NCBI GenBank assembly: GCA_023313575.1
Contig: JAJTTP010000033.1
Span: 147,425-211,424, forward strand
DNA: 64,000 nucleotides
Direction of reading: 5' to 3'
DNA from: Eutypella sp. D-1
Taxonomy: Eukaryota > Ascomycota > Sordariomycetes > Xylariales > Diatrypaceae
Below, one piece after another: positions 1 through 64,000 of the stretch. The notes below the pieces were generated by a model that saw nothing but the letters and a program-made list of their open reading frames with translations, did not search any database and was not told the origin of the DNA. Position 1 is the first letter of the stretch, and each line of letters begins with the position of its first letter. A program made the position numbers and the translations under genes.

Positions 1-1273
1 GTAAGTGACTGAAGACATGCGCCCGCCGATTTTGGGATCAGCCAACTAATAACTTCCTACAGGGTAACGAGGTCACCAACAACGCCACCAACACGGATGC
101 TTCCGCTTTCGTGAAGGCTGCCACTCGTGACACGAAGAAGTACATCGCCGACAAGATCGCGAACGGCCACCGGTGGATGGGTGTCGGTTACGCCGCCAAC
201 GACGACGCCGACATCCGCGTGCACATGGCGCAGTACTTCAACTGCGGACCCGAGGAGGAGGCCATCGACTTCTGGGGCTACAACATCTACTCGTGGTGCG
301 GCAAGTCGAGCTTCGAGAAGTCCGGGTTCGACGTCCAGGTCGACTTCTTCAGCAACTACTCGGTTCCCGTCTTCTTCGCCGAGTACGGCTGCAACACCGT
401 GGGCGGCGCCGAGGGCCGTCTCTGGGACGACACCAAGGCGCTGTACTCGGACAAGATGACCGGCGTCTTCAGCGGCGGTATCGTGTACATGTTCCACCAG
501 GAGGAGAACGACTACGGTCTGGTCAAGGTCAAGGACGGCAAGGCGACCACCATGAAGAACTACGACAAACTGGTCGACGTCATGAAGGAGGTCAAGCCCG
601 AGGGCATCAAGATGGACGAGTACGAGCCCGAGAACAAGGCCGCCGAGTGCCCCGGCGTCAGCAAGAACTGGAAGGTCGCCGACGTCCTGCCCCCGACCCC
701 GGACGAGTCTCTCTGCGACTGCATGGAGCAGAGCTCTGCTTGCGTTCCGGCTAAGGACCTGAAGGAGAAGGACTTTGGTGAGATCTTCGGCTACATCTGT
801 GGCCAGGACGAGAAGGCCTGCGCTGGTATCAAGAGCGACACCGAAACTGGTGTCTACGGCCCTTACCTCATGTGCAACCCCCGCCAGCAGCTCGCTCACG
901 TTCTCGACACCTACTACACGAACCAGGGCAGCTCCTCCAGCGCCTGTGACTTCGACGGTTCCGCTGTCAAGGTAAGTGCAATAACCAGTGTGCCTCGGGC
1001 GTAGCGTCTAAGGCCCGCCCCTTTCATCCATTGGATTCCCAAACTAACATTTATCGTTCGTAGGTTTCATCCCCCAATATCGACGCCAAGTGCCAGGCCC
1101 CGCTCGAGAAGGCCAACGAGGCCGTCAAGCAGGCTGCTACCGCCACTGCTGCCCTCCCGCAGGCCACCGGTGGCTCCAGCAGCTCCTCCGAGGACGACGA
1201 GAGCGCCGCCTCCAGCCTCTCCGCCGGCCTGTACGTGGCCGGTGCCATGGCCATGGGCGCCCTCCTGCTATAA
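1..1273 (+). CDS. 1,3-beta-glucanosyltransferase, GH72 GEL/GAS family, GPI-anchored (5' end missing)
   Basis: The gene cuts and rejoins beta-1,3-glucan chains in the cell wall from the outer face of the plasma membrane. The window opens inside an intron (1-62, GTAAGT...CTACAG with an ACTAAT branch site). Coding exons are 63-971 and 1064-1273, with a phase-0 intron at 972-1063. The first residues seen are GNEV, which hold the acid/base glutamate of GH72. FFAEYGC, about 100 residues later, holds the nucleophile glutamate. After the catalytic domain come a Cys-rich X8/CBM43 module (LCDCMEQSSAC, CGQDEKAC, YLMCNPRQQL), a Ser-rich linker and a short hydrophobic C-terminus typical of a GPI signal. 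This is the GH72+ (X8-containing) subclass of Gas1/Gel2-like proteins. The signal peptide and first half lie outside the window. Confidence 0.95.
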
Positions 1274-1962
1274 TCGGTCCCCTCCTTACCACCACCATAT
1301 CCGTTGGAGCCAGGAGTTAATGCGTGATGAGCCCGCTTGCCAAGTCGGGTTTTGATGATCGGACAAGCGCGATACCATAAAAAAACTCTGATTTTTCTAT
1401 TTGAAGTTTCGATTTTGCATTGGGAATTGCATACTGTACCTATCTAAGCCAAGAAGGAGAGACCATTTCAGCCCCATCTTTGGTCCAGAAGCGTCGGATG
1501 TAGAATAACTTCATCACTTGTAGGATACATACGCCTCCCCTAATGTTTTTAGTATGGTGTTTGATAGATCGGAATCTACGGAATGCCTTTTGACAAGCTT
1601 GCCGTTATGCGTTCAGGAGTGCAAGTGAAGCTCGCATTGTAGACGTGTCGTTTGACTAATTTGCGTAGCACATGTACATCCACTCATTGCGAATCCCCCG
1701 AGGGAGGTCAGTAATCGTCGATCTAAACATGATGTTTGGCATGTGACCACGGCACGCCTTGGAAGAAATTGCGTTGATGCTTGAGATTGGCGTCCGTATA
1801 CCCTTGGTGATAAAGTTACCGAGCACGTAAACGCGGTTGTAGTTTGGAAGGCATGCTTTAGTAGGTCATCTCACGGTGGTAAGCACGCGAATCCCGTGCG
1901 CATATATACAAGCCTCGACAAGCTGGGATCTCTATGTAGGGAGTGATGCACTATCACGACCA
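1274..1962. other. Intergenic region between convergent genes
   Basis: This stretch lies between the 3' ends of the glucanosyltransferase and the lipid-droplet hydrolase. It should hold both polyadenylation regions; AT-rich runs such as ataaaaaaactctga near 1375 could serve as 3' processing signals. No coding, RNA gene or repeat was recognised. Confidence 0.5.
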
Positions 1963-3048
1963 TCAACTACCGTACATCTCCTGAATCCACGTGCACACCT
2001 TCTCGGCGACAGTCTCGCTGTGACGAATGCAGAAAGCGTGGGGCAAACTCCCCTCCTCGTCGACGATCAGCCGCGTCCTCTCGACCTGGCGCTGGCGTTT
2101 CTCAATGAACAGGTCGCGGTAATGGTTCGCGACCCAGTGATCGTCCTTGCCGAAGAAGAAATAGAATCTAGGCGCCGGCGCTGATGATGATGAACGACTG
2201 ATGGAGTCTTTAGACTGGGCATCCCGCTCGATACCCCACAACTCCTCGTCCCAGACGTCCTCGCCGATAACCCGCATCTCGTCGAGGCCCATATACAGCG
2301 CCTGCCATATGCCATCGCGGCTCTTGAGCCAGCGCGCCGTGACGTCCGCCCCGTGCGGCGGGAACCCCATGAACGAGCGCAGGAACCAGAGCAGCACGCT
2401 CAGGGGCCACAGGGCGAGGAAGAGACGGGCCAGGCGGTGCGCGTGGGCCTGCGCGAAGGGAACGCGGCGCAGGCCGTCGACGCGCTGTCCCGAGGGAGAG
2501 CGCGCGATGTGCACGACGGTGGGGAAGAGGAGGATCGCCTTTTCGAGCTTGGGCTCGGGGATGGGCTTGGTTAGGAGGGGCGGCGATAAAGTGCTGGTCG
2601 TTGTCTTCAGCATGCGGTGGCACAGCTGCAACGAGATGTAGGACCCAACGGAATGGCCCATGAGCAACACGTCGTCGTAGGGCTCACCATGGCGCGAGCC
2701 GCCGGGCTCCTCTACGCGCATGGACCGCACCGTCTCGAGAGCGAGCTGGATCTGCTGCTCGAGCGTGTACGGCGGCCGCGACGAGGTGAAGGGCTCGTGG
2801 GAGTCATCGCTGAAGCCTGCCAGATCCTGCCCGTAGATATGGAAGCGGGTGGAGGTCAAAGATAGCGCTGCGTCTAGCAGCTCGCGCAGATGGGCGAGAA
2901 AGGGCGCGTAATAGTCTATCAGCCCGGGGTTCCCCGTGATGAAGTAGATGAGCACATGCTTTGGCTTTTCCGCGGCGGCCGTGGTATTTTCCTCGCTGCG
3001 GGTGGGTTTTGGGGGATATGATAAGGAATGAAGGCTCTTCTTTTTCAT
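1963..3048 (-). CDS. Lipid droplet-associated serine hydrolase (LDAH-like)
   Basis: This is an alpha/beta hydrolase of the lipid-droplet-associated hydrolase family (PF10230; yeast YPR147C, animal LDAH), a probable ester hydrolase on lipid droplets. Near residues 36-42 is the oxyanion-side motif FITGNPG, followed by DYYAPF. The nucleophile elbow GHSVG lies at about 131-135, and the catalytic His is probably in PHAFCIRHS near the C-terminus. A hydrophobic stretch in the middle (LARLFLALWPLSVLLWFL) fits membrane or droplet association. The frame stays open upstream to 3144 but begins there with GTG, so the first ATG in frame, at 3048, was chosen, giving 361 aa. A 5' UTR intron starting at the GTAAGG near 3133 is possible. 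Single coding exon. Confidence 0.88.
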   Translation of the reverse strand: MKKKSLHSLSYPPKPTRSEENTTAAAEKPKHVLIYFITGNPGLIDYYAPFLAHLRELLDAALSLTSTRFHIYGQDLAGFSDDSHEPFTSSRPPYTLEQQIQLALETVRSMRVEEPGGSRHGEPYDDVLLMGHSVGSYISLQLCHRMLKTTTSTLSPPLLTKPIPEPKLEKAILLFPTVVHIARSPSGQRVDGLRRVPFAQAHAHRLARLFLALWPLSVLLWFLRSFMGFPPHGADVTARWLKSRDGIWQALYMGLDEMRVIGEDVWDEELWGIERDAQSKDSISRSSSSAPAPRFYFFFGKDDHWVANHYRDLFIEKRQRQVERTRLIVDEEGSLPHAFCIRHSETVAEKVCTWIQEMYGS

Positions 3049-4973
3049 GGCGTCTTTGGGAATGTTATTGTCGTGTGAGTAGCTTGTGGCCCAACAGTGA
3101 TTTTTTTTGTTCTTGGGTAACGGGTTTTGAGCCTTACTTCCCACCTGGCTAGCCAGTTACAACTATTTCCCCTGAATGAGGCAGACAGAACAATCTCTAA
3201 AGGCGTCTATTAGAAAATACTCGATATGATATAATATGTATTTATCCCATACCTAGGCATTTAGTAAACAATATTTCATCGAAGCTACCTTAGTAGGTAG
3301 GTACTGTAAGTACTCTAGTCGATATAGTACGTACCGAGTGTACCTAGCTAAGACTTGGCAAGGATCCACCTACCAGATTAGGGTATCTCGTAGCTCACCA
3401 GACCTTTCCGCCCTGCCACCTGGACTTACTGGGCAGGCATATTCCTCACTCCAGGCTGTCATATAGAAAACCCTAAGCTGCTTAGAGCTCTAAAGTTACA
3501 ACGTTTAAAAATCAACATTTTCCATCCTCCATTTAACATAAATAAAGCACGTCCCGTAACTCATAAGACCTGTTCGTGCTATCAGCTGAGCCTTCTCTCA
3601 TACCTATACTTGAGTACATAACTTATGTACATACTTAGGTAGAGTAACTGGAATCCATGGATCGATCACATTTCATCAACTTTCTCAACCAGGGTTGTGT
3701 TACGGGTGATGCAGAACTTGACACGGGGACACAAAATATAGGTAGGACACAGAAGACACACCGCGCATTAGGCACCCATCCATGAATCCATGAATCTGTC
3801 TATCCATCCAACCAACCACCTGTTGTAGGTACTTATTCAGCCCAAGTACTTCGTATTCTACTTATGTACCTACATGTAGGTATGTAGGTAGGGGAGGTAC
3901 ATGTATATATGTAGGTATGGGCAGTAACACGTGCTCTTTTGCATTCCTACCTACCTACACCTTCAAGGCTACCTCTCTAGGTGTTTTTTTCCTGATCTGC
4001 CTACCTCATCTCCCTGTCTGCCCGTGATAGTTGTTATTTATCAATACCTAGGTCGCATCAGCGATACCTCGGGTCATGTAACACATTAAAATAAGGCTTA
4101 CAGCCTACAAAGTTTCTGACATCTGACTCCGCCAAGGTGTCCGTCCCATCTGCTGCCTGCCTTGCCTGTCCACCGACTGACACTACATAGAGTCCGTTCT
4201 GCTACTACCGTAGATCACACCGGACCGATGAGTTCTAGCTATAAAACTTATTAGCGAACCCTTTTTCTTCATCTACTTAGGTAGCTTCCAGCTTTCTAGC
4301 CTTGCTGCTATTGCCCTTCTTTATAACTTTCCCGTCGTCATAGCCTCGCCTACCTACTTAGGTATGCATCTGTCACAAGCCAACAAGTTACATACCTACA
4401 TATACACAGTAAGCGTTACTACTCCAGCTATATGTAACTAGGTCCATTGTGTCCCGCTTGGTTTCCCGCTTGGGTTTCCCGCTTGGTCTAAAAAAACTCG
4501 GGGTCACCCTAACTCCCGATCCGTCCGGATCCACGATACCATTTTCCGCGATACTTCCAACGATACTTCCAACGATACTTCTATAAAGTGGATTTTTAAA
4601 CCACCTCAGAACCTCGGACGTTCCGGGCACTGAACTGGAACTGGAACTGGAACTGGAGCTGGACTGGGACTGGGTGCGCACGAACGAGCGAACGAGTCTT
4701 TTTAGTCTTGTTACTAAATAGTGTTGTTCTTCATTCTCATTCTCATTCTCGTTTTTGGTTTCATTCCTCATTCCCCAATTCTCACATAGCTTTCTTCTTA
4801 CTTTTCCACTATATTTCTATAACTACGTAGTTACCTATATATTCTTCTATTTTGTGCGCATACATCCCTCCCTTCATCGTAGGCCTTGTCGTCGCCTCGC
4901 CTACACACTTACGTCCACATCCACGTCTACGCCCACACCTACACCTACACCTACGCACACACAGACACACGCC
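3049..4973. other. Long bidirectional promoter region with ACCTAGGTA-type repeats
   Basis: About 1.9 kb lie between two divergent genes. The sequence is crowded with short palindromic CCTAGGTA/TACCTACCTA motifs (3290-3310, 3825-4000, 4270-4370). Near the acyltransferase there are runs of CTGGAA hexamers (about 4630-4670), CATTCT repeats (about 4733-4750) and CTACAC repeats in the presumed 5' UTR (about 4925-4955). The minus-strand open frame at 4388-4771 is largely hexamer-repeat translation and is not called as a gene. Confidence 0.5.
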
Positions 4974-6532
4974 ATGACGACATCCGAACTACGGCAGCGG
5001 GTGCCGCTAAACCCTGTCCCCGACGCCGCCACGAGCACCACCGACCCGTACCCGCCGAAGAAGAACGAGGCGCTCTCACATCCGTCCGGCAGGATCAAGT
5101 ACGGCCGCGTTATGGCCTTCTTGCGTGCTCTGAGCGTCGGCATATACTTCCTTACCGGCTGTATTGTGTATGTCCCGAGAGGAAAAAGAAGAAAGAAAAC
5201 AAAAAAAAAGAATGTGCGCGGATCTGACCTGTGAAATATCCCGGTATAGGATCAATGCGACCCAGATTATTGGCTCCCCGCTATATTTCATAAATAAGGA
5301 GCACTACTACGCCTACATGTCATTATGTAAGGCGTCGTTCGGCCTCCTCACCACGACCATGACCAACTGGTGGGCGCCGACGGTGATTCGAATGAGTGGG
5401 GACGAATCCGTAGCCGACCAGCTCAAGCCCACGGCCGACGGTCGGGTCGAATGCGATTTCCCGGAACGCCTAGTTCTGATCGCGAACCATCAGGTCTGTT
5501 TCAGGCCTACCCCCTTTTTTTCTTTTCTTTTCTTTTCTTTTCTTATGTTGCGCCGGGTTGAACGTAACTAACGCCGACAGCACCGCAACAGATATACACA
5601 GACTGGCTTTATCTCTGGTGGGTGGGGTACACCAATGTGCGCCAAATGCACGGGCATATCTACATCATCCTGAAGGAGTCGATCAAGTACATCCCGATCA
5701 TCGGTCTGGGGTGCATCTTTCACGGCTTCATATTCATGTCGCGCAAGATGTCCATCGACCAGCCGCGCCTGGCGTACCGGCTGGGCAAGCTCAAGACCAA
5801 GTATACCACGCTGGACGGGCACAGCTATCTCAACCCCATGTGGCTGCTGCTCTTCCCCGAGGGCACGAACCTCTCGGGGAACGGGCGCAAGAAGTCGGCC
5901 GTCTGGGCGGAAAAGACGGGTATCCAGGACTTGCGGCACCTCATGCTGCCCCGGAGTACCGGCATGTACTTCTGTCTCAACGAACTGAAAGGCACGGTGG
6001 ACTACGTGTACGACTGCACTGTGGCGTACGAGGGCGTTCCGTAAGTCTCCATTCCCACCCTCTATTCGCTTTTTTCTTTCTTTTCCCCTCCCACATCGGC
6101 CCATACAGCTAACCCGACCAATGATATAGCCGTGGCGACTACGGAGAGCAATACTTCAGCCTCTCGAGCACGTTCTTCCAAGGCCGACCCCCAAAGTCCG
6201 TAAACTTCTATTGGCGCCGGTTCGCGGTCGCCGACATCCCACTCGACAGCGCCGAGGCGTTCGACCTCTGGCTGCGCGAGCGGTGGGTCGAGAAAGACGC
6301 CCTGCTGGAGCAGTACATCTGCACCGGGCGATTCCCGGCCAGTCCCAACCCCAACAACAATAACAACAACACCTCCTCCTCCTCGGGGACCGTCGCTAAG
6401 GGCCATATCGAGTCCGAGGTCCGGACCAAGCATTGGTGGGAGTTCCTCAAGATCTTCACCATGCTCGGCGCCTTCGTCCTGACCTTCAACGTCATACTGA
6501 AGACGTTCCGTCGCCTGGCACAGCGTGCGTGA
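4974..6532 (+). CDS. 1-acyl-sn-glycerol-3-phosphate / lysophospholipid acyltransferase (LPLAT, CST26/LCLAT1-like)
   Basis: This is a membrane acyltransferase of the AGPAT/LPLAT family that transfers an acyl chain to a lysophospholipid at the ER. Four exons: 4974-5167, 5250-5493, 5592-6040 and 6130-6532, giving 429 aa. Every junction is GT-AG and restores the family motifs. The HX4D motif spans the second junction (NHQ/IYTDW, about residues 144-151). FPEGTN lies at about 234-239. A hydrophobic N-terminal segment (about 47-66) and a C-terminal membrane segment near 400-420 are visible. For intron 2 the acceptor CAACAG at 5586-5591 was chosen over GACAG at 5580 because it gives the conserved NHQIYTDW. 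That intron contains a TTTCT-repeat polypyrimidine tract. An Asn run followed by a Ser run sits near the C-terminus. Confidence 0.9.
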
Positions 6533-7561
6533 ATGTGGAAAGCGGATGACGAACTGAGGGGGCGCACCCGAATCAAACGTCTCGTCGCGCTCTTCTTCTT
6601 AACTTGCTTTTTTTTTCGGTGATGGTGTTTCTCGGGCTTTGTATTTTTTGTGGTGTGCGTTGGTGGGAGGGGGGGCACGGGATAAGCGACAAAGCATCGG
6701 CATGGACGGCGTGGGGATGGTGATTATATGGCCTGGGACGGGACGGGACTGGAAGGGAATTCGAGGGATCTTTCATCATCATTATCATCATCATCAATCA
6801 ATCATCAATCACAGGAATCGGCGTCATACGTGGCTATAACGGAGTAGGGGGGGGGGGGGAGGGTGGACTGTCAAGCGACCAACCAAGGCAGTCATTAGCG
6901 GGCGATTTGAGGTTTTATTATTGTTTTCTTTTTTTTTTTAAAAAACAAAAGATACCACGGAGAACGAATTATTTATGTGCATGTATCTGGTCTGGTTTTC
7001 GTAGATAGGCGTTTGGAGAGAAATGGGCAAACTGAAGAAAAATCCTCCCTCATATTCTGGGCTCGGGCTTATGGACATGATAATGAATGAACCCGGACAT
7101 GGCATGATAGCAGTGAATAGCAGCGCTAGGGCTATAGAGGACTACTACCAGCTAATTGAGTGGTCGTGATATACCTATAATGCCACGAGGCCCATCATTT
7201 GATCCCGAAGGACTTATAGTTCGTTGCAGCTGCTGTTGCCCCGGAGCGTATTGGGGTGAGGTGATTTGGAATAGATATTCGGGTTTTGTAGCTTTGTAAC
7301 GCCCATTTGTCTGATTTGCAATCCGGCAGCCTCACCCTATACTCCTGATATGGCACGGTTTTAACACACAATCCTGATGCCATTCTCATGCTGCCCCCCC
7401 TGTATGCAAGATGGGAGATGTGAAGATGCCAGCCAGCCCAATAAAACCCAACCCTAGCCTTGAAAGCACCAAAAAAAATCCAACGAGAACGCCGTCGAAT
7501 GCCGCTTCGCCAGACTCGCTATTGTACATTACATAGTATGAAGTGCCCCAACTCGAGATCA
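6533..7561. other. Intergenic region with simple repeats
   Basis: This lies between convergent genes. It contains an ATC/TCATCA microsatellite (about 6774-6800), a run of 13 G (6847-6859) and a T-run next to an A-run (about 6930-6950). No gene, RNA or mobile element was recognised. Confidence 0.5.
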
Positions 7562-9013
7562 CTAGTCCTCGCCAAAGGGATAATTAAACTTCAACAAACC
7601 ATTCAACCCACCAACCCAGCCATCATCTTCCTCGACACCCCCATCGCGGTGGGGCGCCGGGGAGCGAATAACACAGGGGACGCCGCCGACCCAAGCGCCG
7701 GGGGGGCCAGCCGGCTCGATGACCTCGCCCTCGACGCGGATCTCGGCGCCAGGCAGGACGTCGGCAGCGCGACGCTTGCCATCGACACTGACTTCCAGCC
7801 CGAGGCCGCCGTCGCCGACGCGCTGGTTGCGCGCGCTGATGCGCAGGGTGACGCGGCTGCCGAGCGGGAGGACGAGGGGGCGGAAACTCAGACTGCGGGC
7901 GCAGATCGGCGTGATGAGTAGGGCTTTGACGAGCGGGTGCATGATGCTGCCGCCCGCGGAGAGGGAGTACGCCGTGCTCCCCGTCGGCGTGCTGATGAGG
8001 AGGCCGTCGGCCACTGCTTCCGTGAGGTGGTGGCCGTTGACGAAGACGTCGATGTGTGCGAGGTGCGGGTTCGGGCCGCGGTGGATCACTAGTTCGTTGA
8101 CGGCGTGGAAGACGGGGCTGTTACTATCGCTGCCTTTGCCGCTGCTGGTGCTGGTGGCGGGGGATTCGTTCACCTTGGCCCCCGAGGCATCGTAGACGCC
8201 GACCTTGAGCCGATTGCGCAGCAAGATGCGCGCCGAGCGGTTCGTGCCCATGCTCTTCCCGCGGACGCCGCTCCAGGCATCATTAAGCAAGGGCGTCTCC
8301 CCGCCACCGCCACCGCCACCGCCGCCTGCTGCCACGGCGGCTTGCTGGGTATGCGGGCCCTGGAGGTCAGACACGGAGACGCCGCTGCCGCTCATGTAGA
8401 CCTCGCGCCAGGCGCGCTTGTACTCGTGGAACTTCCACTCGCCGAGGAAGCCGAGGGTGCCCATGCTGAAGGCCAGGATGGGCGGCACGAACGCGTGCAG
8501 GCTGAAGAGGCTCGCGGCGCGCAGGATGGTGCCGTCGCCGCCGAGCGTGACCACGAGGTCTGTCTTCTCGGGGATCAGATGGCTGCTAGCCGGGGCGGCG
8601 GGACCGTCAGGGTTAGATGATGTGGGGGAGGATGTGGTGGTGGTGGTGTAGATGGGGAAGGGGAGAGATTCATGGATGGCCTCAGCGACGCCGCGCTCGA
8701 AGATGGGCCGCAAGTTCGGGTACTCGGCGACGATGTGGCGGGCGAACGCGACGGCGGATTCCGTCACGTGCGGGGCTAGGAGCTTCGGCACGATCAGCAC
8801 GTTGCGTGGCGGCTCCGGCCACTGCAGCGAGAGCAAGCCCGACGGGTTTTCCTTGTACTGCGGAAGGATCCGGGCCGGAAGCGATGCCACGTCGAGGAGC
8901 TCGTGCCGACGGGCTGTTGTCGTGAAGGCCCGCCGCCTTCTTGCCGGCCGCTGAAGACTGCTCCGATATATGGCCCCACATGGGCGATAAAGGCTGTCCC
9001 ACCGGGGTGGCAT
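7562..9013 (-). CDS. NAD(H) kinase, probably mitochondrial (POS5-like)
   Basis: The enzyme phosphorylates NAD or NADH with ATP to give NADP(H). It is a single exon of 483 aa starting at the ATG at 9013. The first about 45 residues are rich in Arg, Ser and Thr with almost no acidic residues, as in a mitochondrial presequence. Kinase motifs are in order: GGDGT at about 158-162, the GTLGFLG segment near 185, the NE pair in VNELVI at about 305-310, and [14 protein letters not shown] at about 342-355. Low-complexity insertions interrupt the fold: a Thr/Ser-rich loop near 123-135, a run of nine Gly at about 230-238, and a Ser-rich loop near 285-300. These explain the length beyond the usual about 400 aa. 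The location is inferred from the N-terminus only. Confidence 0.92.
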
Positions 9014-10104
9014 TACGCCGTTAAACCCTTGCTTACTTTTCTTCTTGTCTACAAAGTCGGCTAAGAGAGGCTCCCTGCGGTAGCTACTCCTTAAGTGATA
9101 TCAGACGAGCGACGGAGAAGAAGAAGGTGGCCCGGTCGCGACGACGTGCCATGGGTTAAGCGTATGTCTATGATGCCAGGAACGCACATTAGTATTTTCC
9201 TCACCACATTCAGTCGAAGTCTGGTCCGTTAGATTCTTCATGATTAAAAAGCACGTTTAGACCAAGGGGGATTTCTAAAACACCTGGGTGAAGTCTCTCT
9301 CACCTTAAGGACGTAAAGTACTAAGCTTGTATAGAAAATTCGTAGTATGGAAGCATTCCAGGCATTCTATCCAATAAGCATTATCTTATCACCGAAGAGA
9401 TAGTTTACCTTCACATGATGTCAATTCCACAGAGGCTTAGGTACTTATGTATGTACTTAAGTGGGGTATCGGAAATGTCGGCGCTAATGTGGCAATTGCA
9501 TTTGCGGCTGCTTAACTCCGTTAAAAGCTTGTTGCACATCTAGATCCAGCTTTACCTAATGCGGTATAGATAACAGTCGACCACTTATAAGCAACATGAA
9601 CCCCGCAATATCCCTGGATAAGGGGTTACATCCATAAATACCTGGGCGCCGTTGCATTTCGAGGTACCTTTTCAGAAGGTTACCTGTGAAAACCTTAGGT
9701 GATGATGTTCCAGACTGATTGATACCTTTCCACTGAATTTCAAAATGATGCGCTTCTCATGACCGTTGACTCAGTCTCTACATCAAGTTCCGGGGTGACA
9801 GCGGCCCTATGTACGTAATATTTGAAAAAAGGATATTCCCAAAGAAAGGTTCGGAATAGACCCCTCTTCAGGTAAAATGTCCTTGTGTCTTGTGCAGCTT
9901 GTTGTGTAGGATCCTGTATTTATAGTCACCTATGCCCCTCCCCCTTTTCTTCTCGGGATCCTCTTCTAGCTGGCTCAACCATCTCGAGATTCTCTATAGT
10001 GTGTGCCTGTGATTTGACACCCACGTGACTCTCCCTACTGTGACGTTTATAGCAATCTACATATCATTCATTATTTTCCCCGGTCCAATCTAAAAGCATT
10101 TGTC
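9014..10104. other. Divergent intergenic / promoter region
   Basis: About 1.1 kb separate the NAD kinase and the oxidoreductase, both transcribed away from it. There is an ACTTATGTATGTACTTAAG motif near 9443. CT-rich sequence near 9945 precedes the oxidoreductase. No open frame of interest or RNA gene was recognised. Confidence 0.45.
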
Positions 10105-11323
10105 ATGGCGGAGTCCAAGAAGTTCAATGTGGGAGTCATCGGATACGGGTAAGAACCCCCCTTCCCCCCCCATTCTATATTACCCGAAGGACATACATCC
10201 CCTGAAACTGAATCTAACTCTCCTCTCCAGCCTCTCAGCCAAGGTCTTCCACATCCCCTTCATCACGACCACAGAGGCCTTCACACTGCACTCAATCCTG
10301 CAGCGGAAGCCGACGCCCGAATCCTCAGCCCCCGCCGACCACCCTCAGATAACGCACTTCACAACGCTGGACACCTTCCTCGCGGACGCCGCGCTCGACA
10401 TCGTAGTCATCACCACACCGCCCGAGACGCACTTCCCCTTCGCGCGCCAGGCCCTCGAGGCCGGGAAACACGTGTTCGTCGAGAAGCCGTTCGTGCCGAG
10501 CAGCAGCGAGGCGAGCACTTTGATCGAGCTGGCGCGCTCGCGCGGGCGGCTGCTCTGCGTGTACCAGAACCGGCGATGGGACAGCGATTTCCTCACCGTG
10601 CAGAAGCTGGTCGCGGACCCGACGGTGCTCGGTCGCGTCGTCGAGCTCGACACCCATTTCGACCGGTACCGGCCGGAGAAGCCGGCAGCCGCGAGCAGCT
10701 GGAAGGCGAGTCTGGAGCTCGAGCGGGGCGGCACCGCGGTGTACGATCTCGGCGCGCACCTCGTGGACCAGGCGTACGTGTTGTTCGGGTCGCCGCGGAG
10801 CGTCTTCGCCAAGTTCCTCGCGCAGCGGGACGGCGCCATCTCGGGCCCCGCGGCTACCACTAAGGTCGAGGGCCTCGACATCGACGGCGTCGCCGCCCAT
10901 CTGTACTACGACGGCGGACTGATCGTCAACGTGCGCATCAGCGTCATCAGCGCCGAGGTGCGACAGCCGCGGTTCTGGGTCCGCGGTTCGCGCGGCAGTT
11001 ATCGGAAATTCGGGCTCGATCCGCAGGAGGCGCAGCTCCGGACCCCCGGCGGTCCGCGACCGGGAGACGCGGAGTACGGCCGTGAGGCTGCCGAGTGGCA
11101 CGGCAAGCTAGCGGTAGTCGGCGAGGACGGTGCCGTCACTGAGCGCGACTACCCTACTGTCGAGCCCGAGACCTACGGCAGGATCTATGAACGTTTCGGC
11201 GAGGCCCTCCGTAGTGGCAAGGAAGCCGATGTGCCTGTGCCCGCGTCGCAGGCGCGGGACGTGCTGAGGATTATCGAGGCTATGAAGGAGAGCGCCAAGA
11301 GCGGAAGGGAGGTCAATGTATAG
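10105..11323 (+). CDS. Gfo/Idh/MocA family NAD(P)-dependent oxidoreductase
   Basis: This is a Rossmann-fold oxidoreductase of the glucose-fructose oxidoreductase / inositol dehydrogenase family, probably cytosolic. Two exons: 10105-10148 and 10231-11323, with a phase-2 intron splitting the glycine motif. The N-terminus reads VGVIGYGLSAKVFH, a dinucleotide-binding loop. EKPFVPSSSEA holds the EKP motif whose Lys is typically catalytic. A C-terminal substrate domain follows (GGTAVYDLGAHLVDQA, with the usual Asp-x-x-x-His pair). Spliced length is 378 aa, normal for the family, and similar to the uncharacterised S. pombe/yeast cytosolic members. The substrate cannot be read from the sequence. A TATA-like AT stretch and CT-rich leader lie upstream. 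Confidence 0.9.
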
Positions 11324-11590
11324 AGTTTATAGCTACAGCACCTGAGCAGGTAGTTAACTATAGGCCGATAAAACCCTCGTGCATCTATTCATGCCTCATT
11401 TTATGGGAATTCGTTGTAGGGTATAGTTATGTACAGAAGTTCTAAAATGAATAATCCTCCCGAGCCCTTGCCTTCTTTGCTGGTAAGTCCATTAGGCAAG
11501 AAGTCAAATACCTAGTAATAAAGCGGTCGAGTCGTAAACAACGATGTAAGATCGCACCGCATAGGCCCACCAGTCGGCGCGCTCGTTCAT

Positions 11591-14500
11591 CTAACCCAGA
11601 TACCCCCGTGCGCGAAACAGCTCGCGAGCAGCAGTAATAGCGGAGGCGAGGCCTGAGTAATCACTAGGGACTTGTTTCATGGCCTCACTCGCTCTTTCCA
11701 AGAGACCACCGGCGTACTTTTGGAGATAGAGCTCAACTATGTCACGCCAGTACGGTGGCATCTCCCTCGCATTTTCTTTATACTTTACCGAGCTGGTCAT
11801 GATGTCGGTCAGGTTTGCACTTGGTCCTAGTTCGTACTTTTGAGCTGTAATTTTGCTTGCAGCCGGCTCCGAGCCACCCGCCGTCAGACCGCGAGCCCAG
11901 GGCAGAATGGCAAATCGAATGGTCCAGTATTGTACGTAGAGGTTGTACCGTATTGCCGACCGCTCGTCAGAGTCCAATTCTCGGCCCGGCTCATTGTACC
12001 ATGGTTTTTCGCAGAGGATCAGCGCTTGGATGCTCACCAAGACCTGCAGGAGAGTCGACTTGTCTGGACGCCACGGTTCTCCGGACCACGTGCCAAGAAG
12101 GGAGAGACATACTATTCACTTCGATCAGCGACCTCTATTCAAATCAAGTACGGAGTAGCTTCCATAGTCTCTAGCGGGTGCGTAGGGGTATCCAAATCCT
12201 GTATCACTTACCAGTGCCATTCTCGTACAGGTTGGGGTTGAACCGCACCGTTCCACCATTGGTGGTAAGGAGCTTCATCATGGGCGCGACTTTGGGATAT
12301 TCTGGAGGACAGAATAGGTCGAACTCGAAGAAACCAAGCTCGTACGGTGTTCCTGCAGCACCTACGATAAGCACTTTCATTACATCAACCCGCGACGAAC
12401 CATGGCGCACGAATATCCCATCGGGAAGGGAAGATTGTAAGTTTGACAATTCGGTTATTAGCCTCTTCATCCGACCGAGATGTGCCGTCCTCCCGAAGGC
12501 TGACGTGGCTACGTCTTCGAAAGCAAACCCAGTCAAGATGTCTTCGTCGTCAATAGCTCCAACGCAATGCTCCTTGTGCCAACTCGTGAGGTCCACTGAG
12601 CTCGACTGCTTTTCGTGAGGTCTCATGCTGGGGGGGATCTTTTTTTGATTTGCAGTAAGGCTTTCCGAGACTGCGAGTATCCTGATGCTGATCTCTCGTA
12701 GATCGCGCTGATTTGAGTCTGTCGTGAACGCGTGGGGGTTCCTCTTAGCGTACTCTAGTATCGACTTGCTCTGGGTACACAGAGGTTCTAGGAGCGTAAT
12801 AAGTGCCTCCCCTTGGTCGCCACTTGTCGAATTGGGCCGCGCTATTCCCTTCACTGTTGGGGTCTCAAACGAGACGTCTACTAGGCTCTCGTCCCTCGAA
12901 CAGTATATGGGGCGGACATGATACACAAAAGCAGTTGTGCCGGGCCAGACAGACAAGGCTTCGACGAAGTCAAGCACCCCATCATACACTGCACGGTTTT
13001 GGCCTGCGATCTCAATTGAGCCAGCTCTAAGCATTACGGCGGCCTGCTCGGTCAAAGGACTACGCGCGAGAATAGTATTCAGGCACGCCACGGCTGCGTC
13101 ATTGAACGTTTGGGCCGCCAGTAATTTCGCTAGGATTTTAAAATAGGCCTCCTATTGCGTCATCAGATTGGAAGCTATTTGACCAGAAGCACAAGCGCGA
13201 CACTCACCTGAATGGGGTCATCTTCTGGGCCTGAATGCTTTGGTCGTATTACCTCCTTCGGGGTCAGATAACCGAAATAACTAAAGCTACCGTAAAGTGC
13301 TGAATCTGGATCAACAAAATGATCCAAAGAGCTTCCGTAACCTACACCTTTGGAAGGTACAGTGCCACCCAAAGGGGGATTGTTTGGATGGTTTGGTAGA
13401 GAAGGGGATTGCGTCCCTAGGCTGGTAGGGGTCTTATGGAGATGACTGCGTATCTTGTTCACCATAGAGCTGCGTTTTCGATCGGATGGTTTTGGCTTAG
13501 GCGGTATATGCCAGCCGCAAGATAGGGCCCAGATCGCAAACAATCGCCCCGTGGTACATATGCAAAAGCTTACGGCCATTTCTTTGCCCCTAATGGTGAC
13601 GGGAACAGTTATACTCGATGACGGAGACAATACCTCTCGACAGCCGGGGCAGGTCGACGTCTTGCAGATGCCGGACTTGCAGACCGCGCCGCACAAGATG
13701 GGCCCTACAGCATTACGGGTCAGTTTTCTAAGTAGTTACGACATAACTTATGCTGGAAAAGCCGCATGCGCTTACCATTGCGATTCGAGGCCCAATGCCT
13801 GGTCATTTTTATGACATATTCGGGCCCCAGCACAATCTTCGTGTTGCAGCGACAACGCAATGGACCTAGGCTTTTGGTGAATTCACGTAAGAGATGGATG
13901 TCTTCTGCGATAGGTGCGCCCTGCTCAGGTGAGTCTTGATTGGATGCACCTTGCTGATCGGCGCTTTGCATGGCATCTTTCGTCGAATGATGTTTTCTTG
14001 GCTCACGTGAACTATACTTTGACATCATCTGCATGGCGCCTTGCCGTCTGGATGCCTTGCTTTCTGCCTCCTTGTATATAGTAGACGAGCCCGGGCTGTA
14101 AGAAGAGGGCCATTTGTCACCATAGACAAGGCCTAGCTGTTTCTCTTTGGCGTCTGTGTGAGCAGGGGTACCTATGTACGAAGATGGGGTCTTATCTGCG
14201 CTGCTTTGAATTGATGTTGATGCCCAAACACCCAAAGTAGGCGATGTATCATTCTCAAAACGATGGTTCATGATTGAGTCCCCAGAGAACCCAGAGCTGT
14301 AAGGCGGCGCGTCGAAACCTTGGTAACGATTGTCGCTGGTGGGCGCACCAACTGGAGTCGTCCCGCTGCTTTGTATAGGGGGTGCGCTAAGATTAGAGGT
14401 TGGAGAATGAGGGGGGTCATAATAAGAGTAACTGGGTTGGTCAACGGGGTAACCAGGAGCTGGAAGGGCGCCCGGGTTGGGATAATAGCTGGATATGCCG

Positions 14501-14817
14501 AAAGGGACGGGGTGGTCACCTTTGACTATGTCGTTAAATAGACTGGGTTGCATCGATGCAGACGCGTCTCTCGGAATGAGTGGCAGGGCCCCCGCTGTCT
14601 GATGCCCATGGCCGTAGCCTGCGGTAGGAGCTTGCGACGCCACATCTGCAGACTGCTGCATACTCATAGGTTGACCCGCATGGGTGGCAGACACAGCCTT
14701 GTTCGGAGTTTTCTTCTCGTCAACCCCCAGGAGTATCCCGTCGTCATCATCCTCGCCGCTGTCTCGATTTTGGCGCCGAAACCTCAGACTACGAAGTCTT
14801 CTAAAGCTGCCTGACAT
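11591..14817 (-). CDS. Large E2 ubiquitin-conjugating enzyme (BIRC6/UBE2O-type UBC core) with Cys-rich central region
   Basis: Four exons: 14817-13776, 13704-13208, 13151-12212 and 12111-11591, giving 999 aa. All introns are GT-AG and keep frame. Residues 1-300 are low-complexity, Pro/Ser/Tyr/Gln-rich and probably disordered. Residues about 325-420 are Cys-rich ([32 protein letters not shown]), consistent with a zinc-binding module. The C-terminal third is a UBC fold: [13 protein letters not shown], then [20 protein letters not shown], where the splice joins the segment holding the active-site Cys (about 828), then [15 protein letters not shown] and a PWYNEPG tail. That block resembles the UBC of BIRC6. 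Family role is transfer of ubiquitin to substrates, possibly without a separate E3. Substrate unknown. Confidence 0.85.
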
Positions 14818-16597
14818 TTTGGAGGTACGCCAACAACAAGAGGATGTGAAGACGGAAAATAGTTATGATAAAACGAGGTTAACCGAATACGTGGTGTTTC
14901 CTGTAGTTAACCTGTACACTGAATGGTGATGAATGCCTGTAACGTGGAGATGTAGTGAGTTTCCATGTGGATCTTTTCCGGAGGCCAATATTGGGATGCT
15001 ATGCTACGATAACCGATAATTGGGGAAATGTAGTCGAGAACAATGGTGGCCATAAGCGAAGTTTAAAGTGGTAATACCTGCAGGTCGTCAAGTATTCTGG
15101 AACTCAGGACTGTCGTTGCTTTTCCTCACGGGGGGAAAGCTGCCAGTGACATGAATCCAATCCTATACCGAGTGATGACGAGGTAAAGACTGATGGATGG
15201 CAGGATGGAGGCGTTTCACGTGAAAGAGGCGATGACTGTTACAACGGCACTCGATCATTCAGTTGATGTTTGCCAAGAAGACTATTGGTTCCAAGATGCT
15301 ATGGGTGGCCTGAAACAAGAAATAAAAACAACCTAAGTATCGAGTTATGGTTGGCTGTATACCAAGTAAATAAAGAATGAAGTAAAAGTTGTTTGTGGAA
15401 AAGACCTTGAAGATGACTGCCAATACCCATCGAGTAATAATAACAACATTACCACGTGAGTTTCCGTATATAGATAGATACATGCAAACCAGGGAGGCAC
15501 CTACCTACCTGCCAGCCCTGCCTAGGATAGGTACATGTTATACATACCTGCTGTAGGTAGAAAGCAAACGCGCCTGACGCCTACCTCAAGTGCTTATACC
15601 TACCTAAGTAATATATAATGTACATATGTACATCCATTTGCTGCAATAGGTACCTACCTGGAGGGGTTCGGTTCAGTATAGTAGGCGCAGCTTTTAGGTG
15701 GGGTTAACTGTAGTGGGGGTATCAGGGTAGGTATCTGGATGACTAGCCGGGGCGGGACTTGGACTGATAGTTTAAATTATGGGTCCCCGTTTTGACAGAC
15801 AGGTCTTGGAGGTCCCCACACAAAACACAAAATACATATAAACTGAGAATACTAACTAGTAGTATTTAGGTACTTAGGTAAGTGAAATAAACACTGTATA
15901 ATAACGGTATTGCTATCCTTAGAGATGGGTGTTATCCTAATTGTTGACCTGGTTATTCGAGTTATACTCCATTGCATACATGAAAGGCGCCAAGAACGCC
16001 CGAAACAGACATGGTTTTTGGGGGTGAAGGGCCTCGAGTAATCAACCACCCTGACCATCGAGTCTGAGTAAGAATGATCGCGGGACAGCAAAGATCCATA
16101 TCTCAGAAAGCCGACACACTTAGGTACTTGTTTCAATGATTATGGTAACGAGCGTGAAAAGGTTGTATTGTCTAAGATAGGGGCCTTTGGCCCAGATAAT
16201 GAATAACTAGCTAAATACAGCCACCAAGCCACACCAGGCCCCACCATACTCGCTAATTGTCGATTGGAGACGGGACCCGCCCAGTTTTTTGCCAACTATA
16301 ACAATGCTACCATATAATAAGCACACGGACTACGAATCGTGTGGTAGATGGAAATGAAGGCTTTTATTCTAAGCTACGATCACTCTACTGACGTCGCGAT
16401 GCCGATGTGGAACAACCGTCCGCAAGCCAGAAGGTCAGTCTTATCGAACAGCCTGGAAAACTTCGCCGACGGGTTACCAGAGGACGCCCCTAAGGCCACC
16501 ACGGACATGGCCACCAAACCGGACTCACGTACATCGGAACCCGAACCAGACGAGGGCCATAACATCACCAAATTCCAGATCGCCGCGGCCTTCCACG
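14818..16597. other. Gene-poor region
   Basis: This is the upstream region of the E2 gene. It holds dense TACCTACCTAGG-type motifs at 15500-15665 and again near 15860-15880. The small open frames here and at 16348-16743 (131 codons, repeating NADD-x-W) show no recognised family and no convincing gene structure. No RNA gene was seen. Confidence 0.4.
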
Positions 16598-17290
16598 TCA
16601 ATCACGATAATGGCAATGGTGCTCAACCCACGAACGCGGACGACGGCTGGGGTGGTCAGGAGACAGGAACCTGGGGTGTTCAATCCACGAACGCAGACGA
16701 CTCCTGGGCCGCCTCCGCACCAGCACACGAGCCACAATGGTGATGACAACGATCCCATGCATACGACGCCGATGGTTTAATACCCTCTTTGGTGGCAACG
16801 CGCGGGTAATGCTAAGGGCTGGGAAAGGCAGTGCACCCTGGATGCGATCGAAAGTTGCGGCCATGTCGTCCAGTTGGTCGTTAGACGTGCCTGTGACGAC
16901 CGCGATAACCTTGTGGTACGTCTCCGGCTTAGCGTTGCCCTTAGTATTGACCGGCCCGTCGAAAGTCGCCGTGGTAATATGAAGGGGCTCTTCCTGGCCC
17001 AACCCGGTGGACAATGGATCTTTATCTCAAATCAACGTAAGTACGGGTTTAAGGCCACCTTCGATCGTCGCTTGTCGGACGACACGTTGAGGACCAGACT
17101 AGGAGGTACTGGTTTTTCAATCGTAAGGCCTCGACACCGAAAAGGTCGAGGTTGAAATGAAAACGATCAGTAAAAGCGACGATATCGACAATCCAAACCG
17201 CCTGCGCCGTCTCGTCTTTGGACAAACTTACATTATGCTCCGACAGCCATTCAGCATATTGATCTCCAGAAAGTCTGTAATACTTGATAC
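16598..17290 (-). pseudogene. Possible decayed protein-coding gene, minus strand
   Basis: On the minus strand, two protein-like stretches lie in different frames. One at about 17285-17110 reads SGDQYAEWLSEHNVSLSKDE and on to a hydrophobic block. The other, at about 17014-16760, contains PETYHKVIAVVTGTSND. They are separated by an in-frame stop near 17033 and a frame change that no well-formed intron repairs. The family was not recognised. The plus-strand frame over the same region (16874-17155) looks less protein-like. This may be a broken gene or chance; confidence is low. Confidence 0.25.
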
Positions 17291-17607
17291 GATGTATGTG
17301 CCTAGGTACTTAGGTAAGTACCTACAGTACCCAGAGAACCTTGGAAGGTAGGAAAGTACCTCTAGGTACTTAGTTACATGTATGTAGGTAACCTCCCGAC
17401 GTCTTTCACGACCAGTTCCGCCCTAGAATTTCCCCAGGCTTAGAAGGCAGGCACCTGCTCTAACGCGCCCAGTGGAAGAGTTCTAAACTCCCAGATTGAC
17501 ACAGACCAAGATTGCTCAGCTTCAAGGTTGCCCAAGTCCACTCGACAAACCTGCAAAAATCATAACAATGCTCTTGTTTTTAGGAGGCTCACGAACCAGT
17601 GGACACG

Positions 17608-20600
17608 CTATTTTCCTACTTTGTGATCGATCCAACTCCACATGCGCTGCACTGATAAGCGATCCAGTGGCTTAACATCTGCCATGGTGCGTGACACGAG
17701 CTTCGTGTGACTGAGGTCAAACGTGCAAGCGCTTTGAACGCCTTGCCTCGAGCGTAATTCTTGACCTTGCGCATTGGCATCCGAGTCTTCTGTATATTTG
17801 GCCTTCCAGAACCCGATTAACCCCTGGGATGGATGGCACAGACGTTGTCGTCCACCGCTTAGACTCGATTCCAATTGCTCAAGCCACCGCTGTGGTGGGA
17901 CTGTGTCGAACTCTACGCTTCGGGACTCACGAATCCAGCGCAGCATATCATGCCACTTGGGTGTCTTATGAGGGTTAAGAACGTGGTATACTGGTACGGT
18001 CGATGATGTCCTGATATGAGTCGGCGATATGTGCTCGGGTTCATTGGGCAGAATGATTTCAAGAATAGCCGTCACCGCGAGGTCCACAGGTAGCCAGCTG
18101 AGCGGCTCATATCCAAGGTCAGGGAGGCAATGTGCTATCCGTGCCGTGGAAAGCATGAGTGGGTAGGCTTCGCTCTCATTCCAAACCCCATCCTTGTTAC
18201 CGCAGAGCTGTCCGACTCGGATGATCGACACGGACCTGTCAGAGCCTTCGGCCTCGTGTGCTGCAGAACAGATCTGCTCCGCTACCCACTTGGACTGGGC
18301 ATAACCTAGCGGCGTGGCATCTTGAGGGTTTGATGAGACCGTCTCGGACACGTGCCCGTTCAAAGTGGCCGAGACGGCTGCTGTTGAGCTGATGAAACAG
18401 AAGTGCGCATCTGCCTGCCTGGTGCAATTGATCAGGTTGCGCACCCCGGCGAGGTGGTATTCGAACGATTTTAGTTGTAGGCTGAAATTTACCGCCCACG
18501 CAGCATGAATGACGAGAGTTGCCTCTTCGACGATTTGCTTCATCGTGTCCTGAGACAACCCGAGATTGTCCTCCGACAGAACACAAGGTAGACAGATAAC
18601 ACGATGATCGAGTTTGGAGCTCTCGACATGTGCTTGTGGTTCCGCCAGGCCTCGCGCTGTGAGAGCTCGGTCGACACGGCCATATGCCATTCGTGAAGAT
18701 GGAGCTCGTACGAGGCAGTAGATTTTGCCAACCCGTTGATCTCGCAAAAGGGAACTGAGAATATGTGCGCCGAGAGCCCCGGTCGCACCGGTCAGCACCA
18801 CTACAACGCCTGTCTTTTCCATAGGCGTCCTGCCTCGTGGTTGAAAGTCGCTATACCTACCGGCAAGGTCACGCATCTGGTTCCTTGAACATATGTCGAA
18901 GCCAGCATCTTGAATATCGTTGCCCTGACGAAGTCTTACGATATATTTGGCCAGGGCGTCGACGGTGCCAAGATCGTAGACGATATTGAGTGGCAACGAC
19001 GGGGAGTCCGCTGGCATCAATGTCCTCTCTATGAACCTGCGTATCTGTATACATGCCATCGAGTCGACGCCTTGTCGGAATAGATCCTCGTCCTGGTTAA
19101 TTTGTCTTCCGGTGCATCTGCAGATCTCGTCGGTGATCCTAGATTGGACCTCATCATCTTGAACCTCGGCGTCGCTGACCGCGCTGTTCGTTCTCGCATA
19201 GACGGTCTCAATGATGTCCGCATACCATTCCTGAGACTGCCGGCGCATGATTGTGCCCTTGCTACTTTTCGGTAGATATTCCCTCCCCTTCACAATTCTG
19301 ATGGTTATTAACGAGGTCCGCGATAAGCGAGCATGACCCGGAAATTCGTTGTTGATTTGTTCTATACTCGGCCACAGCGTCTCGATGACATCTGCGCTCG
19401 GGAGAACATCCGGGGAGGCGAATAGCAACGCTCCTGGAAAGTCCCTGCCCGCCCCAAACACGAGCACATCGCACAGCAGGTTCGTAGAAGCTAAAATTGC
19501 CCCCTCCATGGGTGAGGGATCGAACTTCTTACCGTTAGCTAGCGCGATCTGGGAATCTGCCCTGCTGTGGTAGCGCCACGCATTCGGTATTGTGGGGTGA
19601 GCTTCGAACAAGTCCGAGGTCGCATACGAACCGTCCTCGCGATTCGTCTTCGCCAGTACCGGCCAATGGGGCCGGATGACGAGCTCCGCCAAGCCGTCCC
19701 CTGTAGGCTCGAATGCGAGCAGATCAGGATCATTCGAAGAGCGAAGATACTGCCAATCCTTGTCTACCGCGTAGTCCCGGTGCGACGACATCAGAAACCC
19801 GCACTCGGCGCTGCCCATCCGCGAGACGAGATTGACACCCTTCGCGACTAGCTCATCGCCGACCGTAGCTGGCAACGCCGCTCCTCCGACCCCCACGAGA
19901 TTCATGCTCTTGAGAACCCAAACGCCCTTACCTTCCGCAGCCAGAAATTGGAGCACGTACGGTACCGAGGTGAAATACAACACCGGGACTGGACTACTGC
20001 GGCGGGCGTATGCAACCGCGTCTAGCACGCTGCTGGCCGTGATGGGAGCGCGGCCTTCCGGGAAGAGCCAGATCATCGCACCGGCTGTCCACGCCCGAAG
20101 GCAATCGGCAAGGCCGCCGTGATATAACGGCGTTGTAGTGAACGTAGCGCTCGCAAGTTGCCCGAGCGATAGTCGAGGCAATGCGCCAACGGCGCTCCAA
20201 TGGCTCTGCGGGACGGGCTTCGGTAGGCCGCTGGAAGTTCCTGACGTATGATAGAAAAATGCGAGGTCGGAAGAGCGTAACTCCAACGAATTGTGGTCGA
20301 GGCTAGTTAGGCCCGTGCCCGGTTGCTGTCTGTATAGCGGGATGTTCTTAACCTTAATATCATTCCCAAGTTCGACAGCCACGCGTCGCCCTGTCTCATC
20401 TGCGAAGAGTGTGGTAACACCGCAACTCTTGCAAAGATGCACAATTGCACTCGGGCTCAACTGAGGTCTGTTGAGATCAGCAAAGGTACAAATGCCAGAA
20501 TAAAGCTGAAGGGCTATTGGGAGCAAGCCCTTACGCTACTAAGAGGACAGTGTTACCTGCGCGTATGAGGCCTAACCATGTAATAATAAAGTCGAGACTA

Positions 20601-20990
20601 CTCAAGCACATCAGACCGACTGTTCCAGCCGTGTTATTGTAGTAGGAAGGGGGCCCCGCGAGCGGGGCTAGGACTGTGGCCGCATGGTCTGACAAGCGCT
20701 TGAGCTCTCTATATGTGATCTGATCGGGTCCTGTACGGTTGTCAGTCGCTACACAGTCCTTCCGATCTCCGTGAGATGAGTGCGGGTTACTGGCCTCTGT
20801 CAACGCTGTCTCGTGGCGAAAAATCGGCAGTTCCGAGCGCCGGATGGTCGGGGAAACCTCGCGCCTGCTCATCTATAAGATCCAGAATCGTGTCGGATTG
20901 TGTTAATCGCCCTCCAGACACCGACTTCTTCCATCGTGCCGCCTGGTCAAGCGTACACGTAAAGTAGGTCAATCGCTCATCTTTATCCAT
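17608..20990 (-). CDS. NRPS-like carboxylic acid reductase: adenylation - thiolation - thioester reductase (A-T-R)
   Basis: The protein activates a carboxylic acid with ATP, holds it as a phosphopantetheine thioester and reduces it with NADPH to an aldehyde or alcohol. It has no condensation domain. The A domain has TSGTSSGLPKP (about 20247-20215) and TPLYHGG (about 20133-20113). The carrier serine lies in GVDSM (about 19062). The reductase starts near 18807 with LTGATGALGAH and has an SDR-type YAQSK (Tyr codon at about 18303). The last intron is clear (donor 20534, acceptor 20468) and gives LLVAPQLSP. The first junction, between 20790 and about 20700, is not: the N-terminal frame (ATG 20990) must change frame before ITYREL. 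The only canonical GT-AG solution (82 nt) deletes ITYR. Length is about 1,050 aa. It is divergent from the aldo-keto reductase across a 530-bp shared promoter. Confidence 0.85.
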
Positions 20991-21520
20991 GTTTGATCAG
21001 AGCATCAGCTTTCAGACGAAGCTTTATGATAATATGAATGCCCTATGCTGCGTGGATTCTTCTTATGATATCCTTCTTTCATTGGACGTCGCTTTCTGGT
21101 TATGTCGACTCCGGTTCCGCCTTCGGAGCTCCGCGCCATGTAGAGATAGCTGCACATGATCTAGGCCGCGAGCTTTGTACCCCGATTTAAATGGTATATG
21201 TCGCAACTATGTCGAATGCACCTGATAGCAAGATTGCAAAGCACTCCCAAGCCTCCGTACTTGATACATGTGGCTCAATATGCAGCTAAGTGTGTCAATG
21301 AATCATCACCTTCCCCTTTGCGGCCCGGATCCATATATCTAAGACATCATGCACTCCAAGGCCGAGAAGCGTCGAGGGCAAGGCCTAATGCAAGCCCAAC
21401 GTACCGAGGTCCAATCTGAATATTAGGCCATGTACTCCATCTGCTCGCGAACTTCTCAAGACAGTCATACCATCGCACAGTCATGCGTAAGTAGTCACCA
21501 AAGAAGCCGCATCCTACAAA
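20991..21520. promoter_or_regulatory. Shared divergent promoter of the A-T-R gene and the aldo-keto reductase
   Basis: A 530-bp head-to-head spacer suggests joint control of the two genes. It contains a GACGTC palindrome at 21085-21090 and a TGATCAG palindrome beside the A-T-R start. No known fungal pathway-specific factor site can be assigned with confidence. Confidence 0.5.
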
Positions 21521-22427
21521 ATGACGAAAATAACGATTACGGATACACTCTTGCTTTCAAACTCCAGGAAGATCCCACAGCTGGGATTTGGCGTCTACCG
21601 ATCTTCCGTCGATCAGTGCGTGCAGTCATGCCTGACGGCTCTTCAATGCGGCTACCGCCACATCGACACCGCGCAGTTCTACGGCAATGAGAAGGAAGTC
21701 GGCGAGGCTGTGAGGCAGTCTGGGATTTCGCGCAGCGACGTGTTCCTCACGACCAAGATCCTTACCCCGGGAGGCTCCGTCGAGGAGGATTATCAGAAAT
21801 GCGTCGAAAGCGTCAACAAGCTGGACGCGTCGGACGACGACAGCGGATATGTGGATCTGTTCCTCATCCACTCTCCTAACTGCGGGAAGGAGAAGCGGAT
21901 ACAGCTGTGGAGAGCCCTGGAGCGACTGTATCAGGAAGGCAGGGCGAGGAGTATCGGCGTGAGCAACTTTGGCCGCAGTCATATTGAGGAGTTGCGGGAG
22001 ATTGCCAAAGTCTGGCCCCCACACGTCAACCAGATCGAGGTATGTCATGCCCTATACTTGCCTGTCCAGACCACCAAGTAACAGGAGACCGCAGCTCCAC
22101 CCGTGGAATCAACAGAAGGGCATCGTGCAGTATTGTCACCAGAATGGAACCGCAATAGAAGCATATTGCCCGCTCGTGAGGAACACCAAGGGAGATGACG
22201 ACACCCTCGTCGGCATAGCGAAGAAACACCGCGTATCCCCAGCTCAGATCCTGATAAGGTACAGCCTGGAGAAGGGATGGATTCCGCTGCCGAAAAGCGA
22301 CGATCCATCTAGGATCGCTGCAAATGCTGATGTTTTCCACTTCAGCCTCGACAAGGAAGATATGACTACATTAGATGGCCTGGACCAGGGTCGTGACGGT
22401 GCTATAGTCCAAGCAGTAGATGACTGA
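21521..22427 (+). CDS. Aldo-keto reductase (AKR1/3/5-type)
   Basis: This is a NADPH-dependent reductase of aldehydes or ketones. Two exons: 21521-22039 and 22095-22427, joined by a phase-0 intron with GTATGT donor and CGCAG acceptor. The spliced product is 283 aa. The catalytic tetrad is complete: Asp and Tyr in HIDTAQFYGNE, Lys in LTTKI, and His in FLIHSPNC. SIGVSNFG and the C-terminal IPLPKS coenzyme segment are also present. The fold and length match fungal 2,5-diketo-gluconate/GCY1-like reductases. It shares a promoter with the A-T-R gene, which releases aldehydes in family members, so it may reduce that aldehyde to an alcohol. The role is inferred from position only. Confidence 0.92.
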
Positions 22428-22685
22428 GATGAGTTGGTACATGCGAAAGGCATAGGGGCGCAAGTTGCTCGTCTCGGGTTGCGGTTGTGGCACGGGACCT
22501 CACGCAAATGCAATTGGACATCGTGCAGAACTTCAATCACGCACTGCGCGTTCGCATTATCGTACTTGTGTAATGCGGCTTACAAGTAGAACCAAAAGAC
22601 TAGAATGGAGCTCATCATAAACGTATGTTGCCCTCATAAGGACACTGCATCTAGTTCATACCCCCCCTCCCGCGATATCCCCGGA
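22428..22685. other. Short intergenic region between convergent genes
   Basis: This should contain the 3' ends of the aldo-keto reductase and the small stress-type gene. Nothing else was recognised. Confidence 0.4.
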
Positions 22686-23083
22686 TCAGAACCTGTCCTT
22701 GTCCTTGACGGGCAACTCGCTTCCCGTCTGTTTCTTGTACTGATCGCGGATGAAGTCCGAGATCTGCTCGTCCTTCGCCTGCTCGACGGCACTCTCATTG
22801 CTCTGGTCTCCCTGTCCAAGGACGTGCTCCTGGACGAAGTCCACACCTGTACACGAGGCCCACAGGCGTTAGTAGTGCTAGAACATCGCTAGATAGGTGG
22901 GCTTGGTAGCAACTAACCTTTATCAAGAGCATCTTCGTTCTTCTCGCTCTCCTTGCCACCGCCGGCCATGCCGTGGAGCTTGTCCATGAGACCTCCGCTC
23001 TCTTTGTTCTGGTTCTGGCTCTGCTCTTGCTGGTTCTTCTCGCCGTCCTTGGAACCGCCGGTGAGCTTATTGACGAAATCCAT
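22686..23083 (-). CDS. Small hydrophilic stress-type protein (fungal 'DNA damage-responsive protein 48'-like family)
   Basis: This gene is too short for most predictions. Two exons, 23083-22918 and 22846-22686, are joined by a GTTAGT...TACAG intron in phase 1 and give 108 aa. The N-terminus is MDFVNKLTGG followed by a Gln/Asn/Lys/Glu-rich stretch. The second half has the conserved block GVDFVQEHVLGQG, then NESAVEQAKDEQISDFIR and a Tyr-Lys segment. I recognise this as a conserved fungal small-protein family often labelled DNA-damage or stress responsive. It has no known catalytic role. It is charged, has no membrane segment and is likely partly disordered. It lies inside the probable mycosporine cluster, between the aldo-keto reductase and the O-methyltransferase. 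Confidence 0.8.
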
Positions 23084-23914
23084 CTTGATCAGCCTTGGGT
23101 GTTCTTAAGATAGTGATTGAAATGCGTAGAGTTTCTACTTGTAGGTGATGAGAGCTCAATAACTCTATACTGTAGAATGCTATTCAGGATGTGCTGTGTA
23201 GTAGATGTGATAATGGTGAAGGAAGGCTCCAGCTTCTAGATATGGGAGTAGGGAATGGAAGTGATTAGTGTAAAATCCGGATCACCCCGCAAGAGAACGG
23301 CACTCACCACAAGTAACACCAAGTCTAGCTGACACCAGGGAAGGAAAGAGCTGAAACAACAACGTGATGTCATTGCTAGGCGTATCTTGGCTTGATTGAG
23401 GGCGAATCACTGCTATCCGATCGTCGAAACCCTCCTATCATTCGTGGCACCAGAGTACGTAATTGGTTACACCTACAGCACTAAAACCGGGAAATTGGTA
23501 CACTCACCAATATTCCACGTCTTGGCTGCATTAATGCAAGATCTGGATCCTGAATTCCCAGGCCCGCCCAAATCGTTTGAGCATACCATATATCACTGCA
23601 CCTCTGACTGTACATGGTGCCTGCTGGCTGACAACACCCACAGTCTAACGGTTTCCTCGGATGATAGATTCACTGTCGTGCGTATCCATTAGATCACAAA
23701 CGGCATGCGACAAGGCCAGACAAGTCGATGAATAGTACATTGAACAATGTCAATTGGCCATAGCATAGGTTGCCTTCCTTATGATTCATGCAGGCCATGT
23801 ACATTTCCGTCCTCCGAATAGCCCTCTTTCAAGAAAACCAGGAGCGACTCGATCACCCTCCTATATTTCGGCTTCCAACTACTGCTGGACAATAAAGTCC
23901 TCAGTGGCGATGCA
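23084..23914. other. Intergenic region upstream of the small stress-type gene
   Basis: This is the promoter side of the small gene and the 3' flank of the O-methyltransferase. An open frame at 23396-23692 begins with a non-ATG codon and matches no family recognised here; it is not called. No RNA gene was seen. Confidence 0.4.
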
Positions 23915-24898
23915 TTAACTCTCAATGCCAACACATTTGGTTATTTCCAAAGCGTCCTAACCAGGTCAGCCAACGTGTCGCAACAGTAAACGGGTAATAT
24001 ATGGAGAAAGTAGACTTACAGGCACGCCACTGGGTTCCCAGCCTTCCACAAACTTGCTCTCGTAGACAAGATTTGGATTGCCCCTCGGCTCTGATCCTTG
24101 ACATTCGTCATACCGGCGTTTCTTTTGTTCGACGGTGCTCCTAACGTATTCAAGGTACGGAGGGTTTCCTGGCTTGACAACTGCCAGAGAAGACGTTAGT
24201 TTGCCAGTGCCAAACTTCATTCTTCTTTCCGTGAGAGGATCTCACCGTTATCTGCTACGTATATTGAGCCCTGGCCGACCAGTCCAAGCTCCTCGCACAG
24301 CTTGAGGTCTCTTGTGTATGCTGGCTTGTAATGGTCTAAGAACAAGAGATCGATGCGCCTCAACTGTCCTGCATCATAGAGACGTTTGAGGGAGTCGGCA
24401 CTGGCACCAACGACGACGGTCACTACATCGTGCAAGCCAGCTAGATCAACCAGTGATGAGATGACAGCGGCGAACTCAGGATTCTGTTCCAGACTGAAGT
24501 ATTGCCCACCACCTGCATCCCTCAATGCCGCAGCAAACGCTATGGCGGAATAGCCGACGTAGCCACCCAGCTCGACAACTACTCGCGGCTTCTCTCTTTT
24601 GATCAGGTCGACAACGGTGCTGGACTTGTATTCGCCAATGTTCATCAAGTACTTCTTCTTTCGACCGTATTCGTCAATTGCGTCTAGCACCCTCTGAGGG
24701 TTCCCGCGCATCTGGTCTAAGTCGGGATGGTTGTACATAAAGTGTAGGAGGGCAATCTCCCGGCCATCGTCGAACTGGAACCCATAGTTAGCGATATTTT
24801 CACCTCCAAAACTCAAAATAGGCGATGGTGCACGAGGTACTGACGTAGACGGTCTCCTGAGGCTGATAGGCCTCGCCGTGGAACTTCTCCTGGTCCAT
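23915..24898 (-). CDS. COMT-type SAM-dependent O-methyltransferase (probable mycosporine pathway methyltransferase)
   Basis: The enzyme transfers a methyl group from SAM to a hydroxyl. Four exons: 24898-24845, 24774-24246, 24180-24020 and 23956-23915, giving 261 aa. The introns were placed by family conservation: the first (donor GTCAGT, branch GCTAAC, acceptor TTCCAG) yields VY/FDDGREI, the second yields VADNVVKPGNP, and the last adds a 14-codon exon. Motif I is VVELGGYVGYS (about residues 84-94). The catechol-OMT metal/catalytic segment FLDHYKPAY and ADN are present. The family is catechol O-methyltransferase-like. It is divergent from the sugar-phosphate cyclase. In known mycosporine pathways the second enzyme methylates desmethyl-4-deoxygadusol to 4-deoxygadusol, and that role is inferred here. 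Confidence 0.9.
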
Positions 24899-25684
24899 CT
24901 TGCCTAGGAAGGATGAGCAGTTTCTCTTCCTTAGGTTCCGTATGGGCTAGACACGACGTGTATGCCTTGCGGTGTATGCGTGAAATTCGGGTACTGTATA
25001 GCTCTGCCCTGGTACATTAGTCATATTATTGATAGCAAAGGCAGCCTTTAGAGGAAATCGATCCAGTCGCTCCCACACGTGGCTGGCGAGAATGCGATGT
25101 GTCACTACTTTAAGGGTCTTGAGGTCATCGACTTTTCCATCAACCCTCAGCCAATGTATCTTATCCGAGCAGCGTATCCATCACCATGGAGATGAAACCC
25201 AGGCCGCCAGGGATCAAACGAGCCTTATGCCCCGAGGATCTGGATCAATCTCCTGCAGTATGGGCATTAGCCCGAGTTTTATCGTATGTTTGATGCACGC
25301 ATCTCTGCGGGTCAGGAACCACACCAAGTCTAATTCACCTTGGCTGTGTTGTCTCATACTTAGACTGATGCAGACGCATGCGGGCCAGCGTCGTAGACAT
25401 AGACGCGGTATGAGATGAGATATCAACATGAACAGACCGACAGTTGAGCTCGGCAGGGGAAATGCACTGGATCAATGGCTGCGAGTCATGACGATATGAC
25501 GATTCCATTGACGTCTGCGAATAGTTGTTTTCGTAAGTTACCACGGAGTTCTAACCCGTGTGGCGGCCTTCATATCGGAATAGCTGGGAGATTTAAGGCT
25601 TCCACTACTCCTCAGCTCGATATTCGCCTTCGAGGCGCACCTCTATCTTTCATACATTTTACATCTAGCCATCTCGAACTGAAA
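24899..25684. promoter_or_regulatory. Shared divergent promoter of the O-methyltransferase and the cyclase
   Basis: A 786-bp head-to-head spacer lies between the two core pathway genes. It contains a palindromic CACGTG E-box at 25076-25081. A joint regulator is likely but cannot be identified from this window, which has no transcription factor gene in the cluster. Confidence 0.5.
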
Positions 25685-27291
25685 ATGTCTGACCTCAAGG
25701 CCAACGTCTCCGAGACCCAGCATGGGTTTCACGTAGAGGGCTATGAGAAAATTGAGTACGACTTCACCTTCGTGGATGGCGTCTTCGATGAATCCAACAG
25801 TAACCTCGCGGACTGCTACACGAAATGGGGGCGGGTGCTGGCCGTGATGGACAAGAACGTCTACGACATTTACGGACAGAAGATGGAGCAGTACTTTAGA
25901 CACTACAAGCTGGACCTGAAGGTTCACAAGACCTCCATCGGCGAAAAGGCCAAGACGATCGACACGTTCCTTAGCATCTGCGACTCTATGACGGAGTTCG
26001 GTATCATCCGCAAAGTGGGTTGCTGCGCAGACAAACCGTATAGACCACATATTAAGCAATTGTAGGAACCTGTTTTGGTCGTAGGAGGCGGTCTCGTCAC
26101 CGACGTAGCCGGGTACGTATGACTGGTCTCACCAAGTTTGACCCCCGTCCGTAGCCGCAACTGACGACGATTAGATTCGCATGTGCGGCCTACCGCCGCA
26201 ACACCAACTTTATCCGCGTACCGACGACCGTCATCGGATTAATCGATGCTAGCGTCAGCATCAAAGTTGCGGTAAATTACGGGCGATACAAGAACAGACT
26301 CGGGGCCTACCATGCGCCCATGCACACCTTCCTCGACTTCAGCCTGCTGCAAACCCTACCTAGGGCGCATGTCCGCAACGGGTTCGCGGAGCTCATCAAG
26401 ATTTCCTCATGCTCCCACTTGGAGGTTTTCGACCTGCTAGACAAGTTCTGCGAGCAGCTCATCGATACCAAGTTCGGCCGGACAGACGGGACTCTCGATG
26501 AGGTCCGCAAGGCGGCCGATATCGTAAGTAGCCGGTAAACCCTGATGAACACCACTCCGCGACTAAGTGATTCTCGTAGATCACGCGCGAAGGCATCTAC
26601 GAGATGCTGAAACTCGAATCGCCCAACCTGCACGAGATCGGTCTGGACAGGGTGATTGCCTACGGGCATACGTGAGTGACACCGAGATATCCTACAGTAG
26701 CAGAATCCAATCAAATGTGCAGTGCTAACTCTTTCACGAAGCTGGTCACCCCTTCACGAGCTAATCCCCGAGACACCGCTCCGCCACGGTCATGCAATCT
26801 CGATCGACATGGCTTACTCGGCCACGCTAGCCAACCAGAGAGGACTGCTATCCGACGAGGAGCACAGCCGACTCCTCACGCTATTCTCGAGGGCCGGCCT
26901 ATCGATCGACCACCCGCAATTCGACGACGAAGTGCTCGACAAGGGAACGGCAGCTATTCTCAAGACCCGAGACGGCCTACTCCGGCTCGCAGTGCCTAAC
27001 CCTCTGGGGAAGTGTACCTTCCTCAACGACGTTTCTGCGCAGGAGTTGCGAGATGCCCTGCGAAGACATAAGGAGCTTGCTCGGGCGTACCCGCGGGAGG
27101 GTGCTGGGTTGGAGGCGTACGTCGATAGTAGCGACACTGGCTACGCAGATAATGAGAGTGGACAGAGTACCACGGAGACGCAATCTGGAAGCACAATGGG
27201 CGATGTTGCCGGCGGGATCGGCAATCGCGCTGGCGGCCTCATTAAAGGTGCCATTGGCAAGCTTTCTGACGGCGTTAAGGTCCAGGCCTGA
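25685..27291 (+). CDS. Sugar-phosphate cyclase: desmethyl-4-deoxygadusol synthase / 2-epi-5-epi-valiolone synthase type
   Basis: The enzyme belongs to the 3-dehydroquinate synthase fold and cyclises sedoheptulose 7-phosphate, using NAD and a metal ion. Five exons: 25685-26014, 26066-26112, 26175-26523, 26580-26671 and 26742-27291, giving 455 aa. Core motifs are [14 protein letters not shown] (about 113-126), [22 protein letters not shown] (metal Glu about 198), GHTWSP (His about 272) and HGHA (about 288-291). GHTWSP and the neighbouring O-methyltransferase and ATP-grasp genes favour the desmethyl-4-deoxygadusol branch over plain 2-epi-5-epi-valiolone or dehydroquinate synthase. This is the first step to mycosporines. 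The last about 60 residues are an extra tail, first Ser/Thr/acidic, then Gly-rich ([18 protein letters not shown]). Confidence 0.92.
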
Positions 27292-28123
27292 TGTCGGGTG
27301 GTGTAGAGTCTCCCATGTACGTCGCGTTTTATCGCGCTGAATTTTCATATACTTAGAGCGGTTAAGGTGTTAAGGGTGCTATGTAGCTTTGAGGCGTACT
27401 GCAAATAAAAGTCGATCTGTGGTCAATTGAGCCACCCCATGCCTGAGTAGAACGAACAGCGACAGATCAAGCCGCCATCTGGGCTTGTCTTTTGCAATGC
27501 GAATCCAAAAGGTTCATACTTGTATGCTGTGTGAAGTGAGCTAATTCCACTCCCATGTAGCCGTCATTAGACAATTTTTTAGTAGCTCGTTCGGTGGCCT
27601 GCCCGCTAATTTAACCCCTGAAATGGCAAGGGTGGTGTCGTATGCTTGGTAGAAGCTGACGATGCCCATGAACCTAAGTATTTGATAGGAATAGTCTCGT
27701 ACAGTTTGATGTTCGTTTTTTCTTTTCTTTAACTCGCTGTATATTGGAAGTAATCGGAGCCGGTTTTGGAGTCTGAGACATTCTTGTTGTCGTTGACGTA
27801 GTCTATTCATGCAGCCGCCAAAGCGCCAGTCGGTTTCCTGGAATGTAACATGTTCTGCAAGAAGAAAATAGCGAGGCATGAAAGGCATGAATCATTGACA
27901 TGACTGAGCAGGTTGGCATTGCCACAGACCTAGCCCTGGAACACGCGAAATCATCTGCCTATAGGCAAACTAGCCAGCTCTCAATATTAGTCACTCTCTA
28001 CAGCCTGGCTCGACAATCCGCCATTAAACGATACTCCACGACATTGATCCTGGTGTTGATATTTCGAGCTACGCTGAGCAAGTATTCAAGAGGACGCTTG
28101 TCACCTCCCCCATCAGCGCAGTC
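27292..28123. other. Spacer between the cyclase and the ATP-grasp gene
   Basis: About 830 bp should hold the cyclase 3' end and the ATP-grasp promoter. A minus-strand open frame at 27541-27888 (115 codons, starting MPFMPRYFL) is basic and has no recognised family; it could be a small gene or chance and is not called. No RNA gene was seen. Confidence 0.4.
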
Positions 28124-29668
28124 ATGTTAACACGGCCTCTGGATATCGATTGCAGATCATTGGGGCTTGTCGTGACCAGTATTATCATTTTGCCATGTTC
28201 TCTCCTTGTGGTCCTTCTTATTTACATCACTAGAGCGATTTCCTCCGGCGTGGGGCTCACGGATGAACACAAGCTTCGGGATAGGAGGCGGAACCACCGG
28301 GATCGGGATGACCAAAGATATGTTATCCTCGTCACAGGAGTTGGCATGGCTAAAGGTCTGGCACTCGCCCGAGCATTCCATATACGCGGAAACCGTGTAG
28401 TCGGCGCAGATTTCGAGAGTCAACACATCCCGTGTTCTGGGCGTTACTCCAAAGCCCTCTCGACATTTCACCCATTGGTTAGGCCCGCTGACAGCGGGCA
28501 GACTGAGGCATACGTGGCAAGCCTCATTGAGATTGTAGAGACGGAGCATGTTGACCTATGGGTATCGTGTTCGGGAGTTGGCAGCGCCATCGAGGATGCC
28601 CGCGCCAAGGAAGCCATCGAACAGCGGGGTCATTGCACGTGCATACAATTCGACGTCGAGACTACTTCGAGACTCCACGAGAAGGACTCGTTCATGCGGG
28701 AGGCGAAGAGGTTGGGGCTTCCCGCCCCAGAGACACACGACATAAAGTCTGTCGACGAAGCCCTGAGAATATTGTCCGACTCTGAATCGGCGGATCCAGA
28801 CCGGAAGTTCGTCTTGAAGCCGGTCGGAGTCGATGATGTTCATCGTGGCGATATGACGCTCTTCCCTCTCAAATCGCATTCCAGAACTAGGAAACATCTA
28901 TCCCGTCTCCCAATATCACCTGCTACGCCTTGGATCATGCAAGAGTTCATCCCGGGCGGGGAGGAATACTGCACCCACGCGTTAGTCGTGCGCGGCGAGG
29001 TGAGGTGCTTCGTGGCGTGCGCTAGTGCGGAGCTGCTGATGCATTACCGCGCGCTACCGTCGACTTCTGCGTTATCAATGGCGTTTCTGAATTTCACGCG
29101 CGAGTTCGTCGCCCGGTCGCATAATCCCGAAACGTGGACGGGTCACCTCAGCTTCGACTTTATGGTTCGGGACTGCGAGGCAAAAGAGACTGGCATTGAT
29201 AAGAAGATCTACGCCATCGAATGCAATCCCCGAGTGCATACAGCCGTCGTACTTTTTGACCTATTCGGTCCGGACACCGCGGCTTTGGTGGATGCCTACA
29301 TTTCTGCACTGCGACCTGTTCGTAATGGCCTTGATGCGACGATAAATTGTGCTGGGGGACACCTAATAGTCCCAACCCAGGGAACGCCGCCTAGATACTG
29401 GCTGGGGCATGACCTAGTGACACTCGTCCTGCATCGAGCATGTCTCTTTGCGATCGGCCGGGCAAGCTTGGGTGACCTGATCGGCGGGTGTGCAACATTC
29501 GTCGCCCACGTATACACGATGAAAGAAGGTACCTTTGCTGCGTGGGATCCGTGGCCGGCCGTGATCCTCTATCACGTGTACTGGCCAATGACCATACTGT
29601 CAGTCTGGTGGAAAGGAGGACGTTGGAGCAGACTCAATGTCAGCACGACAAAGATGTTTATCCTGTAA
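28124..29668 (+). CDS. ATP-grasp ligase, membrane-anchored (MysC-like, probable mycosporine synthase)
   Basis: ATP-grasp enzymes join a carboxylate or enolate to an amine through a phosphorylated intermediate. In mycosporine pathways the MysC ligase couples 4-deoxygadusol to an amino acid. This is a single exon of 514 aa. A hydrophobic segment at about 13-38 is followed by a strongly basic stretch (RDRRRNHRDR), which suggests an N-terminal membrane anchor. Next come a Rossmann-like pre-ATP-grasp part (VILVTGVGMAKGLALA) and the ATP-grasp core: FVLKPVG (about 229-235), MQEFIPGGEEY (about 272-282) and the metal-binding AIECNPR (Glu 366, Asn 368). It lies downstream of and in the same direction as the cyclase. 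The ligase role is inferred from fold plus context; the amino donor cannot be read. Confidence 0.88.
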   Translation: MLTRPLDIDCRSLGLVVTSIIILPCSLLVVLLIYITRAISSGVGLTDEHKLRDRRRNHRDRDDQRYVILVTGVGMAKGLALARAFHIRGNRVVGADFESQHIPCSGRYSKALSTFHPLVRPADSGQTEAYVASLIEIVETEHVDLWVSCSGVGSAIEDARAKEAIEQRGHCTCIQFDVETTSRLHEKDSFMREAKRLGLPAPETHDIKSVDEALRILSDSESADPDRKFVLKPVGVDDVHRGDMTLFPLKSHSRTRKHLSRLPISPATPWIMQEFIPGGEEYCTHALVVRGEVRCFVACASAELLMHYRALPSTSALSMAFLNFTREFVARSHNPETWTGHLSFDFMVRDCEAKETGIDKKIYAIECNPRVHTAVVLFDLFGPDTAALVDAYISALRPVRNGLDATINCAGGHLIVPTQGTPPRYWLGHDLVTLVLHRACLFAIGRASLGDLIGGCATFVAHVYTMKEGTFAAWDPWPAVILYHVYWPMTILSVWWKGGRWSRLNVSTTKMFIL

Positions 29669-30093
29669 GGGTTTTGAGAGGCCAATGATGTAATCCACCT
29701 GGTGGGGTAGGAGTGGGGTGAGATGATGTGCTTGAAGACGCCGATGGAGACGTAGTGTGTACTGAGTGATGTGAGGGGTGATGTGATAGGGGGCTAGTTG
29801 AGTCCCACCTACCTACCTAGGTACTTAAGTAGCTAGCCAACCAGCACAACTTACCCAGTATCAAGTATGCGAGCCTCCGCACACCATCTTTTCATATATT
29901 GGAGCGATTTTAATGTCCATCAGATAATTGGACAAGTCACATTACCTTGAGAGATCAATTGCGAAACCACAAGTCACTTCATGGACATACATGCACCAGG
30001 CCTGCTCGACAAAAAGCCTTAGTGACTAAATCTCTCTAACGATTGCTTGGGGCGTCTGTTTCGAGGTTACTGTATCACATTCGACTATTCAAC
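29669..30093. other. Intergenic spacer at the right edge of the mycosporine cluster
   Basis: This holds a CCTACCTACCTAGGTACTTAAGT motif cluster at 29808-29832 and the Nudix gene promoter. No gene was recognised. The change to a housekeeping-type Nudix gene marks a plausible cluster boundary. Confidence 0.45.
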
Positions 30094-30717
30094 ATGTCGC
30101 AAAGCCATCAGCAGCCGGTAATCACGAGGGTGTCTGAGCTGCCCACAGACCAGGCCAAATGGGTCACCCTCCGAAAGATCGAGTACATTGACCAGGTTGG
30201 CAAGGAGCGCACATGGGAGGCCGCCACCCGTAAGACTCGGGGGGAATCCGGCGTCGATGCCGTCGCGATAGGCAACATTTTCCTACACCCATCGCGCCCA
30301 CCTTCCACGATGGTCGTCATCCAGTACCGGCCACCCCTGGACGCTTACACGGTGGAGTGGCCCGCTGGCCTCGTCGACCCTAACGAAACTGTCGAGGAGG
30401 CAGCAGTGCGCGAGTTTAAGGAAGAGACAGGTTACGACTGCCGCCTTCTGAGTATCAGCCCGGTACAGGCAGCGGACCCCGGACTTTCGGACGCCAACAT
30501 GCAGCTAGCCATGGTCGAAGTCCAGCTGAGAGAAGGAGACGAGGAGCCCGAGCAGAGACTTGAGGACGGAGAGCATATCCAACGCGTCCTTATTCCCTTC
30601 GCCGAATTCTATGATCGTCTTGTAGAATATACGAAGGGAAAGCGCATGACCGTCGCTGCTAAACTCTTCCACTTCGCCGACGGCATGCGTTTCGCACAAA
30701 CGCAAAAGTACTTCTAG
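30094..30717 (+). CDS. ADP-ribose pyrophosphatase, Nudix hydrolase (YSA1-like)
   Basis: The enzyme hydrolyses ADP-ribose and related ADP-sugars to AMP and sugar phosphate. It is a single exon of 207 aa starting at the ATG at 30094; the frame is open further upstream only with a non-ATG start. The Nudix box is complete (GLVDPNETVEEAAVREFKEE and the following TGY, with the REFKEET core holding the metal-binding glutamates). The upstream VVIQYRPPLDAYTVEWPAG matches the ADP-ribose/ADP-sugar pyrophosphatase subgroup. Length is normal. It is probably a general metabolic gene just outside the mycosporine cluster. Confidence 0.93.
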   Translation: MSQSHQQPVITRVSELPTDQAKWVTLRKIEYIDQVGKERTWEAATRKTRGESGVDAVAIGNIFLHPSRPPSTMVVIQYRPPLDAYTVEWPAGLVDPNETVEEAAVREFKEETGYDCRLLSISPVQAADPGLSDANMQLAMVEVQLREGDEEPEQRLEDGEHIQRVLIPFAEFYDRLVEYTKGKRMTVAAKLFHFADGMRFAQTQKYF

Positions 30718-31132
30718 GCCCTGGGGGCAGTGAATGGATGGATGATAGAACATGTCATTTACTTATACTAACCGCTTTAGGGTGAGCCTAATACATGGTT
30801 ACCGACGAGTAATCTCTATGGAAGTGTAACGAATAGTCATCGTGAAAACAAATGCGGCAGGTTGTTTTAGATGTCTATGAATAAGTTTCATTCTTGAGTA
30901 GATGATGACAGCTTGAAATCTTCTGCTATATAGCTATTAATCGCAAAGCACTCGAGTGTATATGATGTGCTTCCTAAACTGCATTCCCGGCATGGGATAC
31001 TGGTGCGATGCGAGGAAAACATCCCTCATACATGCCAAGCCCTAGAAAATGGTCTTATCAGGGCCCATTACTGGAATGGAGGACCACTTATCTGGCCTAT
31101 AGGTATATCCCCTGGCACAGAGCACTTTGCAT
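30718..31132. other. Intergenic region between convergent genes
   Basis: This contains the 3' flanks of the Nudix gene and the hypothetical gene that follows. No gene, repeat or RNA was recognised. Confidence 0.4.
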
Positions 31133-32623
31133 CTAGTTTCTTCCTCCTACATCATCTTTGCTGACAGCACTGAACTGGACCTTCTTGTCGGCTTTTTCTC
31201 TACTCTCTGTGGCAGCTCTGGATTGCAGCTTGATGCCACACGATGCCAGAAAAGTGGCAAGAACTTGGATGACCGATAGGAGACCCGACATTCGTAGCAA
31301 TACTAGCACAGCTTCCATATCGTCTGGACTATTCGACGACTTCTTTAAGCGCGCTGCATCTGAAAGGCCGTCACTTGTCGTATCTACATTCTGATCCTCA
31401 GCTGAGGCGTGCTGCAGGGTTTCTTCGGCAGCCGGGCCCACTCGGTCATCAAGCGTGGGGGCCTTTGGATACGGCCTCGTCGGTGTAGACAATGCAACAA
31501 ATGCTCTTGCGAGATTGTAGACTGTTGGTAGCGTATGATCTTTCCGGTTGCCGCGAAGCGTTTTCTGCCTTAATGAGTCGCCAAAAATTGAGGGAGGTGC
31601 CTCCATAGTAGCATTGTCTTGGTGCGTTAGCTGGTATTTTCGACGAGGTGAATTGGGGGAGATCGTCCTCTTGATCTCACTTGGGTCACGAGGACACTCC
31701 TCGATTTCCTTTTCAATTGCCTCGCCTGCCCCTTCACCAAACACGGCCTCCCGAGGACCAGGCATAACTATGGGCGCCTCTTCGAAATTCTCTTTCTCCA
31801 TTGCAAACCTCAAACCCCTGGCTAGCTCGTCGAGGGGTTTCGTTAACCTATCCCGACCCTTGGGAGTTATGCGCGTAATCGCATAGGTTCCGTCCCGTGC
31901 CAGCCACGATGAGAATTTCTGCCAGTTGTGCTTCATTCGGTCGTTCCTGCCCTTAAGTCTTCCTCTGACTTCGATTCTCATGATGAACGGCCGCTCGCTG
32001 TGGCGAAAAGAAAAGGCTGTGTGAATGACGTTGCTGTGCAGGGGCTGGGGTTCGAGGTCATTCTCGACAAGGTCCCATTGAATCGTCTTATCGGCGAAGG
32101 CTGATTTTCCAGGAACCAAGTGGCCCGAGAACATCCACCGGCTCTCTTGGACAAAGACCTTCTCAGAACGCTTGCCGATGCCCCCAAACCCAGCAAAGCC
32201 CCCGACCTCCAATTGAGGCAACATGCTGCTCTCTTTTGTGCTCATCAAGTTTCGAGGCTGGCCAGTCAAGTGCCGAGGGCCAAACCACTCGTAGAGCTGT
32301 ACTCCCTCACTATATGGCCCACGTCCGTGGTCTTGGGAATGGTGCTTGGGATTGTCCTCATTGACATTGTCGAGCGTGACGATAATTGTGGCATGCTTGA
32401 GATGGGAATTTGCCGGCTGATGGAAATTTAAATCGAGGTAAATTATCCCCGCCGGGGCAGGCGTCTGTCCGATGACCCCCCACTGAGACCTATCGCATCT
32501 CAATCTACAGTCGATCTTCACATGGCCTAGATCGTGACTACCCACAGAGGCCTGTCGCGACGGAAGGTGGTCGAACCATTCAGAGTCATGGTTTCCGAAT
32601 CTGCGCTTCAAGATAGGATGCAT
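31133..32623 (-). CDS. Fungal hypothetical protein with C-terminal membrane segment
   Basis: Family not recognised. It is a single exon of 496 aa starting at the ATG at 32623. The N-terminal half looks folded, with beta-rich patterns such as IDCRLRCDRSQWGVIG, GIIYLDLNFHQP and VQLYEWFGPRHLTG. The middle is a charged, disordered linker. The C-terminus has one hydrophobic stretch (VLVLLRMSGLLSVIQVLATF), a probable membrane anchor, before a Lys/Glu-rich tail. It is divergent from the next gene across 455 bp, and both lie in an accessory region with a HET gene and transposon debris. The context hints at a lineage-specific role, which cannot be named. Confidence 0.7.
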   Translation of the reverse strand: MHPILKRRFGNHDSEWFDHLPSRQASVGSHDLGHVKIDCRLRCDRSQWGVIGQTPAPAGIIYLDLNFHQPANSHLKHATIIVTLDNVNEDNPKHHSQDHGRGPYSEGVQLYEWFGPRHLTGQPRNLMSTKESSMLPQLEVGGFAGFGGIGKRSEKVFVQESRWMFSGHLVPGKSAFADKTIQWDLVENDLEPQPLHSNVIHTAFSFRHSERPFIMRIEVRGRLKGRNDRMKHNWQKFSSWLARDGTYAITRITPKGRDRLTKPLDELARGLRFAMEKENFEEAPIVMPGPREAVFGEGAGEAIEKEIEECPRDPSEIKRTISPNSPRRKYQLTHQDNATMEAPPSIFGDSLRQKTLRGNRKDHTLPTVYNLARAFVALSTPTRPYPKAPTLDDRVGPAAEETLQHASAEDQNVDTTSDGLSDAARLKKSSNSPDDMEAVLVLLRMSGLLSVIQVLATFLASCGIKLQSRAATESREKADKKVQFSAVSKDDVGGRN

Positions 32624-33078
32624 TGCTGCAGTAGTTCACAATCTGTTCAAAGGGAAAATTACTGACTATAACGTGGCGACTTGTAGCCAATCTATAGCAA
32701 ACACCAGAAGCGAAAGGTGGCGATGACGGAGCGTCAGCACTGGCCAAGAAGATGCCATCAATCTATTCCAGAAGCTTCGGCGTCTCTCGTGTCACATGGT
32801 TGTAGCGCGAGGCGACCTCGGTGAATTATCAAGTATAGGGTGCGCCACATATACCTCCGTAACCAATATTGAACCTTGTCGTCATGTAGGATAGGGCATA
32901 AGCTGAGTGCGACTCTAGTTCGGCGTGCTTACAGTGGCGCATAGCCTTCCCCAGCCTCGCTGAGGTCTCTAGGACTTTTCAGCTTATGGGTCAGGAGCCT
33001 GATATTCCCAAATTATTTGCAAAGCGCATTGACGATATCGCTACCGGCGTCCCTTCTTGATTGACAGGGACGAATAAC
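32624..33078. promoter_or_regulatory. Divergent promoter with a short in-frame upstream coding-like segment
   Basis: This is a shared spacer of two divergent genes of unknown function. At 32986 an ATG opens a 24-codon frame (MGQEPDIPKLFAKRIDDIAT, then four more residues) that ends in TGA at 33058. It is in the same frame as the downstream gene. It may be an upstream ORF, or the true N-terminus cut by a stop. Confidence 0.4.
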
Positions 33079-35407
33079 ATGATGCCCAACCACCAGACCC
33101 GAGCCGGGCGGCCTAGGCCGATCGAATTCTCACCCAATATCGAACAGCGGATGAATGTCGACTTTGAAGACAGTAGAGTCCCAAGCCTTCTCAACGAGGC
33201 TGCTATGAACACTTGGGATCCATTCGGGAATACCGACACCACAATACATCTTACTTTAGATGTCGAAGACGATCTAGATTTAGCCCTCGAGAACCTGTCT
33301 CGCTTGTCTCGCCTTGGTGACTTTACGAGCGCAAGAGCCCTCTTTCACGAAACCCTAGAGAATCACCTTGATAAGCCTCAAGTCCTGATTCGGTGGACCG
33401 AGACGTTGCTGCGGCAGGGTGATTACAATTCCTTGCTCAGCATCGACTCGAGCCCTATTGAGAATTTGGGAGCTTACGGTGCCAATACTGAAGCCGCAAA
33501 ACTGCCCAAGTTATACTGGAGACTCATGCGGTTGGAAGCCCGTTACCAGAGTCTGAAGATCAATGCGGCGAGCGAGGAGTGGAATGTCCTTGACGATGTC
33601 ATAGACTACCCCTTCGCAGATACAATGCTGGGGTCCGCAGAGGTTCGTTTTCCCTCCCTGCGCTCCACCTAGATGCCCTGTCACTAATCTGAATCACCAG
33701 ATCAACATATTGGTCTTGTTCAGCCGAGTAGCTAGGTACCAAACGGGGTCCATATTGCTATTCGCTAAAATGGAAACTCGTTTGACGGCGGCCTGGTTCC
33801 GTCATATGTACAGCGAGCTACTCAGGGAAGGTCGGGTCTGGGATATGCACGATTTATTTATCATTTCGTTCAACATTAATGAGAAAGCAGCTAGTTACAG
33901 GACCAACCTAGCACTCAGCTTAGACGAGCCATCACATTTCAGTCTTCGACATGTCCTGGAGAGACTGATACAAGACTGGCAGGTGCCAAGATATGACGAA
34001 TCCACGGCTCTGGCGCTTTTGGACATCGTTTCCACATGCCTAATGGGCATGGTACTAAATAACAGGAATGCGCACACGGAGCCCGCTACGCAAATTGATT
34101 CAATTTTCGAGCTATCCATCGATCTGTCACACTCAGTGATGAGGAATGATCCGGATAATATGAAAAGCAGGCCTTTCACGAAATGGCTTTCATGTAAAGC
34201 TATATGGGAGGAATTCAAGAGGTCTGACTGCTCTAAGCAAGTTCAGACCAATTTAGCATTCGCTAGAGGTTTGGGCTACTACGCCAGCCCTGACAGCCTC
34301 CCGATGTACGTCCCAGCAGCAGATGAAAACCCCGGTTGGATAATGAATAATGCACCGGACCAATTCAAGGACATCGTGGAACTAGTGGCAAACGTTGCAA
34401 GAAGCCAGGAGGATCACATGATGGAAACTCTATACCTCACGCAATTAATCCATTTTACCTCGAACCCCGTTGCGGAGGTTTCGCGCCTTCTCCACCTCCA
34501 GAAAGACATCTCTAGAAGTATCATCGCATACCATCGAAGTCTTGCAGCGTGTTATCTATTCTGTAACTCACAAGATACAGCCCAGAATCTTCAGGTTGAG
34601 CTTGATATACAGCTCAACAAGCACCTTGTTCACGACGCCGAAACATTATGGTTACTTAGCAGGCTTCGCTACTCATTGGGAGGGTATGGAGAGTCGGTCG
34701 CATTCTGGACTGCAGATTCCATATATCGATTCCTTCCCAATCACCTGCAGTATGATTTGGAACGAAAGATTCCACATATTCGCAACCGAACAGCTAGGAA
34801 GCCCCGAGCAAGCACTCCTCCGCCTTTCAACCTATACGAATGTCGAGGACGTAAAAGCATAATACCGCTCGTGACAGGAGGCCCGCCAATGGATAATCGA
34901 TCAAGGGGCATTCCACTGTCCCATGAAAACGACGAGGAAGTGACTAGAGAGAGGGACTTTCAAAGCATAGACCCTCAGTCGGAAGCAACTGAACTTCGGG
35001 ACAGGGCACAACTCTTCCTACCCCAGAATGACCCAGATCATGATGAGCAACAGATCTACCCAGCTATCATCGGACGAAAAGACAGCAATAGAGCAAATGC
35101 AAAACGGACCAAAAGGTTTATCAATCGAATTCCTGTCCACCCATTTTCCTCTCATGTAAGGCGCCACTCCCATGCGAGGGGCCGATCCCGGTCTAGCCGC
35201 CCAACTCGACCAAGGATTCAACTTTCGCCCTCATCGGATAAGGAAGCTGACTGGGAGTCCGAGCCGGAGGAAGATGATAACCATGATAGACCACCGAATT
35301 ATAGTCAACACTCCATCGCCACTGCAGAAGGCACCAGCACCTCTTATGAGAGTGCGCTTGTGAAATGGAAACCACCGGCATCAAATGAAGAGCAGAATCC
35401 ATCCTAG
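33079..35407 (+). CDS. Fungal hypothetical protein, helical repeat-like with basic disordered tail
   Basis: Family not recognised. Two exons, 33079-33642 and 33701-35407, joined by a GTTCGT...CACCAG phase-0 intron, give 756 aa. The N-terminal part (about residues 50-190) has a TPR-like helical pattern (DLALENLSRLSRLGDFTSAR, LLRQGDYNSLLSID). The central part is helical and rich in Leu. The last about 180 residues are charged, with an Arg/Ser/His-rich patch (RRHSHARGRSRSSRPTRPR), consistent with disorder or nucleic-acid binding. The donor is weak but the join keeps frame. An in-frame TGA just upstream leaves the true start open. It is divergent from the previous hypothetical gene. Confidence 0.7.
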
Positions 35408-36070
35408 TGCGATGTGTGGAGTACGAGGGCCATTCTAACACCGGGAATAGACCCTTGGGATATATTAAATGGTATTGGAAATCACCGTTTTCAAGGACAC
35501 CAGTCAAGATATAGACTTTCAACAAGTGATCTGGTTGGTAGAGATTACCGGGACGATAGTCGACTTCTTCGCAATCCGCCTTTGATGGGGAACCCTCTAC
35601 AAATAGTATATAAAGGGCATGGGCCACTGCGAGGAAGTCCGTGCAGAGGAAGAGGGTATCCAAGCCCTGAGTGGGGACCGTCACAGGCCGAGGCCTTTAT
35701 TTCTATATGGCAGTCAATCCAGGAACGAGTTATCAAGAATCCACGGCCAGGAGTCCAATACCATTTGGCGATGGACACTTCAGGAACGCCTTGTCTGACG
35801 CAGAGACGAGATACAACACTGGGGAGCGGGAGACCTTGGGAGTGGTGCGAGCGTTGGCAGAATGTCGATGGTTGCTGATTCCTTGGCCGCATCCCGTGAT
35901 ACTTTATTGCGACCATGCTAATCCTCAAGACGTTCAGCAACGACAATACAAACAATGGACGTATCGCAACCTGGCTGGAACGCCTGGCAATCAGGGTCAA
36001 TACGCACCAAGCACCCGGTCGCCTCGCGCTTTGGCCGCATCGATGCCCGGATCTCTGCTATAAACTTGGG
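35408..36070 (+). pseudogene. Decayed Ty3/gypsy-like retrotransposon fragment (RT-RNase H region)
   Basis: Two overlapping frames carry pieces of a pol polyprotein. In one, FISIWQSIQERVIKNPRPGV runs into YHLAMDTSG, the RT-RNase H junction with the first RNase H Asp. In the other, SDAETRYNTGERETLGVVRA is followed by a LYCDHANPQD block (about 35790-35930), the RNase H segment usually reading Y-T-D-H. Frame changes and stops break it. Base composition is near that of neighbouring genes, unlike the AT-rich elements at the right end, so it seems to have decayed without heavy RIP. No LTRs were found around it. Confidence 0.65.
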
Positions 36071-37059
36071 CGGGATGTACAGGGCCTGCTTGTTGCGGCG
36101 CTCTTGCTCGGCTGCAGCTGTAGTCACAGCTGTCACAGTGGTCGTTATGACCGTGGTCCAGCAACAGCATCAGTAGGAATAATCACAGACTGCTGCGTTC
36201 CCTGGCAACTCCCTTGAAAAACGGATTGGGAGACGCCGAGAAGAAACTCACGCAGTATACAACAAAGCTTCATGTCTTGGTATGGTCTTGGGCAGGAGAG
36301 AGAGGGTGCTCGAGTCTCAGACGCGACTCGAGGCTAAGGTTGAGGACTATCGAAAGCAGCTGCTGCAGGCGGAGATTAAGCAAAAACATCAGATTTTGCG
36401 GGAGCTCGATAACAGGCGCAAAGTGTTCACCAACCAAGAAGAATGTAATCTTAGAGTTGCCGAGGCCGACAAGCACCAGCAGCCCAAGCCCCAGCCTTGG
36501 CCGCAACTGGAGCAACAGCAAATGGTGCCAGTGGTGAAGCAGGAGGGGTAGCGGCAGCAAGAAGTCTGAACCTACAAGTGTCTTCTTTTGCTGTCGTGTG
36601 CTGCGACGCCTTCGTTACGGGTATCGTGATGTTGGCGTTGTAGATGTCTTATGGCATGCTGTGCTTGTCCTCCCTCATCTTAGGTATTTTTTATCCTTGA
36701 GCTTGTAATGCAATTTGGTGGGAATTCTGATACTACTAATTGTTACTTGTGGCACGCTTACTTGTAATCATATCTTTTACACCCCACCAGCGGACTATTT
36801 CCCCCTTAACGAGCTGGGGACATGCTTCTGTATGTGTCACCTACTATATATAGCACGCGCATATAGCGTTGCGTCGTTATCACATATGGCGTGAAAATAG
36901 GGCAGTCACGTGTGAGTAGATAACGTGATCTCAGCTGATGGGGCTATGATTACTACGGCCGCTGGTAGCGAGTAGCCGCCGAATAAAACCATGGAGATTT
37001 ATGCACGGTAGCTATGTGATCAATTACATAATTCCACTTCAAGACGGATTTCATCCTAT
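36071..37059. other. Region upstream of the HET gene with short open frames
   Basis: This holds a short open frame at 36282-36551 whose product is Gln/Glu/Lys-rich and coiled-coil-like (RERVLESQTRLEAKVEDYRK). It has no recognised family and could be a remnant or chance. The rest is the presumed HET promoter. No RNA gene was seen. Confidence 0.35.
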
Positions 37060-39390
37060 ATGACACCCAACATGTCTTGTGCCGCTGCGACAGGCGACTC
37101 CCGCGATCTACTTGAGGATGAAATGACACATGAGGCCGCTCTGACCTCCCCGCATGCGACCGGGGCTCCATTCACGGTCTCCGACTCCACGGAACGTGCG
37201 TTAAACATCGCACTTGAGCTATTAATCGACCAAGATGAGGAACCTGTCGAGTGGTATATGCGCTGTCTTCATCGCCTCTTTATCCTCCTGGACTTGGCGG
37301 GACACTATTCCTCAAACAGGGATTATGACTTCCTAGAGAGTCTCTCCCCCGGACAAGAACATGCAACAGCACTGCTCGAAGAGTGGTGGACTAAAACGGA
37401 TGTGCTTACTTCCAAAGTCAAGAAATGTGTGTTTGGGTTGGTCCTAGCATCTCAGGCGCCTGAAACCTATCGCGTAGAATTCGAAAGGCTCGAGGCTCTG
37501 ACGCCTCGTGTGGATATCCCCTTACTGCATGAAGCACACCAAGAGCTACAAAGCTGTTGGCATGATAGGCCCTATATATCAGGCCTAAGGGATTCCTGGA
37601 GGGCCTTTATTGACTGCTCAACTTACCATCGGCGCATGTTTGCTCTTTTCTATGGGGAGCTATCCCCTGAGGATGACGTCGACAGCTCAACGTGGGATTT
37701 TATGAGGACAGATGGCCGACGTGACGCAGGCGGCGAAGCAGCTATCGAGAGAATTGGTCGCGCATGGCTCAGACAGTTTTCTGAAAGCCCAAACCGCGAA
37801 ACCGGTTCTGCCGTTGGCTTCCATTGGGACAAGAAAAGGTTGCAGATCCGGGATTGCCATATTGGGATCCCAGTAAATCTGATTCCATGCCCTTGGCTAC
37901 ATAAGAAAGACGGCAAAGACCAACACCAATCTCCCTTGCCCTATTACCTTTGGGATATCAAAGCAAGACGTACCGTGGAGACAGCCGAGCTAGACGCTTC
38001 GGCTGTGAGATATGACATAGTAAGTCACACGTGGGGTCGGTGGAGGAAGCCTGGCGCAGGGGCTCGTGTGTCTGGGGTTCCCTGGCTGGTTCCAGAGAAT
38101 ACAGTGTTTGATGTCAACGCCCTTGGTACTTTGCTGGAGCAGGCTGGCTTCCACGAGGAATATGTCTGGCTAGACCTTCTCTGCATCCCGCAGGAAAGGT
38201 CAGATACTGAGCAGGTCCGTATTTGCCAAGTCGAGCTCGCGAGACAGGCCCAGATCTTTTATCGCGCTCAGACCGCCGTCGCATGGCTTCATGATGTCTC
38301 AGACTGGCGAGGTGCTGAAGCCGCAATCGCGTGGCTCGGCTTGGACTACCTGAGGACGAATACACCATCGGACATGGTAGAGAGAAGGGATATGATGGGG
38401 TCCATCATGAATGAATTGGAAGCAATATCGACAGACCATCACAGCTTTCCCGTGCGGGGAGGGTCAACTAGCTGGTTGTCATCACTGTGGACATTGCAGG
38501 AGTCGATGATCCGTCAGGACATGTTTCTAGCGAGCCGTTCATGGGAGCCTCTCCTGGCCGGGAACAATCTTCTTATCACCCTAGACTACCTGTCTGCACT
38601 GGTCAGACTATCTCAGATCTCTCCAAACTGTCCAGTCGGAGTCAAGGAGTTCTGGGCCTTGTTGATGACGGAGAGACTGGAGAGTCTATATCAGCCGAAC
38701 AGACTCACACCGCTGATTCTGGGACAGAGACGAGCCTGCACGCATTCGAGAGCTGTAGCGATAATGGCCGTCACAGGGGCGACCGACTGGTTTCTCGGGA
38801 AAACCGTAGAGCAGTTTCGACAGGACGAAGAGGTTCCCGATGTATACCCGATAGAGTTCCTCAAAGAGGTGTGTGAAAAGTCTGGCGCCGCCTTCTTCAT
38901 GTCGTATCTTCACCCTTCCACCGCAGACGACGATCGGAACGCCCGGGGGAGCATGCTTCCATTCGCAGCAGATTTACATGATAGCCACAACTTGAAGATT
39001 GCAAGCCAGCTAGATTGCGTAGTCGAAGACCATGAGACTGTCAGGGAATGGGTGATCCAGGAGGATTTTAGCGTGTTGCTGCCAAGAGTTTGCATAGTGG
39101 CATCCAAAATGGAGGTCCTGGAAACAGCACGAGTGCGCGTGGTCGTTAACGAAGTCCAAATAACTCTGCAAGAGTACGTTGCCCTTTTCGCCGGCGAGAC
39201 CTACGCGGTGTGTACCCAGGTCCCAAAGGCATTTCTTTCAGGTATACGCGGCATCATACTCAGCCGCCCAGATGGGCAGCATATGTTTAGAAAGCTCGCC
39301 GCGTTTGCCTCGACCCGGGTTGTGGGAGAGCATAAATATTGGGAGTCTAAACTCCCAGAAGCGAGATGGGTCAATTGGCTCGTTTCTTAG
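37060..39390 (+). CDS. HET-domain (heterokaryon incompatibility) protein
   Basis: HET-domain proteins act in fungal self/non-self recognition; their activation triggers cell death. The gene is a single exon of 776 aa. The HET signature starts near residue 320 with YDIVSHTWGRW, continues with EYVWLDLLCIPQE and IFYRAQTAVAWLHD, and ends with the LSSLWTLQESMIRQD block. These are the usual three conserved blocks of PF06985. The first about 300 residues are a helical region with no recognised domain; the C-terminal 250 residues are also unassigned. No NACHT, ankyrin or WD repeats are seen. Its position next to transposon debris fits the usual accessory, fast-evolving location of HET genes. No partner gene for incompatibility can be named. 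Confidence 0.9.
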   Translation: MTPNMSCAAATGDSRDLLEDEMTHEAALTSPHATGAPFTVSDSTERALNIALELLIDQDEEPVEWYMRCLHRLFILLDLAGHYSSNRDYDFLESLSPGQEHATALLEEWWTKTDVLTSKVKKCVFGLVLASQAPETYRVEFERLEALTPRVDIPLLHEAHQELQSCWHDRPYISGLRDSWRAFIDCSTYHRRMFALFYGELSPEDDVDSSTWDFMRTDGRRDAGGEAAIERIGRAWLRQFSESPNRETGSAVGFHWDKKRLQIRDCHIGIPVNLIPCPWLHKKDGKDQHQSPLPYYLWDIKARRTVETAELDASAVRYDIVSHTWGRWRKPGAGARVSGVPWLVPENTVFDVNALGTLLEQAGFHEEYVWLDLLCIPQERSDTEQVRICQVELARQAQIFYRAQTAVAWLHDVSDWRGAEAAIAWLGLDYLRTNTPSDMVERRDMMGSIMNELEAISTDHHSFPVRGGSTSWLSSLWTLQESMIRQDMFLASRSWEPLLAGNNLLITLDYLSALVRLSQISPNCPVGVKEFWALLMTERLESLYQPNRLTPLILGQRRACTHSRAVAIMAVTGATDWFLGKTVEQFRQDEEVPDVYPIEFLKEVCEKSGAAFFMSYLHPSTADDDRNARGSMLPFAADLHDSHNLKIASQLDCVVEDHETVREWVIQEDFSVLLPRVCIVASKMEVLETARVRVVVNEVQITLQEYVALFAGETYAVCTQVPKAFLSGIRGIILSRPDGQHMFRKLAAFASTRVVGEHKYWESKLPEARWVNWLVS

Positions 39391-40513
39391 GTCTGTCGAA
39401 GTATTCCATTAAAGTACTCCTTACATCATATGAGCCCTACGGCATATGTAAAGCCGTTTCGGCTCTTCTTTGTTTTTTCCTGCCTACGTTATCAATTAAT
39501 ACCGCAGAGCATCATGTTGCGTTGTGGGTAGAGTCAAATCGATCACAGCATGTTCCCTAAAGTTCGATGCCTAAGCGATAGGACATAGCAATATGCTGCG
39601 TCTGGCGTTATCATAGTGGCACCATGACTTCTTCCTCGCCATCCAACGCTATGAGTGCGTTCTACTTGCGAACACATTCCGCTTATCGCCATAAAGTCAG
39701 TCGCCTCTAGCCAAGCTCAATCGCAGGCGCTGCAGCTCTAGCATGAACCCAGTTTCCAACAATTACGTTCCTGTTTTCCAGCAGGCGAACTATTGTAGCC
39801 AGGCAGAGTAGCCCCACACGTTAGGGGTATCACAGGGGGGGAAGGAACGCCCAATTGCTAACCACTAGCATGGAGCGCGCTGCAATGGAGGCAGGGGAGG
39901 TAGCATCCTTTAGCGCTACCGCATACACATACAGCAACTCCCGCAAATAATTAGGCTTCCTGTGAACCTGACCTGGGAATCTTTCACTTCGCCTCTTCAC
40001 ATTGCAAGTGTGATAGGCTTAGTAGTGAACCCAAAGATCATAGTCTGATTGAAAATGCGTTATCAGAAACTCATCGCTATGCTATATAACTGCATGCAAG
40101 GAGATACACAGCGTCCATTCACGAGTATAACGGCATGCACAGAGATACAACCCCCCCCCCCCCCCCCCGGCGCCCCTGCCCATGTCGACACTATCAAACG
40201 GATTGTGAGCCCAGATATAGGCATTTCGGTTACAGCCTACGTTCATGAGTATAACTGTATGCAATGAGGTATACAGCCGGCATTCATGAGACGTGCATCG
40301 TCTCTCGGGTTATTGACGCGGCTACTGACTTCTGTATGCCTCATTCCTATATATATAAACTTCCAATTTATAAAAAGGTAAGTATCCTCCTTAAAGTCGG
40401 TAAAGTAAACCCATACTTCTTTTATCAAGACCCAAAATCTATTCCACAACATTTAGCTCCATTACCATACTTACACCATCTCTCAGACACCTACCTTTAA
40501 ACCATATTCAACA
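39391..40513. other. Intergenic region with degenerate repeats and a C18 run
   Basis: This is downstream of the HET gene. At 40084-40150 and 40237-40290 a degenerate unit of about 40-45 nt recurs three times (core TATAACTGCATGCAAGGAGA, later copies mutated). Between copies two and three is a run of 18 C (40151-40168). No gene was recognised. Confidence 0.5.
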
Positions 40514-40663
40514 ATGGCAGCTTCTTCGCAATCCCTCAGCACTGTCGACCACGCCAAGCCAAAGACGTATCCCAAATGCAAAGAATGCGGTAGCACGGGG
40601 AACGATAAACTGGAGTGCACCAATTCGAGCTGCGCGTACTATAAAACCACTAACTGTTCCTAG
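40514..40663 (+). CDS. Small Cys-rich hypothetical protein, possibly the first exon of a spliced gene
   Basis: This 49-codon frame starts with MAASSQSLSTVDH and ends with a Cys-rich part (YPKCKECGSTGND, then ECTNSSCAYYKTTNCS). The CxxC...C...C spacing resembles a small zinc-binding motif. The TAG stop overlaps a perfect GTAAGT donor (TA/GTAAGT at 40662-40668), so the mRNA may be spliced here and the protein may continue. No clear second exon could be assigned. A TATA-rich leader precedes the ATG. There is no signal peptide. Family not recognised. Confidence 0.4.
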   Translation: MAASSQSLSTVDHAKPKTYPKCKECGSTGNDKLECTNSSCAYYKTTNCS

Positions 40664-41505
40664 TAAGTTCGCCCCCTATTCCGGTCTCTCCAGTCCTTGC
40701 ACTTTGCGTTCGATATATGGAACCGACAATTACTTAAAAGAGTGCAAGTACGACTCGAGGCGACAGTCTTGCATTCGACAAAGCAACTACTGATGGGGAA
40801 AGTGACAAGGGCGAGCAGAGAATGATGGCATAACTGTTTCGGTGCACGCAGTTCTTTGGGCTGGTCTTATTCAGAGTGCTTGGTATCAGCAGCATTCTCA
40901 GCAGTACAATATCCGATCTCTCTCTGGAATACTATAGCATTGTCTAATTTCCCCCGTGCGAAGCGGCAGAGACAGGAATTTGTAGCTTAACATATCATAC
41001 ACTATAAACAGTGCCTTGGAGCCTGGCGTGAGAACAAACAAGAGTACATCAAATGTGACTTATACCGTTGCCACCGGCCATTAAATCGAAAAGATTGCGG
41101 CAGGTCTACCCAAGGGCTGGGATGTTATAATCGTGTTTGATGGACATCGGCAGACTTCCGTTCTCAATATGAAGATCGGTAGTTTCTGATCTAATCATCT
41201 ACCAACGGTCTATATTTATTCGCCACATCCAACTCTTATTTACAGAGCCTGGCTTCCAGGAATGGTCTCTGAATGGTCTCAGCAACTAATTGCAGTCTAT
41301 TCGCTTGATAGACAATGTTGATTCCGATCTCGTATGACGGCAAAGAAAGGAAACAAGTTTTACAGGAAAGCCAAGCGAGCTCCTTAGCTTCCAATGTTGG
41401 TATTTCCTTAGAGGCATGGACGAAAATTACAGCAGACAAGCAACCCATCGTAGAGACGGATAGTATGTATGAGATAAGAGTTTGATATGAAGAGCATCAC
41501 TAGCT
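40664..41505. other. Intergenic region
   Basis: This contains a possible second exon of the small Cys-rich gene and the 3' flank of the kinase-like gene. No family, repeat or RNA gene was recognised. Confidence 0.35.
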
Positions 41506-42786
41506 CTATAAAAGCGGCATGCAGCCATATACATCTCTAAGCTGTTCCCAAGTAACCTGTTCCTTGTAGATGAGCTTTGCAACCCTCTTCGCAGCCCAAA
41601 GGCTTCCCTTGGGTGAAGCCATGTACTGACGATGCATGAGTTCGGCACTTTCAGAGGCCATGTAGGTGGAAAGTGGTGTAAGATGCTGACTCTGCTTCAT
41701 ATTCGCCTGTTGCTGATCCGGGGGCTTCGTTTCCCCTTCCCCCTCTTCCTGCTTCGCTTTCTCAATCTCTATTTCCCTTAAAAACTGTATAACGAGCGTC
41801 TTAAACTCCACGATCGGTCTATTCTCCTCCTCAGATAGCCCGGGGAAAATGACCAACTCTGGACAGACAGACAGCTGCTCGATTGGGGCCGCCTGCGCGT
41901 TGCTCCAGTCAATGACTCCGGTCAGATTATATTCGTCATCGAAAAGAAGGTTACCGAAATGGAGGTCAAGATGACACAGTGGAAATGGGCCTCGGACTCT
42001 ATCTTCAATGACGGTATGGGCTAGAGCTGTTTTCAGCACCCAACATGCCGTAAGCGAGTCTGCATTGTTCGGGTGCAAGGCCACGATCTCTCGGTTTTCT
42101 CCTTGTCGTTGATTGTAAAAATATTCTAGCGACGTTTCCAAAGGGCCAGGCGAATGATGCCATGCCATGGGAATGATCTCGACAGGCTGATCCGCGGTCT
42201 CCCCACACCAAAGGCGTCCAATGCGGTTAAATGTTAGGTTTTGGAGTTCCGCAAACACATTTGCGAACTGTTTGGCAACCTTGGTATGATATTGCCGAGG
42301 TATCGCTTTCGCCAGCCCATCATCGAGTTGACGGCCACCCAAGTACTCCATCAAGACATATGGGTATCCGAATGATCCCTCCATGGACATCTCAAATTCG
42401 AAAATACGAGGGATGGGGATACTTGTACGTTGTCGGATGATGTTCATGGTGGCTATTTCGCTCAGCAACGAGGTCTTGGTGTTGTCATCAACAGTGCGGT
42501 ACGGAATCCGAGTAATCCAATAGATGTTGTCAGAAAATGCGATTTCAAGAACCAGGTTGTTGAAACCCGTTGCAAACTGGGTTAGGTTTATGCTGCAGTC
42601 AATATCGGGAGGCAGGTTTATTTGATGTCTGCGCCGCGAGTCTATCGTGCATTTCTTTAGATGACTAAAGTTTGCTGAAGACAGTATGAGCTTGATTCGC
42701 TTATATTTGTCTGACTCTGGGTTTAGGCCAGCAAAGCCCGACCAATCTTGACTTGGTCTTGTCATTCTGCTCGATGCTGTCGGCAT
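41506..42786 (-). CDS. APH-fold phosphotransferase family protein (PF01636)
   Basis: This is a kinase-like protein of the aminoglycoside phosphotransferase superfamily, which in fungi forms large families of unknown substrate. It is a single exon of 426 aa. Visible motifs are an N-lobe with VLEIAFSDNIYWITRIPY, the YVLMEYLGGRQLDD hinge, the catalytic Brenner-type loop CHLDLHFGNLLFDD with its Asp and Asn, and GVIDWSNAQAAPIE holding the metal-binding Asp. The C-terminal 100 residues have a Glu/Lys/Gln-rich linker. All catalytic positions appear intact, so activity is likely. The name does not imply antibiotic resistance. Confidence 0.88.
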   Translation of the reverse strand: MPTASSRMTRPSQDWSGFAGLNPESDKYKRIKLILSSANFSHLKKCTIDSRRRHQINLPPDIDCSINLTQFATGFNNLVLEIAFSDNIYWITRIPYRTVDDNTKTSLLSEIATMNIIRQRTSIPIPRIFEFEMSMEGSFGYPYVLMEYLGGRQLDDGLAKAIPRQYHTKVAKQFANVFAELQNLTFNRIGRLWCGETADQPVEIIPMAWHHSPGPLETSLEYFYNQRQGENREIVALHPNNADSLTACWVLKTALAHTVIEDRVRGPFPLCHLDLHFGNLLFDDEYNLTGVIDWSNAQAAPIEQLSVCPELVIFPGLSEEENRPIVEFKTLVIQFLREIEIEKAKQEEGEGETKPPDQQQANMKQSQHLTPLSTYMASESAELMHRQYMASPKGSLWAAKRVAKLIYKEQVTWEQLRDVYGCMPLL

Positions 42787-43434
42787 TCAAATAACAGCTG
42801 GTGCTCGGAAAAGAAGCCTCGGATGCGCAGAACGAAAAGGAAGAGCGGCGAGGGGGGACGGGCCAGCGGTGTTAAAGTGTTCGCGACAGCGGGCCGTTCC
42901 AGTACTAGGGAGACTAGAACCACAGGAATCAGATGTCAGGCATATCGATATAAAAGCCATCAAGTCGGCTTTTACAGCATGGTTGACGAAGGGTAGGGTT
43001 TATTTACTTACTATATAGGTGCCTACCTACTTATACTTTTAGGTACTTAAGTAGGTGCATAGGAGGTAGTCTCAGCAGGCTCTGACGCCAAGTCCGGGTG
43101 GAGACTAGGCGAACGCGGAGTCGGGACTAGTTAGCACAAAAACAGTTTAGTCAGGGCAAACCCAGGCCATCCCCCCCCTGCCAGTCCGGTGCCCATCTTC
43201 TCTGACGTATTGTGTAACTATTGCCCAGGTGGTGCCAGGAATAAATCCAAGACTACCTAGGTACGTAATTCCCTCAATTGACACACACTCTCAACACACA
43301 GCCGACCTTGAATCATCTCTCTTACTCATAAATAAAACCACTTTTCTATCCCTTTAACGCCGTGGTAAGGCATATATGACTCTTAATTCAGACACACTCA
43401 CACCGTCTCCGTCACTTAGCTCGCACAACACACT
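42787..43434. promoter_or_regulatory. Divergent promoter region with TACCTA motifs
   Basis: This is a shared spacer between the divergent APH-like and F-box genes. A cluster of GTGCCTACCTACTTATACTT and GTACTTAAGTAGGTGC forms an imperfect palindrome near 43018-43058; another CCTAGGTACGTA lies at 43255-43266. No gene was recognised. Confidence 0.4.
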
Positions 43435-44505
43435 ATGCCACTCCTCCAACTCCCCCCCGAAACCCTAGTTCAAATTTTCGATTATGTCGGTTCATCTTAT
43501 TTCCGCTCGGATCTGTCACGCCTCACAGTCTGTAAGCAGTGGTACACATTTGCCCATCCCGCGTGCTTCCGGGATTTTGACGTCACCCAGCAGACACTAC
43601 AAGACCTGCTGTCTTCTCCATACATGGGATCAAGTCTATCTCTAGTCAAAGATAGCGTGGAAACCCTGGACCTGGACTTGAATGGCTTCGAAGACTGGAC
43701 CTCCCTTCTACTGTCTCGACACGATTCGCAGACTGTAAGTTTGTCGGATCTGTCGTCTTTGGATGACGCCCATGGACGCGCAGTCCGCGCAGCCTGGACA
43801 GCGCAGCTGAACGAGGATCTCCTCTACTTCGCCACCATCATCAAACAATCACGGAAATTGCGCATCCTACGCATCCAAGCCACCACCGAACTGATTCTGC
43901 TACGTCGTTATCTAGAGCGCCGCGACTACCTGTTTCTATCCACAATACGCGCCTTCCTATCAGCCAGCAACCTAACTAGTCTAGAGCTAGATCTATGCGG
44001 CACTCGACTTATACCGCATCAAAGCCAAGAGCACGGTGAAGGATTCCATGTCTGCACGAGTATCGCCGCGCTTCTTACTACGCTACGACGTTTGCGACTA
44101 CGCATGCGCAGTATCTGTGCCGATGTTCTAAAACCTAGACAACATAGCACTAAGCTACGTTTGAACGAGGTTCTCATCAACCTCAGTTTGTCCTATGAGT
44201 CACCTCTAACCACCTCGGCGGCGCACGCCACATGCTGCGGTTCCTCCTCTGGGGGGTTCCTTCAACTGAAAGCGGATATGGAGAAGCAGGCGCAAGCTCT
44301 TGTGGCACAGATGGCGGCCCCAAAAATAGTGAGGATATTGACGCATGAGCTTCCGAGTATTGAAATGCAGGCGTTCGATGTCTTGACTGGCAAAAATGTC
44401 AGGTTGAGTGATAGTGCGGAGTGGGATGACGACGGCGAGACTATCGAGGATGAAGTGTCGGACGAGGAGTCCGAGATTTCGGACCTGTCCTCAGACGACG
44501 ATTGA
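43435..44505 (+). CDS. F-box protein
   Basis: F-box proteins bring substrates to SCF ubiquitin ligases. This is a single exon of 356 aa. The N-terminus has the F-box pattern LLQLPPETLVQIFDYVG, then DLSRLTVCKQWYTFAHP (about residues 3-45). The rest has leucine-spaced segments (RKLRILRIQATTEL, NLTSLELDLCGTRL, LTTLRRLRLRM) like irregular LRRs used for substrate recognition. The C-terminus is a strongly acidic, Ser/Asp/Glu-rich tail. The substrate cannot be named. Confidence 0.85.
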   Translation: MPLLQLPPETLVQIFDYVGSSYFRSDLSRLTVCKQWYTFAHPACFRDFDVTQQTLQDLLSSPYMGSSLSLVKDSVETLDLDLNGFEDWTSLLLSRHDSQTVSLSDLSSLDDAHGRAVRAAWTAQLNEDLLYFATIIKQSRKLRILRIQATTELILLRRYLERRDYLFLSTIRAFLSASNLTSLELDLCGTRLIPHQSQEHGEGFHVCTSIAALLTTLRRLRLRMRSICADVLKPRQHSTKLRLNEVLINLSLSYESPLTTSAAHATCCGSSSGGFLQLKADMEKQAQALVAQMAAPKIVRILTHELPSIEMQAFDVLTGKNVRLSDSAEWDDDGETIEDEVSDEESEISDLSSDDD

Positions 44506-44888
44506 TAGCCACCAGGGGCGTTTGGATGTTGATTTCTTGACACGGAGGTTCGGACGCATTGCTGCCTTGTTACCTCACAGGCTGACCTCATCACCTAAAT
44601 ATGCATGTCGCCTCACTACGGACGCGGCTCTCTATGTGAGAGCACGTACGATGTTCTTGGCAGGCCGATAAAATTCGTCGACGTTGTTCTAGACTAGCTA
44701 CCTAGTCGCGCGCTGATAATATTATGCTAGTCTATTCGGTAACGTCATAACCCATCTCTCAATGGAATATGAAGCTGGCGTCTTGACCGACATGATGCAC
44801 ACCTTTTCAGGCGTCCTCTGGCACGTAGCAGGGAATGGTGCATTCCATAGCACGCTTTTAAGCAAGCCGGGACCTCCTCAATTCTAAC
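44506..44888. other. Intergenic region between convergent genes
   Basis: This contains 3' flanks of the F-box and reductase genes. Nothing else was recognised. Confidence 0.4.
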
Positions 44889-45946
44889 CTAAGTCCACAG
44901 TATATGGTCCATGCCGGGAATCTGCCGACCTCCCGAGACGGGGATTGTGCTGATGATGGCGTCAAGCTTCTCTTTTTCTTCTGCAGTTAGCTCCACGATG
45001 GTACAGTTCTCGTTAACACGGGAGGCGGCCGTGGCTCCGGGAATAGGAATCAGTGTGCCGCAATTGCCCTTGTTGGAATGCGCACGGATCCACGCTAGAG
45101 CAAGCTGCGCAGACGTAACGCCTTTTACTTTAGCAATGTCTGCGACTCTATCGACTAGCTCGATGTTCTTGTGGAAGTGCTGTGTGGGAGAGAACTAGTC
45201 AGTTGGTCCTTAAATAAAGCACCGAAGAGGGGATCACCGACCTCTGGTTGGAAACGACCAAACATATGTCTGACGTCACCTTTGGGGATGTCCTCCAGCT
45301 TTCTCACCTGTCCAGTTAAGAAGCCATAACCAAGTGGTGAGTAGGTCACGATGGGAATTTCTAATTCTTTGCACGTCTCGGCGACGCCATTAGTGAGAAT
45401 CTCCGTGCTCCACAAAGAAAACTCGACCTCGACGACACTGATGGGATAAAGGGCGTTTGCTTTGCGAATAGTTTCTGCGCGGACCTCAGAGAGGCCTACC
45501 GCGCCGATGGCTCCCTCTTTAACGAGTTCTGCGAACGCGCCCATTGTTTCCTCCATCGGAACGTTAGGGTCCATCCGAGCAGGACCGAAGATGTCAATCT
45601 TCTTTACACCTCCAAGGATCTCATTGCACTCGGCAGCACTGGCACGCACGCCTTCTCGTGTGTTGGTAGCCGCTAATGTAGCGGCGTCGCAGCACGCACG
45701 GATGAATAAAGTCACCTTGTCTGCATCTTCCGGGTATTTGGTGAAATATCGACGAAGGAGGTGGAGACCTGCCGTCGGTGGCTCCGGAGGCATGCCGTAG
45801 ATAGACGAAGAAGACCAAATCGTCGCACCGTTTGCAATAGCGGCCTTCATGGCCTCAAAGGCTTGTTCATCAGGGGTGACCTGGGGTCGCCAGGTAAATC
45901 CAAGGAGCCCGTAGCCAGTGGTGGGCAGTGGGTTTGGCAGAGCCAT
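44889..45946 (-). CDS. Aldo-keto reductase, AKR8/pyridoxal reductase-like, with altered active-site positions
   Basis: Two exons, 45946-45242 and 45179-44889, joined by a GTCGGT...ACACAG phase-0 intron, give 331 aa. The start at 45946 (MALPNPLPTTGYGLLGFTWR) matches the usual start of this family. The frame is open to an upstream ATG at 46105, which would add 53 residues. Family landmarks are YFTKYPEDADKV, KKIDIFGPARMDPNVP, AVGLSEVRAETI, PIVTYSPLGYGFLTGQ and the C-terminal LIPIPGATAA. The IYG tyrosine is kept. The usual catalytic lysine position (VxLSVKG in relatives) reads TLFIRACC, with Arg, and the segment before IYG is Ser-rich (WSSSSIYG). The comparison is from memory. It may be a functional variant with another substrate or a weakly active enzyme. 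Confidence 0.85.
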
Positions 45947-47038
45947 GGTGGATGATGAAAAAGTGGGAGCAATGCTTAGTAAAGCGTGGGAAGGTCGATA
46001 ACCGACTGAAAAGCCAACCAATAGAGAGTTCAGAGCTGCGTAACGAAGGAAGTAAGATTCCGGATTTGAAGGCAATTGCGAGGACGTATCCAGGACAAAG
46101 CGCATATCCGCTTCTATAAATCATCTTTGAGTAAAATCGGCTTTATAAGGCCCGACTATATTGTCGCGCCGATGCACACTTGTCGGAAAATAGCAACGGA
46201 GATAAGCAATCCCGGTTGTAATTAATCCCTTGCTTGATGGATAGGACCAAACAGAACAGTTTTACACTGGCTACTCAGATTACAAAGGGACTTGGGGGAC
46301 CCTACTTGCCTAGATAGGAAAGTCTTGGCAGGCAGGTCCGGCTGGGGTCAGGCCCACTCGGGTCCATCCAAGGCATTAATACAAGGCTGGTAGACATATC
46401 AAATGGTGTTAGTTGGAAGGCGCTCAAGTTTAGTAATGGAAAAATCCAGTAATACTACACATAGAACATATTATGAAGGATTGTTTAACTCAATTACATG
46501 GTCTACGTGCTCGTGTGTGTGTGTAAGCTCGAACCTTGGCTAGCGCGTAGTTTGGCCAGCCAATGCACCTGGCGCTGACCCGTATCGGCGTCGACACCAG
46601 AACTTTCGAGACGTTAATTGTCGCCGGGTGTTCAACTTCCTCGGGGAGTCAGAGCTAGCACGGAAGACCAATATGGACGTCATCCTAATGGGTTAACATT
46701 TACTTGATCTTATATATACGTGCTGTTTTGAATGTCCAGGCTAAGATAGGATAATAGGGCGGCTCTTAAAATTCTACCAGTCCGTTAGAATCGTTTCACA
46801 AAAGGGGCCGGACGATTTGCCCCGACCAATATCACCCGTACCCTTTCGTTAGAAGGTACTATTTCTGGAGTTTATTTCGTGTCAGGAACAGTCGCCTGCA
46901 GGTCGAAATTAGTCAGAATGATCCCATCGCTTTCTAACTTGCTACTTCTTAATTTAAAGGTACTAGAATTCCAGTGGTATAGATTGAGGGAATGATTAGA
47001 ATATTATTCGAGTATATATTTTAAGTGCTCGAGCGTGT
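45947..47038. other. Intergenic region
   Basis: This is the promoter side of the AKR8-like gene, with the alternative ATG at 46105. A GT microsatellite lies near 46510-46522. No gene or RNA was recognised. Confidence 0.4.
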
Positions 47039-47338
47039 TACATCCGCCACCTATTTCAGGACTGGCCCAAAAAGAATTGTGTTTTTATATTGGAAAACGT
47101 AAAAGCTGGCATGATGAAGGGATCGGTTGTTTTGATTGACGGAATAGTCGTTCTTCAATGCAATACATCGTGGAGAGCAACTCTGGGAGACATTACCATG
47201 GCAGTAACTCTGTGTGGCATCGAACGAACTGAGAGTTGGTGGCGAGAGCTTGCCTATGAAGCTGGGTTTAACATGTTGAAGATCCTCCAGTATGAGGAGG
47301 AAGTGGGTGACTCTGTCAGAGTACTTACTATAATATAA
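47039..47338 (+). pseudogene. C-terminal relic of a plant-type O-methyltransferase
   Basis: This frame reads YIRHLFQDWPKKNCVFILEN, then MMKGSVVLID, SWRATLGDITMAVTLCGIER and YEAGFNMLKILQYE. It aligns by eye with the last third of fungal Methyltransf_2 enzymes from the catalytic HDW motif to the end. The catalytic His is replaced by Gln (FQDWP). The SAM-binding half is absent upstream, where sequence is AT-rich and unreadable as protein. It ends in a natural-looking stop. It is called a relic because it is a fragment lacking the cofactor site and catalytic base. Confidence 0.7.
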
Positions 47339-47544
47339 AAAATAGTACGCTAAGATTCGGTAACTAAACCAAACTTCGCGGATGGAGTGTATATCTAGTA
47401 TGGGGAATACCTACTTAATCATCGTACCAATTAAAACTGCGACGAGTATTAGAGACGTGATGGAAGACCCTAGATACAACTTCAGTCGTGCAGATGATAG
47501 GTGAGTTCGCTTCGTTCATCTAAACACACCTCGCAGCAAACGCC

Positions 47545-47885
47545 AGCACTATCTTATTTGAGACCTTTGGTCAACAAGCAGTGAATGCTCTCCCCGATGA
47601 AAGCACGGCCTTCCAACATCAGAGGGAGCTTCAAAACGTCATTGAGATAGAGTTCGCCTATGTTGACGACTCTGTGGCCCAGGTGGGAGACGACTTCGCT
47701 AAGCGGTGGCGCGATCATTTCGCCCGGCCCGAGATTTCAGGTTTCAACGATCTAGTTGTCTATTAGAACTACGCTCACAACGACGAACCTCTCTCTGCCC
47801 TATATGGATGCGAGGACTGGCGGCATGAGCGCTTAACTAGGCTGAAAAATGCTTTCGACCCCAAAGCTTTTTTACTGCCTATCAC
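47545..47885 (+). pseudogene. C-terminal relic of a BBE-type FAD-linked oxidase
   Basis: An open frame at 47581-47766 continues after one TAG (47764-47766) with NYAHNDEPLSALYGCEDWR, then ERLTRLKNAFDPKAF. This is the berberine-bridge-enzyme C-terminal signature (N-Y...D...W...YG...RL...K...DP) of fungal FAD-dependent oxidases. The FAD-binding domain is missing. The in-frame stop and truncation mark it as decayed. Together with the methyltransferase relic 200 bp upstream, it suggests a dead secondary-metabolism locus. Confidence 0.7.
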
Positions 47886-48537
47886 TCTGTCCCTGGTGAT
47901 CTTGCAGACTGGATGTAATCAAACTGTAGTTAGTGTTGTCATGGACACCCTATGCCGCCTCCTTAATATAATATCTTGGTTGTAAAGCCCGACTACAGAA
48001 TCAGGATACACACGTCCATTTGAAAAATGATAACGAAGATAACCGAACCAGTGTAGAATGTCATGTCATGCAATCGGATCTGACAGAACAATCACAGGAA
48101 CCATTCAGATTGTTAAGCCTCTTAAGACTTAAACTACAGTGTCCATTGGTCCATACGAACGCACGGTATCTGAGACAGTCCGCTAAAGAAATTAACCTTA
48201 GCAGTACTTATAGCGCACGTTGCAGCAGGCATAACATTAAGTAGCGCTAAGGTACTGCAGAAGCGTATGAAAATACAGTACGATATATGTATATATTTTT
48301 TTTCTCAATTCAGACTGTAGCTGAATAGCCACGAGGCTACTCACTTTTGGACGCCCCCTCCATACCCCGTAGCTGACTTGGTTTTTTAAACCCTGCCATC
48401 CAACCTGCCGGCCCTACCAGATGATCTTATGTAATCATGAAGCCCCCTATCCTACCCGCCCCACTATAAGGGTCCGGACCCACTATAGGGGCCAATCGCA
48501 CGTGACAGATACTAATGACAACCCCTGGATGATTCTA
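47886..48537. other. Intergenic region
   Basis: This is the 3' flank of the intact O-methyltransferase and the tail of the relic zone. A repeat of ccactataRgg at 48461-48488 is noticeable. No gene was recognised. Confidence 0.35.
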
Positions 48538-50375
48538 TCACAGCCCTACTTCTGTAATGCCGATCATGCTCCTTGTGTCCCAGAATTTCACAAGACGCAA
48601 CCCTGCCCTCTCGATCAGTTCTTGGTACTCTGCTGGCGTCCTCTCAATTCCGTTGATACTGGCCATGAGGGCAAGATCTCGGTTGTGGCAGTAACGGGCA
48701 TGATATCCATAGTTCGCCAGTAGAGGACTCGGCGCACTGCGAATCTCTGGACACCCAGAGGTAGTGTTCATGACAGGGTCGCATATCAATATGCGCGATT
48801 TCGGGCCCATGGACGACTTGATAGACTTCAGAATAGTGATGCAATAGTCGTCCGACCAGTCGTGCCTGACAGAAGCTTTTATGAGAATCCAACTTTGTTT
48901 CGATTCGTCTTCCCCACAGGGAGAGGGGTAGAGGAAATGATGAGTGCTTTCTTACAGAATGCCGCGCAGCCAGTATATGTCCGCATCTTTGATGGGATTC
49001 GGCTTAAAGAAGTCGTGCACCATAAATGTGACGCGTCCGCTAGGAATAGCGTTGGGATATTCCCGTGGGAAGATCTCTTTCTCAGCCTGCTGTACGTTTT
49101 CCGGCCGATCCTGGACTATGAACTTGAGATTTGGGCATACGGGTAGGAGCTGCAGGACAAAACCACCTGTTAAAGCAAATGGTGTACCATGTAGTCAGCA
49201 CAACTCGGATTACGAGATCAGGTCGATCATATAAGTAATCAGGATTTAGGAGCTTCGACGAACCGACACCACCACCAACGTCCACCACAAGAGCATCCCC
49301 TAGCTTGTCCCAGGGAAAGTCTAAACATTATGTCAGTAGGTCTTAGTACGGTTAAGGAAGAATAGATGAATCAACTACCAAATGCGTGTGCAGTACCCGA
49401 AGTCTTGCCGCCACCAAGCATAGCCAGGGCAAAGTTCTCTAACTCAGGCCGGCCCACCAGTCCCTTATGGTCGAACGTCACACCGCATTTAGATAAGTCG
49501 GGTACACCGGGGTACCCTGGACCGTCGGAAATGACCTGATCGGATGGTAGGCGCTCGGTCATCCAATCCCACATGGGCTTGTCTGATCCCATGGCATTCT
49601 GGAATGCTGTCTCCTCGACCTTGTAGGATTTGCCTTTTGGGCTCACAATGTATCGCGGAAGGTGTTCAGATACGGCATAATTGTGCAAGCCACTATATTT
49701 GGATATGATTAGCGGTGATCAATGTCGAGGTAATGAATCTTCTTGATAACGTTTGCCGGTAACGTACAATAACTGCACGTAGGCCCGAAGTCCCGGATTG
49801 TTAACCAGTGCCGCAGAGATGCGGTTATTGGAGAACCTATTCCCATCAACTTCATTGAACACATGGATAGTGCACAACGTTCTTAAGATGCGTGCTATGT
49901 CAAGGAGAGTGAAAATGGGTTAGTTACTTGCGCTCTCGCAGTACAAAATATACACGAAGAGTTTGGCCTGTAGCTTACCCAGCTTCTTTGATTCAATGTT
50001 TGTCTTCTCAGCCAAGGTCTCAACATGGAGTCCGTCATGTCCCGCTTCGGCTAATAAGTCGGGGATGTTACGTTCGGCAGCGATGAACAGCGCTCGCGAT
50101 TCCATGTACGAGGTTAGAAGTTGCTGAATGTGTTGGTATGGCTCGGAAATGAGCTCCACTAGCGATCCTGAGATAGCTTCAATCGTCTTTTCCGCCTCCC
50201 ACAGCTTTCGGGTTGGAAGAAGTCGAGCCGTATCTGCGCCCTCAACTGTCGTGGACGACCTAGAGAAGTCTTCCTGAGCCCATTCTTCCTTTACTGTTAG
50301 GGCCGCGTCACGCAGCAGGTCACACAGTTTCATAAGCTTTTCAGCTTCTTCTGGAGTTCGCGGATAGCGCTCCAT
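48538..50375 (-). CDS. SAM-dependent O-methyltransferase, plant/fungal secondary-metabolite type (Methyltransf_2)
   Basis: Six exons: 50375-49979, 49894-49768, 49692-49379, 49320-49264, 49166-48956 and 48865-48538, giving 477 aa. All junctions are GT-AG and preserve frame. The N-terminal helical dimerisation domain comes first. Exon 4 gives VVDVGGGVG, and splicing at a GTTCGT donor joins it to GFVLQLLPVCPNLKFIVQD, the SAM-binding site (about residues 291-320). Splicing into exon 6 restores LRGILHDWSDDYC with the catalytic His (about 370). The C-terminus ends ERAGLRLVKFWDT. The alternative GTG/TTG starts upstream of 50375 were rejected for the ATG. The substrate is probably a phenolic or polyketide hydroxyl. 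It sits at the edge of the RIP block, so silencing is possible. Confidence 0.87.
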
Positions 50376-51034
50376 AGTGAAAGAGGATTGTACGGTAGAA
50401 TAGTGGCCCAAAGGATAAAATACAAATATCGGATCTCAGTCTTACTCGGTGTATTAAGCCCGAATGAGAATGATCTATTATCTTTTCTTCAAACCCACCA
50501 CGGGAGCACTGGGGTTCTTAAGACATACAAGGACCGTTATCAAGGCCTATCAAATAACTACCGAATGACAAGGGTCGGGGCTACGGACCATACCGAAGGA
50601 CACTATTAGTTGTTAGTGGTCACTGGTATGGACCCACATACCAGTAGGATGTACCTATGTACCTATCTCCCGTTTATATAAGGATACGGGCTTTGCCCGT
50701 ATCCCTTTTAAATAAATAAATAAATTTTAAACAAAAATATAACATTAATTTTATTACTTTATATATTATTATCTTTTTTTTTACGTACGTATTTATTAAT
50801 ATTAATTAATAATATAAATTAATAAAGTTAAAAAAATTATTATTATAATAACTTAAAAATCGTTTCGCGTTAATATTATTAATAAATCTTTATTACTATT
50901 TTCCCCCGTTTATTTTTATATCGGATAATTAATAATAAACCGGACCATTATTTAACGGGAAAATATAAATATTTTTACTCGGCTTTTTAATTTTATTTTA
51001 AAACGTACGGTATTATTAATTTAAGCATTTAACC
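50376..51034. other. Boundary between genic DNA and RIP-mutated AT-rich block
   Basis: Composition changes abruptly near 50700, from normal genic DNA to very AT-rich. Just at the border is a perfect 10-bp inverted repeat. Beyond it, coding potential is lost and CA/TG dinucleotides become rare. Confidence 0.7.
50682..50704. repeat. Perfect hairpin: 10-bp inverted repeat with TTT loop
   Basis: GGATACGGGC is followed by TTT and its exact reverse complement GCCCGTATCC. It lies at the boundary with the AT-rich block. It may be a terminal hairpin of a small element or a boundary remnant. Confidence 0.8.
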
Positions 51035-51426
51035 TGTAACGGCTGGTTTATTCCTAACTATTAGTCCAGTTAAGGGGTTTATGTTAATAAAAGTGCTAAA
51101 AGTTTTAAGTAATTAAATTATATTATAAATTAATAAGTTTTAAAATTATTTAAAAAAAATGTAATAAACGTAATTATATATTATTTATATCTTTTATTCC
51201 TGATATTAAAATATGTGGTTATTATTAAATCGTTAAAATAGCTGGCTATTTTAATTATTTTAAATTATTAAAATAGTTAATTATCCCGGTTATCCTTTTT
51301 ATTACGTGATTCGAACATGGCTAATTTATTATGGTTAGGTTTTTTTAAAAACTTCGTTTTTTCGAATAAGATTATGATTTATTATTAGCTTTATTTAACC
51401 TTTTATAACTTAATTAAGTTATAACA
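51035..51426 (-). repeat. LTR copy 1 (RIP-mutated)
   Basis: It begins TGTAACGGCTGG and ends ATAACA, so it has TG...CA ends. It shares the about 45-bp head (CCTAACTATTAGTCCAGT) with four other copies in the block. It is followed by internal sequence similar to that after copy 4, cut off by copy 2. Confidence 0.75.
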
Positions 51427-52260
51427 CGATTTTTTTTTTTAAAGTTTTTGTTTTTAAAACTAATTTTTCCGTTTTTATTATTATAAATATTTTTTTTTAT
51501 TTTTTTTTATTTTTTATTATGTTTAGTTATATTAATAAATCGGTTTTTTAACGCGTAAAACCTTTATTTTAACGTAAAACTTTTTAATACGATTTTCTTT
51601 TACGGCGGTTTTATCGTTTAATCTGATTAATATAGTTTTTTATTTTTATTATAAACGTTATTAACGTAAATATAAAGTTTTTAATTCGGACTTTTTTTAT
51701 TATTCGTTATATATTTGTTATAACCGGAGTTAATATAATATATTTAAACTTAGTCCGAAGTAATTATAAAAGGTTATATTTTAATAATAAAAATTGGAGT
51801 TAATATTTAAAGTTACGGAGGAAGAAATTAATATAATTAACGTAAAACTTTATCGTTTTTATTATTAAAAACGTATATGGTATAAAAAAATAATAAAAGC
51901 GGTATTTTATAATATCGATAATTTAAAAAAGTTAAAAAAGTTAAAAAAAAAAAAACGTCGGGCAGAAAATACGCGTTATACAGGGTTTATTAAGGTATTA
52001 ATAAATTTTAAGGTTATTCCGGATTTTAATTAGTTCAGGATAAATATATCGGGTAATTTTAATTAAGATATTATTTTTATTAACGTTTCCGTCGGCGTTA
52101 ATAAAAAATTTTTAAAAAGCGTTAAACGTTTATTAAATAATTAACCGGTTTTTATATATTTTCGAAGTTATTATATTTTTTTTATTTAATTTTATATTTT
52201 ATTCGTTTATTCTTTATTTATACGTTTAAGATTTTTTTTATTTCGTATTTATTTATTTTT

Positions 52261-52726
52261 TATAACGGCCGGTTTATTCCTAACTATTAATCCAGTTAAG
52301 GGGTTTATATTAATAAAAATGCTAAGGGGTTTTAAGCAATAAGTAATCACGTTTAATAATAATAAAAAAAAAGGTGCTTTAAGTAACCAAGTTATATTAT
52401 AAGCTAATAAATATAAAAATTATTTAAAAGAAAAGTAATAAGCGTAATTATATACTATTTATATCCTTTATTCTTAACATTAAAATATATAATTATTATT
52501 AAATCGTTAAAATCGTATCCGAATATAACAATTTAATATCGTTAAAATTATTACCGAATATAACGATTTAATATCGTTAAGATTATTACCGATTTAACCG
52601 ATCCTTTTTAATCGTATAACGCATATAGCTTATTTTAATATAGTTATCTTTTTTTAAAATTAAAATCAGGGATTTTTTTTTATTATATTAGCCCTATTCG
52701 GCCTAATAGTTTAACCGGTTATAACA
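52261..52726 (-). repeat. LTR copy 2 (RIP-mutated)
   Basis: The head reads TATAACGGCCGG, a mutated TGTAACGGCTGG, and the end reads ATAACA. Only about 42 bp of internal sequence follow before copy 3 starts, showing nested insertion. Confidence 0.7.
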
Positions 52727-52768
52727 CGATCTTTCCTTTTTTAAGGTTTTATTTTTAAAACTTATTTT

Positions 52769-53179
52769 TGTGACGGCTGGTCTATTCCTAACTATTAGTC
52801 CAGTCGAGGGGTTTATGTTAACAGGAGTACTGGGGTTTTAAATAATAAATAATCACATCTGATAAAAAAAAAAAAGGTGTTTTAAGTAATTAAATTATAT
52901 TATAAACTGGTAAGCTTAAAAATTATTTAAAAAAAAGGTAATAAACGTAATTATATATTATTTATATCTTTTATTCTTAACATTAAAATATATGGTTATA
53001 TTAAATTTTTAAATCGTAACGGATTTAATTAATACCTTTAAATCCATAGATTATAACGGATTTATATATAACTTTTTTTATAACTTATTAAATATAACTG
53101 GCTTATATCTTTATTTTTCCGGTAATACCGTTAATAAATAAGATTATTAGCTTTTATTTAACCAAATTAAGTTATAACA
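52769..53179 (-). repeat. LTR copy 3 (least mutated head)
   Basis: It begins TGTGACGGCTGGTCTATTCC and ends ATAACA. It is the copy whose head looks closest to an unmutated LTR. Minus-strand internal sequence with an integrase C-terminal fragment follows. Confidence 0.75.
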
Positions 53180-54035
53180 CGATTTTTCCTTTTTTAAAAT
53201 TTTTATTTTTAAAACCTAATTTCCGTATTTTTACTTATTTTTTATAAATTTCTTTTTCGTTTTTATGTTTTTTATCTTTTTATTATAACTGATCGTGTTT
53301 TTAAGTTTTATTGCCGTTTTAATTAACGGGACGGTTATAAAGTTTTTATCTTTTATATTTTATTTTTTAGTTTCGAAATTATACTTTATTCTTTTTATTT
53401 TTATTATAAAAAATAATACGTAATATCCGAAGGTTTTATTTATTATTAAAATTATATTTTATATAAACGGTAATACGATAACTTAGGGATTTTAATTAAT
53501 TCTTTTTAAAATATCGTTTATAAATAAAATTGTTTAAAACATAAAAAGGCATTAACCGAAAAATAATTTTTTCGTTTTTAAAAGGAGATAAATAAGGTTA
53601 TTACGTATTTTTAACGTTTTCGAAAATTACAGGAGTTATTTCGATATCGTAGGAAAAAAATAGTTCGTTATAGTTTTTAATCTTTAAAAAAGTTAAAAAA
53701 GTTAAAGAAAAAAAAGCGTTAAACGGAAAACGTATATTTTATAAAATTTATTAAAACGTTAATAAATCTTAAAGTTATTTCGGAATTTAATTAATTTAAG
53801 ATGGATATATCGGGTAATTTTAATTAAAATATTATTTTTATTAACGTTTCTGTCGGCGTTAATGAAAATTTTTTAAAAAACGTTAAATATTTATTAAATA
53901 ATTAATAAGTTTTTATATATTTTCGGAGTTATTATATCCTTTTTATTTAACCTTATATTTTATTCCTTTATTTTTTATTCGTACGTTTAAAATTTTCTTT
54001 ACTTCGTATTTATTTATTTTTATTTCGACATTATT

Positions 54036-54242
54036 TTATCTTATTTTTATAGCTTTTATATTCGTTACGTCCTTAAATAAGGAAATATAAAAAATTAAAT
54101 AAATCTTAACTTTTAATAATAAGTCTAATTCATAATTATTTTTTAATATTTTTTTAATAATTAGGTACGGTCCGATATATTTATAATTAAATTTTTTATT
54201 AAATCGTTTTATCGTAATATTTTTTATAGCTAAATAAACCAT
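54036..54242 (-). pseudogene. Integrase C-terminal fragment of a RIP-mutated Ty3/gypsy element
   Basis: A 68-codon open frame contains NYKYIGPYLIIKKILKNNYE and YISLFKDV. This is the D-Y-x-Y-x-G-P-[FY]...Y-x-L-x-L...H-x-V-F-H-V-S-L segment at the end of Ty3/gypsy integrases, with Lys/Asn/Ile enrichment from C-to-T mutation. It belongs to the element whose LTR is copy 3. Confidence 0.7.
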
Positions 54243-54414
54243 ATCTTTTTCCGAAAAGGTTAATCCTTTTAACCTTTTTTAGTTATAATATCGGCTTATT
54301 TGTTAATGTATAAATTTAAGTTTTTCCTTTATTTTTTTATATAATTATTTAAATCGTTCTAATATTAATATGGCTTTAATATTATCCGGTCCTTTTTTAT
54401 AAACATTTTAATAA

Positions 54415-54843
54415 TATAACGGCTGGTCTATTCCTAATTATTAGTCCAGTCGAGGGGTTTATGTTAATAAAAATACTGGGGTTTTAAATAATAAGTAATT
54501 ACATTTAGTGATAGCAAAAAAAAAGGTGTTTTAAATAATTAAATTATATTATAAGCTGGTAAGCTTAAAAATTATTTAAAAGAAAGGTAATAAACGTAGT
54601 TATATATTATTTTATATCTTTTATTTTTAATATTAAAATATGATATTAAATGTTAAATCATTAAAATAATTAAGTTATCCAGGTTATTTAAAATTATTAA
54701 GATAATTAGGTTATTTAAGTTATCCTTTTTATTACATAACTTAAATATGGCTTATTTTATTATATTTATCCTTTTTAATGCCATGGTTAAGGATTATTTA
54801 TGTTAATCCTATTTAGGCTTAATAACTTAACCAGGTTATAACA
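54415..54843 (-). repeat. LTR copy 4 (3' LTR of the full-length element)
   Basis: The head reads TATAACGGCTGGTCTATTCC and the end GGTTATAACA. It pairs with copy 5. Confidence 0.75.
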
Positions 54844-55714
54844 CGATCTCTCTTTTTTTAAAGTTTTTATTTTTAAAACCTATTATTCCTATTCCTTTTT
54901 TATTATAAATATTTTTTTCCTTTTTATTTTATATTCTTTTTTATTATATTTAATCGTATTAATAAATCGATTTTTAAACGCGTAACTTTTTTATTTTAAC
55001 GTAAAGTTTTTTAACGCAATTCCTTTTTTATAACAGTTTTATTATCCGATCCGGTTAATATAATTCCTTATTTTTATTACAAACGTTATTAATTAAAATA
55101 TAAAGTTTTTAATTCGGATTTTTCTCGTTATTTATCGTATATTTGTTATAACCGGAATTAATATAACATATTTAAGCTTAATCCGAAATAATTATAAAAA
55201 GTTATATTTTAATATTAAAAATTGGAGTTAAAACTTAAAGTTACGGAAAAAAAGGCCGAGAAAATGATTTTTAAAATAAACGTAAAACTTTACCGTTTAC
55301 GTCGTTAAAAACGTATATAATATAAGAAAATAATAAAAACGGTTTTTCGTAATATTAATAATTTAAAAAAGTTAAAAAAATTAAAAGCAAAAAAACATCG
55401 GGCGGAAAATACACGTTTTATAAGGTTTATTAAAACGTTAATAAATCCTAAGGTTATTTCGGAGTTTAATTAATTTAAAATAAATATATCGGGTAATTTT
55501 AATTAAAATACTATTTTTATTAACGTTTCCGTTAACGTTAATAAAATTTTTTTAAAAAGCATTAAACGTTTATTAAATAATTAATAAACTTTTATATATT
55601 TTCGGAGTTATTATATCCTTTTTATTTAACTTTATATTTTATTCGTTTATTTTTTATTTATACGTTTAAAATTTTTTTTACTTCGTATTTATTTATTTTT
55701 ATTTCGATATCGTT

Positions 55715-55921
55715 TTATTTTATTTTTATAACGTTTATATTCGTTATATCCTCGAGTAAAGAAATGTAAAAAATTAAATAGATCTTAATTTTTAATAATA
55801 AATCCAATTCGTAATTATTTTTTAATATTTTTTTAATAACTGGGTACGGTCCGATATATTTATAATCGAGTTTTTTATTAAGTCGTTTTATTATAATATT
55901 TTTTATAACTAAATAAACCAT
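55715..55921 (-). pseudogene. Integrase C-terminal fragment of the full-length element
   Basis: A 68-codon open frame is closely similar to that at 54036-54242 (DYKYIGPYPVIKKILKNNYE, YISLLEDI). It is the surviving part of pol beside the 3' LTR; the surrounding frame is closed by stops. Confidence 0.7.
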
Positions 55922-58900
55922 ATCTCCTTTTAAAAAGGTTGGTTTTTTTAACCTTTTTTAGTTATAATATTTATTTATTCGTTAACGTATAAATTTAAAT
56001 TTTTTTTTTATTTTTTTATATAATTATTTAAATCGTTCTAATATTAACATAGTTTTAATATTATCCGGTCCTTTTTTATAAACGTTTCGATAAACGTTTA
56101 AAATAAATCCGAAATTGGTATTAATAAATATTATCCGTATATTTTTATAATAAGCTATATTATAAGCTAATTATGTAATAAATAACTATTTAACTTAATT
56201 ATTCTATTTATAATTAATATATTATCGAAAATAGGTTTTTAATATTCAGTTAATTTATTTTATTTTTCCGTTTATTTAAGATTTAAAAGTTATTATAAGT
56301 TTAGGGTTTAATTTTAATTTTATTATAAAACTTTGTTAAAATTTTAATACAAATGTTATTTTTTTATCGGAAATGATTTCGAATATAAGGCCGTATATTA
56401 TTATAATATATCGTAAAAAGATATATACCATTTATTTTACGTCGGTGTTTTCGTTATATAAAATAAAGTAAAAAAATTTTATAAATCGGTTAATAATTAT
56501 AAATATATTATTATAACCGTTATATATTATTAAATTTTTTAATATCGGTAATTTAATAATAAAATTAAATATAATAAATTTTTATAATTATTTATTAACT
56601 GGTAATAGTTATAATATTTTATAAGGTTTATATCGTTTTATTTTAATTTTCCGTATATATTATATTATTATCGTATTCGTTATATTACTGATTTTATTTT
56701 ATCGAATATATAAATCCGTTATAATCGTTTAAAAATTTTATAATCTTTTAAGTATCCGTATAAAAAATATTTGTAAATCTTTTATATTAATTATTCCTGT
56801 AATTTTCGTAATATTTATAATTTTTTTATTTATTTTTTTATTAATAATTTGTTATTATATTATTCGATTTATTTATATAAATTATTTTAAATAATTTTAA
56901 TAATAGTAATTTATCGTTATTCCAGGTATCTTTTTAACGTTTATCGGAATACCGCGTGTTTAGTTGATATGTATTTTTTTTTATAACAGGTTATTTATTA
57001 ATAATATCTGTTTATCCGTTTTTTAATCCTTTTTTATGGATAATAATGTAATCGAATTTTACGAGATATTTGGCATATTATAACTGTTTTCCGTTAAAAG
57101 TTTAAGTAATAGAAAAATATGTAATATTCTTATAATCGGTATAAACTTTAACTTAGTGCATATTTTTTATAAAATAATATTTAAATTTTTTAAATACGTT
57201 AACGATAGTAAGAAATTTTTTATTATAAATTAAATAATTAAGTTCGGTTTTAATAAATTTATAAAAATAAAATGTAATAAAATATAATTTTCCTTTTTTA
57301 TCTCGTTATTTAATTTATGCTTTAAAGGTATAATTTAAAGCGTTAATCTTTAATTTAACGGGTTTTTTAAAATCGTATATAATAAATATTAATTCGTTAA
57401 TAATAACGTTTTTTAATTTTTTAAAAAATTCGTTTATTTTATTAATTTATATAAACCGTTTATCCTTTTTTATTAATTCCGTAAAAAGTATTATAATATA
57501 TTTAAATCGTTATATAAATTTCCGATAATAATTTATTAAACCGAGAAAGGCCTATATTTCCTTTATATTAATAAATACTTTTTAATCCTTAATAATTACG
57601 ATTTTTTTAAGGTTTATTTTAATATATTCGAGGGTGATAATATATCCGAGGAATTCCATTTTTTATATATAAAATACACTTTTTTCGGGTTTTATTAATA
57701 GGTTAACGTTTTATAATATTTATAATATTTTATATATATGCTTTTTATATTATTTTTTTAATTTTAAGTAAATAAGGATATTGTCGAAATAATAAATAAT
57801 AAAAATATTAAGATATTTTCGTAATACGTGGTTAATTATACGTTAAAATAATATTAATACGTTAATTAACCCGAAAAGTATAATTAAATATTTAAATAAG
57901 CCGTATTTCGTTTTAAAAGCTATTTTGTATTCGTTTCCGGGTTTAATTCTGATATAATAATATCCGTTTTTAAAGTTTAAGGTAATAAATTATTTAATTC
58001 CGTATAAACGGTTTTTTATTTTAATAATAAATAATAATAGTATTCGGTTTTTAACGGTAATTTTATTTAATTATCGATAATCGATTATTAATTATAATTT
58101 GCTGTTTTTTTTAGGTATAAACATAATAAAATATTTTATTAATAATTTTAATCGTCGGATATATCCTTTTATTAACTTATTTTCGAAATACTTTCGTAAT
58201 TTTTTAAATTCGATTTTATTAAAGTTATAAATTTTATAAAATCGTAACGTTTTTCTTTTTATAAAGATAATCTCGTAATTTTATTTATTACGGTTTAATA
58301 ATCCTTTTTTAAATTTTTCGTAAAACATTTTATCGTATTAATAATATTATAATAATACGTTACGTATTTATAATATCGTTTTATTTTCCTTTTTTAAAAT
58401 GTTATTAAAAAGGCGGAATCGTTATCGGATAAATGTAATAATTCGTTTAATCCTTTTTTTATATCCTTTTTTTTTAATTTGTTATATTCTTTTAAATACG
58501 GTTTTTATCGTGTTTTTATATCCGTACTTATTATCCGTTAAGTATTAAAATCTTTTTTTTAAGTTATCGTCGGTTTTTAAAAAATAAAAAAATATTATTT
58601 AGCCAATTTTTTAATTAATCGATGGATTATATTAATGCAGTTATAATTACTTAAAGATTATATTATATTTTTTTAAAGGCATAATATTAAAAATAACGTT
58701 TTATTTTTATTTTTCGATATATATATCGAATTAATCGGTTTCCCGTAATATTTGTTTTTATCGTATTTAAAAATATAACCTTTAGCTCCCGTTATATTAT
58801 AAAAGTATTATTTCTTTTTTTATAATAATTATAATTTATTATATAGTTTTAAAGTTATATAATTACCGTCGGTTCTGTTATTTATTATAACGGTATACCA

Positions 58901-60835
58901 ATTATTTTTAACCTTTATTCGTATTATAATATATCCGTATCGTTTTTAAACTTTATAATACCGTTTTATAGCTTTAATATAAACGGCTTTATTTTTTTAA
59001 ATCCTTGTTATAAATTTATATAACGTTATACGGGTTATTATAAAGTTTTTCCTTATTAAATTCCTTTTATGCATATAGTTATTCCTTTATTATTAAATCT
59101 TTATAAAAATATTTAAAACAAATTTTATTAAAGGTTATTTTTTTAATAAGTTTTTATAAACGTATAAATCGGTATTTAATAATTTATTTTTTTAATATCG
59201 GATTTCGTGTTTTTATTATTCGATCTTATTCCGGATCTTTATAGCTTTTAATGTTTAATATATATATTCGTTATAATGGTATACTTAATATCCTTTAAGG
59301 CAGGATATTTTTTTTAACCATTTTTAACAATACGGTACGCGGTTAATATAACGTATAATTTCTTTATATTATCGTTAATCGGTTTTATTTTTTTTTGTTA
59401 TAAAAAATTAAATCCTTTTTTAGCTATTTGTTTAATTCGGCTAATAATACCGATTTTTCGTTTTTTATATTAATAATATTCGTATTTTCGGTAATTAATA
59501 AGATGTTTTAAAAAATACGGCGTCCGAGTTTAAATTTTTTAATTAATAAATTTATCTTAATTACGAAATTATTATAAATAAATTTTAAATCGTTATTTTT
59601 TAAAACGTTATTAAAATCGTTTAACGTAAATACTGTATATTTTTTATAATTTATAATTTTATCGGTTTTTAAACTAATTAATTAATTATTTTATTTTATC
59701 TTTTTTTATAAAATAAGCTTTTATAAAGTTTTTTCTTTATCGTTATTAAAGTATTTATTTTATTATTATTAACGTTATTATTTTATTACGGCTTAAGTTA
59801 ATTATTTAACTTTTTATAATTTTTATTAATAAATATTATTATCCGAATATACGTAACGGATTATTTTAAACGTTTTTTTACCGGTAAAAAGTTACTTTTT
59901 TTCGGGTATAGGTTTTTAATTTTTATTTCGTTTAAATTTTTTATATTCTTTTTTAAAATATCCTATTTTGCCATAATTATAGCATTTAATTTATCGTTTA
60001 TCTTTTTATATTATATTAAGTAATATAAGTTTTAATACCGTCTTATAAAATGTATCGGTAAATTTTTAATCTTAATTCTTATTATTTTAATATTTTTTAA
60101 ATCTTTTAAATATATAATATCCTTTTTTCTTTTAATATCGTTTAAATTATTTATTATCGATTTTAATTATTAAAATAACGAACTTATTAATAATACCTAA
60201 TTTATCGTGTAAAATAATCTTATTTTTAATTATATTTTTAAATTTTTAATAAAACGTATTAATAAAAAATTTATTATTTTTTTAATTAGTTTTTATTATA
60301 AATTATTTAAATTACGCGGCGTAAATATAAGTTGCTTTTTTTTATTTAAAGTTTAGGAGTTATTATATAACGGCTTAGGTTTTATCCGGGTTTCCGTAAT
60401 TAATTTTCACCTTTTTCACGAAATTCTCGTATTTTTTAAAAAAATATTTAATTTTTATAATTCTTTTTTTTTTCCATTTTTACGAAAACATTTAAAATAG
60501 GTTTAAACCATTAAGTTATCTTTCCGGTAAAGCATAAAGCGATATTAAAAATTTTATCGGTTTTTTCGGTTAATATATGGCGTTATTAATATAAATAAAT
60601 TACGGTTATAATAAAAAATGGTTATACGGGGGTAATGCTATTATAAGGTCCAGGTTTTTTAAATTTAAATTTAACGGGTATAATCCTTTAGGTTACGGTT
60701 ATAATCGCCGTTTATTTAATTTGTTCGATTCGTTTAAGTAATAATTTAATAATTTATTAAAGTTTTTAATTTAAAAAAACATTTTATCGGATATTGTTTA
60801 AAGTTAATAATATTATTAAATAAAAGCTTATAATA

Positions 60836-61272
60836 TATAACGGCTGGTTTATTTTTAATTATTAATTTAATTAAAAAGTTTATATTAATAAAAATACTAA
60901 AGTTTTAAGTAATAAGTAATTACGTTTAATAATAATAAAAAGAAAAATGCTTTAAGTAATTAAATTATATTATAAACTGATAAGTTTAAAAACTATTTAA
61001 AAAAGGTATTAAACGTAATTATATACTATTTATATCCTTTGTTCCTAATATTAAAATATATGGTTATTATTAAATCGTTTAAATAATTGGCTATTTTAGT
61101 TATCTTAAATTATAAGGATAATTAGTTATCCTGGTTATCCTTTTTATCACGTAACTCGAACGTAACTAACCCATTATGGCTAAGTTTTTTTAAAAACTTT
61201 TATTCTTTCGAATAAGATCGTGATTCGTTATTAGCCCCATTTGGCCTTTCATGACCTGACCAGGTCATAACA
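60836..61272 (-). repeat. LTR copy 5 (5' LTR of the full-length element)
   Basis: The head reads TATAACGGCTGG and the end AGGTCATAACA, which keeps the CA terminus. It pairs with copy 4. Directly beyond it the inverted pol copy begins. Confidence 0.75.
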
Positions 61273-64000
61273 AAAAATCTAAACTCGGACGCTGTATTTT
61301 TTAAAATACCTTATTAATTACCGAAAGTATAAATATTATTAATATAAGGAACGAAAAATCGGTATTATTAACCGAATTAAACAAATTATTAAAAAAGATT
61401 TAACTTGTTATAATAAAAAGGAAATAAAATTAATCGGTAATGGTATAAAGAAATTATATGTTATGTTAATTACGTACCGTATAATTAAAAATAATTAAAA
61501 GAAATATTTTACCCCGGAAAATATTAAATATATTATTATAACGAATATATATATTAAATATTAAAAGCTATAAAAATCCGGAATAAAATCGAATAATAAA
61601 AACATAAAATCCGATGTTAAAAAATAAATTATTAAATACCGATTTATATATTTATAAAAACTTATTAAAAAGGATAACTTTTAATAAAATTAGCTTTAAG
61701 CATTTTTATAAAAATTTAATAATAAAAATATAACCGTACGTATAAAAAAAGTCTAACGAAAAGAAATATTATAATAACCTGTATAACGCCGTATAAATTT
61801 ACGGTAAAGATTTAAAAAGATAAAGCCGTTTATATTAAGGTTATAAAACGGTATTATAAAGCTTAAAAACGTAATACGATATTTATAAGCTATTTTAAAA
61901 ACTTAAAAATAATACGGATATATTATAATACGAATAAAAATTAAATATAACTGGTATACCGTTATAATAAATAACGAAACCGAAAATAATTATATAACCT
62001 TAAAATTATATAATAAGTTATAACTATTATAAAAAAATATAATACCTTTATAACATATTAAAAACCGAAAATTATATTTTTTAATATAACGAAAAAAAAG
62101 TATTACGGAAAACCGATTAACTTAACGTATATATTAAAAAATAAAAATAAAACGTTATTTTCGATATTATGTTTTTAAAAAAATACGACATAATTTTTAA
62201 ATAACCATAATTATATTAATATAATTTATCGATTAATTAGAAAATTAACCAAATAATATTTCCTTATTTTTTAAAAACCGACGATAATTTAAAAAAAAGA
62301 TCTTAATGTTTAACGAATAGTAAATACGGGTATAAAAATACGATAAAAACTTTATTAAAAAAATACGACGAATTAAAAAAGAAATATAAAAAAAGGATTA
62401 AATAAATTATTATATTTATTTAATAACGATTCCGTTTTTTTAATAACATTTTTTAAAAAAAATAACTATACCATTACGAATACGTAATATATTACCGTAA
62501 TATTATTAATACGATAAAATATTTCGCGAAAAATTTAAAAAAGGATTATTATAATATAACAAATAAAATTACGAAATTATTTTTATAAAAGGAAAAACGT
62601 TACGATTTTATAAAATTTATAACCTTAATAAAACTGAATTTAAAAAGTTACGGGAATACCTCGAAAATAAGTTAATAAAAAAATATATTTAATAATTAAA
62701 ATTATTAACCGGATATCCGATTATATTTATATTAGAAAAACAGTAAATTATAATTAATAATCGATTACTAATAATTAAACGAAATTATTATAAAAAACCG
62801 GATACCGTTATTATTTATTATTAAAATAAAAAGCCGTTTATACGGAGTTAAATAATTTATTACCTTAAACCTTAAGGATAAATATTATTATATTAAAATT
62901 AAACCCGGAAATAAATAAGAAACAGCTTTTAAAACAAAATATGGCTTATTTAAGTATTTAGTTATATTTTTTAAATAAATTAACGTATTAACATCGTTTT
63001 AACATATAATTAATTACGTTTTATAAAAATATTTTAATAATATTTTTATTTATTTAGATTTAAAAAAATAACATGAAAAATATGTACATAAAATATTATA
63101 AATATTATAAAACGTTAACCTATTAATAAAACCCGAAATAAGTGTATTTTATATATAAGAAATGGAATTTTTCGGATATATTATTACCTCCGAATATATT
63201 AAAATAAACTTTAAAAAGATTGCGATTATTAAAGATTAAAAAATGCTTATTAATATAAAACAAATATAAGCTTTTTTCGGTTTAATAAATTATTATCGGA
63301 AGTTTATATAACGATTTAAATATATTATAACATTTTTTACGGAATTAATAAAAAAAAATAAACGGTTTATATAAATTAATAAAGTAAACGCATCTTTAAA
63401 AAGTTAAAAAATGTTATTATTAACGAATTAATATTTATTATATATAATTTTAAAAAAACTTATTAAATTAAAAACTAACGTTTCGGATTATATTTTCGGA
63501 ACATAAATTAAATAACGAGATAAAAAAGGAAAATTATACCTTATCGTATTTTATTTTTATAAACTTATTAAAACCGAACTTAATTATTTAATTTACGATA
63601 AAAAATTTCTTATTATCGTTAACGTATTTAAGGAATTTAAATATTATTTTATAAAAAATATGTATTAAGTTAAAGTTTATACCGATCATAAAAATATTAT
63701 ATATTTTTTTATTATTTAAGCCTTTAACGGAAAATAATTATAATATATTAAATATTTTACGGAATTTAATTATATTATTATTTATAAAAAAGGATTAAAA
63801 AACGAATAAATAAATGTTATTAATAAATAATTTATTATGGAAAAAGAATATATACTAATTAAATACGCGGTATTCCGATAAATGTTAAAAATATATTTAA
63901 ATAATAATAAAATTACTGTTATTAAAATTATTTAAAATAACTTATATAAATAAATCGAATAATATAATAATTAATTATTTATAAAAAAATAAAAAAATAA
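61273..64000 (+). mobile_element. Inverted partial copy of the same retrotransposon (protease/RT/RNase H region), RIP-degraded, runs off the window
   Basis: From its first bases (AATCTAAACTCGGACGCTGT) this segment is the reverse complement of sequence near 59510-59540 in the minus-strand element. It stays colinear to the window end, which matches about 56830. Plus-strand traces of pol remain: an RT block corresponding to KLRLVNDYR near 62745, a YLD trace near 63047-63059 and an RNase H start (SDYIFG-like) near 63470-63500. All frames are broken by stops. Confidence 0.75.

Follow-up and report, generated by a model that had tools for sequence, protein, structure and literature searches.

Within the window, the 64,000-nucleotide stretch of Eutypella sp. 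D-1 DNA analysed here, the three genes of a mycosporine core (a DDGS-type cyclase, an O-methyltransferase and an ATP-grasp ligase) lie no more than 12 kb from an NRPS-like A-T-R carboxylate reductase (ATR) and an aldo-keto reductase (AKR). At a probability of roughly 45%, we read the locus as a fungal mycosporine cluster that includes its own tailoring module, in which ATR reduces the mycosporine-amino acid after coupling, an explanation favoured by gene content, by domain integrity and by the linkage conserved between ATR and the ligase. The gene set of the original prediction, the trio with an adjoining A-T-R protein and an AKR that share a promoter, is confirmed, as all five genes were located:

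17608..29668: whole locus, five genes (ATR, AKR, OMT, cyclase, ATP-grasp ligase), frames open and spliceable
complement(17608..20467, 20535..20872), minus strand: A-T-R carboxylate reductase (ATR, NRPS-like), 1065 aa, one 67-nt intron
20873..21520, no strand: divergent promoter of ATR and AKR, 648 bp between the two start codons
21521..22039 and 22095..22427 (exons), plus strand: aldo-keto reductase (AKR), 283 aa, recognized by Pfam
about 22686..23083, minus strand: small hydrophilic protein, ~108 aa, one intron
24898..24841, 24803..24246, 24180..24020, 23956..23915, minus strand: COMT-type O-methyltransferase (OMT, MysB-like), 272 aa, 4 exons
25685..26014, 26066..26112, 26175..26523, 26580..26671, 26742..27291, plus strand: sugar-phosphate cyclase (DDGS type, MysA-like), 455 aa, 5 exons
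28124..29668, plus strand: ATP-grasp ligase (MysC-like), 514 aa, single exon, hydrophobic N-terminal helix

The first exon junction of OMT is tentative because its first intron is only 37 nt long. The small gene between AKR and OMT, absent from the original list, gave only a sub-threshold Pfam match (PF14013) and may lie outside the pathway. With 27 NAD_binding_4 matches in a genome of 48.5 Mb, some of them perhaps exons of one gene, ~0.01 would be expected by chance within 12 kb of the trio.

The gene content supports the view that the trio is a MysA/B/C-type mycosporine core. The best solved relative of the cyclase is chain 5tpr_A (E 1.1e-147), named there ‘3-dehydroquinate synthase’ and presumably a cyanobacterial DDGS, which scores 495.6 bits, the next chain, 4p53, which we take to be an EEVS, reaching 237.3 bits; the only other homologue in the genome is 26% identical and sits in a 1608-aa frame that, by our reading, is AROM-like. 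OMT, a COMT-type enzyme with PF13578 and PF01596 in its main exon, is the divergent neighbour of the cyclase at a distance of 786 bp. For the ligase, a Pfam search gave no match and a profile search of PDB sequences returned no ATP-grasp chain and mostly weak short-chain-dehydrogenase matches; its AlphaFold2 model (pLDDT 83) matches ATP-grasp enzymes, RizA foremost (E 3.6e-12), with modest TM-scores of 0.37–0.48 on the query among the 50 matches listed. The modelled fold points to a putative ATP-grasp enzyme, and the ligase has one match in the genome. We predict that the trio makes 4-deoxygadusol and a mycosporine, as is established for the homologous families.

The fungal cluster for mycosporine-glutaminol in Phaffia rhodozyma comprises these three types of core enzyme as well; for it, the available portions of the reports mention neither an ATR nor an AKR, three genes being enough in yeast (PMC10057719, PMC5103461). 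The core is likewise shared with the cyanobacterial mysA-mysB-mysC clusters, whose fourth gene, mysE or mysD, may be NRPS-like. Cyanobacterial MysE consists of A and T domains followed by a thioesterase and adds a second amino acid; in contrast, ATR ends in an R domain and so differs from MysE. Instead, its A-T-R architecture is that of the fungal adenylate-forming reductases, whose members with known substrates accept aryl or aliphatic acids, amino acids or aminoadipate, none being tied to mycosporines in the accessible text of the survey by Li et al. 2022 (PMC9605436). As for the NR-PKS that accompanies aryl-acid carboxylic acid reductases, no PKS domain was found in the Pfam-scanned subset of window ORFs. 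In the Hypoxylaceae, two groups of four NRPS-like clusters have been linked to unidentified mycosporine-like compounds, and the part of that study available to us assigns them no enzyme step or reductase role (PMC8403587).

Relatives were compared through three protein searches, with ATR, the ligase and AKR as queries and the best 120 of 1026, 1568 and 8000 matches retained, respectively; two matches were taken to share a contig when their listed contig sizes were identical. Among the best 120 matches each, ATR and the ligase lie on one contig in at least 30 cases; placement at random in a genome assumed to span 45 Mb would give ~1.3. The two lists have 30 organism names in common, 28 of which show both genes on one contig, and 11 of the 30 linking contigs are shorter than 500 kb (0.06 expected). 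The linked records belong to Xylariales-type fungi of several families and to Pyricularia. Locus tags place the genes side by side in Pyricularia pennisetigena (ATR PpBr36_09129, ligase PpBr36_09130) and near each other in Apiospora marii (ligase PG985_009727, ATR PG985_009729, with AKR on the same contig), and in Pestalotiopsis fici AKR (PFICI_12762) falls between the ligase (PFICI_12761) and ATR (PFICI_12763), the last being one of thirteen A-T-R enzymes of that fungus and listed without reported investigation in the portion of Li et al. 2022 at hand (PMC9605436). Among the best 120 matches each, the closest named relatives come from Diatrype for ATR; for the ligase they come from Monosporascus and Diatrype. 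Conserved linkage with the ATP-grasp gene thus supports the proposal that ATR acts in the same pathway as the core, and, judged by proximity to the ligase gene, the expectation that ATR and AKR stay beside the trio in relatives holds for ATR and in part for AKR.

For AKR, membership in the pathway is partly supported by tags that adjoin the ligase in Apiospora aurea and A. saccharicola, besides the arrangement in P. fici, but four Hypoxylon names have AKR and ATR on different contigs, and of the 16 names common to the ligase and AKR lists only 7 have both genes on one contig (best 120 matches each). The window's AKR falls, with moderate support (0.83), into one group with AKRs of Pestalotiopsis, Seiridium and Apiospora that are themselves linked, and the D, Y, K and H columns, which we take to be the catalytic tetrad, are identical in all 121 sequences (the window's and the best 120 of 8000 matches). 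Other observations count against the tailoring explanation: for 90 of the 120 listed ligases no ATR shares the contig (partners sought among the best 120 of 1026), AKR and ATR lie apart in the four Hypoxylon names, and no motif common to three promoters of the locus was found beyond chance. Two Monosporascus records have no same-contig ATR among the matches listed, though their ligases are more than 60% identical to the window's.

Pfam resolves ATR into AMP-binding, AMP-binding_C_3, PP-binding and NAD_binding_4 domains, and the carrier Ser and the R-domain Y and K are conserved in the groups examined, as befits a fungal A-T-R carboxylate reductase. At the amino-binding position of the A domain, presumably equivalent to GrsA 235, ATR and 119 of its best 120 of 1026 matches carry His (a gap in the remaining one) and not the Asp of an amino-acid-reducing A-T-R enzyme. 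Asp does occur there, with the same spacing, in an aminoadipate-reductase-like protein encoded by the same genome, a second locus used for comparison after a first control A domain, which proved to be no aminoadipate reductase, had been dropped. Because His replaces Asp, a free amino acid is an unlikely substrate, which disfavours one of the two options originally proposed; the other, reduction of a mycosporine-amino acid, is compatible with the pocket and fits it better, as the amino group of such a substrate would already be bound up in the mycosporine.

The pocket bears equally on the proposal that ATR and AKR first make a free amino alcohol (serinol or glutaminol) whose amine the ligase then couples to 4-deoxygadusol. 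This order follows the one proposed for Phaffia, where the accessible text of Sepulveda et al. has the ligase incorporating glutaminol (PMC10057719), and in Fusarium such an amino alcohol could feed into other pathways as well; but the missing Asp is what amino-acid A domains use to bind the free amino group, and the A-domain stretch finds its solved matches in CoA ligases (anthranilate, oxalate) and a carboxylic acid reductase, so that we consider this route improbable. We think it very unlikely that ATR serves the mycosporine pathway by acting on another carboxylate, such as an acid in a side chain or a later-added acyl group: an Arg at the position hand-mapped to GrsA 322 in all of the best 120 of 1026 ATR matches could bind an acidic group, yet the cluster ORFs scanned hold no further acid-attaching gene.

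A more substantial rival, though still on the unlikely side, is that ATR and AKR are an older, independent acid-to-alcohol module with a non-mycosporine substrate, the Fusarium NRPS11 family, which in Xylariales-type fungi is merely co-clustered or makes a metabolite of its own that is regulated together with the mycosporine. The window's ATR is close kin to that family and has the adjacent AKR found in several of its members: the F. poae match named nrps11 is 49% identical over 96%, with an AKR match of the same listed contig size, and eight Hypocreales records have consecutive tags for ATR and AKR (e.g., FZEAL_5994/5995, QQX98_002491/002490). Fusarium supplies 48 of the best 120 of 1026 ATR matches but none of the best 120 of 1568 ligase matches, so a non-mycosporine substrate is conceivable; its ATRs, at a mean identity of 48.4% (range 46–51%), are about as similar to the window's as the ligase-linked records (mean 49.0%), which counts against a role in mycosporines only. 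Their pocket is nearly identical to the window's, most positions being alike in both groups, and a midpoint-rooted ATR tree broadly tracks species groups. The available portions of two reports assign NRPS11 no product (PMC3694855, PMC3814326), and we found no paper joining mycosporine, Fusarium, O-methyltransferase and dehydroquinate synthase. Conversely, the 30 ligase-linked cases across several families and Pyricularia are difficult to account for unless the genes share a function, and two neighbouring pocket positions differ, being Phe-Pro in 39 of 48 Fusarium ATRs and Leu-Ala in 27 of 30 linked ones.

Under the tailoring explanation, the cyclase and OMT would yield 4-deoxygadusol, to which the ligase would join an amino acid; ATR would then adenylate the carboxylate of this mycosporine-amino acid, load it onto its carrier domain and free it reductively with NADPH as an aldehyde. 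AKR would convert this aldehyde to the alcohol, its part being taken by another reductase or by the R domain itself where AKR lies outside the cluster. The end product would be a mycosporine amino alcohol of the serinol, glutaminol or glutamicol kind. Both the substrate of ATR and this order of steps are proposals. Pyronema omphalodes yields an unreduced mycosporine (serine) together with a reduced one (glutaminol glucoside), according to the accessible part of a review (PMC4665425), which we count in favour of reduction after coupling. Against it, the Phaffia DDGS, OMT and ligase by themselves gave mycosporine-glutaminol in yeast, as far as the available text relates (PMC10057719), so that an ATR is not always needed. 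Tentatively, ATR could reduce the carboxylate of mycosporine-amino acids, a substrate class new to A-T-R enzymes, and together with AKR supply the missing amino-alcohol step in Sordariomycetes; the Hypocreales would then have lost the core and kept the NRPS11 pair as a descendant.

Among the sunscreens of fungi, amino-alcohol mycosporines are a classic group, and the portions of the literature we searched assign no enzyme to the reduction of a mycosporine amino acid to the amino alcohol. ATR and AKR are a testable candidate for the step that turns the mycosporine's amino acid into an alcohol and, since ATR stays next to the ligase across many fungi, including Pestalotiopsis fici and Pyricularia, the question is reduced to a simple knock-out. 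The same linkage may also offer a lead on the orphan NRPS11 of Fusarium.

The gene cluster is solid: a sugar-phosphate cyclase, a COMT-type O-methyltransferase (OMT) and an ATP-grasp ligase, together with an A-T-R NRPS-like carboxylate reductase (ATR) and an aldo-keto reductase (AKR), were all rebuilt where the original prediction had grouped them, within 17.6–29.7 kb of the window, which lies in an assembly of 48.5 Mb in 72 contigs.

Genes rebuilt at 17.6–29.7 kb, in order from left to right
Leftmost, minus strand: ATR, A-T-R NRPS-like reductase
Second, plus strand: AKR, aldo-keto reductase
Third, 22686–23083, minus strand: small hydrophilic Gly/Gln-rich protein, flanked by AKR and OMT
Fourth, minus strand: COMT-type O-methyltransferase
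Fifth, plus strand: sugar-phosphate cyclase
Sixth, right end, plus strand: ATP-grasp ligase

ATR and AKR are divergently transcribed across a 648-bp gap. As modelled, OMT intron 1 (24804–24840) would be unusually short at just 37 nt, and the exon 1 model may be wrong. Among PDB chains, the cyclase scores 495.6 bits against 5tpr and 237.3 bits against 4p53, which we take to be DDGS and EEVS, respectively; a Gly/Ser-rich C-terminal tail falls outside the PDB match (residues 4–399). The ligase has no Pfam match, and its predicted structure (pLDDT 83) resembles ATP-grasp enzymes at modest TM-scores, with the amino-acid ligase RizA on top. Homologue searches of the genome returned this one ligase and a single further cyclase homologue (26% identical), AROM-like by our reading, while the next best-scoring relative of ATR is 33% identical. 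To the right of the cluster, window positions 37012–46120 hold a HET-domain gene, an APH-type phosphotransferase, an F-box gene and a second aldo-keto reductase; across the final 14 kb (50000–64000) GC drops to 15–29%, an AT-rich block that looks, as a guess, like the product of repeat-induced point mutation.

Reading co-location from contig sizes and from the locus tags attached to protein matches, we compared the best 120 matches each for ATR, ligase and AKR. ATR and ligase share a contig in 30 cases: Diatrype, Apiospora (3), Pestalotiopsis, Truncatella, Xylariales AK1849, Xylariomycetidae FL2044, Xylariaceae FL0016, Hypoxylon, Annulohypoxylon, Daldinia, Hypomontagnella, Jackrogersella, Xylaria, Microdochium, Pyricularia and two further records. 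Random placement of the ligase in a 45-Mb genome would give 1.3 such cases, and on contigs below 500 kb 0.06 against the 11 observed. Tags are consecutive for ligase, AKR and ATR in PFICI_12761/12762/12763 and for ATR and ligase in PpBr36_09129/09130, and near for PG985_009727 (ligase) and PG985_009729 (ATR); AKR and ligase pair as PG986_008657/008658 and PG996_003025/003024. The expectation that ATR is conserved beside the ligase in relatives is thus borne out, with 28 of the 30 organism names found in both lists having them on one contig (exceptions: Xylaria curta, whose tags differ in prefix, and the ambiguous Apiospora arundinis), and we regard the linkage as solidly conserved.

For AKR the same expectation holds only in part: it shares a contig with ATR in 16 of 21 common names (four Hypoxylon names lie on separate contigs; Apiospora arundinis is ambiguous), but with the ligase in only 7 of 16, the nine mismatches being six Hypoxylon names, Apiospora arundinis and two labels shortened to the genus, Caloplaca and Squamulea. 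Judged within the best 120 ATR matches, 90 of the 120 ligases have no ATR on their own contig, among them Monosporascus and many records named for lichen fungi. The Monosporascus ATP-grasp proteins P0124 and P0126 are >60% identical to the window ligase; no Monosporascus ATR appears among the best 120, and recent loss is possible. Fusarium supplies 48 of the 120 ATRs and 22 of the 120 AKRs, and none of the best 120 ligases. Since Fusarium and ligase-linked ATRs are similarly close to the window ATR (mean identity 48.4% and 49.0%), while linked ligases average 54.0% and the lowest listed ligase is 45.6% identical, a co-evolving Fusarium ligase would be expected among these matches; judged by the best 120 ligase matches, a close ligase is probably absent from Fusarium. 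As ATR and AKR tags are also consecutive in eight Hypocreales records among the best 120 each, the pair either predates its tie to the mycosporine core (cyclase, OMT and ligase) or has persisted beyond it.

The adenylation pocket bears on what ATR might reduce. In motif A4, thirteen residues upstream of the conserved Gly, ATR carries His where a protein of this genome resembling aminoadipate reductase has Asp; His recurs in 119 of the best 120 matches (the remaining one is a gap), including 30/30 linked and 48/48 Fusarium ATRs, and Arg occupies the hand-mapped GrsA 322 position in 120/120. Because of this His, and because CoA ligases and one carboxylic acid reductase make up the solved chains that resemble the A-domain stretch, a free alpha-amino acid, one substrate originally proposed, appears unlikely from the sequence. 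A mycosporine-amino acid, its nitrogen within the enaminone, is possible, as is an unrelated acid. Two adjacent pocket positions read Leu-Ala in 27/30 linked ATRs versus Phe-Pro in 39/48 (Leu-Ala in 6/48) Fusarium ATRs, a weak hint that the substrate may have shifted.

The strongest result against an obligatory ATR comes, albeit in a basidiomycete, from Phaffia, whose cluster was discovered by Bellora et al. 2016 (PMC5103461): its core genes in yeast gave mycosporine-glutaminol, HPLC-identified per the figure legend, and the excerpted text ascribes glutaminol addition to the ligase (Sepulveda et al. 2023, PMC10057719). Among the open-licence papers listed in literature searches, no title or abstract opening assigns an A-T-R enzyme to mycosporine biosynthesis. 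Excerpts list thirteen P. fici A-T-R enzymes, PFICI_12763 included, without reported investigation (Li et al. 2022, PMC9605436), and in a Hypoxylaceae survey unidentified mycosporine-like compounds are linked with two groups of four NRPS-like clusters (PMC8403587). Fusarium NRPS11 is given no product in the sections available (PMC3694855, PMC3814326), and is described as nitrogen-repressed (PMC5404775) and of the ChNPS12 subfamily (PMC6480918). Serinol, glutaminol and glutamicol mycosporines are documented, Pyronema omphalodes yielding mycosporine-serine and mycosporine-glutaminol glucoside (review excerpt, PMC4665425). In species with adjacent ATR and ligase, ATR is likely functionally tied to mycosporines, and an amino-alcohol mycosporine is the best single reading of the putative cluster product.
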